This document shows, piece after piece, positions 1 to 64,000 of a DNA stretch of 64,000 bases. A model generated the notes under the pieces. The model saw only the letters and a list, made by a program, of their open reading frames with translations, ran no database searches and had not been told where the DNA came from. The stretch lies in the NCBI RefSeq assembly GCF_003075435.1, contig NZ_QCZJ01000002.1, positions 186,001-250,000 of the forward strand, given 5' to 3'. The position numbers and the translations under genes are program-made. Position 1 is the stretch's first letter. Every line of letters begins with the position of its first letter. Origin of the DNA: Terrimonas sp. GTDB taxonomy: Bacteria; Bacteroidota; Bacteroidia; Chitinophagales; Chitinophagaceae.

Positions 1-117
1 TCATGGGTGCAGAACATGGACGACAAATCAGCACAGAGACCCTGGTGGAAGCAGATTAAACTCTGGCTTGCTTTATATGCAATTGCATGGTGCTATATTT
101 ACTGGAGGTTTTGGTAG
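1..117 (+). CDS. C-terminal end of an unidentified membrane protein (partial)
   Basis: Reading frame 1 is open from the window edge to a TAG at 115-117 and encodes 38 residues. The stretch ends with an aromatic, hydrophobic helix (LWLALYAIAWCYIYW) after a basic, tryptophan-containing segment, which is how the last transmembrane helix of a transporter such as a sodium:solute symporter often looks. That family assignment is only a guess because nothing upstream is visible. The alternative frames are short and give no plausible protein. It lies on the same strand as the carbohydrate genes but is separated from them by the opposing AraC gene. Confidence 0.45.
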   Translation, partial: SWVQNMDDKSAQRPWWKQIKLWLALYAIAWCYIYWRFW

Positions 118-309
118 GGGGAAGGGGTAGGGTTCACCTATCAGCTATCAGCCATGAGCTATGGGCATTGCACTCTTGTACTGCAGCAATCCTATTCGGC
201 TGAGGTGCAGCTTTTTCTATATTTTGCATCTTCCTTCTATTGCTTGTATATACTGAAAAGTATCGGACAATATTATCCCTGCTCAAACAAATAACAAATA
301 GAACGCTCT

Positions 310-1200
310 TTATTTAATTCGCTTCTCCCTATACTCATTCGGAGATAGTCCCATTACTTTTGTAAACATTCTTGAAAAATAATATTGATCTTCAATGCCC
401 ACCTCCTGCGAGATTTCCTTAACCCTTAGCTTGGTAAAAAGCAGGTACTGGCAAGCCTTTTGAACTTTCAGGTGGTTAAAATATTCCATTGGAGAAAAGC
501 CGGTTTTTTTCTTAAATAAATAAGAAAAATGTGAAGGGGATAAGTTTACCTCGCAAGCGATCTCTTCCAGGGATAATATCCTGTGCGTATGCTTACTTAA
601 AAAATCTATTGCAAGGTCAATGGAATCCTTATTGCTTAGTTTACCCGAAATATCGTATTTATCATTAAAAAGAAAAGTAGAAAAGAAATGCCACAGGCAC
701 ATGTTTACGCACATCAGGCTATCATTGGAATATCCTTTTTCCAGTTGGGTATACATCTCATTAAATAACTCAATACTCCTTTCCTTAAATCTGATAAATC
801 CGTGTAGTCCATTCTTTTTTTCGATGTCAGTAGTAATTTTTCCGGAAACCGCTCCTTTAAAATGGATCCAGTAAATACTCCAGGGATCATCTTCATCAGC
901 TGTATAGGAATGAGGCATTCCATCCGGAATGATAATAAAATCATCAGCCTCCATTTTGTATTCTTTATTGCGAATGAAAACCCGTCCCTTTCCATCGTTG
1001 CAATAAATTAATATATGCTGTTCTGCGCCATGAGGACGTTCCATATAATGAAACCGGGCTCTGGGGTAATACCCTATATCTGTAATATACAGGGTGTTGA
1101 TCATCTTATTTCTTACACATTTGCTGTTAAGTACCTGCTTGGGAATTACAATAAGCTTTTGTCCCTGAAAGCCTTCTTTCTTTTTTATTGTATGTTCCAT
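310..1200 (-). CDS. AraC family transcriptional regulator, carbohydrate-locus type
   Basis: A 296-residue AraC/XylS-type regulator. Residues about 40-170 form the cupin-like effector-binding/dimerisation domain, seen in the HGAEQHILIYCNDGKGRVFI and IIPDGMPHSYTADEDDPWSI strings. Residues about 195-296 hold two helix-turn-helix motifs, ending in the family signature QYYFSRMFTKVMGLSPNEYR. The start is the ATG at 1200, with no better internal start. It is transcribed away from the DUF5107/TPR gene, and the 111-bp divergent spacer probably carries both promoters. By position it is the likely sugar-responsive activator of the utilisation locus at 1.3-15.8 kb. The inducer cannot be read from the sequence. 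Confidence 0.9.
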   Translation of the reverse strand: MEHTIKKKEGFQGQKLIVIPKQVLNSKCVRNKMINTLYITDIGYYPRARFHYMERPHGAEQHILIYCNDGKGRVFIRNKEYKMEADDFIIIPDGMPHSYTADEDDPWSIYWIHFKGAVSGKITTDIEKKNGLHGFIRFKERSIELFNEMYTQLEKGYSNDSLMCVNMCLWHFFSTFLFNDKYDISGKLSNKDSIDLAIDFLSKHTHRILSLEEIACEVNLSPSHFSYLFKKKTGFSPMEYFNHLKVQKACQYLLFTKLRVKEISQEVGIEDQYYFSRMFTKVMGLSPNEYREKRIK

Positions 1201-1281
1201 GTTTGAAGAATAGGTTTAAAAATAGTAAAAAAATCCATCTAATCAGGACGTTACTCCATTTAACCAACTGTAATAAGAAAA

Positions 1282-1289
1282 TAATTTTG
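1282..1289 (+). promoter_or_regulatory. Candidate -7 promoter box (TAATTTTG)
   Basis: TAATTTTG fits the Bacteroidota -7 consensus TAnnTTTG and lies 22 bases before the ATG of the DUF5107 gene, inside the divergent spacer with araC. No good TTTG -33 box is present at the usual distance, so it is only a candidate. Confidence 0.35.
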
Positions 1290-1311
1290 AGTATAAATAA
1301 ATGTGTTTGCC

Positions 1312-4300
1312 ATGAACCTGGAAGAAGTAAAAGCATGGATAGAAAATGTCAGTATCCCCACTTATCCTACAGGTCTGCCTGAAAAAAATCCCATGTTCCT
1401 GGAAAGACGGGTATACCAGGGTAGCAGCGGTGTTGTGTATCCTTATGCGGTGATAGAAAAAATTGAGGACACAAAAACTGATAAAATTTACAAAGCGGTT
1501 TTTATGGAAAACCGTTATTTGAAAATAATGATCCTGCCTGAACTGGGCGGCAGGATACAGATGGCTTATGACAAAGTGAAACAGCGCCATTTTATTTATT
1601 ACAACCAGGTAATTAAACCTGCATTGGTTGGACTTACCGGTCCCTGGATTTCGGGCGGCATAGAGTTTAACTGGCCACAGCACCACAGGCCTTCTACATT
1701 TGAGCCGGTTGATTATACCATTGCTGCAAATGAAGATGGCAGCAAAACCGTGTGGGTAAATGAAGTGGAGCGCATGTTCAGAACCAAGGGCATGGCCGGG
1801 TTTACCATATATCCTGGTAAAGCATATATAGAGATAAAAGGAAAGTTGTATAATCGTACTCCGTTCCCGCAAACTTTTTTATGGTGGGCTAACCCTGCTG
1901 TTAAAGTGAATGATCATTATCAATCTGTTTTCCCCCCGGATGTGCACGCGGTTTTTGATCACGGCAAAAGAGATGTGTCCTCTTTTCCTATAGCCAAAGG
2001 CATTTACTATAAAGTAGATTATGCCCCGGGTACTGATATTTCACGATATAAGAATATTCCTGTGCCTACATCCTACATGGCGGTAAGCTCAAAGTATAAT
2101 TTTATGGGTGGCTACGAGCATGACAGCAAAGGTGGCTTGCTGCATGTAGCAGATCACCATATCGCCCCTGGTAAAAAACAATGGACCTGGGGTAATGGTG
2201 AATTTGGTCGCACATGGGATGAAAATCTTACAGATGAAGACGGTCCATACATTGAATTAATGACCGGTGTTTATACAGATAACCAGCCTGATTTTTCGTG
2301 GATACAGCCTTATGAAGAAAAAACCTTTGAACAATATTTTATGCCTTACCGCGAAGTAGGCATGGTAAAAAATGCTACTAAAGAAGCCGCAGTCAATCTT
2401 GAAATAAATGGTAACAAGGCAAAGATTATATTATATGTTACATCGGTATATGAAAATATCAGAGTGGAACTGCTGAGAGCTGATGAATGCCTGTTTTGCG
2501 AAACCATTTCTTCTTCCCCGGAAAATCCTTATCACAAAAAAGTTACACTTGCTAATAGCATACTGCCAGAGGAAATAAAATTGCTGGTCACCAACCTTGC
2601 TACAGGAAAAGAACTGGTAAGCTACCAGGAGGAGAAATATGCTGAACAGCCTGTTCCATCACCGGCGCAACCTGCAAAGAAACCTGCTGACGTTGAAAAC
2701 AATGAACAGTTGTTTTTAACCGGTCAGCACCTGGAACAATATCGTCATGCTACATATAAACCGATCGATTATTATGAAGAGGCATTGAGGAGAGATCCTA
2801 AAGACGCACGCAACAATAATGCAATGGGACTGTGGTATTTGAGGCGGGCGCAATTCGCCAGGGCAGAACCTTTTTTCAAAAAAGCGATTGAAACCATTAC
2901 CCAGCGTAATCCCAATCCATATGATGGTGAGGCTTACTATAACCTGGGCTGGTCGCTCAAAATGCAAAATAAAAACGAAGAAGCGTATGACGCGTTTTAT
3001 AAAAGTACCTGGAACGATGCCTGGCAACATGCAGGCTATTTAAACCTTGCAAGAATTGCAACACAGAAAAAAAGCTATGAAGATGCTTTAGCATTTATTG
3101 AGAAATCCCTGGTAAAGAATTACCATAGTCATACAGCAAGGCATGCCTGTGTTTTTATTCTCCGGAAACTTGATCAATATAAAAAGGCACAGATTTTTAT
3201 TGATGAATCGTTGGAATTAGATCCTTTTAACTTTGGTTGCTTGTTTGAGAAATACATTTCGCTGTTAGGCGAAAAAGACAAGGCTCAGGCTGCAGCTGAT
3301 ATATTAAATCACTTAAAAAATATCAGCAGGCATAATGCCAATAATTTTATAGAGTACGCTTTTGATTATGCCCATGCAGGACTTTATGAGGAAGCCATTC
3401 AACTGCTTTCTATATACAAAGCGCATGATAATCAAAATACCTTAGTTGAATATTATCTGGGCTGGTTGAATTATCAGGCGGGGAACCAGCAAGAGGCAAG
3501 AGCACATTTTCAATATGCAGCATCGCTTTCTCCTGATTTTGTTTTTCCCAATAAGATAGAAGATGTTATTGTATTTAAGAAGGCAGTTGAACTAAATCCT
3601 AATGACGCTAAGGCATTTTATTATCTCGGCAATTTCTGGTTTGATAAAAGACAATACAATGAAGCCATTGAATGCTGGGAGCAATCGGTAAGGATTGATG
3701 ATGGCTTTCCTACAGTACACCGTAATCTTTCATTAGCCTATTACAATAAGCGCAACGATGCTGATAAGGCATTGCAATCTATGGAAAGGGCTTTTTCATT
3801 AGATGAAACAGATGCCCGTGTGCTGATGGAATTAGATCAACTGCATAAAAGACTGAACAGGGATCATATCGAACGCCTTGATTTTTTGAACAGGTATTTT
3901 TCTTTAGTGCAGCAAAGGGATGACCTCGGACTTGAAATAATAACATTATACAACCAGTTAGGAAACTTCATTAAAGCTAAATCACTTTTAAGTGCACGTA
4001 AGTTCCATCCGTGGGAAGGTGGGGAAGGGATGGTGATCAGGCAATACCTGATCTGTAATATAGAGATTGCCAAGCAATTTATTGCTGAAGGTAAATATGA
4101 AGATGCACTGGAGTTATTGAACCAGGCAGAGAATTATCCATCTAACCTGGGTGAAGGTAAACTGGCAGGAGCGCAGGAAAATGATATTCACTACTGGAAA
4201 GGCATAGCGTATGAGCAACTGGGGGACAAAGAAAAAGCTCATCAATATTATAATATGGCGGTAAAAGGGATCAGCGAACCTGCACAGGCTATTTTCTATA

Positions 4301-4647
4301 ATGATCCTCAACCTGATAAAATATTTTACCAGGGATTGGCATGGATAAAGCTGAACAATCCGGAAAAGGCTACAGCAATCTTTAAAAGCCTTATCGCCTT
4401 CGGAGCGCAGCATATTAACGATAATATCAGTATAGATTATTTTGCTGTTTCACTACCCGGTTTATTAGTGTTTGATACAGACCTGAACCTGTTGAACAAA
4501 ATTCATTGTTATTATTTAATGGCGCTCGGGAATCTTGGTTTGGGGAATAATTACAAAGAAAAAGCAAATGAATATTTTGAGCAGGTGTTGCTGCTGGATA
4601 AGAATCACCAGGGTGTGATTACTCATAAAATAAATACTGTTAGTTGA
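1312..4647 (+). CDS. DUF5107 domain protein with long TPR array
   Basis: A large protein of about 1111 residues. The first 380 residues or so are a DUF5107-type beta-sandwich, related to galactose-mutarotase-like folds, with the strings ELGGRIQMAYDK and GPWISGGIEFNWPQHHRP. After a proline-rich linker near residue 450 it has many tetratricopeptide repeats up to the C-terminus, such as GWSLKMQNKNEEAYDAFYKS and YYLGNFWFDKRQYNEAIECW. No signal peptide is visible, so it may be cytoplasmic. The frame opens at a GTG (1303), but the ATG at 1312 (MNLEEVKAW) is the more natural start. It is the first gene of the locus, divergent from araC and 127 bp before susC. Proteins of this architecture recur in Bacteroidota glycan loci. 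A sugar-binding or glycosidase-like role is inferred and unproven here. Confidence 0.85.
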   Translation: MNLEEVKAWIENVSIPTYPTGLPEKNPMFLERRVYQGSSGVVYPYAVIEKIEDTKTDKIYKAVFMENRYLKIMILPELGGRIQMAYDKVKQRHFIYYNQVIKPALVGLTGPWISGGIEFNWPQHHRPSTFEPVDYTIAANEDGSKTVWVNEVERMFRTKGMAGFTIYPGKAYIEIKGKLYNRTPFPQTFLWWANPAVKVNDHYQSVFPPDVHAVFDHGKRDVSSFPIAKGIYYKVDYAPGTDISRYKNIPVPTSYMAVSSKYNFMGGYEHDSKGGLLHVADHHIAPGKKQWTWGNGEFGRTWDENLTDEDGPYIELMTGVYTDNQPDFSWIQPYEEKTFEQYFMPYREVGMVKNATKEAAVNLEINGNKAKIILYVTSVYENIRVELLRADECLFCETISSSPENPYHKKVTLANSILPEEIKLLVTNLATGKELVSYQEEKYAEQPVPSPAQPAKKPADVENNEQLFLTGQHLEQYRHATYKPIDYYEEALRRDPKDARNNNAMGLWYLRRAQFARAEPFFKKAIETITQRNPNPYDGEAYYNLGWSLKMQNKNEEAYDAFYKSTWNDAWQHAGYLNLARIATQKKSYEDALAFIEKSLVKNYHSHTARHACVFILRKLDQYKKAQIFIDESLELDPFNFGCLFEKYISLLGEKDKAQAAADILNHLKNISRHNANNFIEYAFDYAHAGLYEEAIQLLSIYKAHDNQNTLVEYYLGWLNYQAGNQQEARAHFQYAASLSPDFVFPNKIEDVIVFKKAVELNPNDAKAFYYLGNFWFDKRQYNEAIECWEQSVRIDDGFPTVHRNLSLAYYNKRNDADKALQSMERAFSLDETDARVLMELDQLHKRLNRDHIERLDFLNRYFSLVQQRDDLGLEIITLYNQLGNFIKAKSLLSARKFHPWEGGEGMVIRQYLICNIEIAKQFIAEGKYEDALELLNQAENYPSNLGEGKLAGAQENDIHYWKGIAYEQLGDKEKAHQYYNMAVKGISEPAQAIFYNDPQPDKIFYQGLAWIKLNNPEKATAIFKSLIAFGAQHINDNISIDYFAVSLPGLLVFDTDLNLLNKIHCYYLMALGNLGLGNNYKEKANEYFEQVLLLDKNHQGVITHKINTVS

Positions 4648-4726
4648 ATACAGGTATTACTACACAATCGTAAAATAATCCATCAAACACCAAAAATCAT
4701 CCATCAAAATAACATAGGTATAAATA

Positions 4727-4734
4727 TAAATTTG
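4727..4734 (+). promoter_or_regulatory. Candidate -7 promoter box for susC (TAAATTTG)
   Basis: TAAATTTG matches the TAnnTTTG consensus 40 bases before the susC start, in the 127-bp gap after the DUF5107 gene. It suggests that susCD may have its own promoter. No clear -33 TTTG is seen. Confidence 0.35.
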
Positions 4735-4774
4735 ACTTTTCAATATTACAATTGATGACTAAAACATTGCTGTC

Positions 4775-7700
4775 ATGAACAATCAAAACCTGGTTAAAGA
4801 AAATCAGATTCCATCTCTGAACCTTTTACTGCTATTGTTTTTTGCCCTCTTTAGCAGTACGTTATTTGCCCAACAAAAAACTATTACGGGGAAAGTAAAA
4901 GACGAAAACAACAATCCGCTGGAAAGTGTTTCGGTAACAGTTAGGGGCAACCCCAATACAGGCACCACTACTGATGCCAAAGGAAATTTTTCGATCGGGG
5001 CTTCTGCAAATGATGTCCTTATTTTTGAATTTGTAGGTTACCAAAAAGAAGAAGTTAGGGTGACCGGCAATTCAAATCTTGATGTCATTTTACACTTATC
5101 AGACGCCAAACTTAACGAAGTAGTGGTGATTGGTTACGGAACAAAATTAAAAGGAGAGTTAACAGGCGCAGTATCTAAAGTTGACAGTAAGGCGTTTGAA
5201 ACCAGGCCGCTTACCAATACGATGAATGCCCTGCAGGGCGCTTTACCCGGTGTAACGATCACCAGGGGAAGCGGCAGACCTGGCTTCGAGAACTATGCCG
5301 TACAGGTGCGTGGCGCCTCCTCGGTGAGCGGTAGCAGGGTGATGATTTTGATAGATGGAATTCCCGGTGACCTCAGTCTTATTAATCCAAATGATATTGC
5401 GGATCTCACCGTGCTGAAAGACGCTGCAGCTTCCATCTATGGCGCACGCGCCGCAGATGGCGTAATAATAGTTACCACAAAAAAAGGTAAGAAGGGAGCG
5501 CCCTCCATTTCATATTCCGGGAACTATGGAATAAAAACTCCCCAATATTTAAAAGAGAGAACAAACACTTTGCATCTTGCCGAAATGTATGATGAAGGTA
5601 TGCGGAATGTGAACCTGCCCGGCGTTTCTGAAGAAGTGTTTGAAAAGATCAGGAACAATGCTGAGCCTGACCCTACAGGATGGCTGAAATACCTGGAAAA
5701 TTTTCCCGGCTTTTACCAGTCGCATGATTGGAACGATGCGGTATACGGACCAAGCGCCCAGCAAACACATAACCTCAGTATATCCGGTGGCGGCGATAAC
5801 AGCTCATATCTTTTTTCCGCAGGATATGAAAGAAACGAGGGTGTGTTCAGGCATGGAGAAAACCACTCCAGCCGGTATAATCTTCGCCTGAATTATGATT
5901 TTAAAATTTCTGACAGGATAAATATTGAAACAAGAACCAGCTTTGAGAACCAGCCTGTAACTACTCCTACCGCGCTTAGCAGCATATTATATTATGTAAA
6001 CCAGATGGGTAGCTACGTTCCCATATATAATCCGTTGGGGCAGTTGTATAAATACCAGGGAGGTTTTAGAAATGCTGTTCAGTATCTTGAGGAAGGTGGT
6101 CTGAATAAGGAGAATGCCTACCGGGTCTCTACTAACCTGAAAGGAAATATTAAGCTGCTCAATGATTTGCTATTGGTAGGCCAGGCTGGTATAATTATAG
6201 ATTTTAATGACAGGAAGGAAACACGCCCTACATTCGCCCAGCATAATTGGGATGGCAGTGATTTTGACATTGTAAATAACCCGAACAGCGCTTTGTTTAC
6301 GAATTCCAAAAATATTTACCAGAATTATACGGCTTATCTTGATTACAATAAGACTTTTGCAGGCAGACACAAACTGAATGTAATGGCAGGAGCTTCACGG
6401 GAAGGGAAGACCTACGAGAATCAATCCATTACAGGGTATAATTTTGCCAGCAATGAAATATTTACACTAAACCTTGCCGATAGAACAAAAACAGAGTATT
6501 CCAACTTCAGCAGCGGTGCATCTGATTGGGCCCTGCAATCGTACTTTGGCAGGTTGAGCTATTCTTTCGATAGAAAATATTTGATAGACTTTACAACAAG
6601 GATGGACGGCAGCTCCAAATTTGCAAAGGATAAACGCTGGAGTGCTTTGTTCCCTTCTGTAGCTTTTGCGTGGAATTTGTCGGAAGAAAACTTTATCAGC
6701 TCACTCAATGCTTTTGATAACCTGAAAGCCCGCCTGTCATGGGGACAATCCGGGAACCAGGAACTGAGCTTTGGCAACTATGACTATATATCGCTCATTT
6801 CTATTTCCGGCAACTATCCCATGGGGTCGCCCAATGTAGGGTTGCCCGGCGCAGTATCCAGCATTGCTTCACAAGACCGTACATGGGAAACCATTGAAAC
6901 AAAAAATGCAGGTATTGATTTTGCATTTTTAAATTCAAGGCTTACAGGAAGCTTTGACTATTACATTAAAAGCAATAAGAACATGCTGGTGAATGACCAG
7001 TTGCCTGCAACGCTGGGCGGATCTGCGCCAACACAAAATATCGGTAAGCTGGAAACAAAAGGCTGGGACTTTTCTATAGGCTGGAATGATAAGATAGGCG
7101 GTGTAAGGTATAGTATTTCAGCAATGCTCAGCGATAGTAAAAACAAATTAATAGAATTGAAAGGAAATGATGCGTATGGAGAAGGCCTGATCTATGCACG
7201 AAAAGGCTATTCACTGAATTCTTATTTTGGCTACCAGTTTGATGGAATTATTCAGAATGAAGAACAATTAACCGCTTACAAACAATTGGGTAATGTGCCT
7301 TCTAACCTGGGTGTAGGCGATGTAATGTTCAGAGATGTTGATGGTGATGGACAGATTACGGCTTTTGGAGATGCTTCAAAAGGCACATCAGGAGATATGG
7401 TATATCTCGGGAACCTGCTTCCCAGGTATACATATTCATCCAATATCAGCGTATCCTATAAAGGATTTGACCTGAGTGTATTCTTACAGGGTATAGGAAA
7501 AAGGCAGGGTATCAGAACAGGAGAGATCAGCGTGCCGCTATGGCAGATATGGATGCAACCCCTGGAATACTTCTATGGTAAGAACTGGACACCTGAAAAC
7601 CCTGATGCAAAATACCCCCGTATTATACCCGGTTCCGTTGGCTTTGATGGAATACGTAACTGGAACTGGAGGTACTCTTCCATGCGCATGAATAACCTTT

Positions 7701-7930
7701 CCTACCTCAGATTTAAGGTAATAACATTAGCGTATAATTTACCTCAGTACCTGGTCAGCAAAGCTAAAGTGAAGAATATTCGTATATACGTTAGCGGGCA
7801 GGATCTGTTTACTTTTTCAAAAGATACATGGAATAAATCATTCGATCCCGAAGAAACATGGGAACGCTCAGATGAGCAAACCTATCCTTTCAACAGCGTA
7901 ATTTCTCTTGGACTGGATATCAAATTCTAA
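4775..7930 (+). CDS. SusC/RagA family TonB-linked outer membrane protein
   Basis: A 1051-residue SusC-type TonB-dependent transporter that imports oligosaccharides across the outer membrane. Residues 1-33 are a signal peptide ending FALFSSTLFAQQ. Next is a carboxypeptidase-regulatory-like beta-sandwich (ITGKVKDENNNPLESVSVTV). The plug domain follows, with VVVIGYGTKLKGELTGAVS, ALQGALPGVTITRGSG and the SVSGSRVMILIDGIPGD segment. The rest is the beta-barrel, which ends in an aromatic C-terminal strand (SVISLGLDIKF). Length and order are normal for the family. The susD partner begins 18 bp downstream, so the two are co-transcribed and should form the usual SusCD complex. The substrate cannot be read from the sequence, but the neighbouring GH97 enzyme points to an alpha-linked sugar. 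Confidence 0.96.
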   Translation: MNNQNLVKENQIPSLNLLLLLFFALFSSTLFAQQKTITGKVKDENNNPLESVSVTVRGNPNTGTTTDAKGNFSIGASANDVLIFEFVGYQKEEVRVTGNSNLDVILHLSDAKLNEVVVIGYGTKLKGELTGAVSKVDSKAFETRPLTNTMNALQGALPGVTITRGSGRPGFENYAVQVRGASSVSGSRVMILIDGIPGDLSLINPNDIADLTVLKDAAASIYGARAADGVIIVTTKKGKKGAPSISYSGNYGIKTPQYLKERTNTLHLAEMYDEGMRNVNLPGVSEEVFEKIRNNAEPDPTGWLKYLENFPGFYQSHDWNDAVYGPSAQQTHNLSISGGGDNSSYLFSAGYERNEGVFRHGENHSSRYNLRLNYDFKISDRINIETRTSFENQPVTTPTALSSILYYVNQMGSYVPIYNPLGQLYKYQGGFRNAVQYLEEGGLNKENAYRVSTNLKGNIKLLNDLLLVGQAGIIIDFNDRKETRPTFAQHNWDGSDFDIVNNPNSALFTNSKNIYQNYTAYLDYNKTFAGRHKLNVMAGASREGKTYENQSITGYNFASNEIFTLNLADRTKTEYSNFSSGASDWALQSYFGRLSYSFDRKYLIDFTTRMDGSSKFAKDKRWSALFPSVAFAWNLSEENFISSLNAFDNLKARLSWGQSGNQELSFGNYDYISLISISGNYPMGSPNVGLPGAVSSIASQDRTWETIETKNAGIDFAFLNSRLTGSFDYYIKSNKNMLVNDQLPATLGGSAPTQNIGKLETKGWDFSIGWNDKIGGVRYSISAMLSDSKNKLIELKGNDAYGEGLIYARKGYSLNSYFGYQFDGIIQNEEQLTAYKQLGNVPSNLGVGDVMFRDVDGDGQITAFGDASKGTSGDMVYLGNLLPRYTYSSNISVSYKGFDLSVFLQGIGKRQGIRTGEISVPLWQIWMQPLEYFYGKNWTPENPDAKYPRIIPGSVGFDGIRNWNWRYSSMRMNNLSYLRFKVITLAYNLPQYLVSKAKVKNIRIYVSGQDLFTFSKDTWNKSFDPEETWERSDEQTYPFNSVISLGLDIKF

Positions 7931-7948
7931 ACCATTAACTAAAGTATC

Positions 7949-9625
7949 ATGAACCATACATATTTTAAGGCATTTATTTTTTCACTCCTGGTACTAACAG
8001 GTTGCAATAAAGGGCTGGACCTCGTGCCCAAAGATGCTATTTCAGACGCCACTTTCTGGAAAACAAGTGCCGATTTTAAACTGGCGGCAAATAACCTGTA
8101 TTCTTCACTTGAAGGGTTTAATACCTGGGATATATATGCAGACCTGGCCTATGATGTACCCAACTCCGTTAGTAACGGAACTTACCAGACAAGTGAAAGT
8201 GACAGCAGGTGGAACAATGCATACATCTATATCAGGCGTTGCAATAAGATCATAGCAAAAGCGGAGGAATCTTCCATAGCTGCAGATATAAAACAATTTT
8301 ACGGAGAAGCTAAATTTTTCAGGGCGTACAACTACTGGAGCCTGTACAGGCTTTTTGGAGAAGTGCCGATTGTTACCACAGAACTGGATATACAGGATGA
8401 GGAATTATATGCGCCCAGGGCTACCCGGAAAGAAACAGTTGATTTCATTTTAAAAGATCTGGATGATGCTGCAGCCGAACTACAGGAACAGGGTAGTTTG
8501 CCAAGCGGCGATATTGGCAGGATCACTAAGGGTGCTGCTGATGCACTAAAGGCAAGGGTGGCATTGTTTGAAGGCACCTGGGGAAAATCAAGAAGCGACG
8601 CAAACGCCAATGCTTACCTGGATATAGCCATTAACGCGGCAACAACGGTTATGAATAGCGGGCAATACGCCTTGTATACAGGTGAAGGTGCGCAGAGCTA
8701 CAGGTATTTTTTCATTGATGAAGGAGATGATGCCTCTGAAGCCATATTGGACCGTCGCTACCAGGTAAATATTTCTAATCAAACATTTCCAAGCACAGTA
8801 GGCGAAGGACATTTGTTGCCTACCAAAAAACTGGCCGATATGTATTTGTGTGCGGATGGTTTGCCTGTCTCGCAGTCTCCCCTGTTTCAGGGTTATAATC
8901 AAACCGGCTCTGAATTCCAGAACCGCGACCCCCGCATGACAATGACTTTTGTTGTTCCGGGCACAGGCGCTATGCAGCTTTGGTATCCGGAACCGGTGGC
9001 AAGCTGGCCTTTCTATCCCCAGCGTAATGCCAATACAGGTTATACTACGTTTAAATTTTTGTCTGAAAATCCGGCATCTAATGCATCGCCCTTTACGCTT
9101 GGTTATGGTTACGACCGCCATATTTTAAGATATGGAGAAGTGCTGCTTATTTATGCAGAAGCTTCATTTGAAAAGAATGGCGCTATCAGCGATGAAGAGC
9201 TGAATAAATCAATAAATTTAATCCGTCAGCGGGCGGGTATGATTGAACTGACCAATGGTTTTGTGAATGCCAACGGATTGAATATGCGTGAGGAAATAAG
9301 ACGCGAAAGAACCATAGAGCTGGCGCTTGAAGGTTTCAGGTATGATGACCTGCGGAGATGGAAAACTGCAGAATACGAAATACCAACAGATGTAAAAGGA
9401 ATTAAAATTGTAGGTACTCCCTGGGCTAACCCTATCGTGGTGGAAGGCCAGGATAGAAATCCTTATACAGATGCAAGCTGGCAAAACAAAACAGATGCCA
9501 ATGGGTTTATTATTGTTGAAAACGCTTCCGGAAGAAGCTTTAATGCTGAAAAACATTACCTGATGCCGCTGCCTACAAAAGAAATCATGATCAATCCTGC
9601 ATTAAAACAAAATCCGGGGTGGTAA
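7949..9625 (+). CDS. SusD/RagB family nutrient-binding outer membrane lipoprotein
   Basis: A 558-residue SusD-like surface lipoprotein, the lid partner of the SusC transporter immediately upstream. The N-terminus has a type II signal peptide with lipobox LVLTGC, so the mature protein is lipid-anchored at that Cys. Family features include the N-terminal DAISDATFWKTSADFKLAANN region and the EAKFFRAYNYWSLYRLFGEVP helix. The C-terminal RagB/SusD motif region contains LLIYAEASF and IRRERTIELALEGFRYDDLR. The protein ends in the typical LMPLPTKEIMINPALKQNPGW. It lies 18 bp after susC in the same operon and is full length. Confidence 0.96.
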   Translation: MNHTYFKAFIFSLLVLTGCNKGLDLVPKDAISDATFWKTSADFKLAANNLYSSLEGFNTWDIYADLAYDVPNSVSNGTYQTSESDSRWNNAYIYIRRCNKIIAKAEESSIAADIKQFYGEAKFFRAYNYWSLYRLFGEVPIVTTELDIQDEELYAPRATRKETVDFILKDLDDAAAELQEQGSLPSGDIGRITKGAADALKARVALFEGTWGKSRSDANANAYLDIAINAATTVMNSGQYALYTGEGAQSYRYFFIDEGDDASEAILDRRYQVNISNQTFPSTVGEGHLLPTKKLADMYLCADGLPVSQSPLFQGYNQTGSEFQNRDPRMTMTFVVPGTGAMQLWYPEPVASWPFYPQRNANTGYTTFKFLSENPASNASPFTLGYGYDRHILRYGEVLLIYAEASFEKNGAISDEELNKSINLIRQRAGMIELTNGFVNANGLNMREEIRRERTIELALEGFRYDDLRRWKTAEYEIPTDVKGIKIVGTPWANPIVVEGQDRNPYTDASWQNKTDANGFIIVENASGRSFNAEKHYLMPLPTKEIMINPALKQNPGW

Positions 9626-9725
9626 GGTTAGTATACATTTGAATGCCAGCAATATTCAGTGTTATGCATTTTAAATTATGATGATGCGAATGAGCTAATA
9701 GGTTGAATTAATGAATATTTGTATT

Positions 9726-11681
9726 ATGAAAAGATTTTTGATCCTGTTTCTTTTGCCTTTCTTTTGCGTGGCAGTTTATGCGCAGCAATACACGCTGAAC
9801 TCTCCTGATAAAAAACTGGTGGTTGAAATTGAAAATAATCAGCAGGGAATAAGTGTGAAGATGACGAAAGGAACTGACCAGGTGCTGAGCTTATCAGACC
9901 TTGGTATGATTACCGGTCAAACAAAAGCAGAATCCCTGAAGGTTAAAAAGACAAAAAGAAATACAGTAAACGAAGAGATAACACCTGTTGTAAGAGAAAA
10001 AAGTAAAACTTACAGGAATGAATACAACGAGCTCATATTGACGTTCAAATCAGATCTTTCACTCACATTCAGGCTTTTTAATGAGGGAATGGCGTATCGT
10101 TTTTCAACGGCTGCCAAAGATAGTTTGACAATAACGAGGGAAACGCTGAATATACAGTTGCATGAAAGTGATTCTATCCGCTTCCAGTCAGAGAAATCTT
10201 TTAACTCAGCATACGAGCAACCCTATGAGTTCAAAAAGCTGGGCGACCTTAACCCTGACAGGCTTTGCAACCTGCCATTGCTTGTAGAAAAGCAGAACGG
10301 AAAATTTGTAATGATCACAGAATCGGATCTTTACAATTATCCGGGCTTGTGGGTAAAAGGCACAGGAGTTTCACAAATTTCGGCTACTAATCCCCGTTAT
10401 CCCAAAACATTGATAACTACCAAAAATCGTTATGCCAGTGGCCAGGTTGGTGAAACCTGCGATTATATTGCAAGAGTAGCAGGTACAAGAAACTATCCCT
10501 GGCGGATTTTTGCAGTGGCAGACCAGGAAGATGGATTGATTAATAATAACATGGTATATCTGCTGGCTTCTCCTACGGAGTTGAAGGATGTTTCATGGAT
10601 CAGACCGGGTGTGGTTATGTTTGACTGGTGGGGTAAGAATAATATTTATGGTGTGAATTTTAAAGCAGGCGTTAATACAGAAACAGCAAAATACTTCATA
10701 GATTTTTGTGCTGAAAAAGGATTCCGGTATTTTCTTTTTGACGATGGATGGAGTCCTAAGGATGATCTGCTTCATCCTGTTGCGGGTTTAAATATGGAGG
10801 AGGTTACCGCTTATGCAAAAAGCAAAGGGATAGACGTGATGGTATGGGTAATATGGAATACATTAAGAGACCAGTGGCAGGAAGCTTTTGACCAGTTTGA
10901 ACGTTGGGGTATTAAAGGGATCAAAACGGATTTTATGAACAGGGATGATCAGCTGATGGTGGAGTTTTATGAAGCGCTTGCCGCTAAAGCAGCAGAAAAA
11001 AAGATGATCGTTAATTTTCATGGCGCTTACAAACCTTGTGGGTTAAGCCGTAAATATCCGAATGTGCTAACGCGGGAAGCATTGATTGAATTTGAACAAA
11101 GCGGCGTATCTAACAATGATAATCCTGAGCACCATAATTTATTGCCTTATATCCGCATGTTTACCGGCGCCATGGACTATATTCCTGCTACCATGCGCAA
11201 CGGAAACAAAAACAATTTCCGGCATTTCTGGGATTACCCGATGGGTTGGGGCACAAGAGCACATGCGATGGCTTTGTTTGTAATTTTAAATAGCCCGATG
11301 ACGATGCTGCCCGGTTCTCCTTCTGATTACTACCGGGAGAAGGAGTGTACTGATTTCCTGGCGAAAATACCTGTTGAATGGGATGAGACTAAACTCTTAA
11401 TGGGCAGGATCAGTAAATACACTGTACTTGCCCGGCGGTCAGGTGATGAGTGGCATATTGGGGCCATCACCAATGACGACCGGCGAACGCTGGAACTATC
11501 CACTGGTTTTTTAAAACCCGGTAAATACCAGGTAGAGATTATTGAGGATGGAATAAATGCAGGTACTGCAGCAACCGATTATAAACTATCCCGGCGTGAG
11601 CTCAATGCCGGCGAAACATTAAAGCTTACACTTGCCGCTGGCGGTGGGTGGCTGGCAAGGATCACGCCGCAAAATAAATAA
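9726..11681 (+). CDS. Glycoside hydrolase family 97, retaining alpha-galactosidase-like
   Basis: A secreted GH97 enzyme of 651 residues. The ATG at 9726 gives a clean signal peptide (MKRFLILFLLPFFCVAVYAQ), so I prefer it to the ATG at 9711. The order is an N-terminal beta-super-sandwich (YTLNSPDKKLVVEI), a (beta/alpha)8 catalytic barrel (FLFDDGWSPKDD, MVWVIWNTLRDQW), and a C-terminal beta domain. The segment GIKGIKTDFMNRDDQ places an Asp where the retaining GH97 enzymes (BtGH97b type, alpha-galactosidase) have their nucleophile. The inverting SusB-type alpha-glucosidases lack it. TREALIEFEQ is the likely region of the acid/base Glu. It lies downstream of susCD and would cut the oligosaccharide in the periplasm. 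Galactosidase specificity is an inference from family knowledge. Confidence 0.9.
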   Translation: MKRFLILFLLPFFCVAVYAQQYTLNSPDKKLVVEIENNQQGISVKMTKGTDQVLSLSDLGMITGQTKAESLKVKKTKRNTVNEEITPVVREKSKTYRNEYNELILTFKSDLSLTFRLFNEGMAYRFSTAAKDSLTITRETLNIQLHESDSIRFQSEKSFNSAYEQPYEFKKLGDLNPDRLCNLPLLVEKQNGKFVMITESDLYNYPGLWVKGTGVSQISATNPRYPKTLITTKNRYASGQVGETCDYIARVAGTRNYPWRIFAVADQEDGLINNNMVYLLASPTELKDVSWIRPGVVMFDWWGKNNIYGVNFKAGVNTETAKYFIDFCAEKGFRYFLFDDGWSPKDDLLHPVAGLNMEEVTAYAKSKGIDVMVWVIWNTLRDQWQEAFDQFERWGIKGIKTDFMNRDDQLMVEFYEALAAKAAEKKMIVNFHGAYKPCGLSRKYPNVLTREALIEFEQSGVSNNDNPEHHNLLPYIRMFTGAMDYIPATMRNGNKNNFRHFWDYPMGWGTRAHAMALFVILNSPMTMLPGSPSDYYREKECTDFLAKIPVEWDETKLLMGRISKYTVLARRSGDEWHIGAITNDDRRTLELSTGFLKPGKYQVEIIEDGINAGTAATDYKLSRRELNAGETLKLTLAAGGGWLARITPQNK

Positions 11682-11705
11682 ATCCCTAAGTCAAATCGAA
11701 AGTTT

Positions 11706-11725
11706 ATCCGGTTTACTAACCGGAT
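11706..11725. terminator. Perfect 8-bp stem-loop after the GH97 gene
   Basis: ATCCGGTT-TACT-AACCGGAT is a perfect hairpin 24 bases after the GH97 stop. No T-run follows, so it is either a weak terminator or an mRNA-stabilising 3' structure. Confidence 0.5.
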
Positions 11726-11774
11726 CTGAACACGAATGCAGACAGATACATTTCAATTTTTTGCTCCTGTATCA

Positions 11775-11805
11775 CTTTCCGGCCGGTAACACACCGGTCG
11801 GAAGG
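11775..11805. terminator. Long stem-loop between the GH97 and epimerase genes
   Basis: A 13-bp stem (CTTTCCGGCCGGT pairing with ACCGGTCGGAAGG, two G-U wobbles) closes on the 5-base loop AACAC. It is the second hairpin in a 206-bp gap and lies 82 bases before the epimerase start. It may separate the susCD-GH97 transcript from the epimerase-transporter part. Confidence 0.5.
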
Positions 11806-11887
11806 AGATGGGGTTACTACCCACCACTTGCTGAAAATTAAAATGCGCCAATGAGGCAGAGCTATATATGCCAGTAAACGATAATAA

Positions 11888-12973
11888 ATGGAGCTATTAA
11901 AAGAAGAAAATTTCAGACGTTCTATAAAAGGCAGCGAGGTAAAATTATTCACGCTTCAAAATAGGCATGGTTGTGTGGCACAGTTTACCAATTACGGAGC
12001 ACGTTGGCTGAGTATGTGGACGCCTGATAAAAATAACCGGTGGGCCGACGTAGTGCTCGGGTTCGAAAACCTGGATGGATACCTGGATGCTAAAGAAAAA
12101 TACTACAGCGCTATTGTTGGCCGCGTATGCGGGCGAATTAATAAAGGAACTTTTGAGTTGGAAGGAGTGAAGTATGAGCTGACAAAGAATGATATTTTTG
12201 GTAACCCGTTAAAAAATCATTTGCATGGAGGTTTTAATGGATTCAGTTTCCAGGTTTGGGATGGCACTACATTAGTAAATAATCGTGGCGAGGAGGTAGT
12301 GGCATTTAAATATCTTTCAAAAGATGGAGAAGAAGGATATCCCGGAAATATTGCAGTAACGGTGATGTATACTTTAGGTAATGATAATTCAATAAGAATA
12401 AATTATTCAGCGCATGCAGATAAAGCAACCATCGTTAATCTTACCAATCACGCTTATTTCAATCTGCATGGTGATATGAATAAAAATGTATTGGATCATT
12501 TTGTTTGTATTCGTTCTGAAAACAGTGTTGAATGTGATGATGAATTAATTCCCACCGGCAATATAATTTCTATAAAAGATACAGCGCTTGATTTTACGCG
12601 GCCGCTAACTATCGGTTCCCGTATTGGCGAATCGTTTCCCGGGCAATTGTTCCCCGGCAAAGGATATGTAGTATCTTATGTTTTGAATAATTACGATAGT
12701 GCTTTGCAATTAGCAGCAACAGTGGAAGAAAAAGAAACAGGAAGGATGATGGAAGTGTATACCGATCAGCAGGGTATACAGTTTTATAATGCATGGCTGT
12801 TTGATGGAACAGATGTGGGTAAAGGAGGACAACGATATTTTAGCAGTAGTGGACTTGCATTGGAGGCGCAGGGTTTTCCCGATGCGCCGAATCATTACCA
12901 GTTTCCCTCTATAGAAATACTTCCCGGAGAAGAATATAAACAAACAACGGTTTACCGGTTTTTGATAAGATAA
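11888..12973 (+). CDS. galM: Aldose 1-epimerase (galactose mutarotase)
   Basis: A 361-residue mutarotase that interconverts alpha and beta anomers of aldoses. Visible family motifs are the N-terminal FTNYGARWLSMWTPDKNNRW, the substrate-binding Arg/His region GRVCGRINKGTFELEG and NHLHGGFNGF, and the catalytic-His string NLTNHAYFNLHG. Near the C-terminus are GIQFYNAWLFDGT and LALEAQGFPDAPNH, the latter containing the catalytic-base Glu (EAQGFPDAPN). No signal peptide is seen, so it is cytoplasmic. It precedes the sugar porter gene by 132 bp, which fits anomer conversion of an imported monosaccharide. Confidence 0.93.
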   Translation: MELLKEENFRRSIKGSEVKLFTLQNRHGCVAQFTNYGARWLSMWTPDKNNRWADVVLGFENLDGYLDAKEKYYSAIVGRVCGRINKGTFELEGVKYELTKNDIFGNPLKNHLHGGFNGFSFQVWDGTTLVNNRGEEVVAFKYLSKDGEEGYPGNIAVTVMYTLGNDNSIRINYSAHADKATIVNLTNHAYFNLHGDMNKNVLDHFVCIRSENSVECDDELIPTGNIISIKDTALDFTRPLTIGSRIGESFPGQLFPGKGYVVSYVLNNYDSALQLAATVEEKETGRMMEVYTDQQGIQFYNAWLFDGTDVGKGGQRYFSSSGLALEAQGFPDAPNHYQFPSIEILPGEEYKQTTVYRFLIR

Positions 12974-13105
12974 ATTTTATACTGGGTATGAGGAGCATTC
13001 AGGGGTTCTCTTGCAATGGGGCGTTTGTAAAGCGTATCATCTTATGCTATTGTAAAATGATCAGATAAAACAATATACTACAGCTCATTCTTAAAGATAT
13101 AATGA

Positions 13106-14467
13106 ATGCATACGGCCATCAATGAAAATACTTATCCGGTTAATAAGAAATATTCTTATAATACCCGTTATATTTTAGGTATTTCTTTTATTTCTGCTTT
13201 AGGAGGTTATCTGTTTGGGTTCGACTTTGCGGTAATTGCAGGAGCTTTACCTTTTTTGCAAAAGCATTTTTCATTAGATGCTTATTGGGAAGGATTTGCA
13301 ACAGGAAGCCTGGCATTGGGCGCTATTATTGGCTGCATGGTGGCCGGGTCTGTGTGTGACAAATATGGACGTAAGCCGGGGTTATTAATTGCCGCGGCAA
13401 TATTTGCTATCTCTTCGCTGGCGATGGCGTTTGCGTTTTCAAGAGATACTTTTATTGCTGCCAGGTTTTGCGCCGGCATAGGAGTGGGGATGGCCTCTAT
13501 GTTATCTCCCATGTACATTGCAGAAATTTCTCCTGCGCATATACGTGGCCGTATGGTAGCCATTAACCAGTTGACAATTGTGCTGGGCATTCTTTTTACC
13601 AATCTTATTAATTATGCATTGCGCAATTCCGGTGAAGATGCCTGGCGCTGGATGTTTGGATTAGGTTTTGTTCCCTCCGCCTTGTTTTTTATTGGCGCTA
13701 TGTGGCTGCCCGAAAGTCCGCGCTGGCTGATAAAGACCGGAAAAAAATCGCAGGCAAAAAGAATATTAGAAAAGATAGGAGACGCAGATTATGTAAATGA
13801 ATCTGTCAGCAGTATTACAACATCTTTAAAAGGCATTGTTAAAACGCGATATACCGATATTTTTAAAAAAGCCATACTACCCGCTGTATTGACAGGTATA
13901 GGATTGGCAGTATTTCAACAATTGTGCGGCATCAATACCGTATTTAACTATGCGCCAAAAATATTTGATAGTATTGGCGCTTCGCAGGACGATCAATTAT
14001 TGCAAACCGTTTTTATAGGAGGTGTAAACCTGGTATTTACTATTCTTGCCATGTTGCTGGTTGATAAATTAGGCAGGAAACCTTTAATGCTGATAGGTGC
14101 AGGCGGGCTTGCTGTTATGTATGTAATTATCGTCGTCCTGTTAGGAAATCAATTGACCTATGTATCCTGGTTTTTATTAGCATCCATCGGCATTTATGCC
14201 TTAACGCTTGCTCCCGTTACCTGGGTATTGATCTCAGAAATATTCCCCAACAGCGTACGAAGCGAAGCTACCACAGTTGCTGTGATCAGCTTATGGGCAG
14301 CCTATTTTATCCTCGTGTTTACCTTTCCCGTTTTATTTGAGCAACTGCAGGAAAAATCATTTTATATCTATTCCGTAATATGCATAATGGGGTTTTTCTT
14401 TGTCGGGAAAAAGGTAAAAGAAACAAAAGGCAAGACGCTGGAAGACATAGAAAGGGTAATGAAATAG
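13106..14467 (+). CDS. MFS sugar porter (XylE/GalP type sugar:H+ symporter)
   Basis: A 453-residue inner membrane transporter with 12 predicted helices. It has the sugar porter hallmarks: CDKYGRKPG after helix 2, MYIAEISPAHIRGRM after helix 4, PESPRWLIKTGK at the start of the central loop, QQLCGINTVFNYAPKIF in helix 7, and DKLGRKPLM between helices 8 and 9. It should import a monosaccharide such as galactose, xylose or glucose with protons. I used the ATG at 13106; an overlapping ATG at 13102 leads to an early stop. Its place after the epimerase suggests uptake of the sugar released in the periplasm by the GH97 enzyme. Confidence 0.95.
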   Translation: MHTAINENTYPVNKKYSYNTRYILGISFISALGGYLFGFDFAVIAGALPFLQKHFSLDAYWEGFATGSLALGAIIGCMVAGSVCDKYGRKPGLLIAAAIFAISSLAMAFAFSRDTFIAARFCAGIGVGMASMLSPMYIAEISPAHIRGRMVAINQLTIVLGILFTNLINYALRNSGEDAWRWMFGLGFVPSALFFIGAMWLPESPRWLIKTGKKSQAKRILEKIGDADYVNESVSSITTSLKGIVKTRYTDIFKKAILPAVLTGIGLAVFQQLCGINTVFNYAPKIFDSIGASQDDQLLQTVFIGGVNLVFTILAMLLVDKLGRKPLMLIGAGGLAVMYVIIVVLLGNQLTYVSWFLLASIGIYALTLAPVTWVLISEIFPNSVRSEATTVAVISLWAAYFILVFTFPVLFEQLQEKSFYIYSVICIMGFFFVGKKVKETKGKTLEDIERVMK

Positions 14468-14522
14468 TGCTGTTTAACGGGTGGTGGTTAGGCTATATAA
14501 AATGTTTTACAATTGTTTCCTC

Positions 14523-14530
14523 TAAGTTTG
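14523..14530 (+). promoter_or_regulatory. Candidate -7 promoter box for the sialidase (TAAGTTTG)
   Basis: TAAGTTTG is an exact TAnnTTTG match in the 205-bp gap before the sialidase gene. A T-rich stretch (TGTTTTAC) lies about 20 bases upstream as a possible -33 element. The leader would be about 135 bases. Confidence 0.4.
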
Positions 14531-14672
14531 TAATCGAAGAGGCTTACATATAAAAGTTACTTATTGTTGGAGGAACTAAAGCGTTCCAATGAGCAGAAAT
14601 GTTTTTGATGAAATATTTTTTTTGAAAAAGCGTCTGTAGCTAAAATGTTCATAGCTCCTAAAAAATATTGTT

Positions 14673-15803
14673 ATGCAAAATGCTAAAGCACTATATCTGA
14701 AATTTAATTTTTGCATTCTGTTCCTGTTTTTCTGTATGAAAACCCTGCAGTCGCAGGAACTGAATTACCTGTTTAAGCAGGGTGAAAGCGGGTACAAATG
14801 CTTCAGGATACCTGCCATAGTATCAACCAACAGTGGAACTTTACTGGCTTTTGCTGAAGCAAGAAAAAACAGTTGCAGTGATACCGGAGACATTGATCTT
14901 GTGTTGAAGCGATCTGAGGATGGCGGAAAATCATGGAGCGCACTTGAAGTAGTGTGGAGTGATGGAGAGAACACCTGTGGAAATCCCGCTCCTGTAGTAG
15001 ATAAAACGAACGGCAATATCATTCTGCTATCAACCTGGAACCTGGGAACTGATCATGAAAAAGATATTATTGCTTTAAAGAGCCAGGATAAAAGAAGAGT
15101 TTTTATGCTGAAATCAACTGATGACGGAAAGACCTGGTTGCCTGCAAGGGAAATAACAAGAGATACAAAAAAAGAAGACTGGACATGGTATGCAACCGGC
15201 CCGGTAAATGGTATCCAGGTACAAAAAGGAAAATATAAAGGCCGTCTTGTGATTCCCTGTGATCATATAGAAGCAGTATCAAAAAAATATTATTCCCATG
15301 CTATTTATTCGGACGATGGCGGCGATAACTGGAAGTTAGGAAACAGCACACCACAGGACCAGGTAAATGAATGTACGATTGCTGAATTATCTGATGGAAA
15401 ACTTATGTTGAACATGCGTAACTATAATGATACCCGCGTAAGACAGGTTTCTGTTAGTAAGGATGGAGGACATTCCTGGGCAGATTTAAAAGGCGATCCG
15501 GCTTTGATTGAACCTGTTTGTCAGGGAAGTCTGCTGAGCTATAAACAAGCCGGTAAGAAAGTATTGGTTTTTTCAAACCCTGCAAATAAAGAACAGCGCA
15601 TAAACATGACTGTGAGATTAAGCTTTGATAATGGTAAAACATGGAAATACAGTAAGGTATTGCATGAAGGACCTTCTGCATATTCCAACCTGGTAGTACT
15701 TCCCAATGGTAATCTCGCCTGCTTTTATGAAGGTGGAATTAAAAATCCTTATGAAGGAATTGTTTTCCAGGAGATTCCTTTATCAGATATAAAAGGTAAG
15801 TGA
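14673..15803 (+). CDS. Secreted exo-alpha-sialidase (GH33, BNR repeats)
   Basis: A 376-residue sialidase that removes terminal sialic acids from glycans. A signal peptide spans about residues 1-27 (FCILFLFFCMKTLQSQ). The FRIP motif (KCFRIPAIV) supplies the first Arg of the substrate-binding triad. Five Asp-boxes follow: SEDGGKSW, STDDGKTW, SDDGGDNW, SKDGGHSW and SFDNGKTW. The acid/base Asp is in SDTGDIDLV, the Glu/second Arg region in ECTIAELSDGKLMLNMRNY, the third Arg in INMTVRLSF, and the nucleophile Tyr probably in GPSAYSNLV. All catalytic elements therefore seem intact. No sialic acid lyase, epimerase or kinase gene is in the window, so it may unmask underlying sugars. It is the last gene before the accessory island. 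Confidence 0.93.
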   Translation: MQNAKALYLKFNFCILFLFFCMKTLQSQELNYLFKQGESGYKCFRIPAIVSTNSGTLLAFAEARKNSCSDTGDIDLVLKRSEDGGKSWSALEVVWSDGENTCGNPAPVVDKTNGNIILLSTWNLGTDHEKDIIALKSQDKRRVFMLKSTDDGKTWLPAREITRDTKKEDWTWYATGPVNGIQVQKGKYKGRLVIPCDHIEAVSKKYYSHAIYSDDGGDNWKLGNSTPQDQVNECTIAELSDGKLMLNMRNYNDTRVRQVSVSKDGGHSWADLKGDPALIEPVCQGSLLSYKQAGKKVLVFSNPANKEQRINMTVRLSFDNGKTWKYSKVLHEGPSAYSNLVVLPNGNLACFYEGGIKNPYEGIVFQEIPLSDIKGK

Positions 15804-15827
15804 TTTAGTAATTCAGGGGTTTGGAAA

Positions 15828-15844
15828 ATATGCTGAAAGCATAT
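15828..15844. terminator. Stem-loop downstream of the sialidase
   Basis: ATATGCT-GAA-AGCATAT is a perfect 7-bp hairpin 25 bases after the sialidase stop, followed 30 bases later by a T-rich tract (15868-15887). It is a plausible terminator between two convergent genes. Confidence 0.4.
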
Positions 15845-15922
15845 CCAGGCTGATTATTTTCTTAAAGCAATTATTTATTTTTTATTTTCTGGCGCGGAAA
15901 TTCATCTCTGTCAGATTAAGTT

Positions 15923-16783
15923 TTAACTATTACAAGTTAAAGGAACAACGCCATGTTGTTCAGCGTAAGTAATAATTGCTTCGCTTTCAGACAAGTCCAG
16001 ATAATTTAAAATATTTGAAGTTCTTAGTTGGTTCCAAATATCATGTTGCTTTGGAAATGTATTTCTATCAGGTTCCTTAGCAATGATAAAGTCCTTCATA
16101 GAAACATTATTTTCATTGTAAGTAGTCTTCAATTGTATAAAGGAATTAATATGGTTAGCTACTGTTACTGGTGTAGCTTCCATGTCAACTGTTTGAGCAA
16201 ATACATCAATTTCATTCTTACCTGCAAAGTCGATACGAACTGGAGTAATTAGATTTTGTACGTGTTCATGGGTAACCTCCCTATTTAAATCATAGTGCTT
16301 TTCGATTTTGTCGCCAAAATGAGTTTTTATGTATTCAACCGGTTTCACTCTCGGTAATTCCTCTTTAGCTTCAATGATGTCGTCAATGTATTTTCTGAAC
16401 AGAGAAGAAAAAATCTGCTTATTCACTTCCAATGAAATCTCTTTGGGATTTGTAAATGAAATGACATTATTAGAATACTTGCTCAAATAAGAGATGTAGG
16501 AAGTAGAAAAGGTATTATCAGAGATATTATTCTTAAATATTTTGAACTCTTTTTTATTTGAAGATTTTGAATTATCAAAATCAATCTTCCTTTCAATGTT
16601 TTCTAATATCTCCCGAAGTATTTTATATGACGAGTTAGAGAGCAATTCTTTTGAAACTTGCAATTTATTCTTTGAATAGCTGAAATAAACTTCGTTAGCA
16701 TTGAACAATAGCAACCCTACTGAAATCTTTTCCTGGATTTCAGGCCTAATTAAAACTGATAATATGCTGTATTGAGTTGTCAT
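15923..16783 (-). CDS. DUF3037-like protein paired with HipA-like kinase
   Basis: A protein of about 286 residues starting at the ATG at 16783 (MTTQYSILSVLIRPEIQEK). A longer frame reaches upstream into the HipA-like gene, but the internal ATG 5 bp after that gene's stop is the natural start. The N-terminus (YSILSVLIRPEIQEKISVGLL) resembles the YSvvryvPd..rgE.vNVGvvl opening of DUF3037 proteins. Those are typically encoded beside HipA_2-type kinases, exactly as here. The remainder is charged and has no recognisable catalytic motif. Its function is unknown, and a partner or modulator of the kinase is the simplest idea. The assignment rests on the N-terminal pattern plus gene context. Confidence 0.6.
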   Translation of the reverse strand: MTTQYSILSVLIRPEIQEKISVGLLLFNANEVYFSYSKNKLQVSKELLSNSSYKILREILENIERKIDFDNSKSSNKKEFKIFKNNISDNTFSTSYISYLSKYSNNVISFTNPKEISLEVNKQIFSSLFRKYIDDIIEAKEELPRVKPVEYIKTHFGDKIEKHYDLNREVTHEHVQNLITPVRIDFAGKNEIDVFAQTVDMEATPVTVANHINSFIQLKTTYNENNVSMKDFIIAKEPDRNTFPKQHDIWNQLRTSNILNYLDLSESEAIITYAEQHGVVPLTCNS

Positions 16784-16788
16784 TTTGT

Positions 16789-17598
16789 TCAGGCTGCAAA
16801 GTATTGTAAAAACTCCAAAAAAGTGTGCCAACACTCCTCAAACCATTCGTCGGTAAGTAAAAACTGATTTAGTTCCGTCTCTTTTCCCTGTAAATTAACG
16901 TTCCATTCTGGTGGAATGTTTTGTAAATATTGATTAAGATTCTGTCTGCAACTCAGGGTGCAAAGGTAAAAAGATTGTTTGAGGTTTTCAATATTTTTAA
17001 ACTCATTGATTTTGAACAACTTAGAAAAGAAGGAAGAGTATATCAAACTATCCTCATAAGTTATTTGTACCAAGCCATTTTCAAGGTTTTGAGAATTAAA
17101 ACAGGCTTCATGGTCAATGGGGTAAAGCCTGTATTGTCCGCCAATCAGTTTATATAGGATATTGTAATTGTTTAAATGCCTGTCTTCGTTTGCCACCCAA
17201 ATATCAAAAAAAGCCAGCTTTAAAACATCTGCTTTTAATACTTTTTTATTCCTTGTACCTACCAGAATATCTTCTGATACCTGGTTCAAGTCAAAAACAT
17301 CTTCAAGCTTTTGCAGTCCAAAACAAGGAACCTCAAACCTGTTTCTTGGGATAGTTAAATCTGGTGGAATGTGTTCCGGCAAAACCTGTATCAATGAAAA
17401 TGGAGCATGATTGAATTGCCAACAATCCAGAAACGAAGCAATAAGAAACTCTTTGAATAACCTATGTGCAGTACCAACAAGATTATGATACTTGCAATAG
17501 TAGAAATTCAAATCAGAGGCATGGACTATTATTGGCCTGTTTTGGGTTTCAATAATGTTTCCCCTGTCTAATGCTTCTATGGATTGGAAAGTAGGCAA
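16789..17598 (-). CDS. HipA-like kinase domain protein (HipA_2 type)
   Basis: A 269-residue protein with the C-terminal kinase signature of the HipA superfamily. It has FFDIWVANEDRHLNNYNIL (Asp139, Asn143/Asn146, catalytic loop) and YPIDHEACF (Asp162, metal-binding DFG-like Asp). The N-terminus has RPIIVHASDLNFYYCKY and an AHRLFKEFLIASFLDCW helix as in stand-alone HipA_2 proteins. It lacks the N-terminal Couple_hipA domain and there is no HipB-like antitoxin next to it. It follows the AIPR gene by 57 bp and precedes the DUF3037 gene by 5 bp. The substrate is unknown. It might be a toxin-like or regulatory kinase attached to the defence operon, but that link is only by position. Confidence 0.75.
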   Translation of the reverse strand: MPTFQSIEALDRGNIIETQNRPIIVHASDLNFYYCKYHNLVGTAHRLFKEFLIASFLDCWQFNHAPFSLIQVLPEHIPPDLTIPRNRFEVPCFGLQKLEDVFDLNQVSEDILVGTRNKKVLKADVLKLAFFDIWVANEDRHLNNYNILYKLIGGQYRLYPIDHEACFNSQNLENGLVQITYEDSLIYSSFFSKLFKINEFKNIENLKQSFYLCTLSCRQNLNQYLQNIPPEWNVNLQGKETELNQFLLTDEWFEECWHTFLEFLQYFAA

Positions 17599-17655
17599 AT
17601 ATTTTATCCCTGTTTATTGTTTTTAATCATCTTAAAAAAAGTTACTCTCATACTA

Positions 17656-20025
17656 CTAAATCTTAAACCCGTATTTTGAAATAAAATGATAGTTCATCAG
17701 ACAGTATTTTTTGTTTTGTGCTGTTAACTGCTCTTTGTCATTTATAATATCGAACATCATTCTGAAATGATGGGGTTTTAACCGTTTTTTTACTCTATCC
17801 CATTCAACCATCTTTCTGATAAGTTTCAAAGTTATTTCAGGGTCTTTGGAATTATTCGATTCGATATGTTCAGATAACTCATCAATTTCAAAAAGAAGTT
17901 CAGGTGCATTCTCAATTACTTTTTCAATTATGTAAATGCCATTTGAAATTTCGTTTGGCAATATATTTGAACCATTCCTGACTTTTAAAGCCAAGTTCCA
18001 GGAAATGTTTTGCTGTGTGTCGGACAAACTCCTGGTTTCTTTGCCCCAATCCTCAATTTTCTTCCATACGCTTGTCGGAATAGATTTTATTTTTTCAAGT
18101 TCTTCCTGCCTCTTTTGCATTTCCGCTTCATCTTCAGAAATGATTATTCTCTTTGGCGGATTTTTCTTATCAATTAAATCCTGCACTATCCCTGATAAAT
18201 CAAAGTCGAATCCATGTGATTTGACTTTTAACCAGCACTCTTCTTTTTTTGCCCACTCACCATAAAGCCCTCCGGGAATATCCTTAATAAAGGCTTCAAC
18301 TTGTACCATCATTGAATGGAGCAATTGTTTAAGTGAACCGGATATATCCTGAGCCTTCCAGATTTTGTATAAGTCTAACTGATTTTTAGTTAAATGATTT
18401 AATAAACTGATGGTGTAGGGCACAGTAATGTAACGCAAATCACCAATAGCATTGGGTTTTACACCATAAACTTTCTCCGAAGCCCGATAGAGGATTGCTT
18501 TTGAAATTGTGTCTTCGTAATATACATTATTCAGTTTCTTTTCGAGATTGAAGTTGATAAACTGTACATAGTTTTTTTGATTTCCTCTTACAACATAATG
18601 TGGACCAACAGGCACTTTCTTCCCGTCTGCTATTTCCTGATAAGCATTAATGTATTTAGCCAATTCCTCTTTGGTGAACATTTGATTCTTCGGGTTCTTT
18701 AAATCAAAAGCCTTTAGTCTGGACTTTGGCAAACTCTCCTTCAGTCGTGCATTTTTATATTGCCCTCTTGCCCTTTCATAAAACCATTTAGTTTGTATCG
18801 GCTGACTGTCTGTTAAAGGGGTGAAAATACTTCTTGACAGTTTTTCAAATTCAATATGATACGGCCTGTTACTACTTAAATCTGAAACTGATACTTTATT
18901 TTGAGTATTGGCGAAAGCAGATATATTGGAAACAATATCACTGAATTTCTCTTTATTCTTGATTAATGATATTTTCATTTGGACAAATATTTTGGAAATA
19001 TCAGCCTTGTCCTTTTTGAAAGTATGATAAATTGAAGCAGTGGTTTGGCCACCATTCACTATTTGAAAATCCTTTACTGCGGCTATGTTCAACGAACTGC
19101 CATTTTCTTCAAATATTATTTCATCCGCAGTAGTTGTTAGTCCGTTATTATATGCAAGAAACATTTCGGGGCTTTCAATTATAGTTTTCCTAATACCGAA
19201 ATTTGTTGATTTTTTTCCGCCTACCTGCAAGAATGAACGTACATTTTGTTCTAAAAGTCTTGCACCATATTGCTCATAAATAAAAGCCAATGCCTCCCCT
19301 GGAATAATCGCTAAATATGATTGATAATCGTCTGTAATAGATGGAGACTGAATACACGGAATCGAAAAGCCATACGATTTGAAATCAATATCATTCGGGA
19401 GATGAGGCTTGTTACTTATATTAAAAAGGCTTTCAATATCAAATACTTTGTAATAGAAGTTATATCCTGAAATAGTTGTGCCTGATGGAAATTCACCTTT
19501 ATAAGAGCCGTTGGTTAGTATAAAGGCATTGACTCTGACAAGGTTCTCTCTGACTTCCTGCGACTTTGCCAGTGTATAGGCAAACTGAAATATTTCAGAG
19601 GTTTCTTCAATTTCATCAACATACTCACTTCTGAAATACTTGTTTTTTTCATCATCCGCTGCATAAATAGCTTTTCTGAAAAAGTTTGAAATTCTTTTTG
19701 ATGCTGTTTCAATTTCCTGATTTGAAATCTTCGATATTTCTTCTGTACCGTTAAAAATAGTTATAAACAAATCTACTGTTTCATAATTCTCAGATATTGC
19801 ATAAGCATTTATTTTATGCTGCTTCTGTGTTCCCAAACCTTTTTCATCATACCTGACAACTATATTTTCTGATTCACCAGATGCTGCCAGCAAATCAACT
19901 GCCTGTTGAGTAAAAATCTGTTCTGAAATTGCCCCTTCTTCATCTGTTGACTGGATGGCAGCGATGTCCTGCATCAGTGAAACATAAAATTTATTTAGTT
20001 CAATATTTTCAAGTGATAGGCTCAT
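17656..20025 (-). CDS. AIPR family (abortive infection phage resistance) protein
   Basis: A 789-residue protein with the AIPR core at about residues 230-500. Diagnostic strings are LLEQNVRSFLQVGGKKSTN, FLAYNNGLTTTADEI and FQIVNGGQTTASIYHTF. Next come VQMKISLIKN and the block ANTQNKVSVSDLSSNRPYHI, then IQTKWFYERARGQYKN. The family was first named from a lactococcal abortive infection gene and often occurs in restriction-like cassettes with Z1 proteins. Its biochemical activity is not established here. The start ATG overlaps the stop of the PD-(D/E)XK gene (ATGA), so translation is probably coupled. It is full length, with a helical C-terminal extension of about 250 residues. Confidence 0.88.
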   Translation of the reverse strand: MSLSLENIELNKFYVSLMQDIAAIQSTDEEGAISEQIFTQQAVDLLAASGESENIVVRYDEKGLGTQKQHKINAYAISENYETVDLFITIFNGTEEISKISNQEIETASKRISNFFRKAIYAADDEKNKYFRSEYVDEIEETSEIFQFAYTLAKSQEVRENLVRVNAFILTNGSYKGEFPSGTTISGYNFYYKVFDIESLFNISNKPHLPNDIDFKSYGFSIPCIQSPSITDDYQSYLAIIPGEALAFIYEQYGARLLEQNVRSFLQVGGKKSTNFGIRKTIIESPEMFLAYNNGLTTTADEIIFEENGSSLNIAAVKDFQIVNGGQTTASIYHTFKKDKADISKIFVQMKISLIKNKEKFSDIVSNISAFANTQNKVSVSDLSSNRPYHIEFEKLSRSIFTPLTDSQPIQTKWFYERARGQYKNARLKESLPKSRLKAFDLKNPKNQMFTKEELAKYINAYQEIADGKKVPVGPHYVVRGNQKNYVQFINFNLEKKLNNVYYEDTISKAILYRASEKVYGVKPNAIGDLRYITVPYTISLLNHLTKNQLDLYKIWKAQDISGSLKQLLHSMMVQVEAFIKDIPGGLYGEWAKKEECWLKVKSHGFDFDLSGIVQDLIDKKNPPKRIIISEDEAEMQKRQEELEKIKSIPTSVWKKIEDWGKETRSLSDTQQNISWNLALKVRNGSNILPNEISNGIYIIEKVIENAPELLFEIDELSEHIESNNSKDPEITLKLIRKMVEWDRVKKRLKPHHFRMMFDIINDKEQLTAQNKKYCLMNYHFISKYGFKI

Positions 20026-21020
20026 TGTTTTATCAGGGTTTGAAAAACTAATTCTTCTGTTTGTTTAAATTCTTCGCATTGCGAAAGAATAATTGAATAT
20101 TCCACATCGCCTACACCACTTCGGAGTTCCTTCTCCTGTATTCTTGGAAAAGTATCTTCCACTGAATAAAATGTAGCCTGTCTTATAAAATAGCCTGTTG
20201 TGTCATAAAGACCTATATGTTGTTCAAAATACCCAGCTTCATAGAGTTTAGACCGGAACCGGTTTAATGCTATGGCATCATGTGAAAGCAAATTGCTTAT
20301 TGAAGAAACGATTTGGTTTAATGTCTCTCCGCTTTCCTGTACTTTCTCCAATGAAACATGATAGATATATAACTTTTCAAGATGAGTTATATCTAATTGC
20401 CTTTCGCTGCTGATTTGAATTTTCTGATGATTATTACCATGCGTTGTTTTTACTTCCAATGCCCAATTGCCCATCTGAAAATCTCTCACTTCACTTGCAG
20501 GGCCAACCCATGTATTCAATACAGCAGAGTAATTGTTATTATGCTGCATGAATTTTCGCAGAAAATACAATTCGCCAAATAAACCTCTTTGTTCTTCGGG
20601 AGATAATCCTTCCGAGGCAATTTTGGTAAATAAGGATTTCCATTTTTCAAACCTGTTCAATAAGGTTTTTACCAACTGCCTTTCATTGGTTTCTGTGGCA
20701 ATATTTGCAATCAGGTCTTCACATAGAACAGAAAAAATATCCCTGTGTTGATTGTTTGTTAGTTTAAATATCAGTATTCTTTTTTCTTGCTTGTTAGGGT
20801 CAGGAATAAGTTCAATTTGTATTTCCTGTAGATTATCAAATTGAGAAATATCAACATCAATTGATTCGCTTATTGAACTGGCAATGCACAGTTGTTTTTC
20901 TGGTTGTTGTATTGCAACAAACACATCAGGTAATACTGAGCCGGAATACCTTCTCAATAGCAGCCCTTTTGCAAATGAAGTATCATTTGCCAGTTCATCC
21001 CATATTTGATTAATCTTCAT
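20022..21020 (-). CDS. PD-(D/E)XK motif protein (DUF4420-like putative nuclease)
   Basis: A 332-residue protein of the type annotated as PD-(D/E)XK motif protein. The probable nuclease core is GLFGELYFLRKF (Glu150), followed by WVGPASEVRDFQMGNWALEVKTT in pieces: Asp180, then Glu189-Val-Lys191, matching D-x(n)-ExK. The N-terminal 100 residues are beta-rich. It is the most likely DNA-cutting subunit of the cassette. Its start overlaps the end of the Z1 gene by 11 bp and its stop overlaps the start of the AIPR gene, so all three are translationally linked. Nuclease activity is inferred from the motif. Confidence 0.85.
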   Translation of the reverse strand: MKINQIWDELANDTSFAKGLLLRRYSGSVLPDVFVAIQQPEKQLCIASSISESIDVDISQFDNLQEIQIELIPDPNKQEKRILIFKLTNNQHRDIFSVLCEDLIANIATETNERQLVKTLLNRFEKWKSLFTKIASEGLSPEEQRGLFGELYFLRKFMQHNNNYSAVLNTWVGPASEVRDFQMGNWALEVKTTHGNNHQKIQISSERQLDITHLEKLYIYHVSLEKVQESGETLNQIVSSISNLLSHDAIALNRFRSKLYEAGYFEQHIGLYDTTGYFIRQATFYSVEDTFPRIQEKELRSGVGDVEYSIILSQCEEFKQTEELVFQTLIKQ

Positions 21021-23745
21021 CCTCGTCCTCCTCTTCTAAATTGTCTTCCTGATTGAATATTGATAATAGCTGTTCATGAACAGCATAACTTACAGTTGCG
21101 TTAAACCTGCTGGAAGGGAAACTTATTGCATACCCTACTATTGGATTACTGTCAGATGCCAATCCTGCTTCTTCGGGATTTAAAAAATAGATAAGCAATA
21201 AGGGTTTTCGGGGGTCTCGAATTTCATTTCGAACTATTTCACCACTAATATAACTTGGCTCACCTTCTTTTCCCCTTTGCCTCCAATATTCAATTGTTCT
21301 GTTCCAGGCATTGTTTCGTTCTTCATCCGTTAAGTCAATTACTTCATCTCCTGGGCTAATAATATGTGAACGTTTTATGTAGTAATTATCAGTAGAAGAA
21401 TTTCTTTCATCTTGCCGCCTGTTAAATAAACCAATATCCAGTTCATCTTCTCCCTTTTGAATTGTGTATCTCAAATCGGCCTTCTTTTTTGACATAATGG
21501 CCACTCTCCATTCTGTTAGCTCATTATTTGCTACCTGTAAGTTTATAAATCTGATAAGATTAGTGGGGTCAGCCCGTTTTAGATTTTCTGAAAGTCTAAA
21601 TCCCTGAAGTAAAGATTTAATATTTTCAACATTCACATCAAACCATAAATAGTTGTCTTTTCTTATTTCTGGCCTACCGTTAAGTTGGTCAATAAATGCT
21701 ATTGTTGCTTGAAGGTTAGAAGAAATAACATCTGCCTTTTTTTGAAACTCATAAGATTCAACAAGTCTGCCCGCCCATGAAACAGTTACGGTTGTTGCTC
21801 TCCTGATTTTATTACTTGCTGAAATTTGAAGTACGCCAGGGTGAGTTCTTACTTTTAATGCGTATTGCTCCGGTGTTGCTCCTACAGTATCACTCATATA
21901 ATCAAACTCATTTCTTAATTCTTCCGAAGCATGAGTAATATGGCAGAACCATTCATTAAGTTGTCTGCTTGTAAATAATCTGCATAAATCCACATATCCT
22001 GGCCTGTAGCCAAACCATCTTCCCATTTGCATAAGAGAATCATACATTCTGGATGTACGCAAATAGTAGCTCACAGAAAGACCCTCAAGAGTTAAGCCTC
22101 TGGAAAGTTTATTTCCACCAACTGCAATAACTGATAAACCATTTGGATGGTCGTAATAATTCAGAGCATCTGCCGAACCCATATTTATCTCCTTAACTAT
22201 TATTCTTGATGCTGCTTCGTGAGGGTGTTGTTTTACATCTTCCCAGGTATGTATCTGAATCTGGCCGTCAATTGCTGCCAATTGGGAATTTAAAATCTGG
22301 GAACTAATGGTAGTGTAAGATTTATAATTTCCCTGGTCTTCTTCGAAAACCTCTCTGAACTCTTCCAGCACTGATGCAATTTTCATTTCGATACCTCTCC
22401 GGTAAAAGTCAAAAACATTTTCTACCAGTGACTTTAGTTCATGCTGCCAGGCTCTTAATCTGGAGACATGAACAAGCATTGAGTTGTGTACATCAGTTTG
22501 ACCTCTTAATCTTCTTATTGCACAAGTGATAATAAAACATTTGATTGCTGTTTTGAGTGATTCCGGAACTTCGGTTGGTGTATTTGAATCATCAACAAAA
22601 TGGTGATGGTCGTCTATTCTTCTTACTATTGGTAATACATCATCAGATTCCTCGTCATCTCCCACAAGCCTGAACCCAAAAACTTTATCCGGGCCGATGT
22701 AGTTTGATGGTGCAGGCAGATTAATTATAAAGTCTCTTGGAAATAAATTGTCTTCTTCTATGGGAATGAAAATATTTGCAAAGGGGGTAGCAGTATAACC
22801 TACATAGCCACTTTTATCGAATAGCCTTAGGATATTCCTGATTAAATCATTAATTCTGGTAGCCGGGTCGTTATCCCGGTTGGTATTAATTGAAGCATTG
22901 TCTGCTTCATCGTCTATTAACAACAATGATTTGCTTCTGATTACCCTGCGGCCATCAACGTCTATTGCCTTGGAATTTAGCCATTGCAGTAACCTGTTTA
23001 ATATCGTCGCATTCTTTTTTACAACCAACACCAAAGGGTCTTTCATTCCAAAATTAATTCCCGATGAATTAGCTGCAGCGGTATTGAAATCTGAAATGCT
23101 TGTGGTTAATGAATGTGCAATTGCATTTTGATTAAAGCGGCCAACTCCAATCCATGTATTATTTTCTCTGAATGCCCTTTCATGTTGTGTATCAAAGCCA
23201 AGAAAACCTTCATCAATTCGGAGTTGCGTTTGACTTCTAAGATTATTATGTATGCCCGCCAGAACAATAATCAAATTAAATCCAGCATCCGCTCCTTTGC
23301 AGATAAGGCCGGTATAGTTAGCCGTCTTGCCAGATTGCACTTGCCCAACCACAAGACCGTATTTACTTATGATTGCATTTATTTCCGGGTCAAATAATCC
23401 GTCTAAAGTGCGGTCGGTTAGTCTGTCGAGTTGATTTAAAACTGTATCAGCAAAATTCTTCTCATATTGTAAGTAATCTCTGTATCTGTTCCAAAATTTA
23501 AAATCAATTCCTGCTTTCTTTGCATTAATCCAGGGAAGCCTCCGTTCAGTATCTTCTATAACCCTGAAGTCCTCAATACGAACATTGTAAATTGATTCAA
23601 TTTCCCTTAGCAAAGCATCTTTATCTACAGAGGAATATAATGGTAAAGACAGTGCCATATCTACGGCGGTATCAATTTCCGCTCTGCTAACACTTCCAGT
23701 TTGAGGCAGGAAAGTTCTGACAGTTTTGATTGCTTGTTGAAGCAT
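21010..23745 (-). CDS. Z1 domain superfamily II helicase-like ATPase
   Basis: A 911-residue Z1 protein. Walker A is GQVQSGKT at residues 134-141 and Walker B is the helicase-like LLIDDEAD at about 276-282. GYTATPFANIF is a motif III-like segment. The Z1 domain proper contains VIAVGGNKLSRGLTLEGLSVSYYLRTSRM and LMQMGRWFGYRPGYVDLCRLF, the motif V/VI region with Arg residues. The family occurs with MORC/MutL-like ATPases in predicted restriction systems, where it probably moves or remodels DNA. The C-terminus is very acidic (NLEEEDEDED). It starts 11 bp after the GHKL gene. Confidence 0.92.
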   Translation of the reverse strand: MLQQAIKTVRTFLPQTGSVSRAEIDTAVDMALSLPLYSSVDKDALLREIESIYNVRIEDFRVIEDTERRLPWINAKKAGIDFKFWNRYRDYLQYEKNFADTVLNQLDRLTDRTLDGLFDPEINAIISKYGLVVGQVQSGKTANYTGLICKGADAGFNLIIVLAGIHNNLRSQTQLRIDEGFLGFDTQHERAFRENNTWIGVGRFNQNAIAHSLTTSISDFNTAAANSSGINFGMKDPLVLVVKKNATILNRLLQWLNSKAIDVDGRRVIRSKSLLLIDDEADNASINTNRDNDPATRINDLIRNILRLFDKSGYVGYTATPFANIFIPIEEDNLFPRDFIINLPAPSNYIGPDKVFGFRLVGDDEESDDVLPIVRRIDDHHHFVDDSNTPTEVPESLKTAIKCFIITCAIRRLRGQTDVHNSMLVHVSRLRAWQHELKSLVENVFDFYRRGIEMKIASVLEEFREVFEEDQGNYKSYTTISSQILNSQLAAIDGQIQIHTWEDVKQHPHEAASRIIVKEINMGSADALNYYDHPNGLSVIAVGGNKLSRGLTLEGLSVSYYLRTSRMYDSLMQMGRWFGYRPGYVDLCRLFTSRQLNEWFCHITHASEELRNEFDYMSDTVGATPEQYALKVRTHPGVLQISASNKIRRATTVTVSWAGRLVESYEFQKKADVISSNLQATIAFIDQLNGRPEIRKDNYLWFDVNVENIKSLLQGFRLSENLKRADPTNLIRFINLQVANNELTEWRVAIMSKKKADLRYTIQKGEDELDIGLFNRRQDERNSSTDNYYIKRSHIISPGDEVIDLTDEERNNAWNRTIEYWRQRGKEGEPSYISGEIVRNEIRDPRKPLLLIYFLNPEEAGLASDSNPIVGYAISFPSSRFNATVSYAVHEQLLSIFNQEDNLEEEDEDED

Positions 23746-23756
23746 ATATAAATCGT

Positions 23757-25235
23757 TTATAAAAATTCAAGAAAATGAGTAAACTGATTGAATGGGTCAA
23801 TGTTTGCAATTATTGCTTTTGCTTCCTGTTGAGACTTCCCTTTCTTTATCAGTGATTCAAACATTGTTTGCATTGTCTTTCTGATTGGTTCCTGGTCTAT
23901 TCCTTCAAAAGGTTTTCCCTGTGCTTCTGGTTCTTCCGCTTCTTTAATATAAATTGATTTGGATGGAATATTCTCTTCTATAAATCTGATTAAAGTTTCA
24001 ATTGATTTATCAGGGTCTGCCTTTGCCTGGTTTTTAATAATATCAAGCAATGGATGGTCTCTGTTTATCTTGTAAAACCATTTGTCTCCTCTTTTGTGGT
24101 CAATCCATAAAGGGATAAACTTTTGGCCATTGGAATGCGTTACCGTCTTTCCTCTGTGCCGATATACTTCAACACCCTGCGACCTGACCTTAGCTGCATA
24201 ATTTTTTATCTGGTCTCTGTAAATAAGTGGCGGACGGGCAACTGATTTTTTTATATCAATCTGCCAGTCAGCATCCAGAGAATTTGGCAAATCAATCTGA
24301 ATCCTGATTAACTTGTAGTGTTCTTCTTTTCTGAATAATCCTAACCAATCACCAGCCAGCAACAACCTTTCATTTCTGTAGATATAAAAGCCCTGATGTT
24401 CATTCCAGCCTTTTGTTCCTTCGGCATATTTATATGTTTCTTCATCAATCTTGGATTTGTGTGGCAATACATACCCTTTTATAATCACTTTGCCATTGTG
24501 CAACTGCTCCTCTCCAAATGATTGAGTAGCCGATTCCGCTGGCAAAAAAGGATTCCAGGGTTTGATTTCATTATCCTGAAAGAAGATTTTAATTCTTTTA
24601 CTTTCAATAAACCTGTGAAAGACCATCGCCAGATGTTTTTTCACCAGTTCCATGATAAATAAAAATTTATCAAGTGCTGCGTTATCGGTCTGCCTGAAAT
24701 GTTTTACAACTCTGTCAATATCATTCCAGATAACAAGAGTGCCTGACGGAAGATTTGATAATGAATTTTCATTGAAGTTCTCCGGCAGATATTTAATTAA
24801 ATCCCAGTTGCCTGTTTGATTGACATAATCCAAATCCCATGTCCAGTACACACTTGCATAATCCGGTTTTTTTGATAAAACAGTTAACCGGCGAGCTTGC
24901 GAAAAAGAAGCGGTTTTAAGTCCTAAGCCAAACCTGCCTAAATCTTTTGAATTTCTATCGTCTAATGGATTTTTGCTGCCGGGACGCATGGCCTGAATAA
25001 GTTCATCATTATTCATTCCGCTACCATCATCTTTTACCGATAGCCAAGTGTCTTCTCCGTTCCATTCAAAATTTACCCATATATTTTTTGCATTTGCAGA
25101 AATTGAATTATCAATAATATCCGCAATAGCAGTTTCAATATTATAGCCAATAGCCCTGAATGTTTCAATCATTGAAGAGGCTTCGGGGATGGCTGCTGCA
25201 GTTTGGTATTTTGAATAATCTATAGGTGGTGGCAT
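23757..25235 (-). CDS. GHKL ATPase (MORC/MutL-like) of a restriction cassette
   Basis: A 492-residue ATP-binding protein with the Bergerat fold in the first 200 residues. The N-box is ETAIADIIDNSISA (Glu34, Asp39, Asn43), the G1 box is VKDDGSGM (69-74) and the G2 box is GRFGLGLKTASFSQ (100 onward). The next 150 residues look like an S5-type transducer domain, with VIWNDIDRVV and the conserved Lys region IDIKKSVARPP. This is the layout of MORC and MutL ATPases. Prokaryotic MORC-like proteins are known from predicted restriction-modification operons with Z1 proteins and methylases (work of Iyer and Aravind). It probably acts as an ATP-driven clamp. It starts 3 bp after the methyltransferase gene. 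Confidence 0.88.
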   Translation of the reverse strand: MPPPIDYSKYQTAAAIPEASSMIETFRAIGYNIETAIADIIDNSISANAKNIWVNFEWNGEDTWLSVKDDGSGMNNDELIQAMRPGSKNPLDDRNSKDLGRFGLGLKTASFSQARRLTVLSKKPDYASVYWTWDLDYVNQTGNWDLIKYLPENFNENSLSNLPSGTLVIWNDIDRVVKHFRQTDNAALDKFLFIMELVKKHLAMVFHRFIESKRIKIFFQDNEIKPWNPFLPAESATQSFGEEQLHNGKVIIKGYVLPHKSKIDEETYKYAEGTKGWNEHQGFYIYRNERLLLAGDWLGLFRKEEHYKLIRIQIDLPNSLDADWQIDIKKSVARPPLIYRDQIKNYAAKVRSQGVEVYRHRGKTVTHSNGQKFIPLWIDHKRGDKWFYKINRDHPLLDIIKNQAKADPDKSIETLIRFIEENIPSKSIYIKEAEEPEAQGKPFEGIDQEPIRKTMQTMFESLIKKGKSQQEAKAIIANIDPFNQFTHFLEFL

Positions 25236-25238
25236 AGT

Positions 25239-26480
25239 TTAGATAAGTTCTATAATAGTTGCAGCGATTGATTGGGCCATCAATGGCGGTACAGCGTTTC
25301 CTATTTGTTTAAAAGCGGCGGTTCTGTTTTTCCCTTCTTTTACTCCTTCAAAATAAAAATCATCTGGAAAAGATTGCAACCGGGCAGCTTCTCTTACTGT
25401 TAGTGAGCGGTTTTGTTTTATATCAGGATGGATATAGTAATGTCCATCCTTTGCAATATGTGCTACTATGGTTTGGGAATATTCTGCATTTGCATCCACC
25501 ACTTTAAAGCGGTCAAAAAAGGAATGCTGATTATTATGCGTTTTAAGCCGTTTGGGTAATGAAGGATAGTTGAGCCGTTCTCCCCGGTGCAGTTGCTCAA
25601 CTGCAATTCGATAAATCTCTTTGTCCTGTACCGTATGCGGACGGGCAACATGCTGTGTGAGAATATCAATACCATTCCGGATTCCAGCATTGTTCAGATA
25701 TGCTATTGACGGTTTGCCATATGAAACGAATTTGTCAACTCCTTCGCCAGCCTGAATAGAAGGAAGGTCATTCAATAATTCACTTACGGTATGTTTTGTA
25801 TTGCAGCGAATAGCTTCCAGGTCTGGCAGATCAATATTTATTTCTTTCTGCCAACCGAGAATAATTACTCTTCTTCTGTTTTGTAAAACTCCAAAATTGT
25901 TTGCCTCAACTGTAAACAACTTCATGTTATATCCCTTCTTATCGAACAGCTTTTCCATGTTGTACAGATAAATTCCGGAACCGGCAGATTTTAATCCTAA
26001 TACATTTTCAAATACAAACATTTTGGGCTGATACTTCTCCAGATATTTTGCATACTGCACATAGAGATAGTTGCGGGGGTCTCCTTTCATTCCATCTTTG
26101 CGTCTTGCCCTGCCCACCAAAGAATAAGCCTGACATGGTGGGCCACCAATAATTAAATCAACCTCCCTGTTATTTAGTTGTTTTTCGATTTCTTTATGAA
26201 TCTTAGGATTGTTTTCACCTCCAATAGGCAGGTTGATTACACTATTGAGGATTTCAGTTGGAATTTTCTTGTATAGTTCGTCTCTGGTTATTTCATTTTT
26301 CAGATACTTCTTATATATGTCAAACTTCTTTTCTGATTTCAGAAAATGATAAGCGGCTCTTGTTTTTAATGTATAACATGCCGCTTCGTCCATTTCAACA
26401 TGAGCAATAGGACTAAAACCTTCCCGGATAAATCCTTCGGAAAGGCCGCCAGCACCAGCAAAAAGGTCTATATAATTCAT
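25239..26480 (-). CDS. dcm: DNA (cytosine-5-)-methyltransferase
   Basis: A 413-residue C5-methyltransferase starting at the ATG at 26480 (MNYIDLFAGAGG). The frame extends further upstream, but that part lies inside the preceding gene. All main motifs are present: I (DLFAGAGGLSEGF), IV with the catalytic Cys116 (GGPPCQAYS), VI (FVFENVLGL), VIII (QNRRRVIILG) and X (QIGNAVPPLMA). A target recognition region lies at about residues 240-350. It transfers a methyl group from S-adenosylmethionine to cytosine in a specific sequence and would protect host DNA from the nuclease in this cassette. It starts 1 bp after the stop of the 99-aa gene. The recognition sequence cannot be predicted. Confidence 0.95.
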   Translation of the reverse strand: MNYIDLFAGAGGLSEGFIREGFSPIAHVEMDEAACYTLKTRAAYHFLKSEKKFDIYKKYLKNEITRDELYKKIPTEILNSVINLPIGGENNPKIHKEIEKQLNNREVDLIIGGPPCQAYSLVGRARRKDGMKGDPRNYLYVQYAKYLEKYQPKMFVFENVLGLKSAGSGIYLYNMEKLFDKKGYNMKLFTVEANNFGVLQNRRRVIILGWQKEINIDLPDLEAIRCNTKHTVSELLNDLPSIQAGEGVDKFVSYGKPSIAYLNNAGIRNGIDILTQHVARPHTVQDKEIYRIAVEQLHRGERLNYPSLPKRLKTHNNQHSFFDRFKVVDANAEYSQTIVAHIAKDGHYYIHPDIKQNRSLTVREAARLQSFPDDFYFEGVKEGKNRTAAFKQIGNAVPPLMAQSIAATIIELI

Positions 26481-26481
26481 C

Positions 26482-26781
26482 TTAGTTATTCTCTGGGTAT
26501 GGTTGTGATGGTAGGGGAATAAATTTATCCATTCCTGTTTCAACAAGAGAAACCTCAAGCATTACTGCATAAATGTCTGCTCCTTCTTTTTCACAAATCT
26601 CAAAACATTTATTCATTAAGTCATTTCTTACTTCAGCTTCTTCCTTTGTATAACACGGCTCATTTGTTTTAAAATTCATATAGTCGTTAAAATCATCATC
26701 AGGATGAAAGCTGACACCTTCGCCAATTATTTGCTTTGCAAAGAGTTTAACGTCCTCTACAGTTTTAATATCGTTAATCAT
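26482..26781 (-). CDS. Small conserved-looking protein between vsr and dcm
   Basis: A 99-residue acidic protein that I do not recognise by name. It begins MINDIKTVEDVKLFAKQI and contains a GVSFHPDDDFNDY segment, then an alpha-helical stretch (YTKEEAEVRNDLMNKCFEI). There is no signal peptide or membrane helix. It overlaps the vsr gene by 8 bp and ends 1 bp before the methyltransferase start, so it is an integral member of the operon. A real gene is supported by this tight packing and by the absence of any competing frame. It could be an accessory factor or antitoxin-like regulator of the methylase or nuclease, but no function is shown by the sequence. Confidence 0.72.
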   Translation of the reverse strand: MINDIKTVEDVKLFAKQIIGEGVSFHPDDDFNDYMNFKTNEPCYTKEEAEVRNDLMNKCFEICEKEGADIYAVMLEVSLVETGMDKFIPLPSQPYPENN

Positions 26782-27202
26782 TTTGTTTGGTTTTAAGTTG
26801 TTTGATAATTGCTTTCAATGTGGAATCAGTTCTGTCCTTGTTTAATTCACATTCATATATCGTAATTACTTTCCACTTACTTTTTCTCAATTTATTTTCA
26901 TTCTCAGCATCCAATTGTTTGTTTCGTCCAATCTTGTTTAGCCACCATTCCGTTCTTGTTTTCGGAACCACATAATATTTGCATCCCTCATGGCCATGCC
27001 AGAAACAGCCATGCACAAATATTGCGGTTCTGTATTTTGGCAATACTATATCCGGTTTGCCGGGCAAGGTCTTTGAATGCAGCCTGTACCTGAATCCTTG
27101 TGCAAACAGGTATTTACGCACTACCAATTCCGGCCTGGTATTCTTTGACCGGATTTTGCTCATGTTGTAGCTTCTTACTGCTTTGCTATGCACATCTGCC
27201 AT
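26774..27202 (-). CDS. vsr: Very short patch repair (Vsr) endonuclease
   Basis: A 142-residue Vsr-type nuclease starting at the ATG at 27202 (MADVHSKAVRSYNMSKI), just after the XRE gene. Family signatures are MSKIRSKNTRPELVVRKYLF, the metal-binding Asp in LPGKPDIVLPKYRTAIFVHG, and the zinc/catalytic motif HGCFWHGHEGCKY. The C-terminus has WKVITIYECEL. Vsr enzymes nick beside T:G mismatches produced by deamination of 5-methylcytosine, so they commonly travel with C5-methyltransferases, as here. In cassettes with Z1 and MORC-like proteins the nuclease might also take part in restriction, which is an inference from gene neighbourhood. It overlaps the 99-aa gene by 8 bp. Confidence 0.94.
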   Translation of the reverse strand: MADVHSKAVRSYNMSKIRSKNTRPELVVRKYLFAQGFRYRLHSKTLPGKPDIVLPKYRTAIFVHGCFWHGHEGCKYYVVPKTRTEWWLNKIGRNKQLDAENENKLRKSKWKVITIYECELNKDRTDSTLKAIIKQLKTKQND

Positions 27203-27203
27203 G

Positions 27204-27452
27204 CTACCTGTTTGTTTTTTCCAGAATCGAAATATCAAAATCCAAATACCAGGCAAACCTTACGAGGTAGTCAATGGTGATTGCAAACCTGCCGGTTTCC
27301 ACTTTTGAAATAGTGGAGCGATGCACTTCCATTATTTCTGCCAACTCATCCTGACTGTAACCCTTTTTCTCCCGAAACCCTCTGATTTGTTTTCCTATCG
27401 CTTCCCTATGCTCCTGGATATATTCTTCGGTTGGCCTGGATTTTTTAATCAT
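27204..27452 (-). CDS. XRE family helix-turn-helix regulator
   Basis: An 82-residue regulator starting at the ATG at 27452 (MIKKSRPTEEYI). The longer frame to 27527 would overlap the upstream gene. The Cro/cI-type HTH is IRGFREKKGYSQDELAEIME followed by VHRSTISKVETGRFAITIDY. It lies directly before vsr with a 1-bp gap, at the head of the restriction operon. It probably acts as a controller (C) protein that delays or limits expression of the nuclease genes, as in many type II systems. That role is inferred from position and size. Confidence 0.85.
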   Translation of the reverse strand: MIKKSRPTEEYIQEHREAIGKQIRGFREKKGYSQDELAEIMEVHRSTISKVETGRFAITIDYLVRFAWYLDFDISILEKTNR

Positions 27453-27481
27453 ATACGCTGTTCTTTTATCATGGCTTACCA

Positions 27482-27733
27482 TCACGGCAAGACAATGAGA
27501 TATTTTGTTGGAACGGGCAGTTCCCATCCATCGGGGTAGGAAACAATGGTGAGGTTACCGTTAAACTCTTTCACTGTACCCACTTGGTCAATTCCACCTA
27601 AAATCAATTGCTGATACTGCCTGACCGCTTTTTCAGGGCTGCTTGTTTCCGCTTTGAAAATTTCAATCTTGTCGTTGTCGAAGGTTACTTTGTCGCCGAC
27701 CTTAATTGTCTGGCTTGTGTTTGTTGCGTTCAT
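27482..27733 (-). CDS. Small beta-rich protein heading the restriction operon
   Basis: An 83-residue protein starting at the ATG at 27733 (MNATNTSQTIKVGDKVTFDN). The longer frame to 27811 lacks a reason to be preferred. The N-terminal KVGDKVTF and the later GTVKEFNGNLTIVSYPDGW look like small SH3-like or KOW-like barrel strands, and the middle is a helical EKAVRQYQQLILGG. I do not recognise a family. It is the first gene upstream of the XRE regulator, 29 bp away, so it may be in the same transcript. Function unknown. Confidence 0.6.
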   Translation of the reverse strand: MNATNTSQTIKVGDKVTFDNDKIEIFKAETSSPEKAVRQYQQLILGGIDQVGTVKEFNGNLTIVSYPDGWELPVPTKYLIVLP

Positions 27734-28133
27734 TTTTGATATGCAGTTTGTATAGCGTTGCCCCCGCTTTGAGATTATAAAGCTAACAGATTTAGCATTA
27801 TTATGTTGCAATATATTGAACTATATTTTATAGACAGCGGCTACTTTTCCACCGACCTGCTTTTGGCAGGACAGTAAGCATCCTTGCAAAAAAGTGAAAC
27901 ATAATAAGTGGGATAAACCCATTATTGAACGCTACTGCTGCAATCAACTGCATAGAACTATGAATAAACCAATAGAATTGGTTGGGTGGTCGTCAAAAAA
28001 TCAACCAAAACAAAGAAAAATAGAGAAAAGCCGGTTTTTTCGAGCCGACAAATAATGATTTTTACTAATAAATAAAATTTGTGCGAAAAATGCACAAGCA
28101 AAATACAAATTTGGTCGCCTGCGATTGATGGTA
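27734..28133. other. 400-bp non-coding spacer upstream of the defence operon, with dyads
   Basis: No supported gene is seen on either strand. It holds a perfect inverted repeat AACCAAT-AGA-ATTGGTT at 27967-27983 and a short hairpin CCTGC-TTTTG-GCAGG at 27856-27870. It should contain the promoter of the restriction operon, and the 7-bp dyad is a reasonable operator candidate for the XRE regulator. Confidence 0.5.
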
Positions 28134-29012
28134 TCAGGCAGCTTTCAATGCTGCTTTATTAATGCCTCTGATAACTTCGATTGGCAAATGGATAGCGGAG
28201 AGTTTTTCTATCCTTTTGAATTTGATTTGCGAAATGATTTCATCGTGGAGTTGCAGTAACAGTTTGTAATACTTCTGATTGTTTTTCCATTTTACCCAGC
28301 AACGGATGCGGCCTGCGGTATTTGGATACTGCTCATGCAGGTATGAACGAATATTAAAATCCGGTTTGGCAAATTCAAGCACATCCTTGTATTTGTGCTT
28401 TACTTGTAAATAGCCCAAGTCGGCAGCTTTGGTTTTAATTACACATGCCCTTGTTTGCTTACAATGCAATATTGCCGCAATGGATTTATTGCATAGCCCA
28501 AAATACTTTGGCCTTTCATTGGATGAGTGAGAGGAAGCCCCTGAATGCTTTGCAACCGCCCACTTAGCAGTTGCTTTCCTGAGCCTCCTCTTTTTCACTA
28601 CATCCCAATAAAATTCCTGGTCGGTAACTTCTTTGCATATAAGTACCGCTGCCAAATAAATTTGAAATTGTTTTAAATCCTGCGGAAGTACAACTGTAGC
28701 CTGCCGGTGGCGAAACTCATGCAGCGTTCTGATGAATTTTGTATTGCGGATGAAATACATGCCAGAAAATGGGTCGTATCCAATCCAGTTATGTTCAATC
28801 AGTGCAGTAATATGTGTTTTGAAAGTCCGGGAATCTTTTAACCGGAGGTCGTGGCGAAGTTGTGAAAGAATGGGGGAATCGCTTTTTATTTTACCATCTG
28901 TATAGAATTTCAGATAGAGATAGATGGCAAGCCCTTTAACAAGGCCGTGGTAATAGGCATATTCAGCCTGCTGAACAGGTAATAATATTTTATTGTTTTT
29001 AGGTTCAAACAT
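28134..29012 (-). CDS. Mobile-element winged-helix protein, replication-like, unknown
   Basis: A 292-residue protein with no named family that I recognise. Residues about 10-95 look like a winged-helix unit: LVKGLAIYLYLKFYTDG, LRHDLRLKDSRTFKTHITAL and the wing IGYDPFSGMYFIRN. The middle is basic (VVKKRRLRKATAKW), and a later segment (YFGLCNKSIAAILHCKQTRA) resembles a second HTH. The layout is like that of the 265-residue protein at 30315-31112, and each follows an excisionase-like HTH gene, so the two probably do the same job in two related elements. A role in element replication or regulation is inferred. Confidence 0.65.
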   Translation of the reverse strand: MFEPKNNKILLPVQQAEYAYYHGLVKGLAIYLYLKFYTDGKIKSDSPILSQLRHDLRLKDSRTFKTHITALIEHNWIGYDPFSGMYFIRNTKFIRTLHEFRHRQATVVLPQDLKQFQIYLAAVLICKEVTDQEFYWDVVKKRRLRKATAKWAVAKHSGASSHSSNERPKYFGLCNKSIAAILHCKQTRACVIKTKAADLGYLQVKHKYKDVLEFAKPDFNIRSYLHEQYPNTAGRIRCWVKWKNNQKYYKLLLQLHDEIISQIKFKRIEKLSAIHLPIEVIRGINKAALKAA

Positions 29013-29136
29013 AACTCAGTCCGTTGCTTTGTTGAAAGCAAAATTTGTTCATTCATCATAACAGGGCAATCGTGGTGAGTTTAACAGAATGGATGTCGGA
29101 AATAATAAATAGGAGAAAGTTTTTCAAACAGAATAA

Positions 29137-29406
29137 TTAAGCAGCGTTTTGCTTGTTATCATTTAAAACCTTCATCACATCTTTACTTGAATAGTAGATA
29201 GTGCCGCCCATTTTTGTGAAGGGTAGTGTGCCATTCACTCTGAGGTTTTGTAATGTGCCTGGAGAACAATCCAGCATTTTCATTACATCGGAACTTTTTA
29301 ACCATTCTTTCTGTTCAACCGGAGATTGAAACAATCTTTTAATTTCATCAACTATTTCACTTTTTAAGGAGTGAAAATCAGCCTTTGTAATTAACTCTAT
29401 TTCCAT
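29137..29406 (-). CDS. Excisionase-like helix-turn-helix protein (HTH_17), copy 1
   Basis: An 89-residue protein. An N-terminal helical region (DFHSLKSEIVDEIKRLFQ) precedes a MerR/excisionase-type winged HTH: EWLKSSDVMKMLDCSPGTL followed by QNLRVNGTLPFTKMGGTIYY. This is typical of small DNA-binding proteins beside integrases in Bacteroidota elements. It is a clear paralogue of the protein at 31109-31426 (shared SPGTLQNLR.NGTL.FTK.G..IYYSS). It sits next to the recombinase remnant and is probably the recombination directionality factor or regulator of the inner element. Confidence 0.85.
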   Translation of the reverse strand: MEIELITKADFHSLKSEIVDEIKRLFQSPVEQKEWLKSSDVMKMLDCSPGTLQNLRVNGTLPFTKMGGTIYYSSKDVMKVLNDNKQNAA

Positions 29407-29550
29407 ATTCCTGCCTTTTGAATTTTAATGAATTATATGATACAAATTTAAACTAATAATTTGAGCAATTTTGCTGTTTTTTATTCACAAGAAGTGAACA
29501 AAAATCATTGATTTCAGAGGCGTTTGTGAATAACTAAATATTTTAGTTAT

Positions 29551-29989
29551 TTAAGCAGTCTTTACTTTTGCACTCCCTTTTGAAATGCTTAATCTTTCTT
29601 TCAACAACTGCATATCACTACTTACTTTCTTATCCAACACTTTTGCATAATGCTGTGTAGTTTTTATTGATTTATGGCCGAGCATTTTTGAAACACTTTC
29701 AATAGGAACATCATTTTGCAAAGTCAATGATAAGATGTTCCTTTGTTAACTTCTTAACATCACTGTAAGCAAGGCCGGTAAAGCAACAGAAAAGAAATAC
29801 ATCCCTTACCTGTTCCAAACGTGAAGTGGCAAACTCTTTATCAGCGATGATTTGTATTTCATGCTCATGCAATATTTCTCTTTCAACTTCATTCAAACGG
29901 AAACGATAATTGATGAACGGGTCTTTATCAATCCAGCCATTGCCCAGGCAAATCCGCATTATCTTTTTGAAGTTGGTTAAATACTTTGC
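29551..29989 (-). pseudogene. Tyrosine recombinase remnant with internal deletion
   Basis: Two pieces of a recombinase related to the intact one at 43115-44362. From 29989 down to about 29732 the frame matches its residues about 185-268 (KIMRICLGNGWIDKDPF and VFLFCCFTGLAYSDVK). From about 29730 to a TAA at 29551, in another frame, it matches the C-terminus (VPIESVSKMLGHKSIKTTQHYAKVLD). About 90 residues between them, including the catalytic Lys, His and Arg, are deleted and the frame is shifted, while the active-site Tyr segment survives. The N-terminal half is missing and is replaced by an ATPase fragment. It cannot be an active recombinase. Confidence 0.85.
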
Positions 29990-30352
29990 CCCTCTGCTAT
30001 ACTTGTGAATTACTGAAAACCCATCTTCTATAAATTCAAAGCTTGCATCCCTGCATGATTTCATTATGAACTTGTATTTCTCTGTCGTTACATACCGCAT
30101 CAAACTCATTAGCGTTGTTTTACCACACCCAACGGGACCGCTTAATAAAATTCCTTTCTCCAAATCAAGCTCCAACTGCGGCGCTGCAATGTCATCTTGC
30201 AGAAACCAGCAGAGCAGCAGGTAAATGGTTTGCTTATCTTCTTCATGCAGTTGAAATTTTTTTCCATATACTTCTTTGCCTTTTTGTTGTAGCCATTGCC
30301 AAACATCGTTGTAGTTATAGCGGCTCTGAATAGTTTTTATTGGTTGTTGCAT
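29990..30352 (-). pseudogene. Truncated DnaC-like P-loop ATPase fused to the recombinase remnant
   Basis: The first 121 residues of a reading frame that runs on into the recombinase remnant (213 residues overall, stop at 29711). The Walker A motif GPVGCGKTT is at residues 72-80, preceded by the helical region VWQWLQQKGKEVYGKKFQL. After GFSVIHKYSRG the sequence switches abruptly to recombinase. The Walker B, sensor and arginine-finger parts expected in an AAA+ helicase loader are lacking. Its start overlaps the preceding gene by 38 bp, so it was the next gene of that replication-like module. It is probably inactive, though a chimeric protein may still be made. Confidence 0.75.
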
Positions 30353-31112
30353 GAAGATGTTTCGCTTTGGGTTTTACCGGTTTGCCACCGGCTAACTTCT
30401 TTGCATTCAGTATCCAGTTACGGGCTGCCGCTTGCCAGTCTTTCATTTTTGTTCTGCCGCCAACCAGCCAGCCATTGCTTTGGAAATAGTTGTAAAATTT
30501 GGATGCTTCAACTGTAGGGAATTTTTGCGAAGCAAAATATTGTTGTACTTGGGCAAGTTGCGGAGTAACAAAAACATTTCTTTCTTTTTTGGCGGAACTT
30601 TTTTCTTTCTTTCCTGACCCGTTCACTTTTTGAACTTCTTTTTTTTGTGCTTGCTTATCCTCGTTTACTATGTTTTGTTTATTATGTTTAGATATGTTTA
30701 TATAAGGCTCTTGTGCTTGTTCAGCACCTGTTTCAATTTTAGTACGGTGTATTACTAATGCTTGTTCATTACCAGTTCCAGTATTGAACAAGTTTGGCGG
30801 TTCGCTTTCTGCTATCATGCCAGTTTGAAAATTGAACAAGTAAACAAGGCTGCCTTTAAATGGATTGTAAGAAGGTTTGTATTTGAGGTAACCAAAATCA
30901 TTCAGTTCTCTCATGCACTTATGATAAGTAGCTTTGGCACTGATTTTACTTACTCTCATTAATTCTCCCCGTGAAATGCTGATTGGATTTTTAAAGCGGC
31001 TGGCATTCCAAAACTGGAACAGTGAAACATACATACTGATGTGTGTAGGGTTCAGCCGTTCATCGGCAGATACCCGGTCAAAGAAACCTGCAAGGTGACG
31101 GATATAGTTCAT
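30315..31112 (-). CDS. Mobile-element replication-like winged-helix protein
   Basis: A 265-residue protein. Residues 1-95 look like a winged helix (LNPTHISMYVSLFQFWNASRF, LMRVSKISAKATYHKCMREL, GYLKYKPSYNPFKGSLVYLF), resembling replication initiator or DnaD-like N-terminal domains. A low-complexity Lys/Gln-rich linker follows at about 140-185. The C-terminus (QVQQYFASQKFPTVEASKFY plus the NGWLVGGRTKMKDWQAAARNW stretch) is a known C-terminal pattern of phage/element replication proteins in Bacteroidota. The gene overlaps the HTH gene upstream (ATGA) and the ATPase gene downstream, which fits an initiator plus helicase-loader module. Exact role inferred. Confidence 0.7.
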   Translation of the reverse strand: MNYIRHLAGFFDRVSADERLNPTHISMYVSLFQFWNASRFKNPISISRGELMRVSKISAKATYHKCMRELNDFGYLKYKPSYNPFKGSLVYLFNFQTGMIAESEPPNLFNTGTGNEQALVIHRTKIETGAEQAQEPYINISKHNKQNIVNEDKQAQKKEVQKVNGSGKKEKSSAKKERNVFVTPQLAQVQQYFASQKFPTVEASKFYNYFQSNGWLVGGRTKMKDWQAAARNWILNAKKLAGGKPVKPKAKHLHATTNKNYSEPL

Positions 31113-31426
31113 GGGTTACCTCCTTTCTTTAGTTTTCCAAAAAGGGTGTTCTCCACTATTGCTTGTTTCTTATTATCTTCCAGCAATGCTTCAATATCTT
31201 CAGAACTGTAGTAAATGATGCTACCGATTTTGGTAAAGGAAAGCGTACCATTGATACGAAGATTTTGTAATGTGCCTGGAGAAATTTTAAGCAGCTTGCG
31301 GACTTCACTGCTTTTGAGCCATTGCTTTTGTTTGAGTGGTTTTGAATGGATGAGTGTTTTTAAATCATCCAGTAACTGGTGCCTGAACTCAGTCAGGTCT
31401 TCTTTGGTTACAATATTTACTGCCAT
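31109..31426 (-). CDS. Excisionase-like helix-turn-helix protein (HTH_17), copy 2
   Basis: A 105-residue paralogue of the protein at 29137-29406, with the same plan. Its helical N-terminus is LTEFRHQLLDDLKTLIHS, and its winged HTH is QWLKSSEVRKLLKISPGTL then QNLRINGTLSFTKIGSIIYY. Its stop overlaps the start of the replication-like gene (ATGA). It lies downstream of rteC, from which it is separated by a terminator. It probably regulates excision or the replication module of the outer element. Confidence 0.85.
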   Translation of the reverse strand: MAVNIVTKEDLTEFRHQLLDDLKTLIHSKPLKQKQWLKSSEVRKLLKISPGTLQNLRINGTLSFTKIGSIIYYSSEDIEALLEDNKKQAIVENTLFGKLKKGGNP

Positions 31427-31452
31427 ACGTTGTGGTGAAATTTAGTATGGCA

Positions 31453-31476
31453 CAAAAAAATCCCGTTTGCACGGAA
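31453..31476 (-). terminator. Rho-independent terminator after rteC
   Basis: On the minus strand the sequence reads TTCCGT-GCAA-ACGGGA followed by TTTTTTTG. This is a compact GC hairpin with a GCAA tetraloop and a T7 run, 62 bases beyond the rteC stop. Confidence 0.7.
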
Positions 31477-31538
31477 TAATTTCAGAAGGTGAACCGAAGT
31501 TCTGAAAGATTTTATCTAAAACGCAGCAAAATCAATAC

Positions 31539-32393
31539 TTACAATAAATCATCTGCATCATCCATTCGCTTTATCAATTTTTCTTTTAGCGTATCAATGT
31601 ATTTTGTCCTTCCTGTTTTCCGTTCCCTTAATTCAAGAAAACTGCGGTGAAATTGCCCTAATTCTATACCAAATGATTTTTCAAAAAAGTCTGCTATTGC
31701 ATTGAGTTCTATCTTACCATTATTTAATGAACCATCGGCATGAAGTGCATATATCAGTTCAATGAGTGCAACTTTTGAACCTGTCCAAAAAATAGTGGGC
31801 TTCGGTAGGACTTCTGTTTTTGAATGTGCTTTTAGTTCTTTCCTATCCAGGTTTGCAATTTCATCTTCTAAATATACCTGTACTAAATCATGTGCAATAA
31901 TCTTGGCTACTTTATAATCATGAGATGTACAAAAGCGATGGTCTGCTTCAAAGTAAAATGTGTCCAGGCTAAGTTTTATATCGTGTTTGCCACGGATAAA
32001 ATATTTGTGGTCTAGATAAGTGCTGTTGGTACGATGGTATTTGTAAAATTCAAGGTTATTATCGAAGAAACGCTTAAGCTTATCTAACTCATTGTTAAGA
32101 TATTTTCTTGTTACTTTTTCGCCGCCATATGGCTTCTTCGTTTCAATGTTTAGCACACGGTTGTGATAAATAAGTTTTGAAATAAACAATGGTTTTTGAT
32201 ACTTAAAGAAGTAAATTTCTTCTGCTTCATTTTTAAACTTATATTTTATAGTAAACCTTTTAAGTTTATCAATAACTGAAAGCAGAACCTTTAGGGATAG
32301 TTCTGCTGCTTTGATAGCATCTTCAGTTTCTAAACGAATGAACTGTAACTGGCTGTTCAAATCGTTAAGTAAATTTGCAGTAGTATTTTTCAA
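31539..32393 (-). CDS. rteC: RteC-type regulator of element excision
   Basis: A 284-residue RteC-domain protein. Recognisable features are KYKFKNEAEEIYFFKYQKPLF, the central YKYHRTNSTYLDHKYFIRG, the DFDTFYFEADHRFCTSHDYK-like stretch (here LDTFYFEADHRFCTSHDYKV) and the helical C-terminal part with KVALIELIYALHADGSLNNG. In the tetracycline-inducible Bacteroides elements RteC activates the excision genes. This gene shows that the surrounding DNA belongs to a CTnDOT-like mobile element. RteA/RteB sensor partners are not present in the window. It is followed by a terminator and lies 97 bp beyond the micro-protein gene that ends the cytochrome operon. Confidence 0.9.
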   Translation of the reverse strand: MKNTTANLLNDLNSQLQFIRLETEDAIKAAELSLKVLLSVIDKLKRFTIKYKFKNEAEEIYFFKYQKPLFISKLIYHNRVLNIETKKPYGGEKVTRKYLNNELDKLKRFFDNNLEFYKYHRTNSTYLDHKYFIRGKHDIKLSLDTFYFEADHRFCTSHDYKVAKIIAHDLVQVYLEDEIANLDRKELKAHSKTEVLPKPTIFWTGSKVALIELIYALHADGSLNNGKIELNAIADFFEKSFGIELGQFHRSFLELRERKTGRTKYIDTLKEKLIKRMDDADDLL

Positions 32394-32490
32394 AAAGGGA
32401 AATATAGGGTAACAATTAGTTCTTTTTTACAGTAAGGATTGCGTTTTGAATAAACCACAAGCCGGCTTTAATCAAAAAACAACTACATTC

Positions 32491-32658
32491 TTAATACAAT
32501 CCCTTTATAAACTCCCAATTCTTATCTTCCTTTATCTCAACCTGATTAAGCTCTTTGTTTTTTTTAATTTTTAAAACAAATATGTTCATCCGTATCAATT
32601 GAATAGCGACAATAAATACAAGAGCTATAATGGCGATAACGAAATATGTGGTGTACAT
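32491..32658 (-). CDS. 55-residue single-pass membrane micro-protein after the cytochrome pair
   Basis: An ATG at 32658, 4 bases after the stop of the second cytochrome gene, opens a 55-residue frame. It has one hydrophobic helix (YTTYFVIAIIALVFIVAIQL) near the N-terminus and a charged cytoplasmic tail (LKIKKNKELNQVEIKEDKNW). The tight spacing and the clean N-in/C-out or N-out/C-in membrane pattern suggest a true gene. By analogy with small subunits of terminal oxidases such as CydX and CcoQ, it may stabilise the CydA-like complex. I know no specific family for it. Confidence 0.65.
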   Translation of the reverse strand: MYTTYFVIAIIALVFIVAIQLIRMNIFVLKIKKNKELNQVEIKEDKNWEFIKGLY

Positions 32659-32662
32659 CTTT

Positions 32663-34003
32663 TTACTTTTTTATTGACAAAATATAGTTGGCTAATTCTT
32701 CCCTGTCATCATCGGTTAGTTGTGATAGTGTGGGCATCTGTGGGTAGTCTGGGCGTTTCTTGCCCGGTGCTTTTATCCATTGTTTCAGTCCATCTTTATC
32801 ATTAGCATAAATGCTTACCATTTCTGTGATTGGTGGACCTACTAATTTTTCTTTCTCTTTATGGCAACTGCTGCAATTCATTTGAAAAATAGCCGCACCT
32901 TTTGCAACGGCTCCTAATGTGGAATCAATCTGTAATTCGGCTTGTTCTGTTGGTGGATTTTCTCTTGCCTCTTTACTTAGCCGTTCAAATTCGGCTGTAT
33001 TGGCTGCTACCAACTTTTGGTGAGGACGTAAGGCATTTGACCTGTACACATGCCTACCGCTACCCATAAAAACGACGGTAATGCTCAAAGCAATAACTAC
33101 TTTGCCAAAATGCTTGTCAATATTTTCGGGTTTACCTGTAATAGCTTTCCATATCCACCACATGGCTGGTAAGGCAATGGCAGCACCGCAAAGTATTACC
33201 AATATCAGTCTTGTATCAAAACCCTTGGTAGGCAGTGTAAGCATCACCAATGGACCAATAATGAATTGGGCAACGGATGCTGCCAACGTAAGCGAATAGG
33301 CTTTTTTCTTTACGTCATACCTTGTCAGTTTTTCAAAGTATTGTTCAAAGGGATAGTTTTTTCTGCCCATGTACCAAAAGATGAATAAACCAGTTACTGC
33401 CATAGATGCACAAATAAAATGCAGGTATCTTGGAAATACATTGGGCAACAGCAATGCACTGAAAAATCCTTTTACTGTTCCCCATTTTTCAGGGAATAGC
33501 ATCAAGTTTACGTTTACCAAAAAGATTAATGGAATAAATAAAAACAATGCTGTTGCAGTAGCAATAATTGCAATACTTAAGGGTTTGTTTTTATCCAGCA
33601 CATGCCATGTATATTTATTTAAATAGGTAAGCAAAAAAGCAACTGTAACCAATGGAATAATAGCAATCCACATACCACCTGTAAGTGATGTGGCTGTATA
33701 AAAATAAGTAGCGTACAATGTTGAAATACTTAACAAGGGGGCTACGCCCAATACTACCGCAAGGCTTTTATTTACTGTAATCGTTCTTGAAATTTCGTGG
33801 GCAAGATTGTGGTAATCCTTGTCTTTTAATCCTTTTATCTGACACCATAATGTGAGGACAGTACCGCCTATCATCAGGTTTACAAAAATGATGTGCATTA
33901 AAAACGACACCACCAATAGTGTAATCAACAACCACTCTGGCAATGGTAAATCCAATGGTATATCTCTTGGAACAGGTGTATTTATTTGTAATAGCTGGAA
34001 CAT
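32663..34003 (-). CDS. CydA-like membrane protein with C-terminal cytochrome c domain, subunit 2
   Basis: A 446-residue membrane protein with about nine hydrophobic helices, then a periplasmic class I cytochrome c domain with the heme motif CSSCH (Cys377, Cys380, His381). The distal Met ligand is probably in YPQMPTLSQL. The N-terminal helix ITLLVVSFLMHIIFVNLMIG, with His37, aligns in pattern with the first helix of CydA, whose His binds heme b. The acidic Glu pair seen in helix 3 of the sister subunit is absent. It follows that subunit by 27 bp. It probably forms a heterodimer with it, as CydA/CydB or CydA/CydA' do, and takes electrons through the c heme. Oxidase activity is inferred. Confidence 0.75.
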   Translation of the reverse strand: MFQLLQINTPVPRDIPLDLPLPEWLLITLLVVSFLMHIIFVNLMIGGTVLTLWCQIKGLKDKDYHNLAHEISRTITVNKSLAVVLGVAPLLSISTLYATYFYTATSLTGGMWIAIIPLVTVAFLLTYLNKYTWHVLDKNKPLSIAIIATATALFLFIPLIFLVNVNLMLFPEKWGTVKGFFSALLLPNVFPRYLHFICASMAVTGLFIFWYMGRKNYPFEQYFEKLTRYDVKKKAYSLTLAASVAQFIIGPLVMLTLPTKGFDTRLILVILCGAAIALPAMWWIWKAITGKPENIDKHFGKVVIALSITVVFMGSGRHVYRSNALRPHQKLVAANTAEFERLSKEARENPPTEQAELQIDSTLGAVAKGAAIFQMNCSSCHKEKEKLVGPPITEMVSIYANDKDGLKQWIKAPGKKRPDYPQMPTLSQLTDDDREELANYILSIKK

Positions 34004-34030
34004 AATTATTTGAACTATTAATGAGAAGTT

Positions 34031-35530
34031 TTATTTGTTTAATGCTGTTTGAACTTTTGCTAAAGAATCTGTTTTTGCCTTTTCCTGTTTGTCAATCAAC
34101 TTCACAACAGCCTCTACGCTTTGATTGGGGTTGACGGTTACGCCTTCGTTTTGTGCTCCTTCAATTACATCGCCTGTTTGTTGAAGGTGTTTGATATAGG
34201 CTGCCAGTGCTTCCAATTCTTTTTTATTTCCCGGAAATTCAGGCATAAATGTTCTTCCATTGTGCATATTTTTGGTAAAAACGGCAATAGAGCCTTCGTC
34301 AAATGGTTTGTCTTTCCCATACATTTTTTCAAATACTGTTACAATAGAATTGATGCCTTGTGTGGTATGGCAACGGCTGCATGTGAGTATGAAGACATTT
34401 CTGCCGGCTTCTACCTTATTGGTTTCCGTTACTTCTGGTGTTGTTGTATAGGTGGCGTATTTTAACACACCGTCACGCTTGTACAAAGGATAATCTTCTT
34501 CCCTTAACAAATTGCTGTACATATAGCCGCCAATAACATAAGGCTTGCGGATAAACTCTCTTACCCGCTCAAATATGCCCAAAAAGCCAAATGCCATTAA
34601 GCAGGGAATGATAACCATTGCAAACCTTATTTTCTTTGGCTTCCATAAACCTGCCAGTGCTATAATTACTACAGTAGAAATAGCACCAACAATAATCCAT
34701 TTTAATAAATCGTAGTATTGGGCAAATTGTAATGTGCCAACTGCTGTACTCATATTGTCTTTCATTGCCTGCGGCATGGCACGGTAGTAAAAGATGGCTC
34801 CTGCCAATGAAAGCGGCGCCCAAATGAGCATCCAGATAGAGGATTGCTTTACTGCCCTTGCCCTTAGCTCGGTATTTTTCTTTGTAAAAATAGTGGTGAG
34901 CAAATAGCCGAATATGCCGCCTACCAACATAGCCGTTGGTGTACGAAAGAGTAATTGCGGTATGTAGATAGGGTTGGTAAACCCGTTGATTAAACTATGG
35001 TGCGTTTTCCAGTTGCCTGGGTCCATCATAAAGCCTAAAATAGAAACGATTATTGCCATTGTTATCCATGAAAAAATGGATAAGAACCACCCGAATTTTA
35101 TGTGCCTCAATTTTGCTTTGAGTGATTTGTTGGAGTTTTTCCAGGTGAGGAAGTAAATCAGGATTAGTACTACTTCGGTTACAAATACCAGCCATTCTGT
35201 AAACCATGCCCAATAAAAAACCCTTATTAAACTTGCAATAGATGAAGGGCTTACCACCGATACTGAAAGCCAGATACCTACGCCTGTCATGGCACCCAAA
35301 GTGGTAGTAATGATGAAGCCTACTTTCATCATTTTGTACACCATTGCATCCCATTCTTTATTGGTGATTTCGTTTGCACTGCTATTCATTACGCCTTGTT
35401 GCTCCAGCCTGGTGATATAGGGAATGAAACCTACTGCCAAACCATGATTGATACAAACGTGAAGAATGGCAATGAGTGCAATTAAGAACCTGTCATTGAG
35501 CCAGTCTAAATGAAACATGGGAAAATCCAT
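34031..35530 (-). CDS. CydA-like membrane protein with C-terminal cytochrome c domain, subunit 1
   Basis: A 499-residue membrane protein. Its N-terminus NDRFLIALIAILHVCINHG closely follows the first CydA helix, where His binds heme b595 (here His24). Helix 3 has WAWFTEWLVFVTEVVLILIY with Glu112 and Glu119, comparable to the CydA Glu pair near the active site. The periplasmic C-terminal domain carries CSRCH (Cys384, Cys387, His388), and a Met in GRTFMPEFPGNKKEL is the likely sixth ligand. This fits a cytochrome-bd superfamily member with a fused heme c, which would accept electrons from a cytochrome or other periplasmic donor. It is the first of the tandem pair. Whether it reduces oxygen is unproven. 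Confidence 0.78.
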   Translation of the reverse strand: MDFPMFHLDWLNDRFLIALIAILHVCINHGLAVGFIPYITRLEQQGVMNSSANEITNKEWDAMVYKMMKVGFIITTTLGAMTGVGIWLSVSVVSPSSIASLIRVFYWAWFTEWLVFVTEVVLILIYFLTWKNSNKSLKAKLRHIKFGWFLSIFSWITMAIIVSILGFMMDPGNWKTHHSLINGFTNPIYIPQLLFRTPTAMLVGGIFGYLLTTIFTKKNTELRARAVKQSSIWMLIWAPLSLAGAIFYYRAMPQAMKDNMSTAVGTLQFAQYYDLLKWIIVGAISTVVIIALAGLWKPKKIRFAMVIIPCLMAFGFLGIFERVREFIRKPYVIGGYMYSNLLREEDYPLYKRDGVLKYATYTTTPEVTETNKVEAGRNVFILTCSRCHTTQGINSIVTVFEKMYGKDKPFDEGSIAVFTKNMHNGRTFMPEFPGNKKELEALAAYIKHLQQTGDVIEGAQNEGVTVNPNQSVEAVVKLIDKQEKAKTDSLAKVQTALNK

Positions 35531-35712
35531 AACCTGAAAAGTTTAGGCTGCAAAGGTGATTTTCATTTGGCGTATGACATAAAAATGACAAAGCAGGATG
35601 TTTAGAAAAACAATCCTGCCTTGTTTGAAAATAATAGTATGTGTTTTGAAAAACGGAACTGCTGATTTTGAAAAACGGTAATACAACTTTGAAATTCAAC
35701 TAATCGTTTATT

Positions 35713-36057
35713 TTACTTTTTCTGAGGGAGTAATTTTATATAGGTCGCCTTAAAACGGTTGTTGACAACCTCTCCCTGTACTTCTGCTTTGCGTATTGCT
35801 TTGCAGAAGCCATCATTGGCATGTGCATCGCCAAATGAATCAATATTAACACCATCAAGAAAGTAGGCTTTACCATTGATGCGTACAGCCAGGTCGCAGC
35901 TTTCGCCTTTTAAGTGAAATTTGCACTCGCCGCAAGACAACTCCACTGTTTGTATTTTTTTGTTGGGGTCGGGTTTTGAAATGTCTGGCTGCTTGCTTTG
36001 AGCATTTACTGTTTGAAAAATTATAGTGAATAGAAGCAGGCTGAGTAATTGTTTCAT
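35713..36057 (-). CDS. Secreted cysteine-containing small protein (DUF6370-like)
   Basis: A 114-residue protein with a signal peptide (LLSLLLFTIIFQTVNAQ). The mature part is VELSCGECKFHLKGESCDLA, then VRINGKAYFLDGVNIDSFGD, then HANDGFCKAIRKAEVQGEVV. The four cysteines (CGEC...C...C) could bind a metal or form disulphides. I recognise the pattern as the DUF6370 group of Bacteroidota secreted proteins, which has no known function. It sits between the cytochrome pair and the helical 134-aa protein in the same strand order. A periplasmic metal-handling role is a guess from the neighbours. Confidence 0.75.
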   Translation of the reverse strand: MKQLLSLLLFTIIFQTVNAQSKQPDISKPDPNKKIQTVELSCGECKFHLKGESCDLAVRINGKAYFLDGVNIDSFGDAHANDGFCKAIRKAEVQGEVVNNRFKATYIKLLPQKK

Positions 36058-36074
36058 AAAAGTTATTTTAAAGT

Positions 36075-36479
36075 TTAATGTTTTTCTTCATCTTCCTTTC
36101 TGCATTCTTTAACGATTACATGAAAAATATCGTGAGCATCAGAAATTTGTTTTTTTAAGACATCATCAGTAGCTTTTTTTGCTACCGATTTTTTGATTAA
36201 TACACATTGTTGTACCAGCTTTTTTAATGCCTTTTTTGTATCATCCGTTTTATAATTGGATGGTATTGCTGACGCCTGCCATTGTTTGGCGGCAATCAAC
36301 ATACTATCTGCCTTTTCTCTTAAAGGTGCAAGGTTCACTTCTTCTGAAGGATGAAAAGTACCTGACATAAAGTGATGAAAGTTTTTCATTTCTGCCCATG
36401 CCGCTTTGTTGGATTGTGCAAAAATGGATGTGGCTGTTAGCAATATGGCTATCGCCGTTAGTTTGATTTTTCTTTTCAT
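36075..36479 (-). CDS. Secreted all-helical protein, possible four-helix bundle
   Basis: A 134-residue protein with a signal peptide (MKRKIKLTAIAILLTATSIFAQ) and then only amphipathic helices. The segments EMKNFHHFMSGTFHPSEE and SDAHDIFHVIVKECRKEDEE are rich in His and could bind a metal or heme, in the way four-helix cytochromes and cation-binding bundles do. There is no CxxCH motif. I do not recognise a named family with certainty. It lies 17 bp upstream of the DUF6370-like gene and is probably co-transcribed with it. Confidence 0.7.
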   Translation of the reverse strand: MKRKIKLTAIAILLTATSIFAQSNKAAWAEMKNFHHFMSGTFHPSEEVNLAPLREKADSMLIAAKQWQASAIPSNYKTDDTKKALKKLVQQCVLIKKSVAKKATDDVLKKQISDAHDIFHVIVKECRKEDEEKH

Positions 36480-36509
36480 TTTATTTTTTTAAAATATTGG
36501 CAAATTTAA

Positions 36510-36686
36510 TTAGTTCAATACCGTCTGTGTTATAAGCTTAGATAGCATCATCATCAAACACAATAGAAATAACAACAAGGAAATACGGTTAATGAGGTGC
36601 ATTGCCTTAATCATATTGTTGTCAGTTTCAGTTTCACGTTTCTTGCTGAGGTATAAGTAATCAGCTAATAATTTGAATGCTTTCAT
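36510..36686 (-). CDS. 58-residue single-pass membrane micro-protein
   Basis: An ATG at 36686 opens a 58-residue frame: a charged N-terminal half (MKAFKLLADYLYLSKKRETE), then a strongly hydrophobic helix (ISLLLFLLCLMMMLSKLI), and a stop at 36510. It starts 18 bases beyond the stop of the DJ-1/YHS gene and 30 bases before the 134-aa gene, filling an otherwise empty gap in a compact operon. No family recognised. Confidence 0.5.
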   Translation of the reverse strand: MKAFKLLADYLYLSKKRETETDNNMIKAMHLINRISLLLFLLCLMMMLSKLITQTVLN

Positions 36687-36704
36687 CTTGATAGATTTTT
36701 AAAA

Positions 36705-37664
36705 TTATTTTGATACATAAGCAGATGGATTTTTCTTAAACTCATCTTTACAACCTGTTGAGCAAAAGCCATACACTTTTCCGTTATAGTGTACTGTATC
36801 TGCAATTCCTGCTGAAATGGGCATTCCGCAAACGAAATCCTTCTTATTGTCAAACTTCATTTCTTTGAATGCCTTTTCCGGGTGCAATGCTGTTTCCATC
36901 CCTCCGTCATATAAAGCTCTCATACCTTCCACCATGTTTTTATCAGCAGTGTTTTCATTGCCTCCTTTAAATGGCGGCTGTGGGTCATATTCCAAATCAA
37001 GCATGGCAGCCCTGGTATATTTTTCACCGGCAATTTCATTTAGCAGTGCAAGGCTCATATCAATGCCTGCCGATACCCCGGCTGCTGTCCAATACTTACC
37101 GGTGTGCGTATATCTTTTGTCTTGAATTTTTGCCCCAAAATCATTTGCCAGTATTTTTTTACCGTACCAATGCGTAGTCGCCTCCTTATCTTTTAATAAG
37201 CCTGTAGCACCTAATATCCATGCACCGGTGCAAACGCTGGTAGTGTATTTAGATGTGCTGTCAATACTGCGTATCCAGTTTAAAAGTGCTTCGTCTTTTG
37301 TTTCCTGGTAAGTTTGTGCTAAACCTCCAGGTATTAATAATATGTCAAGATGTTTTACTTCATCAATAGTAGTATCTACCTGTACTTTTAAACCAGCCCC
37401 ATCTTCAACAATGCCTTTGTGTTTCGCAATAAAGAATACGTGGCTTCCCATCAATCGGGTAAATACTGAATATGGACCCAATGCATCCAAAGCCGAGTAG
37501 CCATCATATAAATAAATACCAACCGTTTTAATTTCTACTTTGGGCTTGGGAAATATTTCAGCCATTGATTCAATGTGTGGCTTTGCTGCTTCCTGATTTT
37601 TGTTTTTGCAGGCTGCTATCAGCAATATGGCTGATACGGCTATAATTATTTTTTTCATACTCAT
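36705..37664 (-). CDS. DJ-1/PfpI lipoprotein fused to a C-terminal YHS metal-binding domain
   Basis: A 319-residue protein. A lipobox (LLIAAC) near residue 19 predicts a lipid-anchored exported protein. Residues about 50-245 are a DJ-1/PfpI domain of the isonitrile-hydratase type: VGIYLYDGYSALDALGPYSV, the nucleophile elbow SVCTGAWILGATGLL with its Cys, and THTGKYWTAAGVSAGIDMSL. Residues about 275-319 form a YHS domain (DFVCGMPISAGIADTVHYNG then YGFCSTGCKDEF), with three Cys able to bind copper or another metal. The start overlaps the stop of the upstream DJ-1 gene (ATGA). Exported DJ-1-YHS fusions are unusual, and a role in detoxifying a metal-binding small molecule is a hypothesis. Confidence 0.85.
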   Translation of the reverse strand: MSMKKIIIAVSAILLIAACKNKNQEAAKPHIESMAEIFPKPKVEIKTVGIYLYDGYSALDALGPYSVFTRLMGSHVFFIAKHKGIVEDGAGLKVQVDTTIDEVKHLDILLIPGGLAQTYQETKDEALLNWIRSIDSTSKYTTSVCTGAWILGATGLLKDKEATTHWYGKKILANDFGAKIQDKRYTHTGKYWTAAGVSAGIDMSLALLNEIAGEKYTRAAMLDLEYDPQPPFKGGNENTADKNMVEGMRALYDGGMETALHPEKAFKEMKFDNKKDFVCGMPISAGIADTVHYNGKVYGFCSTGCKDEFKKNPSAYVSK

Positions 37665-38473
37665 TTTTTTATTTGTTTTTGAATCAACGGAAGCATTCCC
37701 ATATCATACATTTCTTTCATCATGTCTGCTACTATAGGGTCTGTTTTCCTTACAGAGCCTGCATTAAAAGGAGGCTGTGGGTCATACTCCAAATCAAGCA
37801 TAACCCCTTTTGTATATTTTTCTCCCATCAGGTCGTTTATAATAGCCAAGGACATATCTAAACCGGCAGTAACACCGGCACTTGTCCAATACTTGCCATC
37901 TTTTACCCAGCGTTCTTCTTTGAATTTTGCTCCATAACTATCTAACATTTCTGCTGCCCGATACCAGTTAGTGGTGGCATTTTTACCTTGCAATAATCCG
38001 GTAGCTCCTAATATCCATGCACCTGTGCAAACGCTGGTAGTGTAAGTGGTGGTTTTATCTATTTGCTTAATCCAGTTCAGCACCGCTGTATCTTTTGTCA
38101 TTTTAAATGTTTCAGCCGCACCACCGGGAATAACCAGTATATCCAGTTTGCTTACATCTGCAATGGACGTATCCACCTGGACTTTCAAACCGGTTTGATT
38201 ACGCACTAACCCCTTTTGTTTAGCAATAAAGAAAACTTTGGTTCCCATTATCTGCGACAGTGTTTGATACGGACCTACTGCATCCAACGTATTATAGCCA
38301 TCGTACACCAGTATGCCAATTGTTTTTATGGGATATTTTGGCTGTGTCATTATTATTGCCATCATTTCATTATGGCGTTTAGCAAGTGAATCGCTGCTAC
38401 CTGTTTGCCCAATACATATCGAAGTGGCAAGAATCATACATGCAATACACACAACTGTTTTTATTGATTTCAT
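37661..38473 (-). CDS. Exported DJ-1/PfpI family protein, isonitrile-hydratase-like
   Basis: A 270-residue protein with a signal peptide (VVCIACMILATSICIGQ) and one DJ-1/PfpI domain. Strings are IGILVYDGYNTLDAVGPYQT, the conserved early Asp/Glu region, LDILVIPGGAAETFKMTKD, and the nucleophile motif TTSVCTGAWILGATGLLQG. The active-site Cys-Thr pair is as in the isonitrile hydratase branch, unlike the chaperone/protease branch. It is about 60% similar by eye to the DJ-1 part of the following gene, which suggests a local duplication in which one copy gained a YHS domain. It lies 56 bp beyond the TonB receptor gene. Confidence 0.88.
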   Translation of the reverse strand: MKSIKTVVCIACMILATSICIGQTGSSDSLAKRHNEMMAIIMTQPKYPIKTIGILVYDGYNTLDAVGPYQTLSQIMGTKVFFIAKQKGLVRNQTGLKVQVDTSIADVSKLDILVIPGGAAETFKMTKDTAVLNWIKQIDKTTTYTTSVCTGAWILGATGLLQGKNATTNWYRAAEMLDSYGAKFKEERWVKDGKYWTSAGVTAGLDMSLAIINDLMGEKYTKGVMLDLEYDPQPPFNAGSVRKTDPIVADMMKEMYDMGMLPLIQKQIKK

Positions 38474-38529
38474 CTTCGTATTTTTTAATAGTGAAAGGCA
38501 ATGTGCTGCCCTTCACTAAAGATTAGAAA

Positions 38530-40854
38530 TTAAAATTTACCGGTTAATGTAAGGCCCCACATCCTTGGAAGTCCCATCATATAAGAGCCATAACCATAAG
38601 CCATATAACGTACATCAGTAAGGTTGCGAACCCATAGTGCAACATCAAAATGATTACTGGTTACACCAGCCCTGGTATTGAGCATACCGTAGGCATCCTG
38701 GTGGTATTGATTAACAAAATCCAATTCGTATTTACCGATATACCTGAATTCGCCTCTTACAAATGCTTTGAAATTTTGAGCAGATTTTGAAAACGGAATA
38801 CCATATTGAACCGCAAGCATTGACTGTAAAGCAGGATTATTAATTGCTTTATTCCCTTTGTAATCTTTTACTGTGAGCGTATTGGCATCAAATAGTTCCA
38901 GCTTTTTGTATTCGCTATGCGATGTGCTGGCAGTCCAGTCTACTTGCAGGTTCTTTGCAGGAAGAGCTGATGCTTCCAGTTCCAATCCATAATTATCCAT
39001 ATCGCCTACATTCAGCGTTGCATAATTTATACCGTCCTGAGAAGTGGAAACCTGCTGGTCTTTTTGTTGAAAATAGAAAGCAGTAAGATTTATTTTAAGC
39101 CTGTTGTTCAACAATGAGTTTTTAATTCCTAATTCATAGTTGTCTGATTTTTCCGGATTGTATGTTGGGTTGGTTGTACTACCGAAATTAAATCCGCCTA
39201 CCCTGAACCCTTTTGCATAAGACGCATACACCATCGACTTATCCGTTAATTTGTAACTTAAGATAACCTTTGGGGTAAAAGCGTTGAACGTTTTCTTTGC
39301 TGTGCTATCGGCAGTTAACGGCATAACAATACCATTTTTCTCATACGCTGAATTTTGGGTAAGTTCCCTGCGTTCTACATCATATCTTGCGCCGGCTGTT
39401 ATATCAAATTTTGGCGTAACCGCGTAAGTGGTCTGCCCGTAAAATGCAACTCCGTAGGCTTTTCTTTTGCCGTTGCTAATAGAGGCATAAGGAGCATTCG
39501 GGTCGAATAATGCATAATCCTGGTCAAAATAAGTAGTGCTGCCGTTCTTTATTTTCTCTCCAAATAAAAATGAACCTGCCGTCCATTTCCATTTACCGGC
39601 ATTGGCAGGCGAAGAGAAGCGAAACTCCTGTGTGAGTTCATTTTGTCTTGACCAGGTAGTAAAGCTGATTAACTGGTCTGGACCAAAATCAAAATCAAAT
39701 CTTCCCGGAAGCCAGATATGATAATCTACAAAAGCTGTAATTGATGTGAAGTTAAAATTCCTGCCAAAATATTTTAAAGCCAAAGAAGTATTGAAATTGG
39801 TTCTACGTTCGGTATTATCCCAGTTGCCAAAAACTTTGTAAGGATTAGCTCTTGCAGCACTGTCTGTAGCAGCCCACGGATAAGCCCCTTTATCTTTATC
39901 ATTCTCATACCTTGTATTCAGGTCTATCGTCCATTTATCCGATACAAGATATTTCAGGTTCACATTTCCGCTGTAAGCGTTATGGTGGTCAAATTTCTTT
40001 GTATTCAATGTAGGATTTTCATAAACAGCACCACGGTTGTTGGATTGAAAACCGGCATTAACAAACAATTTATTTTTTATTATTGGAGTGTTGAAACCTG
40101 CACTGTAACGCTGTTGCCCGTAAATGCCAAAGTCTATTTCAGCGAATCCGGTTGTTTTATTCGCCGGTCTTTTGGTAATAACATTCAGTACGCCGCCAAA
40201 TGCATTCCTGCCATAGAGTGTACCTTGCGGACCACGCAAAATTTCAACCCTTTCGATATTGCTGAAATTAATTGGTGCAGAAAAATAATCGAATTGATAC
40301 ACGCCATCTACATATACAGCTACAGCCTGGTCGTTTGAAAAGCCCATAGAGCCACGGATATTCAAAAAATTAGAGCCGGTGCTATTTCCATGTTCTACTA
40401 TGAAGGTGCTGGGTGCTAATGCCGTAAGGTCGCTGATAGTCCACACCCTGTATTCTTCTAACTGCTTTGCATTTAAGGCAGTAACTGCTAAGGGTGTTTT
40501 TTGTAAGTTGGCTTCCACTTTATCTGCGGTTACTATAACTTCAGCTAATTGTTTGCTTTGCTCTATTAAAGTAATCGTTATTTCTGCTGGCTGTTTTGAA
40601 GAAACATCTATATTTTTTAATTGTGCTGCATAACCAACAGAACTAAAACTTAACTGGTAATTTCCCGTACTAAGATTGGCAAAACTGAAGTTTCCCTGTT
40701 TGTCGGTCAGTGTTGTTTTATCTGTATTTAAAATTTTGATAGTTGCTGCTTCTATTGGATTGCCATTTGAGCCGGTAATTTTTCCTTTAATAGATTGTGC
40801 CTGCAGTGCTGCCACAAAGACAACCAGCAGGAAAGTGAAAGTAATTTTTTTCAT
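38530..40854 (-). CDS. TonB-dependent receptor (siderophore/metal-complex type)
   Basis: A 774-residue outer membrane receptor starting at the ATG at 40854 (MKKITFTFLLVVFVAALQAQ, signal peptide). The frame is open 75 bases further up but without a better start. It has a carboxypeptidase-like domain (IKGKITGSNGNPIEAATIKI), then the plug with VIVTADKVEANLQKTPLAV and VERVEILRGPQGTLYGRNA-type motif (here IERVEILRGPQGTLYGRNAF). The barrel ends in MGLPRMWGLTLTGKF. It is much shorter than SusC proteins, has no SusD partner, and resembles receptors for siderophores or metal chelates. AraC lies upstream and the DJ-1 pair downstream. Confidence 0.93.
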   Translation of the reverse strand: MKKITFTFLLVVFVAALQAQSIKGKITGSNGNPIEAATIKILNTDKTTLTDKQGNFSFANLSTGNYQLSFSSVGYAAQLKNIDVSSKQPAEITITLIEQSKQLAEVIVTADKVEANLQKTPLAVTALNAKQLEEYRVWTISDLTALAPSTFIVEHGNSTGSNFLNIRGSMGFSNDQAVAVYVDGVYQFDYFSAPINFSNIERVEILRGPQGTLYGRNAFGGVLNVITKRPANKTTGFAEIDFGIYGQQRYSAGFNTPIIKNKLFVNAGFQSNNRGAVYENPTLNTKKFDHHNAYSGNVNLKYLVSDKWTIDLNTRYENDKDKGAYPWAATDSAARANPYKVFGNWDNTERRTNFNTSLALKYFGRNFNFTSITAFVDYHIWLPGRFDFDFGPDQLISFTTWSRQNELTQEFRFSSPANAGKWKWTAGSFLFGEKIKNGSTTYFDQDYALFDPNAPYASISNGKRKAYGVAFYGQTTYAVTPKFDITAGARYDVERRELTQNSAYEKNGIVMPLTADSTAKKTFNAFTPKVILSYKLTDKSMVYASYAKGFRVGGFNFGSTTNPTYNPEKSDNYELGIKNSLLNNRLKINLTAFYFQQKDQQVSTSQDGINYATLNVGDMDNYGLELEASALPAKNLQVDWTASTSHSEYKKLELFDANTLTVKDYKGNKAINNPALQSMLAVQYGIPFSKSAQNFKAFVRGEFRYIGKYELDFVNQYHQDAYGMLNTRAGVTSNHFDVALWVRNLTDVRYMAYGYGSYMMGLPRMWGLTLTGKF

Positions 40855-40880
40855 TTCTTTATTTCTGTTTTTTGTGTTGA

Positions 40881-41036
40881 TTAAATATTTGTCCAAACGG
40901 ACTTTAAAAGTTGAATAATATGGTTCCATTGTAAAGCAATGATTCCTGCGAAGAGTACAATCAGTAAAAATTTTACCATTACTCTTATCCTGTTGAATCT
41001 TTTTTCATGCTTTTTTATTACTTCAGTTGTTTCCAT
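40881..41036 (-). CDS. 51-residue single-pass membrane micro-protein before the receptor
   Basis: An ATG at 41036 opens a 51-residue frame ending in TAA at 40881, 26 bases before the receptor start. It has a basic N-terminus (EVIKKHEKRFNRIRVMVK) and one hydrophobic helix (FLLIVLFAGIIALQW). It resembles in plan the 58-residue protein at 36510-36686. It lies in a tight series from the AraC gene to the receptor, which supports it as a real gene. Confidence 0.5.
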   Translation of the reverse strand: METTEVIKKHEKRFNRIRVMVKFLLIVLFAGIIALQWNHIIQLLKSVWTNI

Positions 41037-41047
41037 TGTAATTATTT

Positions 41048-41158
41048 TTAGTTGTAATAAACCGGTTTGATGATTACCAAACGGTCTTTAACGATGGTGA
41101 CTTTTCCTTTTATAATTTCAACCCGTATGGGCTTGGGATATGTTATCTGCTTTTTCAT
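41048..41158 (-). CDS. 36-residue micro-protein abutting the AraC stop
   Basis: The ATG at 41158 directly follows the AraC stop (41159-41161) with no spacer. The frame encodes 36 residues and is strongly basic and beta-like (KKQITYPKPIRVEIIKGKVT). It ends 11 bases before the next micro-gene. Translation coupling would be likely. It could also be chance, given its size. Confidence 0.35.
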   Translation of the reverse strand: MKKQITYPKPIRVEIIKGKVTIVKDRLVIIKPVYYN

Positions 41159-42028
41159 TTAGTGATTGCTTTTCCTGAAATATTCAGGCGTTGTACCTGT
41201 ATTCTTTTTAAAAAATGTGATGAAGTATGAGGGGCTTTCAAAACCTAATTTGTACGCTACTTCTGCTACAGACAGGGAAGTATAATGCAGCAGTCGCTGG
41301 GCTTCAATGGTTATTCTTTTTCTTATCAATTCGCCGCCAGTAACACCTCTGTAATCGTGACATAACTTATTTAAATAATTGGTGGTAATATGCAACCGCT
41401 TTGCGTAAAAGGAGGGAGTTTTTTGTGCTGTGTAATTCTCCTCCAGCAGCTTTTCAAACAATATTATTTTTTCATCCTTGCTATTTACTTTTTCTGCTGC
41501 TGCATGTTTATGAAACTTCCTGTCCAAATCATACAAAAGAATATTAAGGTAAGAACGTAATACTTTTTCAACCCCTTTTTGCTCAGCAGATGTTTCTTCC
41601 TGCATCAGTTGCAAAATATTGTTCCATCTTTCAGTTTGTTTTAGTGTAAGGCGTACATAGCTTTCTGCATTCTTTTTCAAAAATGAGAACTGGTACAGTA
41701 CATTGTTATTGTACCGTAACGAAAAAAAACTTTCTGTAAAGCAAATGGCAAAACCTCTTGCTGTTCTGTTGATATCTAAGCTGAATACACTGTTAGGCTT
41801 TATACAAATAACCTTAGCCTCGTCAAGCCTTATGGTGGCATTGTCAATTATTACACTACCATTGGCTTTTTCCACAAACAACAACATATAAAATAATTGC
41901 TTGTGCGGATGTTCCAGGAAAGGATGATGTTCTAAAATCCTTTCCAGCGAACCAAACCAAAACGATTTGTTGCCTGAATTAAAAACACTAACAGGGTAAA
42001 CAGCAATGTCGGCTGTTTTAATACCCAT
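41159..42028 (-). CDS. AraC family transcriptional regulator of the copper/respiration cargo
   Basis: A 289-residue regulator. The N-terminal cupin half (HPFLEHPHKQLFYMLLFVEK) would sense a ligand. The C-terminal 100 residues carry the AraC HTH pair, with FYAKRLHITTNYLNKLCHDY and VAYKLGFESPSYFITFFKKN followed by TGTTPEYFRKS. It heads a same-strand run that includes micro-proteins, the TonB receptor and the DJ-1 proteins, and it probably controls that run. The ligand is unknown. Confidence 0.9.
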   Translation of the reverse strand: MGIKTADIAVYPVSVFNSGNKSFWFGSLERILEHHPFLEHPHKQLFYMLLFVEKANGSVIIDNATIRLDEAKVICIKPNSVFSLDINRTARGFAICFTESFFSLRYNNNVLYQFSFLKKNAESYVRLTLKQTERWNNILQLMQEETSAEQKGVEKVLRSYLNILLYDLDRKFHKHAAAEKVNSKDEKIILFEKLLEENYTAQKTPSFYAKRLHITTNYLNKLCHDYRGVTGGELIRKRITIEAQRLLHYTSLSVAEVAYKLGFESPSYFITFFKKNTGTTPEYFRKSNH

Positions 42029-42067
42029 TAAAATTGTTGAATTGTTTAACTAATAAAAACTGTAGTG

Positions 42068-42445
42068 TTAAACAATAGGAGAAGGCGGACGAAAGACTGA
42101 CCGTAAATAATCGGAAGTGATAAAGGAGGTGTTAAGATACGGGTGAGAAATATTGCTACTTAGAAATATAACCGGCTTTTGCAATTCGGTGGAATTATCC
42201 TGGCAAAAGAGGTTGATTTCTTTTGTTTTTAAGTCGGGGAATTTTTGCTGCTGTTTTTGGTCCTGGTTTAATTGATTTTCTAAATAACAAGAACCTTTAC
42301 AAACAGGAATGGCTTCGAAGCGATTTATACAAAGGTTGGCAGCAATATAATCCTGGTTTATTTTAAATGAAAGCATAATCCACAACTGACTGGTGCTTTG
42401 AAGCAGGAAAGCAAAAATCAATAATATGGAGACTATCTTTTTCAA
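42068..42445 (-). CDS. Small exported CKGSC protein, putative copper-site partner
   Basis: A 125-residue protein with an N-terminal hydrophobic segment (VSILLIFAFLLQSTSQLWIML). The mature part has NLCINRFEAIPVCKGSCYLE, with Cys in a CxxxC arrangement like a metal or disulphide site, and a C-terminal FRPPSPIV. I recall similar small proteins (CKGxCYL near the start and a PP-rich end) beside TonB receptors and SCO genes in Bacteroidota, with no known function. It lies 16 bp from the SCO gene and 39 bp before the AraC gene on the same strand. A role in copper supply is inferred. Confidence 0.7.
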   Translation of the reverse strand: MKKIVSILLIFAFLLQSTSQLWIMLSFKINQDYIAANLCINRFEAIPVCKGSCYLENQLNQDQKQQQKFPDLKTKEINLFCQDNSTELQKPVIFLSSNISHPYLNTSFITSDYLRSVFRPPSPIV

Positions 42446-42461
42446 TGATGCAAAAGTAAGG

Positions 42462-43073
42462 CTAAAATTGTTCTTTCAGAAGAGTTTGAATATCGCTTAT
42501 AAGCCTTTGGGTTTCCTCGGGCTTTGTGCTGTTATAAACGCCCCTTATATGGCGGTTCTTATCTACCAGGAGCAAGCCGCCGCTATGGGTAAACCCACCC
42601 GGCGAAGTGCTGTCCGGGTAAGCTGTTGAGAAATAGGAATGTTCCGAAAGGTTTAGGATACTATCCTGGTTGCCCGTTACAAACTGCCATTTAGGAGATG
42701 AAACGCCTAAATTAGTTGCATAGGCTTTTAATCTTGGGATTGTGTCATGTTCAGGGTCTATCGTATGGGAAATAAAAGCCACTCTTTCATCTGTGGCATA
42801 AGGCAGATAAGCATTATACATTTCCCTCGTCATTTTAGGGCAAATGGTAGGGCAGGATAGAAATATAAAATCAGCCACATAAATTTTGTTTGCGAATGTT
42901 TGGTTGGTTACGGTTTGACCATCTTGATTGGTGAGAGAAAAATTAGCAATAGTTGGGTAAGTAGTGTCATTGCCTGAAACCGTTGGATTACCGAGAATGG
43001 GTAATTGTTTTGCTGGTTGGTTACAAGAAATAAGTAGTAATACAAGGTAAAATATAAAAAGCCTACTTTTCAT
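42462..43073 (-). CDS. SCO1/SenC family copper chaperone lipoprotein
   Basis: A 203-residue lipoprotein (lipobox LLLISC at residue 17) with a thioredoxin-like SCO fold. The copper ligands are the Cys pair in FLSCPTICPKMTREM (CxxxC) and the conserved His in GGFTHSGGLLLVDK. It normally delivers copper to, or reduces the cysteines of, the CuA site of cytochrome oxidase. Here no CuA oxidase is next to it, so it may serve the cargo's heme c or copper proteins, or protect them. It is the first gene of the cargo after the integrase (41 bp from its stop). Confidence 0.93.
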   Translation of the reverse strand: MKSRLFIFYLVLLLISCNQPAKQLPILGNPTVSGNDTTYPTIANFSLTNQDGQTVTNQTFANKIYVADFIFLSCPTICPKMTREMYNAYLPYATDERVAFISHTIDPEHDTIPRLKAYATNLGVSSPKWQFVTGNQDSILNLSEHSYFSTAYPDSTSPGGFTHSGGLLLVDKNRHIRGVYNSTKPEETQRLISDIQTLLKEQF

Positions 43074-43114
43074 CCTTTGACTATGTTTTAGATTAACAAA
43101 ATTAATTCTTTGCG

Positions 43115-44362
43115 TCAGTTTATGACGGCTTTTGACTGATTTAGATTTTGATGCATTAACCTATCTTTCAATATTTTCATATCGTCACTCACTTTTCTAT
43201 CCAAAATCTTTGCATAATGCTGTGTGGTTCGTAGGTTTTTATGTCCCAGCATTTTACTTACACTTTCGATAGGCACACCATTGGTAAGCGTAACAGTAGT
43301 GGCGAAGGTATGGCGGGCAATGTGGAAAGTAAGTTCCTTATTGATTTCGCATAGGTCTGCAATCTCTTTTAGATAACTGTTCATTTTTTGATTGCTTAGT
43401 ACTGGCAACAGCTTGCCTTCATTCAGGCATTGCGGATGCTGCTTGTATTTGTTCAAAATATCTTCTGCCATCGGTAGCAATGGAATATTGGAACGGCTAT
43501 CTGTTTTCTGTCGGTTAGTAAATATCCATTTGCCGCCATCAATACCTAATCCAATATTGGTAAGGGTTAGCTGCTTTACATCTATATACGCCAGCCCGGT
43601 AAAGCAACTAAACAAAAAAATGTCTTTTACCTGGTTGAGTCTTTCGGAAGCAAATTCTTTGTCAACAATCGCCTGTATTTCTTCCTGTACCAGGTACGCC
43701 CTTTCAACTTCTTTTACTTTGGCTTTGTAGTTTACAAAAGGGTTCTTATCCAGCCAGCCATTGGCTATGCAAATGCGGATGATTTTGCCAAAATTTTTGA
43801 TGTACTTGACTGCAGTATTGTTGTTGCACTTGCGAACGCTGCGGAGATAAAACTCATATTCTGTTACAAAGGCGTGGTCAATCTTTTTTATGTCAATGTC
43901 TGAAACATTGTATTTCCATTTTAGGAAATCAATGGTGTGCTTGAGTGATGTTTTGTAACGCTCCAAAGTGCCAGGTGCAAACTCGTCATTTAACAGGGCT
44001 TCGATTTTGTTATTATGGTCTTGGAAGATTTTAACCAGGCTTCTGCCTCTTTCTGTTTTTCCCGATACTTTATTTTTAAGTACCTCGGCAGTTACCGGCT
44101 CGCCTGCAGCCAATAATAAAGCATGATGCTGGTGAATTTTTGCCTGCAAAATATTCAGGTAGGCATTGAGGGCTTTAATATCTTCTTTGGTGCCTGATGC
44201 TAAACCTGCCTGAGTATTCCATTTTTCTGGCAGGCAATCCCTGCCTACAGACATTTCGGTTCTTTGCCCATCTACGGTAATGCGTAAGTAGATAGGTACC
44301 GGACCTGATACATAACCTTTGGGTTTCTTCAAATAGAAGAGAAAATTGAAATTTGATTGCAT
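43115..44362 (-). CDS. int: IntDOT-like tyrosine recombinase (integrase)
   Basis: A 415-residue recombinase starting at the ATG at 44362 (MQSNFNFLFYLKKPKGYV). The longer frame to 44413 lacks a reason to be preferred. The arm-binding N-terminus (PVPIYLRITVDGQRTEMSVG) is followed by a SAM-like core-binding domain (LERYKTSLKHTIDFLKWKYN). The catalytic domain has the Lys near IFTNRQKTDSRSNIPL, HIARHTFATT (His347, Arg350), MLGHKN (His374) and TTQHYAKIL (Tyr383). The first catalytic Arg position reads FTGLAYIDVK with Ala258, as in the CTnDOT integrase group, where Ser stands there. It lies 250 bp from tRNA-Ser and marks the right end of the island. Confidence 0.94.
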   Translation of the reverse strand: MQSNFNFLFYLKKPKGYVSGPVPIYLRITVDGQRTEMSVGRDCLPEKWNTQAGLASGTKEDIKALNAYLNILQAKIHQHHALLLAAGEPVTAEVLKNKVSGKTERGRSLVKIFQDHNNKIEALLNDEFAPGTLERYKTSLKHTIDFLKWKYNVSDIDIKKIDHAFVTEYEFYLRSVRKCNNNTAVKYIKNFGKIIRICIANGWLDKNPFVNYKAKVKEVERAYLVQEEIQAIVDKEFASERLNQVKDIFLFSCFTGLAYIDVKQLTLTNIGLGIDGGKWIFTNRQKTDSRSNIPLLPMAEDILNKYKQHPQCLNEGKLLPVLSNQKMNSYLKEIADLCEINKELTFHIARHTFATTVTLTNGVPIESVSKMLGHKNLRTTQHYAKILDRKVSDDMKILKDRLMHQNLNQSKAVIN

Positions 44363-44466
44363 GGTGTGGTGACCTTTTTGCAGTGATAAAATTAGATTCA
44401 TTACCGACTGCAAACAAGATGTTCAAATGCTGAACTGCTTGCTGGACAAGTGTTTCAGGAAAAGTT

Positions 44467-44511
44467 GGTGAGTAAATTTTGAGAGAAAACGAACTCACCG
44501 AATTACTCACC
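44467..44511. other. Inverted repeat upstream of the integrase
   Basis: GGTGAGTAA at 44467-44475 faces its exact complement TTACTCACC at 44503-44511, and a further ACTCACC copy lies at 44493-44499. It is between the integrase start and tRNA-Ser. It may be an arm-type site or an integrase operator. Confidence 0.5.
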
Positions 44512-44535
44512 TAAACTTTGGTTTTAGATGAATGG

Positions 44536-44552
44536 TTTGGCATAGTGCCAAA
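44536..44552. other. Perfect 7-bp dyad near the attachment region
   Basis: TTTGGCA-TAG-TGCCAAA is a perfect palindrome with a 3-base centre between the integrase and the tRNA-Ser terminator. It could be the recombination core or a regulatory operator. A second copy elsewhere in the window was not found. Confidence 0.4.
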
Positions 44553-44555
44553 TAA

Positions 44556-44589
44556 AAATCCCTACATAATCAACGATTTGCAGGGATTT
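44556..44589 (-). terminator. Rho-independent terminator of tRNA-Ser
   Basis: On the minus strand the 8-bp stem AAATCCCT/AGGGATTT with an 18-base loop is followed by TTTTTATTT, 20 bases after the tRNA 3' end. This indicates that the tRNA transcription unit is complete on the element side. Confidence 0.65.
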
Positions 44590-44609
44590 AGTGAGTTTTG
44601 AAACCTTAC

Positions 44610-44697
<88 letters not shown>

Positions 44698-44918
44698 GCG
44701 GCAAAAGTAAGCGGGCGATTTTAATTCGCAAAAAAGATTTGTAATAAAATAGGAAAGATTTTTTTTTAAAATCAGCTTGAATAAGAAGAATCAATGCAGG
44801 CGTGGATTTTATCTGTTTAAAAAAATAAGCAGTATGAAAATTAGTTTCCATATTACATTTATAGAGGCATATTTGCAGCTATATTAATCAGCTCAAACGA
44901 AAAAGCTTTATGCGCTGT

Positions 44919-46337
44919 TTAAGGAAATATTCCTAACTCGGCATAGCTGGTTCCTACTTTATTTATCGCAACCACATACGCGGCTGTTCGCATATCAGGT
45001 ATGTCAGGATTGTTTTTCCATACATCAACAATCTCCCGTGTTGCCCCGATCATCGTTTCTTCCAGCCCGCTATATACGAGGTCTGCTTCATCCGCTCCAT
45101 GCATAATGGCTTCTCTTTCACCGGGTGGCACCTCTTTGCCGGTTAGTTCTTCTATTTGCTCTAAAATTTTGCTGTTCAGGTTTTCTGTAAATCTTTTTTC
45201 CATTCGGCCATAGCGAACATGGCTAAGGTTTTTAAGCCACTCAAAATAACTTACGGTTACACCACCTGCATTGAGATACATGTCCGGAACAACCAAAATG
45301 CCTTTTTTGATAAACACTTCGTCCGCTTCAGGAGTAAGCGGTCCGTTGGCGGCTTCACCAATGATTTTTGCTTTTATGCGGGGAGCATTCTCTCCATTGA
45401 TCACGTTTTCCAATGCAGCAGGTATCAGTATATCACATTCCATTTCCAGCGCATCTGCCGAGAATAAAATATTTTCAGCGTCGGGAAAATTAAGAATGGT
45501 GCCTTCTTTTTTCCGGTGTTGAAAAACCTCTTCTTCATTCAAACCTGCAGGATTATAAATAGCGCCTTCCATTTCTGCAAGAGCTATTACTGTCGCACCG
45601 CCTTCTCTAAAAAATTTTGCTGCATGGTATCCTACATTTCCCAGTCCCTGCACTATCACTTTTTTCCCCTTTATGCCTGTAGATAAGCCAACTTTTGCCA
45701 TCAGGTCGGACATACGGCAGATTTCTCTTATACCGTAAAAAACACCTAAACCTGTAGCTTCACGCCTGCCACGTACACCTCCCTGTGTAACAGGTTTCCC
45801 GGTAACACAGGCTAATGCATCAATTTCGCCAGGCTTCATACTCGTATATGTATCCACTATCCACGACATTTCTTTCTCTCCCGTGCCATAATCCGGAGCA
45901 GGAACATCGGTTCCTGGTCCAATAAAATTTTTCTTAATTAATTCGTGGGTATAACGTCTTGTGATTTTTTCCAGCTCATAGGGCGTATATTTTTTAGGAT
46001 CAATATTTATACCGCCTTTAGCGCCGCCGAACGGAACGTTTACAATCGCGCATTTGTAAGTCATAAGCGCGGCAAGCGCCATTACTTCATCAAGGTTTAC
46101 CGTTGTGGCAAAACGTATCCCTCCTTTGCACGGCGTTTTATGGTGAGAATGTTGAACACGGTAGGCTTTGATCACTTCAATCTTATCGCCAATTTTTACA
46201 GGAAAATGCATCCTGTAAACGGAATTACATTGTTTGATCTGTTCCAGTAAACCCGGATCCCAGTTGGTGAATTTTGCTGCTTTATCAAAACTTGCCGAAA
46301 CGGCATCGAAGAAACTGTATTCCTGTTGAGCAGACAT
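44919..46337 (-). CDS. gdhA: Glutamate dehydrogenase (Glu/Leu/Phe/Val dehydrogenase)
   Basis: A 472-residue enzyme that interconverts glutamate and 2-oxoglutarate plus ammonia. The N-terminal domain has [20 protein letters not shown] and [19 protein letters not shown], with the catalytic Lys in the latter. [20 protein letters not shown] carries the conserved Asp. The Rossmann nucleotide-binding domain shows [20 protein letters not shown], where the GxGNVG fingerprint ends the dinucleotide loop. The C-terminal [14 protein letters not shown] and [13 protein letters not shown] are standard. It is full length. It lies 53 bp beyond the end of ccmD and 221 bp before tRNA-Ser. Confidence 0.95.
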
Positions 46338-46390
46338 ATGGAAGCTTTTAAAAATTTATCGTTAGCAAATAAACACTCAGAAGGCAACAA

Positions 46391-46618
46391 TTATTGTTTC
46401 CCCTTTTCTCTTTCAAGCCTGCTTATTTTCCTGTCTAAATTGATGAGGAAAATAAACAATCCGAAAAAAATTACAGCGAGCACGGCAACCACTACATAGA
46501 TTTTTCCATTGGCACGCATGCCATCAGCCATTTCTACCTCGGTTTGCGCAAAAGATGAGCATACGCTAAAAAACAATACGCTAAAAAGAAAAGCTTTCTT
46601 ACGTAAAAACTTAAACAT
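46391..46618 (-). CDS. ccmD: CcmD family cytochrome c maturation membrane protein
   Basis: A 75-residue protein starting at the ATG at 46618, which overlaps the ccmC stop by 8 bp; a longer frame to 46639 exists. It has a hydrophobic N-terminal signal-like helix and a second helix (YVVVAVLAVIFFGLFIFLI), followed by a charged coil (DRKISRLEREKG). This is the small CcmD plan, which anchors the heme export complex. Assignment relies on position after ccmC and on this pattern. Confidence 0.75.
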   Translation of the reverse strand: MFKFLRKKAFLFSVLFFSVCSSFAQTEVEMADGMRANGKIYVVVAVLAVIFFGLFIFLINLDRKISRLEREKGKQ

Positions 46619-47279
46619 GTAAAAGGTTTTTATCTTCAATTTTACGAATGCGAACGGTAAGGGAACTGATCCATATACCCAATATAATAAAACCAGGAAC
46701 GGCTGCAGGCCAAAAGATCAATCTCATCCGAGCATCCATATCTCTCGGGTCCGCGCCAGGGTTGCCCATTCCACCCGGATGCAAAGATTCCATCATGCGG
46801 GGAATGATCCATAATGCCGGCAAAAGCATTGCAAATGCGAATATGTTATAAACTGCGCCTACCCTTGCCCGTTTGTCAATATCTGTTATGGAATTTCTCA
46901 AAACAAAATAAGCTGCATATATTAACAGCGCTATAGCAGCGCCAACCTGCTTAATGTCGTTACTCCAGGGTTTGCCCCAGGTGTATTTTGCCCATATAGC
47001 CCCGGTAATAATGCCAAGCGCACCATATAACATGCCGGTAGCAGCATAGGAGGTAGCTTTAATATCACTAAGCATATCCGGCTTTCTCAAAAACCGGATG
47101 GAATGATATACGGAGATACCACATAATACCATCATGCCAAACCACATAGGCACATGATAATAAATGTTCCGGATCGTTTCATTAAGAATGGCTTTACGGG
47201 GTACATCCATTAAAAGACCGCCAAGCAAAACGTAAGATAGTAATACAATACAGAGTAATTTCCACCAGGATAGTTTCAT
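46611..47279 (-). CDS. ccmC: Cytochrome c maturation protein CcmC (heme handling)
   Basis: A 222-residue six-helix membrane protein of the CcmC/CcsA family. The signature tryptophan-rich loop is IWAKYTWGKPWSNDIKQVG, the heme-handling WWD-like region, and the flanking histidines are in NIYYHVPMWFGMM and SLHPGGMGNPGAD. It presents heme for transfer to CcmE on the way to apocytochrome c. It lies 58 bp after ccmB on the same strand and overlaps ccmD. The nearby cytochrome c-fusion oxidases in the island would depend on such a maturation system. Confidence 0.9.
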   Translation of the reverse strand: MKLSWWKLLCIVLLSYVLLGGLLMDVPRKAILNETIRNIYYHVPMWFGMMVLCGISVYHSIRFLRKPDMLSDIKATSYAATGMLYGALGIITGAIWAKYTWGKPWSNDIKQVGAAIALLIYAAYFVLRNSITDIDKRARVGAVYNIFAFAMLLPALWIIPRMMESLHPGGMGNPGADPRDMDARMRLIFWPAAVPGFIILGIWISSLTVRIRKIEDKNLLHV

Positions 47280-47337
47280 CCCATTGAATTTATTATAGCG
47301 ACAAACCTACATCAATTTAATGAATGAGCAATGCTGT

Positions 47338-48000
47338 TTAATCTTTCCATAAAAAAGGGAAGAGGATAATAGCCATTATTATTACCAGTAAATCTAATCC
47401 TGAAAGCAGCCAGATCATATCTGATAAGGCAGTTTCTTTAAATGTTTCTCCAAACCCTGCTTTTGAAATGCGCATTAATAAAAGCAGTTGCGGGATTATA
47501 ATAGGGAATCCCATAATAGCCATCAGCGAAGCCTGTTGCTGGGCTTTTGCAGCAATGGCAGCCAGCATGGTAAATACAAGGCTCAGGCTTACCGAGCCCA
47601 GGCTTACTATACCCAAAAAATGAAAGAAATTTATTAGCGGGTTGCCGATCATCAAAATAAAAAGTCCAAGACTTACCAGGCTCATGATGAGCATGATGAT
47701 TAAATTATACAGTAATTTGGCAATGATAAAATTACCCGGACCGGCAATGGTATAGAAATAAAGCATTCTTCCCCGGCTTTCCTGCAAAAAACTTTTAGCA
47801 ACAGCATTAACGCAAATAAATAATTGTATCATCCAGAATAAACCGTTCCATACATCGGTTTCTGGTTGTTGAATGGCGAGGTACAAAACAAATACTGTTG
47901 AGGCAATATATAATAATACACCATAAAAAGTATACTGCTGCCGTAATTCAAGCAACAGATCTTTTTTGAGCAAAGCAAAAATCCGGGTAATTGCATTCAT
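47338..48000 (-). CDS. ccmB: Heme exporter protein CcmB
   Basis: A 220-residue membrane protein with six hydrophobic helices. It has the CcmB opening LLKKDLLLELRQQYTFYGVL followed by YIASTVFVLYLAI, the helix pair WNGLFWMIQLFICVNAVAKSF, and the conserved region SRGRMLYFYTIAGPGNFIIAKLLYN. It forms the ABC-type permease part of the CcmABC complex that moves heme or assists its attachment. ccmA is not in this window. It is 18 bp downstream of tdk on the same strand, with ccmC following. Confidence 0.9.
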   Translation of the reverse strand: MNAITRIFALLKKDLLLELRQQYTFYGVLLYIASTVFVLYLAIQQPETDVWNGLFWMIQLFICVNAVAKSFLQESRGRMLYFYTIAGPGNFIIAKLLYNLIIMLIMSLVSLGLFILMIGNPLINFFHFLGIVSLGSVSLSLVFTMLAAIAAKAQQQASLMAIMGFPIIIPQLLLLMRISKAGFGETFKETALSDMIWLLSGLDLLVIIMAIILFPFLWKD

Positions 48001-48018
48001 ATAATAATCCCTGTTATC

Positions 48019-48588
48019 TTATTCTTCCAGGTTATAACAATACCTGCAGCGGGGTTCGTAAATATCTTTTTCACCTAAAACCACCTGGTCTTTATGTGTA
48101 CTTTTTCGCCAGGAATAACTGGCAATATTGCCACATTTCACACATATGGCATGCAGCTTTGTTATATATTCTGCAACTGCTAATAGGCCGGGCATCTGCC
48201 CGAAGGGTTTTCCCGTGTAATCCATGTCTAAGCCTGCCACAATTACCCTGATGCCGCTTAAAGCCAGTTCATTACAAACCCCGGTTATATTATCATCAAA
48301 AAACTGTGCTTCATCAATGCCAACAACATCTACATCTTTGCTTAATAACAGTATGCTGGCGGAGTTATCAACAGGTGTTGAGATGATGGAATTTTCATCG
48401 TGGGATACTATTTCTTTTTCCCTGAAGCGTGTATCAACCGAAGGCTTAAAAATCTCCACTTTCATATTAGCTATGCGTGCACGCTTCAGCCTGCGGATAA
48501 GCTCTTCTGTTTTACCGCTGAACATAGAACCACAGATCACTTCAATCCAACCTCTTCTTTCTCCTTTTATATGGGGCTCTGTAAACAT
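48019..48588 (-). CDS. tdk: Thymidine kinase
   Basis: A 189-residue type II thymidine kinase that phosphorylates thymidine with ATP. Walker A is [14 protein letters not shown]. The Asp-Glu pair is in [11 protein letters not shown] and the nucleoside-binding lid is [23 protein letters not shown]. Zinc-binding cysteines are in [13 protein letters not shown] and [10 protein letters not shown]. It is complete and heads a same-strand run tdk-ccmB-ccmC-ccmD. Confidence 0.96.
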
Positions 48589-48676
48589 TTATAATAATTT
48601 TATGGCAAGGTGTTTGTAACTTCACCACACTTTTTAACAGTCTTTAAATCAATACCGCTCAAAAATACCATATTCA

Positions 48677-49375
48677 ATGGAACGAATCGGGGTTTTGATA
48701 AACAAATTGCAGGAACTTCACCAGGAAAAAGCGTCTCCTGATCAGTTGATGCATGTATTACAAATGCTGCAAACAGAAGTGTTTTTGCTGAAACAGCAGG
48801 CGGGTGCAGGCAACCGCAGGAAAATTGCTGTTGTAATGCCGAGCAACATTGCTACTAAAACCATTGACGAAGAAATTGCCATGCCTGAAGATTTTGTTAA
48901 AGTAAAAGTGGAAGAGGTAAAAATTCAGGAGCAGCCTGATAACAGTTTGTTTGTTGAAAATAAAAAAGAAGTACAGCCTGTTACACAAAATTCTTTTAAT
49001 GTTTTTGAAGAAGTGCCAACCTTATCGCATCAGCCAAAAGTAAAAGAATTGAATGAAGTGATAGGAAAGGAGAGTACCTCATTAAATGATAAGTTATTTG
49101 AGCAAAAAAGAGAAATAGGTGAGAAATTTAATGATGAGCCACTGAAAGATTTAAAAAAGGCCATTGGTGTAAACGACAGGTATATTTTTATTACAGAACT
49201 TTTCAGGGGCGATGAAGCCATGTATGAGCGTTCACTTAAAACCATCAATCATTTTACCATATATCCAGAGGCTGAATTCTGGATACAACGGGAGCTGAAA
49301 CTTAAATTAGGCTGGCTGGAAGATCATGTGCTGGTAAAGCAATTTGATCAGTTGGTTCGAAGAAGATTTTTATAG
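48677..49375 (+). CDS. Conserved hypothetical protein with coiled N-terminus
   Basis: A 232-residue protein. The N-terminus is helical (LINKLQELHQEKASPDQLMH), the middle is an acidic, disordered stretch with many Val/Glu, and the C-terminal 90 residues are better ordered (DDLKKAIGVNDRYIFITELF-like: LKDLKKAIGVNDRYIFITEL). The last part, AEFWIQRELKLKLGW, suggests a small DNA- or protein-binding fold. I have seen this plan only as a hypothetical protein in Bacteroidota and assign no function. Its 3' end overlaps the convergent Kdo transferase gene by 28 bp. Confidence 0.8.
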   Translation: MERIGVLINKLQELHQEKASPDQLMHVLQMLQTEVFLLKQQAGAGNRRKIAVVMPSNIATKTIDEEIAMPEDFVKVKVEEVKIQEQPDNSLFVENKKEVQPVTQNSFNVFEEVPTLSHQPKVKELNEVIGKESTSLNDKLFEQKREIGEKFNDEPLKDLKKAIGVNDRYIFITELFRGDEAMYERSLKTINHFTIYPEAEFWIQRELKLKLGWLEDHVLVKQFDQLVRRRFL

Positions 49376-50640
49376 ATATAATTCAAAATATGGCTTGTAG
49401 CGCCGGCGTTTTTATAAACGTATTCCTTTGCGGCATTACTGCTACTTTTTAATGCTTCTTCGTTTGCCCACAGATTGTTTAATTCCTTTTCAAGCTCTAA
49501 GGCATTTTCAATGCTAAAAGCTCCTCCCGCATCTATCATTTCTTCCGCTTCATAATTTTTTTTGAAGAATGGTCCGAAAAATACAGGCTTGCCATACACG
49601 GCAGCTTCTAGAATATTGTGCAGTCCGCTATCAGAAAAACCTCCGCCTATATACGTTATATCCGCATAGGCATACAGGCGTGAAAGCATGCCTATATTAT
49701 CAATGATCAGGGTGTTGATAATATTATCATCGTATAAATTTTCTGATCCATCCTCAGCCGCGCTTAGCTCAGAAAAAAGAATAGAGTTGGGAAATTCTTT
49801 TTGCAGATCGAGCACATTTTCCCGGTCTACTTCATGCGGCGCAACGATGAATTTGATCTCAGTTTTTATTTTGGCATAATGTATAAGCACTTCTTCATCG
49901 TCAGTCCAGGTGCTGCCGGCAACAATCACGCGGTGTTGTCCACAGAATCTTTTAACCAACGCAATGTCTTCAAATTTACCAGCAATGCTTATTACCCTGT
50001 CAAACCGGGTATCGCCGGAAATGCTCACATTTCGCGTAAAGCCCATTCCATGGAGTATTTGTTCCGATTCCCTGGTTTGTACAAAAATGTGTGTAAAAGC
50101 ATTGAATAATCTTTTACGGTAATAGTTGTATACGTTTTTAAATATTCCTTTTTTTCTAAGATTTGCTGAAATCAGCAATAACGGAATATTTTTTCTTTTT
50201 AACTCTTCCAGGTAGTTTAGCCAAAATTCATACCTGATCCATAATACCAGGTTTGGCTGTATATGGTTGATGAACTTTTTAGCATTGGCCGGGGTATCTA
50301 TGGGCAAATAACATATAAGATCAGCTCCTTTATACTTTTTGGCTATTTCATAACCTGATGGTGAAAAAAAACTAATGATAATATAACAATCCGGGTATTG
50401 CTTTTTTAAATCTTCAATCAAAGGCCGCCCCTGTTCAAATTCTCCAAGCGATGAGGCATGCATCCAGATTTTTATTGCCTTATTATCGGTTGATTTGTGC
50501 AGTTTTGCTTCCAGTTGCGGGAAAAAATTCTTTCTGCCGGTTATCCACAACCTGGCTTTTGTATTCCATATAGCAGCCAGTTGAATAGACAAATGATAAA
50601 TGCTAACAAACAGATTATAAAATATGGTAATCACTATCAA
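49348..50640 (-). CDS. waaA: 3-deoxy-D-manno-octulosonic acid transferase
   Basis: A 430-residue GT30 enzyme that adds Kdo to lipid A during lipopolysaccharide synthesis. The N-terminus has a membrane-anchoring helix and a KdtA opening (WMHASSLGEFEQGRPLIEDL). Later motifs are LLISANLRKKG, IFVQTRESEQILHGMGF, VIVAGSTWTDDEEVLI and, in the C-terminal Rossmann domain, YIGGGFSDSGLHNILEAAVY followed by GKPVFFGPFFKKNYEAEEMI. Its presence supports a Gram-negative outer membrane with Kdo-containing LPS. It is full length and overlaps the convergent gene by 28 bp. Confidence 0.95.
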   Translation of the reverse strand: MIVITIFYNLFVSIYHLSIQLAAIWNTKARLWITGRKNFFPQLEAKLHKSTDNKAIKIWMHASSLGEFEQGRPLIEDLKKQYPDCYIIISFFSPSGYEIAKKYKGADLICYLPIDTPANAKKFINHIQPNLVLWIRYEFWLNYLEELKRKNIPLLLISANLRKKGIFKNVYNYYRKRLFNAFTHIFVQTRESEQILHGMGFTRNVSISGDTRFDRVISIAGKFEDIALVKRFCGQHRVIVAGSTWTDDEEVLIHYAKIKTEIKFIVAPHEVDRENVLDLQKEFPNSILFSELSAAEDGSENLYDDNIINTLIIDNIGMLSRLYAYADITYIGGGFSDSGLHNILEAAVYGKPVFFGPFFKKNYEAEEMIDAGGAFSIENALELEKELNNLWANEEALKSSSNAAKEYVYKNAGATSHILNYIYKNLLRTN

Positions 50641-50735
50641 TATTTAAAATATGATACAAAACTAATGTGTATTGAACAACCAACGCATATTTTACTATTT
50701 TTGCAACCATTTTATTAAATACCACATTTATTTAT

Positions 50736-51866
50736 ATGACTCCCATTCAGATGGTTGATTTGCAGAAGCAGTATACGCATATTAAAACGGATGTAGATGC
50801 TGCCATTCATAGTGTATTAGATAGTTGCGCGTTCATTAATGGAAAACCTGTTCAGGATTTTGCAGTAAACCTGGCAGGATACCTGGATGTTAAACATGTA
50901 ATACCCTGCGCCAATGGAACGGATGCGCTTCAGATAGCATTAATGGCTTTAGGATTACAGCCTGGCGATGAAGTTATAACCCCTTCCTTTACATATATAG
51001 CTACTACCGAAGTTATTGCTCTGTTGAGGTTGAAACCTGTATTTGTTGAAGTTGATCCTAAAACCTTTTGTATTGACCCTGCTGCTATTGAAAAAGCTAT
51101 AACAGGTAAAACAAAGGCAATTGTTCCTGTGCATCTGTATGGTCAAACAGCCAATATGGAAGAAATCATGAAAATTGCCGGTAAGCATAATTTGTTTGTA
51201 GTTGAGGATAATGCCCAGGCAATAGGTGCAGATTTTACTTTTTCTGATGGTACCAAAAAGAAGTCAGGAACTATCGGCACTATTGGATGTACGTCTTTTT
51301 TTCCTTCAAAAAATCTTGGATGTTATGGAGATGGCGGCGCTATTTTTACAAATGATGATAAATTAGCCGTTCAGCTAAAAATGATCGCTAATCACGGACA
51401 AAGTGTAAAGTATTATCATGATGTAGTAGGTTGTAATTCCAGGCTTGATACATTGCAGGCTGCAATTTTAAATGTAAAGCTTAAAAAGCTTGATGAATAT
51501 ATTGCTGCGCGACAAAAAGCAGCTCAATATTATACAAAAGCATTTGCCGGTAATGAAAAAATTGCCACGCCTTTTATCCCGTCATATACCAATCACGTAT
51601 TTCATCAATATACGCTTGTACTGGAGCGTGTTGACAGAAATGGTTTAAATACATTTTTAGCTGAACACAATATTCCTTCCATGATCTATTATCCTGTACC
51701 AGCCCACCGCCAAAAAATGTTTGCTTCATTCGGCGGTAACAATTTCAACTTGCCTGTAACAGATTGGCTGACTCAGAGAGTTATTTCACTTCCTATTCAT
51801 ACTGAACTGGAAGAGGAACAACTGGCCTTTATTGCGTCGAAAGTTTTAGAATATATAAATAAATAA
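50736..51866 (+). CDS. DegT/DnrJ/EryC1/StrS family sugar aminotransferase
   Basis: A 376-residue PLP-dependent enzyme that adds an amino group to a nucleotide-linked keto sugar. Motifs: ALQIALMALGLQPGDEVITP, the PLP-phosphate contact AIGADF, the conserved Asp region VVEDNAQAIGA and the Lys that binds PLP in TSFFPSKNLGCYGDGGAIFT. The C-terminal part has NHVFHQYTLVLERVDRN and MIYYPVPAHRQKMF. It heads a seven-gene sugar operon, so its product probably ends in a surface polysaccharide. The exact sugar cannot be told; an amino-sugar is likely. Confidence 0.93.
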   Translation: MTPIQMVDLQKQYTHIKTDVDAAIHSVLDSCAFINGKPVQDFAVNLAGYLDVKHVIPCANGTDALQIALMALGLQPGDEVITPSFTYIATTEVIALLRLKPVFVEVDPKTFCIDPAAIEKAITGKTKAIVPVHLYGQTANMEEIMKIAGKHNLFVVEDNAQAIGADFTFSDGTKKKSGTIGTIGCTSFFPSKNLGCYGDGGAIFTNDDKLAVQLKMIANHGQSVKYYHDVVGCNSRLDTLQAAILNVKLKKLDEYIAARQKAAQYYTKAFAGNEKIATPFIPSYTNHVFHQYTLVLERVDRNGLNTFLAEHNIPSMIYYPVPAHRQKMFASFGGNNFNLPVTDWLTQRVISLPIHTELEEEQLAFIASKVLEYINK

Positions 51867-51874
51867 ATTAAAAA

Positions 51875-53230
51875 ATGAAAATAGCAGTTGTAGGTACTGG
51901 CTACGTTGGATTAGTTACAGGAACATGCTTTGCGGAAACCGGGAATACCGTTACCTGTATTGATATAGATATTAATAAAGTAAATAAGCTTTCAAAAGGC
52001 GAGATTACCATTTTTGAACCAGGTCTGGAAAAGATATTCCTTAGAAATTTAAAAGAAAAACGACTTGATTTTACTACCAACCTTGCTGAAGGGGTAAAAG
52101 ATGCACAAATTATCTTTTTGGCATTGCCTACGCCTCCCGGCGAAGATGGATCTGCTGATCTTAAATATGTGCTGGGTGTAGCCGGAGAGTTAGGAAAAAT
52201 TATACAGCCCGATCAATACAAAGTAATTGTAGATAAAAGTACGGTACCGGTGGGTACTGCCGAAAAAGTAACGAATACAATAATAGAGAGTTCAAAAAAA
52301 GTATTGCCTGCCGGTAAAGATTTAGGCGCTGCCGAGGCATTTGATGTTGTATCAAATCCTGAATTTTTGCGCGAAGGTGTTGCAGTGGATGATTTTATGA
52401 AGCCGGACAGGGTAGTAATAGGAACAACATCTGAAAGAGCAAAAAAATTAATGCTTGATCTCTATGCTCCTTTTGTAAGGCAGGGTAACCCGATCATTTT
52501 TATGGATGTACGCTCTGCGGAGCTGACCAAATATGCTGCTAATTCATTTCTTGCCATGAAGATATCTTTCATGAATGAAATTGCCCAGTTATGTGAGCGG
52601 TTAGATGCAGATGTGGATATGGTTAGGAAAGGAATAGGAAGCGATGAGCGAATTGGAAAGCGGTTTTTATTTCCCGGGATAGGTTATGGCGGAAGTTGTT
52701 TTCCTAAAGACGTTCAGGCCCTGGTTAACAGCTCAAATGAAGTAAAATATGATTTTAAGATTTTAAATGCCGTGATGGATGTTAATGAAAGTCAAAAGCT
52801 TCATCTTATTCCTAAAATTAAAAACTACTTCAAGGGCGATATAAGCAATAAAAAATTCGCTTTATGGGGACTCGCATTTAAGCCTAATACAGATGATATT
52901 CGCGAAGCTCCGGCTTTATATATAATTGAATCACTTTTGGCTGCCGGGGCTACTATAAGCGCTTTCGACCCTGAGGCTATGAATAATGTTAAACAGGTAG
53001 TAGGTGATAGAATAGAATATGCAGAAAATCAATATGACTGTCTTAATAACGCTGACGCACTTATAATAGCAACTGAATGGAACGAGTTTCGTACGCCTGA
53101 CTTTTTAAAAATTGCTGAGCTGCTGAAGAATAAGGCCATTTTTGATGGCAGAAATTTGTTTGATGTAAATGCTATAAAAGAAATCGGGTTTCATTACGAA
53201 AGTATTGGACGTCCCGTATCAAAAATATAA
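51875..53230 (+). CDS. ugd: UDP-glucose 6-dehydrogenase
   Basis: A 451-residue NAD-dependent dehydrogenase making UDP-glucuronate from UDP-glucose. The Rossmann start is KIAVVGTGYVGLVTGTCFAE, the middle domain has NPEFLREGVAVDDFMKPDRV, and the catalytic Cys is in GIGYGGSCFPKDVQALV. The substrate helix AELTKYAANSFLAMKISFMN and the C-terminal WGLAFKPNTDDIREAPALYI are standard. It lies 8 bp after the aminotransferase gene and 17 bp before the decarboxylase. Confidence 0.94.
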   Translation: MKIAVVGTGYVGLVTGTCFAETGNTVTCIDIDINKVNKLSKGEITIFEPGLEKIFLRNLKEKRLDFTTNLAEGVKDAQIIFLALPTPPGEDGSADLKYVLGVAGELGKIIQPDQYKVIVDKSTVPVGTAEKVTNTIIESSKKVLPAGKDLGAAEAFDVVSNPEFLREGVAVDDFMKPDRVVIGTTSERAKKLMLDLYAPFVRQGNPIIFMDVRSAELTKYAANSFLAMKISFMNEIAQLCERLDADVDMVRKGIGSDERIGKRFLFPGIGYGGSCFPKDVQALVNSSNEVKYDFKILNAVMDVNESQKLHLIPKIKNYFKGDISNKKFALWGLAFKPNTDDIREAPALYIIESLLAAGATISAFDPEAMNNVKQVVGDRIEYAENQYDCLNNADALIIATEWNEFRTPDFLKIAELLKNKAIFDGRNLFDVNAIKEIGFHYESIGRPVSKI

Positions 53231-53247
53231 CCAATCTACTATAGTTT

Positions 53248-54228
53248 ATGAACAGGAAAAGGGTGTTAATTACCGGTGCTGCCGGCTTTTTGGGCTCTCA
53301 TTTGTGTAACCGCTTTATTAAAGATGGTTACCATGTTATTGGGATGGACAACTTCATCACAGGTGATGTCAGAAATATTGAAAATCTCTTTCCATTAGAA
53401 AACTTTGAATTTTATCATCACGATGTTTCAAAGTTTATTCATATACCCGGAGATCTGGATTATATTCTTCACTTTGCCTCACCGGCAAGTCCTATAGATT
53501 ATTTAAAGATTCCTATTCAAACGCTTAAGGTAGGCTCTTTAGGCACACATAATTGCCTTGGTCTTGCAAAAGCAAAACAAGCACGTATACTGGTTGCTTC
53601 TACCTCAGAGGTGTATGGTGATCCTCTTGTGCATCCCCAAAATGAAGATTATTGGGGAAACGTAAATCCTGTAGGCCCACGTGGCGTATATGATGAAGCA
53701 AAAAGATTCCAGGAAGCCATAACCATGGCATATCATACTTTTCATGGTGTAGAAACAAGAATTGTCCGCATTTTTAATACTTATGGACCAAGAATGCGTT
53801 TAAATGATGGCAGAGCATTACCTGCTTTTATTGGTCAGGCATTGCGTGGAGAAGACTTAACCGTATTTGGCGATGGTTCGCAAACACGGTCATTTTGCTA
53901 TGTTGATGATCTGATTGATGGTATTTGCAGGCTTTTATACAGCGATCATGAGCAACCGGTAAATATCGGGAACCCGGATGAGATCAGCCTGAAAGAATTT
54001 GCTGAAGAAATAATAAAACTTACCGGCACTCATCAGAAAATTGTTTATAAACCGTTACCTACTGACGATCCAAAGCAAAGACAGCCTGATATTTCTAGGG
54101 CAAAAAGTATATTGAATTGGGAACCTAAAGTTAAAAGAGCCGAAGGGCTGAAGATCACCTATGAATATTTTAAATCCTTACCCAAAGAAGAACTGTATAA
54201 ACAACCTAAGGAATTTAAAAAACAGTAA
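53248..54228 (+). CDS. UDP-glucuronic acid decarboxylase (UDP-xylose synthase), SDR
   Basis: A 326-residue extended SDR enzyme. The NAD site is [20 protein letters not shown]; the Ser/Thr-Tyr-Lys triad is in STSEVYGDP and [15 protein letters not shown]. Features of the UXS group are [20 protein letters not shown] and [16 protein letters not shown]. It converts UDP-glucuronate to UDP-xylose (or the 4-keto intermediate), directly after Ugd, so the two form a short pathway. It ends 2 bp before the next dehydrogenase gene. Confidence 0.92.
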
Positions 54229-54230
54229 GT

Positions 54231-55526
54231 ATGCTTATATACGATGATGTTATCAACAAAAAGGCAAAATTGGCAGTAATCGGGTTAGGATATGTAGGAC
54301 TTCCTATCGCTCTTGAGTTTGCAAAAAGGGTAAGTGTTATTGGTTTTGACATTAATGCAAAGCGCATTGAAATGATGAGGAATGGTATTGACCCAAGCAA
54401 TGAGCTCGAATCCTCTGCATTTGCAGGTTGCGATATTCATTTCACAAACTCACTTGATGAATTAAGAGAAGCAAAATTTTTTATTGTAGCCGTGCCTACA
54501 CCGGTAGACGAACATAATGTACCGGATCTTATACCAGTGAAAAGAGCTTCTGAAACAATCGGGAAAGTAATAAAAAAAGGAGATTATGTTGTATATGAAT
54601 CAACCGTATACCCTGGTTGTACCGAGGAGGATTGCTTACCAATTATAGAAGAATTAAGTGGACTTAAACTAAATGAAGATTTTAAACTGGGATATTCGCC
54701 CGAGCGTATTAATCCCGGAGATAAGGAACATACACTTGCTAAAATCATTAAAGTGGTTTCGGGTTCTGATGCAGTATCTGCGGAAGAGATAGCAAAGACG
54801 TATGAAATAGTGGTAAAAGCGGGAATACACAGGGCATCATCCATAAAAGTAGCGGAGGCTGCAAAAATTATTGAAAATACCCAACGCGATCTGAATATTG
54901 CGTTGATGAATGAGCTATCTATCATTTTTGATATGGTAGGTATTAATACATTTGAGGTGCTTGAAGCTGCAGGCACCAAATGGAATTTCCTGAAATTTCA
55001 ACCCGGACTTGTGGGCGGGCATTGTATAGGCGTTGATCCATATTATCTTACCTATAAATCCAATGAACTTGGTTATGAATCCAGGGTTATACTTGCAGGA
55101 AGAGTGATTAACGATGAAATGCCTATGTATGTGGCAAAAAAAGTAGTGCAGCATATTATTAAAAACGCAAAAGAGGCAACAGGTGCAAGAGTATTAGTAA
55201 TGGGCGCTACTTTTAAGGAGAATGTAAGCGATATCAGAAATTCAAAGGTGATTGATATGGTTCGAGAGTTGAGGGCCTATTCGCTTAATGTAGATATAGT
55301 TGATCCGTATGCTGATAGTGAAGAGCTTCAGCATGAGTATGGATTTGCATTATCTCCTGCAACAGGAAAAAATTACGATGCGGTCATTCTCGCTGTTCCT
55401 CATACTGAATATAAGAACCTTACCGAAGATTATTTACTTTCTATTACCAATCCTAGTGCTATTTTTGCTGACTTAAAAGGCTTGTATCGCGGCAGATTCT
55501 CAAAATTGAAATACTGGAGTTTGTAA
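54231..55526 (+). CDS. Nucleotide-sugar dehydrogenase (VipA/TviB, WbpA-like)
   Basis: A 431-residue UDP-sugar 6-dehydrogenase, distinct from the Ugd two genes upstream. Its NAD motif is LAVIGLGYVGLPIALEFAKR, the substrate region is GYSPERINPGDKEHTLAKII, and the catalytic Cys is in GLVGGHCIGVDPYYLTYK. The last string is characteristic of the UDP-N-acetyl-hexosamine dehydrogenase branch (for example VipA/WbpA/WecC), so the product is probably a UDP-N-acetyl-uronic acid. The exact sugar is not determined. It overlaps rfbB by one base. Confidence 0.92.
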   Translation: MLIYDDVINKKAKLAVIGLGYVGLPIALEFAKRVSVIGFDINAKRIEMMRNGIDPSNELESSAFAGCDIHFTNSLDELREAKFFIVAVPTPVDEHNVPDLIPVKRASETIGKVIKKGDYVVYESTVYPGCTEEDCLPIIEELSGLKLNEDFKLGYSPERINPGDKEHTLAKIIKVVSGSDAVSAEEIAKTYEIVVKAGIHRASSIKVAEAAKIIENTQRDLNIALMNELSIIFDMVGINTFEVLEAAGTKWNFLKFQPGLVGGHCIGVDPYYLTYKSNELGYESRVILAGRVINDEMPMYVAKKVVQHIIKNAKEATGARVLVMGATFKENVSDIRNSKVIDMVRELRAYSLNVDIVDPYADSEELQHEYGFALSPATGKNYDAVILAVPHTEYKNLTEDYLLSITNPSAIFADLKGLYRGRFSKLKYWSL

Positions 55527-56593
55527 TGGACAAATATCAGAAAATAATAGCAATAACAGGAGGAGCCGGTTTTATCGGCTCTCATGTTTTACGCCTGTTT
55601 GTAAATAAATATCCCGAGTACTTTATCGTAAATGTTGATGCGCTTACTTATGCGGGCAATCTCGAAAATTTAAGGGATATTGAAAGCAAGCCTAATTATG
55701 CATTTGAGCATGCCGATATATGCGACGAGAACAAGATTGAGGAGCTTTTTGCCAAATATAATTTTGATGCTTTTATTCATCTTGCCGCTGAAAGTCATGT
55801 TGACCGTTCTATAACAGACCCACTTGCTTTTGTAAGAACGAATGTTTTGGGAACTGGTATTTTATTGAATGCCTGCCGTAAGCACTGGAAGGATAAAGCC
55901 AGTGATAAGAACCTGTTTTATCATGTATCTACTGATGAAGTATATGGCTCATTAGGCGAAACAGGATTTTTTACAGAAGAAACACCGTATGATCCAAGAT
56001 CGCCATATTCCGCGTCAAAAGCCTCTTCAGATCATTTGGTAATGGCATATCACCATACATATGATTTACCGGTAGTACTTTCTAATTGTTCAAATAATTA
56101 TGGCTCTCATCATTTTCCGGAAAAACTGATCCCTTTAATGATCAATAATATTAAGCATAATAAACCCCTGCCGGTGTATGGAAAAGGTGAAAATGTGAGA
56201 GACTGGTTATGGGTAGAGGATCATGCAAGAGCAATTGATCTGATTTTTCACAAAGGAAGGAGAGGGGAGAAATACAATATAGGCGGATTTAATGAATGGA
56301 AAAATATCGACCTGGTGCATTTGCTTTGCAATATTATGGATGAAAAACTGGGACGAGAAAAAGGCACATCTGCAAAACTCATTACTCATGTGAAAGATCG
56401 CATGGGGCATGATCTGCGTTATGCTATTGATGCCTCTAAGCTCAATAATGAACTGGGGTGGAAACCTTCGCTTCAATTTGAAGAAGGATTAGGAAAAACA
56501 GTGGATTGGTATCTGCAAAACGAAGCCTGGGTAAATCATGTTACTTCAGGGCAATACCAGCAATATTATTCTGAGCAATACAATAAAAGGTAA
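55526..56593 (+). CDS. rfbB: dTDP-glucose 4,6-dehydratase
   Basis: A 355-residue extended SDR that makes dTDP-4-keto-6-deoxyglucose. The NAD loop is IAITGGAGFIGSHVLRLFVN. The Thr-Asp-Glu set is in HVSTDEVYGSLG and the Tyr-Lys pair in SPYSASKASSDHLVMAY. NCSNNYGSHHFPEKLIPLMI and YGKGENVRDWLWVEDHARAI are typical of RfbB. It shares one base with the preceding gene and precedes rfbC by 39 bp. The dTDP-glucose it needs would come from rfbA, which is not in this window. Confidence 0.96.
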   Translation: MDKYQKIIAITGGAGFIGSHVLRLFVNKYPEYFIVNVDALTYAGNLENLRDIESKPNYAFEHADICDENKIEELFAKYNFDAFIHLAAESHVDRSITDPLAFVRTNVLGTGILLNACRKHWKDKASDKNLFYHVSTDEVYGSLGETGFFTEETPYDPRSPYSASKASSDHLVMAYHHTYDLPVVLSNCSNNYGSHHFPEKLIPLMINNIKHNKPLPVYGKGENVRDWLWVEDHARAIDLIFHKGRRGEKYNIGGFNEWKNIDLVHLLCNIMDEKLGREKGTSAKLITHVKDRMGHDLRYAIDASKLNNELGWKPSLQFEEGLGKTVDWYLQNEAWVNHVTSGQYQQYYSEQYNKR

Positions 56594-56632
56594 TATTACT
56601 TCTTATCTTCACCCTGCATAATAATTTGATTC

Positions 56633-57193
56633 ATGCCGTTTAATAAAACCGATATCCCCGGCCTGGTGTTATTTCAACCAAAAGTTTTTGAGGATAGCAG
56701 GGGATACTTTTTTGAAAGTTTTAATAAAGCAGTTTTTGCAGCAGAAGGATTAGCATTTGATTGGGTACAGGATAACGAGTCGTATTCAGGCTATGGTGTA
56801 ATCCGTGGATTACATTTTCAAAATCATCCTAAAGCACAAGCTAAGTTAATTCGGGTGCTGGAAGGAAAAATTTATGATGTTGCAGTAGATATCCGCGAAG
56901 GATCACCAACATTCGGCAAATGGTTTGGCGTGGAGCTTTCTTCCGAAAACAAATTGCAATTATTAATTCCCAAAGGTTTTGCGCATGGCTTTTCCGTGAT
57001 AAGTGAAACTGCTAAAGTGCTGTATAAATGCGATAATTTATATGATAAGAATGCGGAAGGGGGTATTATGTATAATGATGCAGATTTAAATATTGACTGG
57101 AAAATTCCGGCTGATAAAAGCATTATATCAGACAAAGATTTACATCATCCTTCACTGAAGGATTGCAACACTCAATTTATATTTGAAGAATAG
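56633..57193 (+). CDS. rfbC: dTDP-4-dehydrorhamnose 3,5-epimerase
   Basis: A 186-residue cupin-fold epimerase, third enzyme in dTDP-L-rhamnose synthesis. It shows FEDSRGYFFESFNKAVF, the catalytic His in GVIRGLHFQNHPKAQAKLIR, and the DVAVDIREGSPTFGKWFGVE strand. PKGFAHGFSVISETAKVLYK supplies the second conserved His. Length is standard. It ends 2 bp before rfbD. Confidence 0.96.
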   Translation: MPFNKTDIPGLVLFQPKVFEDSRGYFFESFNKAVFAAEGLAFDWVQDNESYSGYGVIRGLHFQNHPKAQAKLIRVLEGKIYDVAVDIREGSPTFGKWFGVELSSENKLQLLIPKGFAHGFSVISETAKVLYKCDNLYDKNAEGGIMYNDADLNIDWKIPADKSIISDKDLHHPSLKDCNTQFIFEE

Positions 57194-57195
57194 TA

Positions 57196-58068
57196 ATGAG
57201 CAGGTTAAAGATATTGGTCACAGGTTCTTCAGGTCAATTAGGGAAATGCATACAGGAAATATCTTCACTGTTTACTGAATTCGAATTTTTCTTTTATTCC
57301 CGACCTGTATTTGCGCTTGATGATACTGAAACAATGAAAGCCGCATTTGCGTCAGTCAAACCTGATGTATGTATTAACTGTGCTGCATATACTGCTGTTG
57401 ATAAAGCGGAATCTGAAAAGGAGACCGCGTATAAGATAAATGCCGATGGTGTTGGGGAATTGGCTTTATTATGTAAGCAATATCAAACAAGGTTTATCCA
57501 TATTTCTACAGATTATGTTTTTAAAGGCAACGCTTCTTCAGCATATAAAGAAAGCGATCCGGTAGACCCTGTTAACGCCTATGGCGCGTCTAAAGCAGAA
57601 GGAGAGAAGCTTGCCCTGCAAAACAATCCTGCATCGGTAATTATCCGTACGTCGTGGGTGTATAGTTCGTATGGAAAGAATTTTGTGAAAACGATGCTCA
57701 GCCTGATGAATCAAAGAGACGAGATCAATGTAGTTAATGATCAAACAGGATCTCCTACCTATGCCATTGATCTTGCGCAAGCCATACTCCATATAGCAGC
57801 GCATAAAAAATGGATACCGGGCATCTATCATTACAGCAATAAAGGAATAATAAACTGGTATGAGTTTGCTGTTGGCATTCAGCAGAAAATAAACAGTAAT
57901 TGTAAGGTAAATCCTATTCCAACATCTTCATACCCCACACCTGCGAAAAGGCCGGTGTTCTCTGTGCTGGATACTTCGAAAATTGAAACTGATTACGGAA
58001 TTGATATTCCATATTGGAAAGATAGCCTGGATAAATACTTACTCCATTATAATGCTGAAAGAAACTGA
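57196..58068 (+). CDS. rfbD: dTDP-4-dehydrorhamnose reductase
   Basis: A 290-residue SDR reductase, last step to dTDP-L-rhamnose. The NADPH loop is KILVTGSSGQLGKCIQEISS, the middle strings are CINCAAYTAVDKAESEKETA and STDYVFKGNASSAYKESDP, and the Tyr-Lys pair is in VNAYGASKAEGEKLAL. VIIRTSWVYSSYGKNFVKTM and DQTGSPTYAIDLAQAI are typical of RfbD. It closes the sugar operon, and its end overlaps the convergent carboxylate-amine ligase gene by 22 bp. Confidence 0.95.
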   Translation: MSRLKILVTGSSGQLGKCIQEISSLFTEFEFFFYSRPVFALDDTETMKAAFASVKPDVCINCAAYTAVDKAESEKETAYKINADGVGELALLCKQYQTRFIHISTDYVFKGNASSAYKESDPVDPVNAYGASKAEGEKLALQNNPASVIIRTSWVYSSYGKNFVKTMLSLMNQRDEINVVNDQTGSPTYAIDLAQAILHIAAHKKWIPGIYHYSNKGIINWYEFAVGIQQKINSNCKVNPIPTSSYPTPAKRPVFSVLDTSKIETDYGIDIPYWKDSLDKYLLHYNAERN

Positions 58069-59159
58069 CTATTGATAAACTGAGCAACCGCGGGTAGCTG
58101 TTGCGTATTATTGTATACATCAAGCTGCCTGTCGGCACCTGTGCCTTTCTCAATTATTTTTTGCACATTAGCCAGGCGATGCCGCGATCCTAAGTTATCT
58201 ACTATATCATCAACAAAATCCAGCAGCTCATAAATCAATACTCTTGTATTTACCTCTTCTTCTTTTCCAAAATCAATTAAATGACCATCCAGTCCATACC
58301 TGCTGGCGCGCCATTTATTTTCGTTTACCAGTGCCCGTGAGTACTGGATAAAGTTCATATTTTCCGTACGCAACTTATATAGCTTTGCGCAGATGGCCTG
58401 AAATAAAGCGGTGATAGCAATGGTTTCATCCACTGTTAGCGGAACATCGCAAATCCGGAATTCCACGGTATTAAAAAACGGGTGAACCCTTAAGTCCCAC
58501 CATATTTTTTTGGCATTATCAATGCAGTTTGTTTTTATCAGGAGGTTTACATAATTATCATAAGCTTCAATACTTTCAAAAAAGTCAGGTATACCTGTGC
58601 GCGGAAACTTATCAAATACTTTTGTGCGGAATGATTTAAAGCCAGTAAACCTGCCTTCCCAAAAAGGCGAATTGGTGCTTAATGCAAAAACATGCGGCAG
58701 AAAATATCGTGCGGAATTCGCGATGTGAACAGCCATCTTCCTGCTTTCCATACCAACATGCACATGCAAGCCGAAAATCAGGTTGCTTCTCGCGGCATCC
58801 TGCATTTCATTCACTATTTCATGATAGCGTATATTATCGGTAATCAACTGGCTTTCCCATGCGCTGAAGGGATGCGTTCCTGCAGCGCCCATCGCCAGCC
58901 CAAGCCCGCCTGCTATTTCAGCAATGGTTTTTCGTAAAAGAGAAACATCATTATGAGCAGCGTCAACATCTTCACAAATATCAGTACCCACCTCAACCAC
59001 AGCCTGGTGCATTTCAGCTTTTACTTTATCTTTTATCATTTTCTGTCCCTCAGAAACAATTTTCTGCTCATGACTTTTCAATTCAAAAGTATGTGGGTCT
59101 ATTACCATATACTCTTCCTCAACTCCTACAGTGAATTGCTTATAATTCAGATTAGCCAT
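58047..59159 (-). CDS. GCS2-type carboxylate-amine ligase (YbdK-like)
   Basis: A 370-residue enzyme of the glutamate-cysteine ligase 2 family. It begins YKQFTVGVEEEYMVIDPHTF, with the GVEEEY metal/ATP motif. It then has HQAVVEVGTDICED, the segment GAAGTHPFSAWESQLITDNI, and GLHVHVGMESRKMAVHIANS (His-containing motif). The C-terminus has RYGLDGHLIDFGKEEEV. Such enzymes make gamma-glutamyl-type or other amide bonds using ATP, with the true substrate unknown for most. It is 33 bp after the ATP-grasp gene on the same strand, suggesting that both act on one small peptide-like product. Confidence 0.9.
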   Translation of the reverse strand: MANLNYKQFTVGVEEEYMVIDPHTFELKSHEQKIVSEGQKMIKDKVKAEMHQAVVEVGTDICEDVDAAHNDVSLLRKTIAEIAGGLGLAMGAAGTHPFSAWESQLITDNIRYHEIVNEMQDAARSNLIFGLHVHVGMESRKMAVHIANSARYFLPHVFALSTNSPFWEGRFTGFKSFRTKVFDKFPRTGIPDFFESIEAYDNYVNLLIKTNCIDNAKKIWWDLRVHPFFNTVEFRICDVPLTVDETIAITALFQAICAKLYKLRTENMNFIQYSRALVNENKWRASRYGLDGHLIDFGKEEEVNTRVLIYELLDFVDDIVDNLGSRHRLANVQKIIEKGTGADRQLDVYNNTQQLPAVAQFINSQFLSAL

Positions 59160-59192
59160 ATGGGTCGTTATTAGGTATTTATATTGTTATGA

Positions 59193-60146
59193 TCAAGCTA
59201 ATGGTAATTTATCAGCGCTTCTTTTTATGTATTCTCCCCAGGTAAGATTGTCAAGACCTTCTTTGTAATGTACAGCCCTTTCAATAGCATAATTGGCTGC
59301 GGTTTCAACTACCCATTCAAAGTTTTCCTCACCTACACTTGTGCGCTCAGCATCAGGTGCCGGGTTACAAAAATCTATTGCATAGGGCACGCCGTTCCTC
59401 ACCGCTAATTCAACGGTATTAAAATCGTAACCAAGATATTTATTAATACGCAAAACAATTTCTTCCATCTGCCGGTATCTTTCAGGCGATGGCTTAAAAC
59501 TGCTTTCATAGCGCAGGTGATGCGGGTTTCTCGGTTCGTAAGGCATGATGCGCACATATTTGCCACCAATACAATAGCAGCGGTAATATTCCTCAAAAAC
59601 AATTTCTTCCTGCAGCAGCATTACCAATTGCCCGGTTTCGCCATGTTTGTCAAAAAAATCTTCGATGCTGTCGAGCCTGTATACATTTTTCCAGCCGCCG
59701 CCGGCAAAAGGTTTCATATAAGCCGGAAAGCCAACATACCTGAAAATACCTTCCCAATCCAGTGGATAAGCAAGGTTGGAAAATGATTCATCAGAAGTAT
59801 CTGTTGGCAATTCTCTTGAAGGTAAAATAACGGTTTTAGGAACAGGCACCCCGATTTTTATAGCCAGCGCATTATTAAAAAACTTTTCATCAGCGCTCCA
59901 CCAGAATGGATTATTGATAACCGCGGTTCCGCTTATAGCCGCGTTCTTGAGAAATGCCCGGTAAAAAGGCACATCCTGCGATATACGGTCTACAATAACC
60001 GCGTAACCGCTTGATTCACCCTGAATTACTTTATCTATACTTACCGGTTCTGCAATAATGCCATCCGGATTCTTACTATTGATCCTTTCAACAAATGCTT
60101 TGGGAAAAGATCTTTCTTTTCCATGCAGTATTCCTATTTTCTTCAT
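59193..60146 (-). CDS. ATP-grasp domain protein, unknown amide-bond-forming enzyme
   Basis: A 317-residue ATP-grasp-type protein. The N-terminal pre-grasp part is KKIGILHGKERSFPKAFVER. The ATP-binding core shows FPAYMKPFAGGGWKNVYRLD, VMLLQEEIVFEEYYRCYCIG and, as the metal-binding Glu/Asn region, NTVELAVRNGVPYAIDFCNP. It resembles D-alanine-D-alanine ligase-like and glutathione synthetase-like folds, but its substrate is unknown. It is the upstream gene of a two-gene unit with the GCS2-type ligase, and it is divergent from the esterase gene at 60329. Confidence 0.85.
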   Translation of the reverse strand: MKKIGILHGKERSFPKAFVERINSKNPDGIIAEPVSIDKVIQGESSGYAVIVDRISQDVPFYRAFLKNAAISGTAVINNPFWWSADEKFFNNALAIKIGVPVPKTVILPSRELPTDTSDESFSNLAYPLDWEGIFRYVGFPAYMKPFAGGGWKNVYRLDSIEDFFDKHGETGQLVMLLQEEIVFEEYYRCYCIGGKYVRIMPYEPRNPHHLRYESSFKPSPERYRQMEEIVLRINKYLGYDFNTVELAVRNGVPYAIDFCNPAPDAERTSVGEENFEWVVETAANYAIERAVHYKEGLDNLTWGEYIKRSADKLPLA

Positions 60147-60309
60147 ATTTCATATTTAAGCCGGTTTTAAGCGGCTGGTTAGAACAAATGGTAATGAATA
60201 GTAAGATAAGCAATTAATAATTCTGCCCAACAAAATCTGTTTTAAACCATCATATTCTTTATTTTACCCGGTTCAGATACATTTTTCTTGTGATCTTTCC
60301 GTTATATTT

Positions 60310-60317
60310 TAAGTTTG
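60310..60317 (+). promoter_or_regulatory. -7 promoter box next to the esterase start (TAAGTTTG)
   Basis: An exact TAnnTTTG match ends 11 bases before the esterase ATG at 60329, so the transcript would have a leader of only about five bases. This supports the ATG at 60329 rather than the GTG at 60290, which lies upstream of the box. Confidence 0.5.
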
Positions 60318-60328
60318 TATTTTTTGAT

Positions 60329-61135
60329 ATGATAGACAATATAGCCATACCTGTAGAAAATTATACCCTTCAATCTGCCTTTTTGAAAAGAGAAGTAAAG
60401 ATGGATTTTTTTCTTCCCAATAATATTGCGGAAGGGAAAACGAGTTTATTACTGATAAATGACGGGCAGGATATGGAAACGCTTGGGCTTGCTGAAATAC
60501 TCTCAGGACTTTACAAAACCAATGAAATAGAGGAAGTCTTATGTATCGGGATACATTGTGGTGAAGACCGCAAGAATGAATACGGCACTGCTTATATTCC
60601 TGATTTTAAAGGTCGCGGGGCAAAGGCAGCTTTGTATACCAGGTTTATCTTTAGCGAATTATTACCTTTTATACACAGGCAAACCGGGATTACATATTTT
60701 AAAAATAAGTCCTTTGCAGGCTTTTCACTGGGTGGACTTTCTGCCATAGATATTGTTTGGAATCATCCTGCCGAATTTTTAAATGTTGGCGTTTTCAGCG
60801 GTTCACTCTGGTGGCGAACCAAAGCGCTGGATGATGGTTATGTAGAAGAAACCGATCGTATTATGCATGCGCAGATAAGGAAAGGAACCTATTACCCCTG
60901 GCTCAGATTCTTTTTTGAAACCGGCACGCAGGATGAAACGGCTGACAGGAATAATAACGGTATTATTGATTCTATTGATGATACCATGGGATTAATAGAA
61001 GAGCTTAAGCTAAAAGGATATAGTTTAGGGAAGGATATAGCATATCTTGAATTAGCCGATGGAAAGCATGATGTGCCAACCTGGGCTAAAGCAATGCCTT
61101 ATTTTTTAAAGTGGGGATGGGGTAAGCAATCCTGA
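60329..61135 (+). CDS. Enterochelin-esterase-like alpha/beta hydrolase
   Basis: A 268-residue hydrolase of the Fes/esterase D-like group. The strand-helix core includes LLINDGQDMETLG and YIPDFKGRGAKAALYTRFIF, then the nucleophile elbow FAGFSLGGLSAIDIVW (GFSLGG, Ser). The acidic residue and His are probably in FFETGTQDETADRNNNGIID and LADGKHDVPTWAKAMPYFLK. I chose the ATG at 60329 (MIDNIAIPVENY). It is divergent from the ATP-grasp gene and may act on the product of that pair. Its stop abuts the stop of the convergent Rrf2 gene in a TGATCA palindrome. Confidence 0.88.
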   Translation: MIDNIAIPVENYTLQSAFLKREVKMDFFLPNNIAEGKTSLLLINDGQDMETLGLAEILSGLYKTNEIEEVLCIGIHCGEDRKNEYGTAYIPDFKGRGAKAALYTRFIFSELLPFIHRQTGITYFKNKSFAGFSLGGLSAIDIVWNHPAEFLNVGVFSGSLWWRTKALDDGYVEETDRIMHAQIRKGTYYPWLRFFFETGTQDETADRNNNGIIDSIDDTMGLIEELKLKGYSLGKDIAYLELADGKHDVPTWAKAMPYFLKWGWGKQS

Positions 61136-61540
61136 TCATATAAGATCGGCCACCGTCTTTTTTTCAAGTATTCTTAATGTTGCATCACGTGCCAGTATAA
61201 GCGTATCGCGCAGGGCACAATTCTTTTCATCGCAGTTTTTACATCGCTCATAAAAGTTAAGGCTAACGCAGGGTAATAGTGCTATTGGCCCATCCAGCAG
61301 CCGCATAATGCGGGCTAATGTAATATCTGCAGGGCGTTCTTTGAAAAAGTAGCCTCCGCCTTTGCCTTTTTTACTGTCAAGGATGCCCACATTTTTAAGC
61401 TCCAGCAGAATATTTTCCAGGAATTTAAGGGGTATTTTTTTCTTACGGGATATTTCGGCAATAAGTATAGGCCCGTCTTTCTCAGCCTGCGCCATATACA
61501 TAAGCGCCTTAAATGCATATTGGGTCTTTTTAGAAAGCAT
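61136..61540 (-). CDS. Rrf2 family transcriptional regulator with cysteine cluster
   Basis: A 134-residue Rrf2 protein. The N-terminal winged helix is LSKKTQYAFKALMYMAQAEK with ILIAEISRKKKIPLKFLENI as the recognition part. A cysteine set in PCVSLNFYERCKNCDEKNC has the spacing range used by IscR/NsrR-type proteins to hold a Fe-S cluster. It may sense iron, nitric oxide or redox state. No obvious target gene adjoins it. Confidence 0.9.
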   Translation of the reverse strand: MLSKKTQYAFKALMYMAQAEKDGPILIAEISRKKKIPLKFLENILLELKNVGILDSKKGKGGGYFFKERPADITLARIMRLLDGPIALLPCVSLNFYERCKNCDEKNCALRDTLILARDATLRILEKKTVADLI

Positions 61541-62202
61541 ACGGCAATTTAGGAGGAATTATGTAAATGTAAAAATTTCACAGTTATTGATATGCAAGGG
61601 CGCTTAGTATATATGTTAATGCAGACGTGTTAATAAGCCCCGGATTGCTAAACTACCGGGAGGAGGGAAACGCAGATCTTCGCCCAAAATCAACAACAAT
61701 AGCAAAAATTGTCAATCTTTTTTTCATCGCAGAGTTTTGTAAACATTAGCGCTTAAAGAGCGAGCGTTCTCCGCGAAGTCTCTCCTCCGGGCAATGTGCG
61801 TTGGCAGGACTCTGCGGTAGACGGGGCATCAAAGATTGTAATTAAAACTGCTGCCATGTAAAGATGATGTAGATTTGACGAAACAAAGATGATGAGTACC
61901 CCTCGCAGAGTCCAGCTCACGCACAAAAGGCTCGGAGTTGAGACTCCGCGGAGAACCTAATTGTCAATCTTATTACCCTTATAACAGAACGTGGGATTGT
62001 AGACCCTTAATCAATTTTGTGCTTCGATATATTTCTGATGACCCTTATTTTTTATTGGTGTTCTTCATACAGGTGCATATTTTTATAACCGGTATGAGAG
62101 AACAGATGCCGGCAGAAGTAAAACTCAGGAAAAATGCAGAATAACTCTTAACCTTCAATGCTGCATAATACCTAACTTGGTAAATTAAAAAGCACCAATA
62201 CT
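61541..62202. other. 662-bp non-coding region with an inverted-repeat element
   Basis: No supported gene is seen on either strand. The centre is GC-richer than the surrounding intergenic DNA and holds the inverted-repeat element described separately (61707-61971). The right part (62150-62202) should contain the promoter of the DUF1684 gene. Confidence 0.6.
61707..61971. repeat. Inverted-repeat element bounded by 13-bp direct repeats
   Basis: An arm at 61766-61816 and its imperfect complement at 61904-61956 (about 51-53 bases, roughly 75-80% complementary by eye) surround an 87-base loop. The sequence AATTGTCAATCTT occurs at 61707-61719 and again at 61959-61971, the second copy beginning 2 bases beyond the right arm. 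The layout resembles a small non-autonomous mobile repeat (MITE) or a REP-like palindromic unit. No transposase is encoded. Confidence 0.65.
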
Positions 62203-62805
62203 ATGAAGTATTTCCTGGTTTTAATATTGATAATAAGCTTGCCGTGTTTTAGTCAGGATTATAAAACACAGTTGGCGGCATTCCGCAATACATATAAAGC
62301 GGAATTCCTGAAGGACAACCATTCACCATTAAACAAATCAGACCTGAAATTGCTGCGTTTTTATGATGCCGACAGCACATACAGGGTTACAGCGAAAGTG
62401 GAAATTTTACCTTCTGCTCCCGGCTTTATAATGCCTGTATTCAGCGGAACGGGAAGAGAGTATACAAGATATGCAGTGCTAGAATTTTTGCTAAAAGATC
62501 AACCTGTGAAGCTTACGGTATACAGAAGCACCGCTCTATCCGGCAACCCACAATATGTTGACTATTTGTTTTTACCTTTTACTGATAAAACAAACGGTGA
62601 AGATACTTACACAGGCGGGAGGTATATTGATCTTTCGGTAAAGGACTTTGCAAACGGAATGGTGATTATTGATTTTAACAAAGCATATAATCCATACTGT
62701 GCTTATAGCGCCGGCTACTCCTGCCCAAAGCCACCGGATGAAAATAAGCTGGATATTAAGATAGAAGCCGGGGAAAAAAAATTTGCAGGCAAAAAGAAGC
62801 ATTGA
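62203..62805 (+). CDS. Secreted DUF1684 domain protein
   Basis: A 200-residue protein with a signal peptide (MKYFLVLILIISLPCFSQ) followed by a DUF1684 domain. Diagnostic strings are FLKDNHSPLNKSDLKLLRFY, LFLPFTDKTNGEDTYTGGRY, and VIIDFNKAYNPYCAYSAGYS followed by CPKPPDENKLDI. The function of the family is not established. The protein is full length and ends in a basic tail (KKFAGKKKH). It is convergent with dapB, with a shared terminator between them. Confidence 0.9.
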   Translation: MKYFLVLILIISLPCFSQDYKTQLAAFRNTYKAEFLKDNHSPLNKSDLKLLRFYDADSTYRVTAKVEILPSAPGFIMPVFSGTGREYTRYAVLEFLLKDQPVKLTVYRSTALSGNPQYVDYLFLPFTDKTNGEDTYTGGRYIDLSVKDFANGMVIIDFNKAYNPYCAYSAGYSCPKPPDENKLDIKIEAGEKKFAGKKKH

Positions 62806-62837
62806 TTTTCCCGGGAAATTGTGCAGCAACGGGAAAA
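62806..62837. terminator. Bidirectional terminator between the DUF1684 and dapB genes
   Basis: TTTTCCCG (62806-62813) pairs with CGGGAAAA (62830-62837), flanked by GAT/ATC-type A/T runs on both sides. It sits between two convergent genes, so it can stop transcription from either side. Confidence 0.65.
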
Positions 62838-62849
62838 AATCAATAACTG

Positions 62850-63566
62850 TTATAAACCCAGCACATCCTGCATATTAAAAATGCCCTTTCTTCCATAAAT
62901 AAATTCAGCGGCTAAAACAGCGCCTAAGGCAAAACCGGACCGGTTATGGGCTGTATGTTTTATTTCAATATCGTCTATAGCTGATTTGTATGTGATGATA
63001 TGGGTGCCTGGCGCCGGATCTATACGTTTGCTTTCAATCACCAGGTCGGTTTTCTTTTCCGCTTTATTCAACACCCATTGTTTTTTAAAGGGGCTTACTT
63101 CCAGTATTTGCTCCGCCAGTGTAATAGCTGTACCACTGGGTGCATCAAGTTTTTGGGTATGATGTATTTCTTCTAATGATGGTTCATACTCAGCCTGTGA
63201 AGCCATCAGCTTTGCAAGTTTTTTATTGATCTCGAAAAATATATTTACACCTATACTGAAATTGCTGGCATATAAAAAAGCTCCATTCTGTTCTTTACAA
63301 TTCCAAACGGCTTCTTCATATTGCTTAAGCCAACCGGTTGAGCCACTTACAACAGGCACACCTGCTTCAAAGCATTTATTGATATTTTCAAACGCACTTT
63401 CCGGGCCGGTAAATTCAATAGCTACATCTGCTTTCCGGATATTTTCAATCGTATTATCTTCCAGGTTATCAATTGAAATTTTCAGCACGATTTCATGCTT
63501 ACGTTGCAGCGCAATTTCTTCAATGGCATGCCCCATTTTTCCGTAACCTATCAAAGCTATTTTCAT
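62850..63566 (-). CDS. dapB: 4-hydroxy-tetrahydrodipicolinate reductase
   Basis: A 238-residue DapB of the lysine/diaminopimelate pathway. The NAD(P)H-binding start is KIALIGYGKMGHAIEEIALQ; the middle has VAIEFTGPESAFENINKC and VVSGSTGWLKQYEEAVWNCK. The catalytic His-Lys region is EEIHHTQKLDAPSGTAITLA and the C-terminus has TAHNRSGFALGAVLAAEFIY. It is full length but about 30 residues shorter than E. coli DapB, as is usual in Bacteroidota. It starts 9 bp after the DUF5683 gene on the same strand. Confidence 0.95.
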   Translation of the reverse strand: MKIALIGYGKMGHAIEEIALQRKHEIVLKISIDNLEDNTIENIRKADVAIEFTGPESAFENINKCFEAGVPVVSGSTGWLKQYEEAVWNCKEQNGAFLYASNFSIGVNIFFEINKKLAKLMASQAEYEPSLEEIHHTQKLDAPSGTAITLAEQILEVSPFKKQWVLNKAEKKTDLVIESKRIDPAPGTHIITYKSAIDDIEIKHTAHNRSGFALGAVLAAEFIYGRKGIFNMQDVLGL

Positions 63567-63575
63567 GCGTTTTTT

Positions 63576-64000
63576 TTAGTTGGCAAATATAGGCGTTTTG
63601 CGGCGTGGCGGTGAGGTGGAAGCTATATGATTTTTACCAATATTGAATACGATGCTCAGTCCCGCAGTATTTGCCATAGGAGAGAGGCCTGGTTTTAACT
63701 GTATGCTAAGATCATCACTTACATTAAAATCTCTGAGATGCCCGTCAACGGCTGCATCCATCACTTGTAATCCCCACAATGCAATAAATGCAAGTACAGA
63801 ATAGTCTACGTTCTTTCTGAATTCACTACGGTAATTTTTTAATCCTGCCTGGTCTCTCGCATCCACAAATGGTTTAAGTTGCGGATATACACTTTCATAG
63901 CCCGATGAGTCACCTAAATTCATCATGCTATATAATGTGTTGTAAGCAAACCTCGTCCGGTTAAACCATTTCAGGTTATCTGTAAACGTATATACCGGTA
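63576..64000 (-). CDS. DUF5683 domain protein (5' part beyond the window)
   Basis: An open frame running from the right edge to a stop at 63576, at least 141 residues. An internal ATG at 63926 exists, but the frame continues upstream without a stop (WFNRTRFAYNTLYSMMNLGD). It carries YRSEFRKNVDYSVLAFIALW and GLQVMDAAVDGHLRDFNVSD, which I recognise as the DUF5683 pattern of Bacteroidota envelope proteins. Function unknown. It lies just upstream of dapB. Confidence 0.75.
   Translation of the reverse strand, partial: PVYTFTDNLKWFNRTRFAYNTLYSMMNLGDSSGYESVYPQLKPFVDARDQAGLKNYRSEFRKNVDYSVLAFIALWGLQVMDAAVDGHLRDFNVSDDLSIQLKPGLSPMANTAGLSIVFNIGKNHIASTSPPRRKTPIFAN

Follow-up and report, generated by a model that had tools for sequence, protein, structure and literature searches.

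A probable Mza-like restriction-modification operon under an XRE regulator, with a head that may be portable among methylation-based defence systems

To our knowledge, outside small Type II systems little is known about how a multi-gene defence operon comes to be expressed in a new host without being lethal to it. A compact cluster at positions 17656-27733 of the window (the whole 64,000-nucleotide stretch of DNA analysed, from Terrimonas sp.) consists of nine uninterrupted minus-strand ORFs with near-zero spacing. Based on sequence analysis, this is probably a Mza-like (MORC-Z1) restriction-modification (RM) operon under an XRE controller acting at GTTCAATATATTGCA, with a head that is portable across several unrelated methylation-based defence systems. 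The genes, in order from the head, are:

27482-27733, minus strand: S109, small protein, first gene (83 aa)
27204-27452, minus strand: XRE/HTH_3 regulator, predicted controller protein (82 aa; Pfam HTH_3, 45 bits), co-occurring with the predicted operator
26774-27202, minus strand: Vsr mismatch endonuclease (142 aa; Pfam Vsr, 124 bits; 118 bits to the Vsr structure 1cw0)
26482-26781, minus strand: S99, acidic small protein (99 aa; net charge about -12 by residue count)
25239-26480, minus strand: C5-cytosine DNA methyltransferase (413 aa; Pfam, 205 bits)
23757-25235, minus strand: MORC-like GHKL ATPase, MzaB-like (HATPase_c_3, 117 bits; PADLOC MzaB, 365 bits)
21010-23745, minus strand: Z1 superfamily-2 ATPase, MzaC-like (Pfam Z1, 268 bits; PADLOC MzaC, 549 bits)
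20022-21020, minus strand: DUF4420 PD-(D/E)XK nuclease, MzaD-like (Pfam, 286 bits; PADLOC MzaD, 84 bits)
17656-20025, minus strand: AIPR protein, MzaE-like (Pfam AIPR, 292 bits, and AIPR_N, 114 bits; PADLOC MzaE, 272 bits)

With likely true starts, set from homologue starts and stop/start junctions, neighbouring genes overlap by 4-11 bases or are separated by at most 29. This agrees with the initial annotation, which had described nine same-strand genes separated by 1-30 bp or overlapping. Its gene set (C5-methyltransferase, Vsr, MORC-like ATPase, Z1, PD-(D/E)XK, AIPR and XRE proteins) was likewise recovered by matches in Pfam (HTH_3, Vsr, DNA_methylase, HATPase_c_3, Z1, DUF4420 and AIPR with AIPR_N), PADLOC and NCBIfam. 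Two small proteins had been left there without a confident family, and they keep that status. At the limits used, none of Pfam, PADLOC, NCBIfam and PHROGs gives a family for S99. For S109, PADLOC and NCBIfam give none either, and the hits are weak in PHROGs (best E 0.0055) and in Pfam (a single one, under the cut-off). Both are conserved: of 348 genomes of the order, six encode S99 (two of them as weak matches) and three encode S109, counting the own genome each time. Homologues of S99 occur in loci L103, L010, L019, L106 and L107, and S109 is 75% identical in L103 and about 68% identical in L104. The predicted structure of S99 has three helices (pLDDT 88.9) and no match in the PDB at E 0.001 or better, and a plasmid search with S99 and S109 gave no match.

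The initial annotation had also proposed to check whether the gene order recurs. The complete nine-gene order was found in one other genome, where the front genes are 69-82% identical and the four rear genes 29-34%. As a common arrangement the exact nine-gene set was rejected, because S99 occurs in only 2 of 81 related Z1 loci and S109 in none. The MORC/Z1/DUF4420/AIPR block is present in most testable loci: Z1 is adjoined by MORC in 70 of 75, by DUF4420 in 70 of 73 and by AIPR in 62 of 65, within a set of 81 loci that is biased to kin of the window Z1 since it was retrieved with that protein. On these adjacency counts, the array is far from chance. A methylase lies anywhere in the locus in 65 of 68 testable Z1 loci, with none found in three, and Vsr in 31 of 68. 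Mobile-element borders were sought as exact direct repeats of at least 13 bases between 44400-44720 (tRNA-Ser) and positions 1-44400 of the window, and none was found. In the four same-genus genomes with a close copy of the left-flank gene (at least 69% identity; DNA compared for three), the two flank genes lie on different contigs.

The catalytic motifs of the enzymes are conserved. The methylase has PPCQ, ENV and QxRxR motifs (64-sequence alignment), and Z1 has conserved Walker A, DDEAD and QMGRWFGYR motifs. The superfamily-2 C-terminal motif DThhQXuRhFG appears in Z1 as D569-S-L-M-Q573-M-G-R576-W-F-G579, with Ser for Thr and each residue in at least 93% of 74 sequences. DUF4420 carries E-D-ExK as E150, D180 and E189-x-K191, each conserved in at least 93% of 73 sequences. 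In the MORC protein G282-FYIYRNER-LL fits GhXhhpXXRhl, with G282, R287, R290 and L291 conserved, and Asp39 occupies what we take to be the position that is usually Glu in GHKL proteins. The AIPR protein is not called a nuclease here, because its N-terminal domain is without a clear PD-(D/E)XK site in the alignment; its predicted structure (pLDDT 82.9, pTM 0.59) matched nothing in the PDB at E 0.001 or better. From alignments and gene order, we conclude that the enzyme motifs are intact and that the four-gene restriction block is a fixed unit, with a front that is sometimes exchanged separately. The recognition region of the methylase is 42-62% identical within its own type and 18-24% identical to the larger methylase type in the chosen sequence set, a comparison from which no specificity could be assigned. 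DrmMII, the best PADLOC match of the methylase, was not accepted as evidence of its target sequence.

Judged by its proteins, the restriction part brings nothing new: it matches the MORC/Z1/DUF4420/AIPR/C5-methylase/Vsr operons predicted by Iyer et al. 2008 and the "Type II" of Miller et al. 2022, and it is a diverged relative of Mza. Like Mza (Gao et al. 2020), the operon encodes a MORC/MutL-like ATPase, Z1, a PD-(D/E)XK protein (DUF4420) and AIPR, contiguous and in the order MzaB-MzaC-MzaD-MzaE (PADLOC 365, 549, 84 and 272 bits). We call it Mza-like and not strict Mza because all four NCBIfam Mza equivalog cut-offs are missed (439 bits against 850, 636 against 1500, 144 against 420 and 354 against 1050). 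Unlike Mza, it has a methylase, Vsr, XRE, S99 and S109. No mzaA sigma factor was found among the operon proteins in Pfam, PADLOC, NCBIfam or PHROGs (XRE in Pfam and PHROGs only); according to Miller et al., mzaA is present in only a few systems (PMC9523054). The Type II of that paper joins Z1, PD-(D/E)XK, a cytosine methylase and AIPR, with MORC and a putative transcriptional regulator as associated proteins (PMC9523054). The likeness is one of description, and the text on these systems names no operator, regulator reuse or S99/S109. The third MORC type of Iyer et al. 2008 combines a superfamily-2 helicase with DThhQXuRhFG, an E-D-ExK nuclease and MORC (PMC2292703). The section concerned offers it as prediction only and does not discuss a regulator; it describes MORC operons as often holding cytosine methylases and Vsr, with AIPR in a figure legend. 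In CglI and NgoAVII, for which the coupling of a DEAD-Z1 motor to a nuclease has been worked out biochemically, a methylase, a separate nuclease and a DEAD-Z1 ATPase likewise occur together and methylation protects (PMC4267653). Those systems differ in having three genes and a PLD nuclease with a B3 DNA-binding domain, and the account consulted mentions no MORC, DUF4420 or AIPR.

These comparisons uphold the placement of MORC and Z1 proteins near methylases in a predicted RM class (Iyer and Aravind), which the motifs and PMC2292703 both favour. The further claim in the initial annotation, that no mechanism is worked out for the full set, is in line with what Miller et al. wrote in 2022, and no later mechanism paper appears among the titles of the matches listed; the claim did leave out the Type II system, the validated mzaABCDE (PMC9523054) and the CglI/NgoAVII biochemistry. 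The XRE regulator named there is confirmed by HTH_3 (45 bits), whereas its DNA site and its reuse by other systems had been missed. We find these to be the more novel part of the locus, compared with the restriction block. The head has three predicted elements:

27807-27821, minus strand: predicted operator GTTCAATATATTGCA of the XRE regulator, with the core palindrome CAATATATTG, at the head of 14 distinct loci with a window-type XRE
27779-27786, minus strand: candidate -7 promoter box TAGCTTTA, 5 of 6 to TAnnTTTG, at a position equal to that of perfect boxes elsewhere
27751-27768, minus strand: conserved leader AGCGGGGGCAACGCTATA, between promoter and first gene, exact in 7 of the 14 distinct loci

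All 14 distinct loci with an XRE at least 46% identical to that of the window have the operator (12 exact, two with one mismatch), and it is absent beside 13 HTH proteins of at most 42% identity. The line at 46% was drawn post hoc, with no protein between 42 and 46%; three of the 14 loci (L163, L168 and L172) were retrieved by the site itself, L185 duplicates L033, and the counts are not independent because the loci are related. Among 83 loci (the 81 Z1 loci, the window and L103), eight have an exact site, and the same eight have an XRE at least 46% identical to that of the window (Fisher p 2.5e-11, ignoring kinship). Starting from the XRE protein alone, a search of 365 genomes yielded six homologues with 51% identity or more, all having the site with no more than one mismatch, and three of 37-41% identity, none having it even when two mismatches were allowed. 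HMM bit scores were rejected as a way of sorting the regulators, as the site is present in L163 (76 bits) and missing from the higher-scoring L023 (98) and L057 (85); the two kinds are cleanly separated by identity to the window XRE (49% against 32% and 21%). The own 6.18-Mb draft genome holds a single exact copy of the 15-mer. Two genome sets of 395 and 396, which overlap in part, hold 18 distinct exact sites, and 13 of these head no such operon. About 16 are expected from base composition alone (an estimate), and a backward control pattern gave one. The bare 15-mer is therefore not clearly enriched genome-wide, and the case for an operator rests on the link with XRE.

In Bacteroidota the -7 box has the consensus TAnnTTTG. 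A perfect box lies 32-35 bases after the operator in 11 of the 14 loci and is imperfect in the window (5 of 6), L103 and L163 (4 of 6 each). The leader has two mismatches in L047, is absent within three mismatches from the other six loci, and has one further site, with one mismatch, elsewhere in the own genome. A short first gene, either S109 or an unrelated-looking 132-aa protein, is present in 11 of 14 loci (L040, L027 and L187 are without both), and homology between the two was rejected (hhalign probability 0.3%). L163 has operator and XRE with no methylase behind. Within the operon, a scan for internal promoters, confined to sigma-70-type sites, found no excess over shuffles.

In the mechanism that we propose, the C5 methylase would mark host DNA, and Vsr would repair the T:G mismatches that form when these marked cytosines deaminate. 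Where foreign DNA lacks the mark, the Z1 superfamily-2 motor would translocate on it with ATP and recruit the DUF4420 PD-(D/E)XK nuclease for cleavage; the MORC GHKL dimer could serve as an ATP-driven clamp or loop holder, and AIPR may be a partner or effector. XRE would bind GTTCAATATATTGCA at the promoter and govern how strongly all nine genes are expressed, autorepression being the most likely mode. The portable head would consist of operator and XRE, in most loci together with a small first gene.

The regulator resembles an RM controller (C) protein on two counts: it is a small HTH protein in an RM operon, and the conserved palindrome CAATATATTG lies in its own promoter. Both RM C proteins and RptR share this arrangement (PMC4824078, PMC12255303). 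RptR, like its site, is widely conserved among bacteria; it differs in binding TAGCTA, mainly in Type I systems of Gammaproteobacteria, and XRE is not mentioned in the account given (PMC12255303). The window operator is a different sequence, and the sets that it heads in Bacteroidota are Mza-like, HpaII-type and Druantia. Searches of the literature with the operator strings gave nothing on restriction systems among the titles of the matches listed. Sorokin et al. 2009 reportedly predicted C-protein sites systematically, and the motif may be among them. The XRE with its predicted operator head seems to be new.

It is possible, if doubtful, that XRE is a classical activator-repressor switch that delays restriction after entry, and not a simple repressor. 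RM C proteins activate at low and repress at high level through palindromes in their own promoters (PMC4824078), and XRE, methylase and nuclease do share one operon. But a single candidate head promoter was found, from which XRE alone would not delay the nuclease relative to the methylase, and a single palindrome is seen as against the paired sites of C.PvuII-like boxes. We consider it unlikely that the 15-mer serves something other than XRE that moves along with the head, for example insertion, recombination or the binding of a different factor. Some loci do share the leader, the left flank and the right tail as well, as a mobile cassette would; however, apart from the motif itself (positions -2 to 14), bases identical in at least 11 of the 14 loci are limited to two in the -7 box and three at other positions, whereas the flanks and first gene differ. 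The 15-mer is also missing where the HTH proteins are more distant, and it is palindromic and placed just upstream of the -7 box, like C-boxes embedded in promoters. Less probable still is that the complex attacks modified DNA (Type IV-like), or that defence works through death of the infected cell brought about by AIPR and not through destruction of phage DNA by the nuclease: the AIPR name stands for abortive infection phage resistance and three of the 68 testable loci yielded no methylase, but the methylase and Vsr counts point to self-marking, and CglI and NgoAVII, which also use a Z1 motor, left DNA with methylated sites uncut (PMC4267653).

Taking the 15-mer as the XRE operator, one and the same operator/XRE head stands in front of four kinds of set: Mza-like, HpaII-type, Druantia and divergent MORC-Z1. 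DNA similarity between the window and L103 spans 25285-27834 and then stops. L034 and L047 have the XRE end and the MORC-to-AIPR block in common and different methylases. Such swaps are exceptions, because Z1 and methylase identities mostly rise together (Spearman 0.64). We see about an even chance that Bacteroidota possess a portable control cassette (one XRE family, the nearly invariant 15-bp operator and, for 11 of the 14 loci, a small gene in first position) that has been block-swapped, with borders at gene ends, before at least four 5-methylcytosine-based defence systems, and that would cross-regulate any two of them in one cell.

The natural swaps, in which a similar methylase accompanies a 30%-identical restriction block or near-identical blocks accompany different methylases, bear on which MORC-Z1 subunit reads the DNA target. 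A reused controller and operator would explain the exchange of restriction modules behind a fixed control head and, if this is true, a shared controller would ease or block the entry of further defence systems.

The nine genes that the initial annotation placed on one strand with tight spacing are all contiguous and uninterrupted in the ORF map. Mechanical ORF starts overrun, and we set the shorter genes by homologue starts and stop/start junctions; after this correction, neighbours overlap by 4-11 bases or are separated by gaps of 1-29 bases. Family matches likewise bear out its identification of the XRE, Vsr, methylase, MORC-like, Z1, PD-(D/E)XK and AIPR proteins.

27807-27821: predicted operator at the operon head
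27733-17656, minus strand: operon, in transcription order S109 (unnamed, 83 aa), XRE/HTH_3 regulator (82 aa), Vsr, S99 (unnamed, 99 aa), C5-cytosine methylase, MORC-like GHKL ATPase, Z1 ATPase, DUF4420 PD-(D/E)XK protein, AIPR protein

Alignments identify motifs consistent with the respective families in Z1 (Walker A, G134...GKT141; DDEAD; QMGRWFGYR), DUF4420 (E150/D180/E189-x-K191), the methylase (PPCQ, ENV, QxRxR) and Vsr (D69, H87), with ORF numbering throughout. The 6.18-Mb draft genome has no further Pfam Z1 match besides the operon gene. In GHKL ATPases the catalytic residue is mostly Glu. The MORC protein (23757-25235) has Asp39 at this position, as do at least 93% of 73 aligned sequences, a family-wide Glu-to-Asp change.

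After AIPR, on the same strand and across a 57-base gap, follow genes at 15923-17598 for a HipA_2 kinase (48 bits) and, matched weakly and below the cut-off, a DUF3037 protein; relatives of neither were found in the other loci searched. On the other side, an RteC gene (31539-32393) and a tyrosine integrase adjoining tRNA-Ser (TGA; 43115-44697) suggest an integrative element; for its other end, no exact direct repeat of at least 13 bases was found left of the integrase/tRNA-Ser within the window. At 29589-30352, an ORF begins with weak similarity to an AAA ATPase; its end overlaps 127 bases that share 76% identity with part of the integrase gene and may be the scar of a deletion or recombination beside the cassette.

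A Z1 scan of bacterial and archaeal genomes gave 80 loci. Searching 98 relatives (own genome included) with Z1 matched seven, of which one (L090) was added after extension; the resulting 81 loci include a few near-duplicates (e.g. L048 and L084) and, since they were found with the window Z1, are biased to its kin. MORC adjoins Z1 in 70 of 75 testable loci, and DUF4420 and AIPR are adjacent around Z1 in 70/73 and 62/65, respectively. A methylase occurs anywhere in the locus in 65 of 68 testable cases and Vsr in 31 of 68. The rear four genes are a fixed unit and the front is variable. Of the 81 loci, two have S99 and none has S109. As to whether the nine-gene order recurs, locus L103 of genome G142, one of the genomes positive for the small proteins, has all nine genes in the same order. 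Counting the own genome, S99 was found in 6 of 348 genomes of the order (two weakly) and S109 in 3 of 348.

The front five genes of L103 are 69-82% identical to those of the window, whereas MORC, Z1, DUF4420 and AIPR are only 30, 34, 29 and 33% identical. DNA similarity between the two spans 25285-27834, from the methylase end to just past the operator, with none beyond at the limit used. The reverse exchange is seen between L034 and L047, with Z1 91% and methylases 38% identical; their DNA matches in the first small gene and XRE and then from MORC to AIPR (86%), with two short weaker matches between. Z1 and methylase identities are still correlated (Spearman 0.64; 56 loci with all five genes), and exchange is therefore the exception. 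Six loci hold 3.5-4.9 kb of other genes between methylase and MORC: L014 encodes a CARF-STK-AAA protein (PADLOC, 1566 bits), L034 another GHKL ATPase and L066 a set with a KaiC-like ATPase. In this slot, the ORFs of L022 have starts resembling those of L014, and the ORFs of L047 and L049 have starts resembling those of L034.

Comparison of the window with L103 revealed an invariant block upstream of S109. Its exact 14-mer TTCAATATATTGCA, always preceded by G, occurs at the operon head in eight of 83 loci (the 81 plus the window and L103), namely the window, L103, L027, L033, L034, L040, L047 and L049, against 0.05 expected by base composition in 1.95 Mb of locus DNA (some overlapping loci counted twice). 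The same eight are those whose XRE shares at least 46% identity with that of the window; this line was drawn post hoc, and over all loci compared no protein falls between 42 and 46%. Other HTH proteins from the same model in the 83 loci, all at most 36% identical, lack the site. In the own genome the operon-head site is the one exact copy of the 15-mer. Across genomes, the 15-mer matches 8 of 395 in the phylum (9 sites) and 11 of 396 in the order (11 sites), in partly overlapping sets, and the motif read backwards gives 0 and 1 matches. The bare 15-mer is not clearly enriched, because about 16 chance sites are estimated from base composition over both sets. Among the 18 distinct sites, window-type XRE operons follow five, those of the window, G142 and the newly found L163, L168 and L172. 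The other 13 head no such operon, and 12 of them fall within an ORF.

An XRE protein search blind to the site matched 9 of 365 class genomes (E <= 1e-8). Each of the six proteins at least 51% identical is accompanied by the site with no more than one mismatch, and none of the three at 37-41% has it with up to two mismatches allowed. Three of the six loci are new and independent, since the window and G142 were already known and L185 duplicates L033 around the site. Over all searches, the site goes with an XRE at least 46% identical in 14 distinct loci, 12 with an exact copy and two (L184 and L187) with a single mismatch; it is missing for 13 HTH proteins of at most 42% identity.

Across these 14 loci there is almost no variation at motif positions -2 to 14; in the rest of the -30 to 59 range only five positions reach 11/14, two of them in the -7 box. 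The Bacteroidota -7 consensus is TAnnTTTG. Eleven loci carry it perfectly, beginning 32-35 bases downstream of the motif start; the box is imperfect in the window (5/6), L103 and L163 (both 4/6). The palindrome would therefore overlie or adjoin the -33 region. Downstream, a leader, AGCGGGGGCAACGCTATA, is exact in 7 of the 14.

Systems behind the predicted control head (operator and XRE, mostly with a small first gene)
Mza-like operons: window, L103, L027, L033, L034, L040, L047, L049, L172
HpaII-type RM with Vsr: L168 (Pfam RE_HpaII, 249 bits); L187 (XRE, Vsr and a methylase beginning like that of L168, then contig end)
Druantia set: L184 (DruE 1837, DruM 499, DruF 202, DruK 84 bits)
Divergent MORC-Z1-DUF4420 set: L186 (MzaC only 84 bits)
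No such defence system within the 13 kb examined: L163

The first gene is S109 in two head loci and encodes a 132-134-aa protein without detectable homology to S109 in nine (L163, L168, L172, L033, L034, L047, L049, L184, L186); L027, L040 and L187 have neither. A tail of 200-260 bp after the last defence gene is shared by L172 (10550-10811), L033 (16194-16456) and L186 (353-528), and partly by L030 and L040. L172 and L033 also agree before the operator, where one long match includes L186 as well. It is as if different systems were cargo between the fixed ends of one element.

Sequence evidence supports intact enzymes, a fixed four-gene block, an exchangeable front and a regulator-site pair. 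In the proposed mechanism, the methylase would protect self DNA, Z1 would drive movement along DNA with ATP, by analogy with its CglI/NgoAVII counterpart, and DUF4420 would be the DNA-cutting nuclease. Nuclease cleavage in CglI/NgoAVII is described as requiring ATP hydrolysis and unmethylated sites (PMC4267653). MORC could hold or loop DNA, as Iyer et al. proposed (PMC2292703), AIPR would be a partner protein, and Vsr would repair deaminated methylcytosine. XRE would set the expression level of the operon, most likely via repression. S99 is an acidic, helical protein whose gene lies next to the methylase gene in the window, L103 and L019. In L010 and L107 it is no more than about 6 kb from Vsr, and in L106 no RM gene of the window type is near it. 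A role for S99 as guard or DNA mimic is a guess. In L104 (7895-9041) the gene just before that of a 307-aa protein with a weak HNH_2 match encodes an S109 homologue (about 68% identical), and the 18 kb examined contain no RM gene of the window type; S109 may have a role in defence beyond RM.

The MORC, Z1, DUF4420 and AIPR proteins of the operon all miss the NCBIfam equivalog cut-offs for Mza (mzaABCDE, reportedly from Gao et al. 2020), and the operon is therefore Mza-like, not strict Mza. The initial assignment to the MORC/Z1 restriction class of Iyer and Aravind holds, the operon class being described in Iyer et al. 2008 (PMC2292703). The Type II set of Miller et al. 2022 comprises Z1, PD-(D/E)XK, cytosine methylase and AIPR, plus MORC and a regulator; its authors liken it to mzaABCDE, with identity of about 20% (PMC9523054). 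A C. diphtheriae island reported in 2017 holds Z1, DUF4420, a Dcm-XRE fusion and an EcoRII-like nuclease (PMC5379612). C proteins acting through palindromic boxes are a classical means of RM control (PMC4824078); a recent example of a regulator conserved together with its site before Type I systems is RptR (PMC12255303). Among the matches listed, judged by title and with most subscription papers outside the search, there was no earlier description of the motif or of a controller shared with Druantia. The restriction operon class is already known. The part that seems new is the predicted control head, for which co-occurrence, seen in both directions, and geometry give support.
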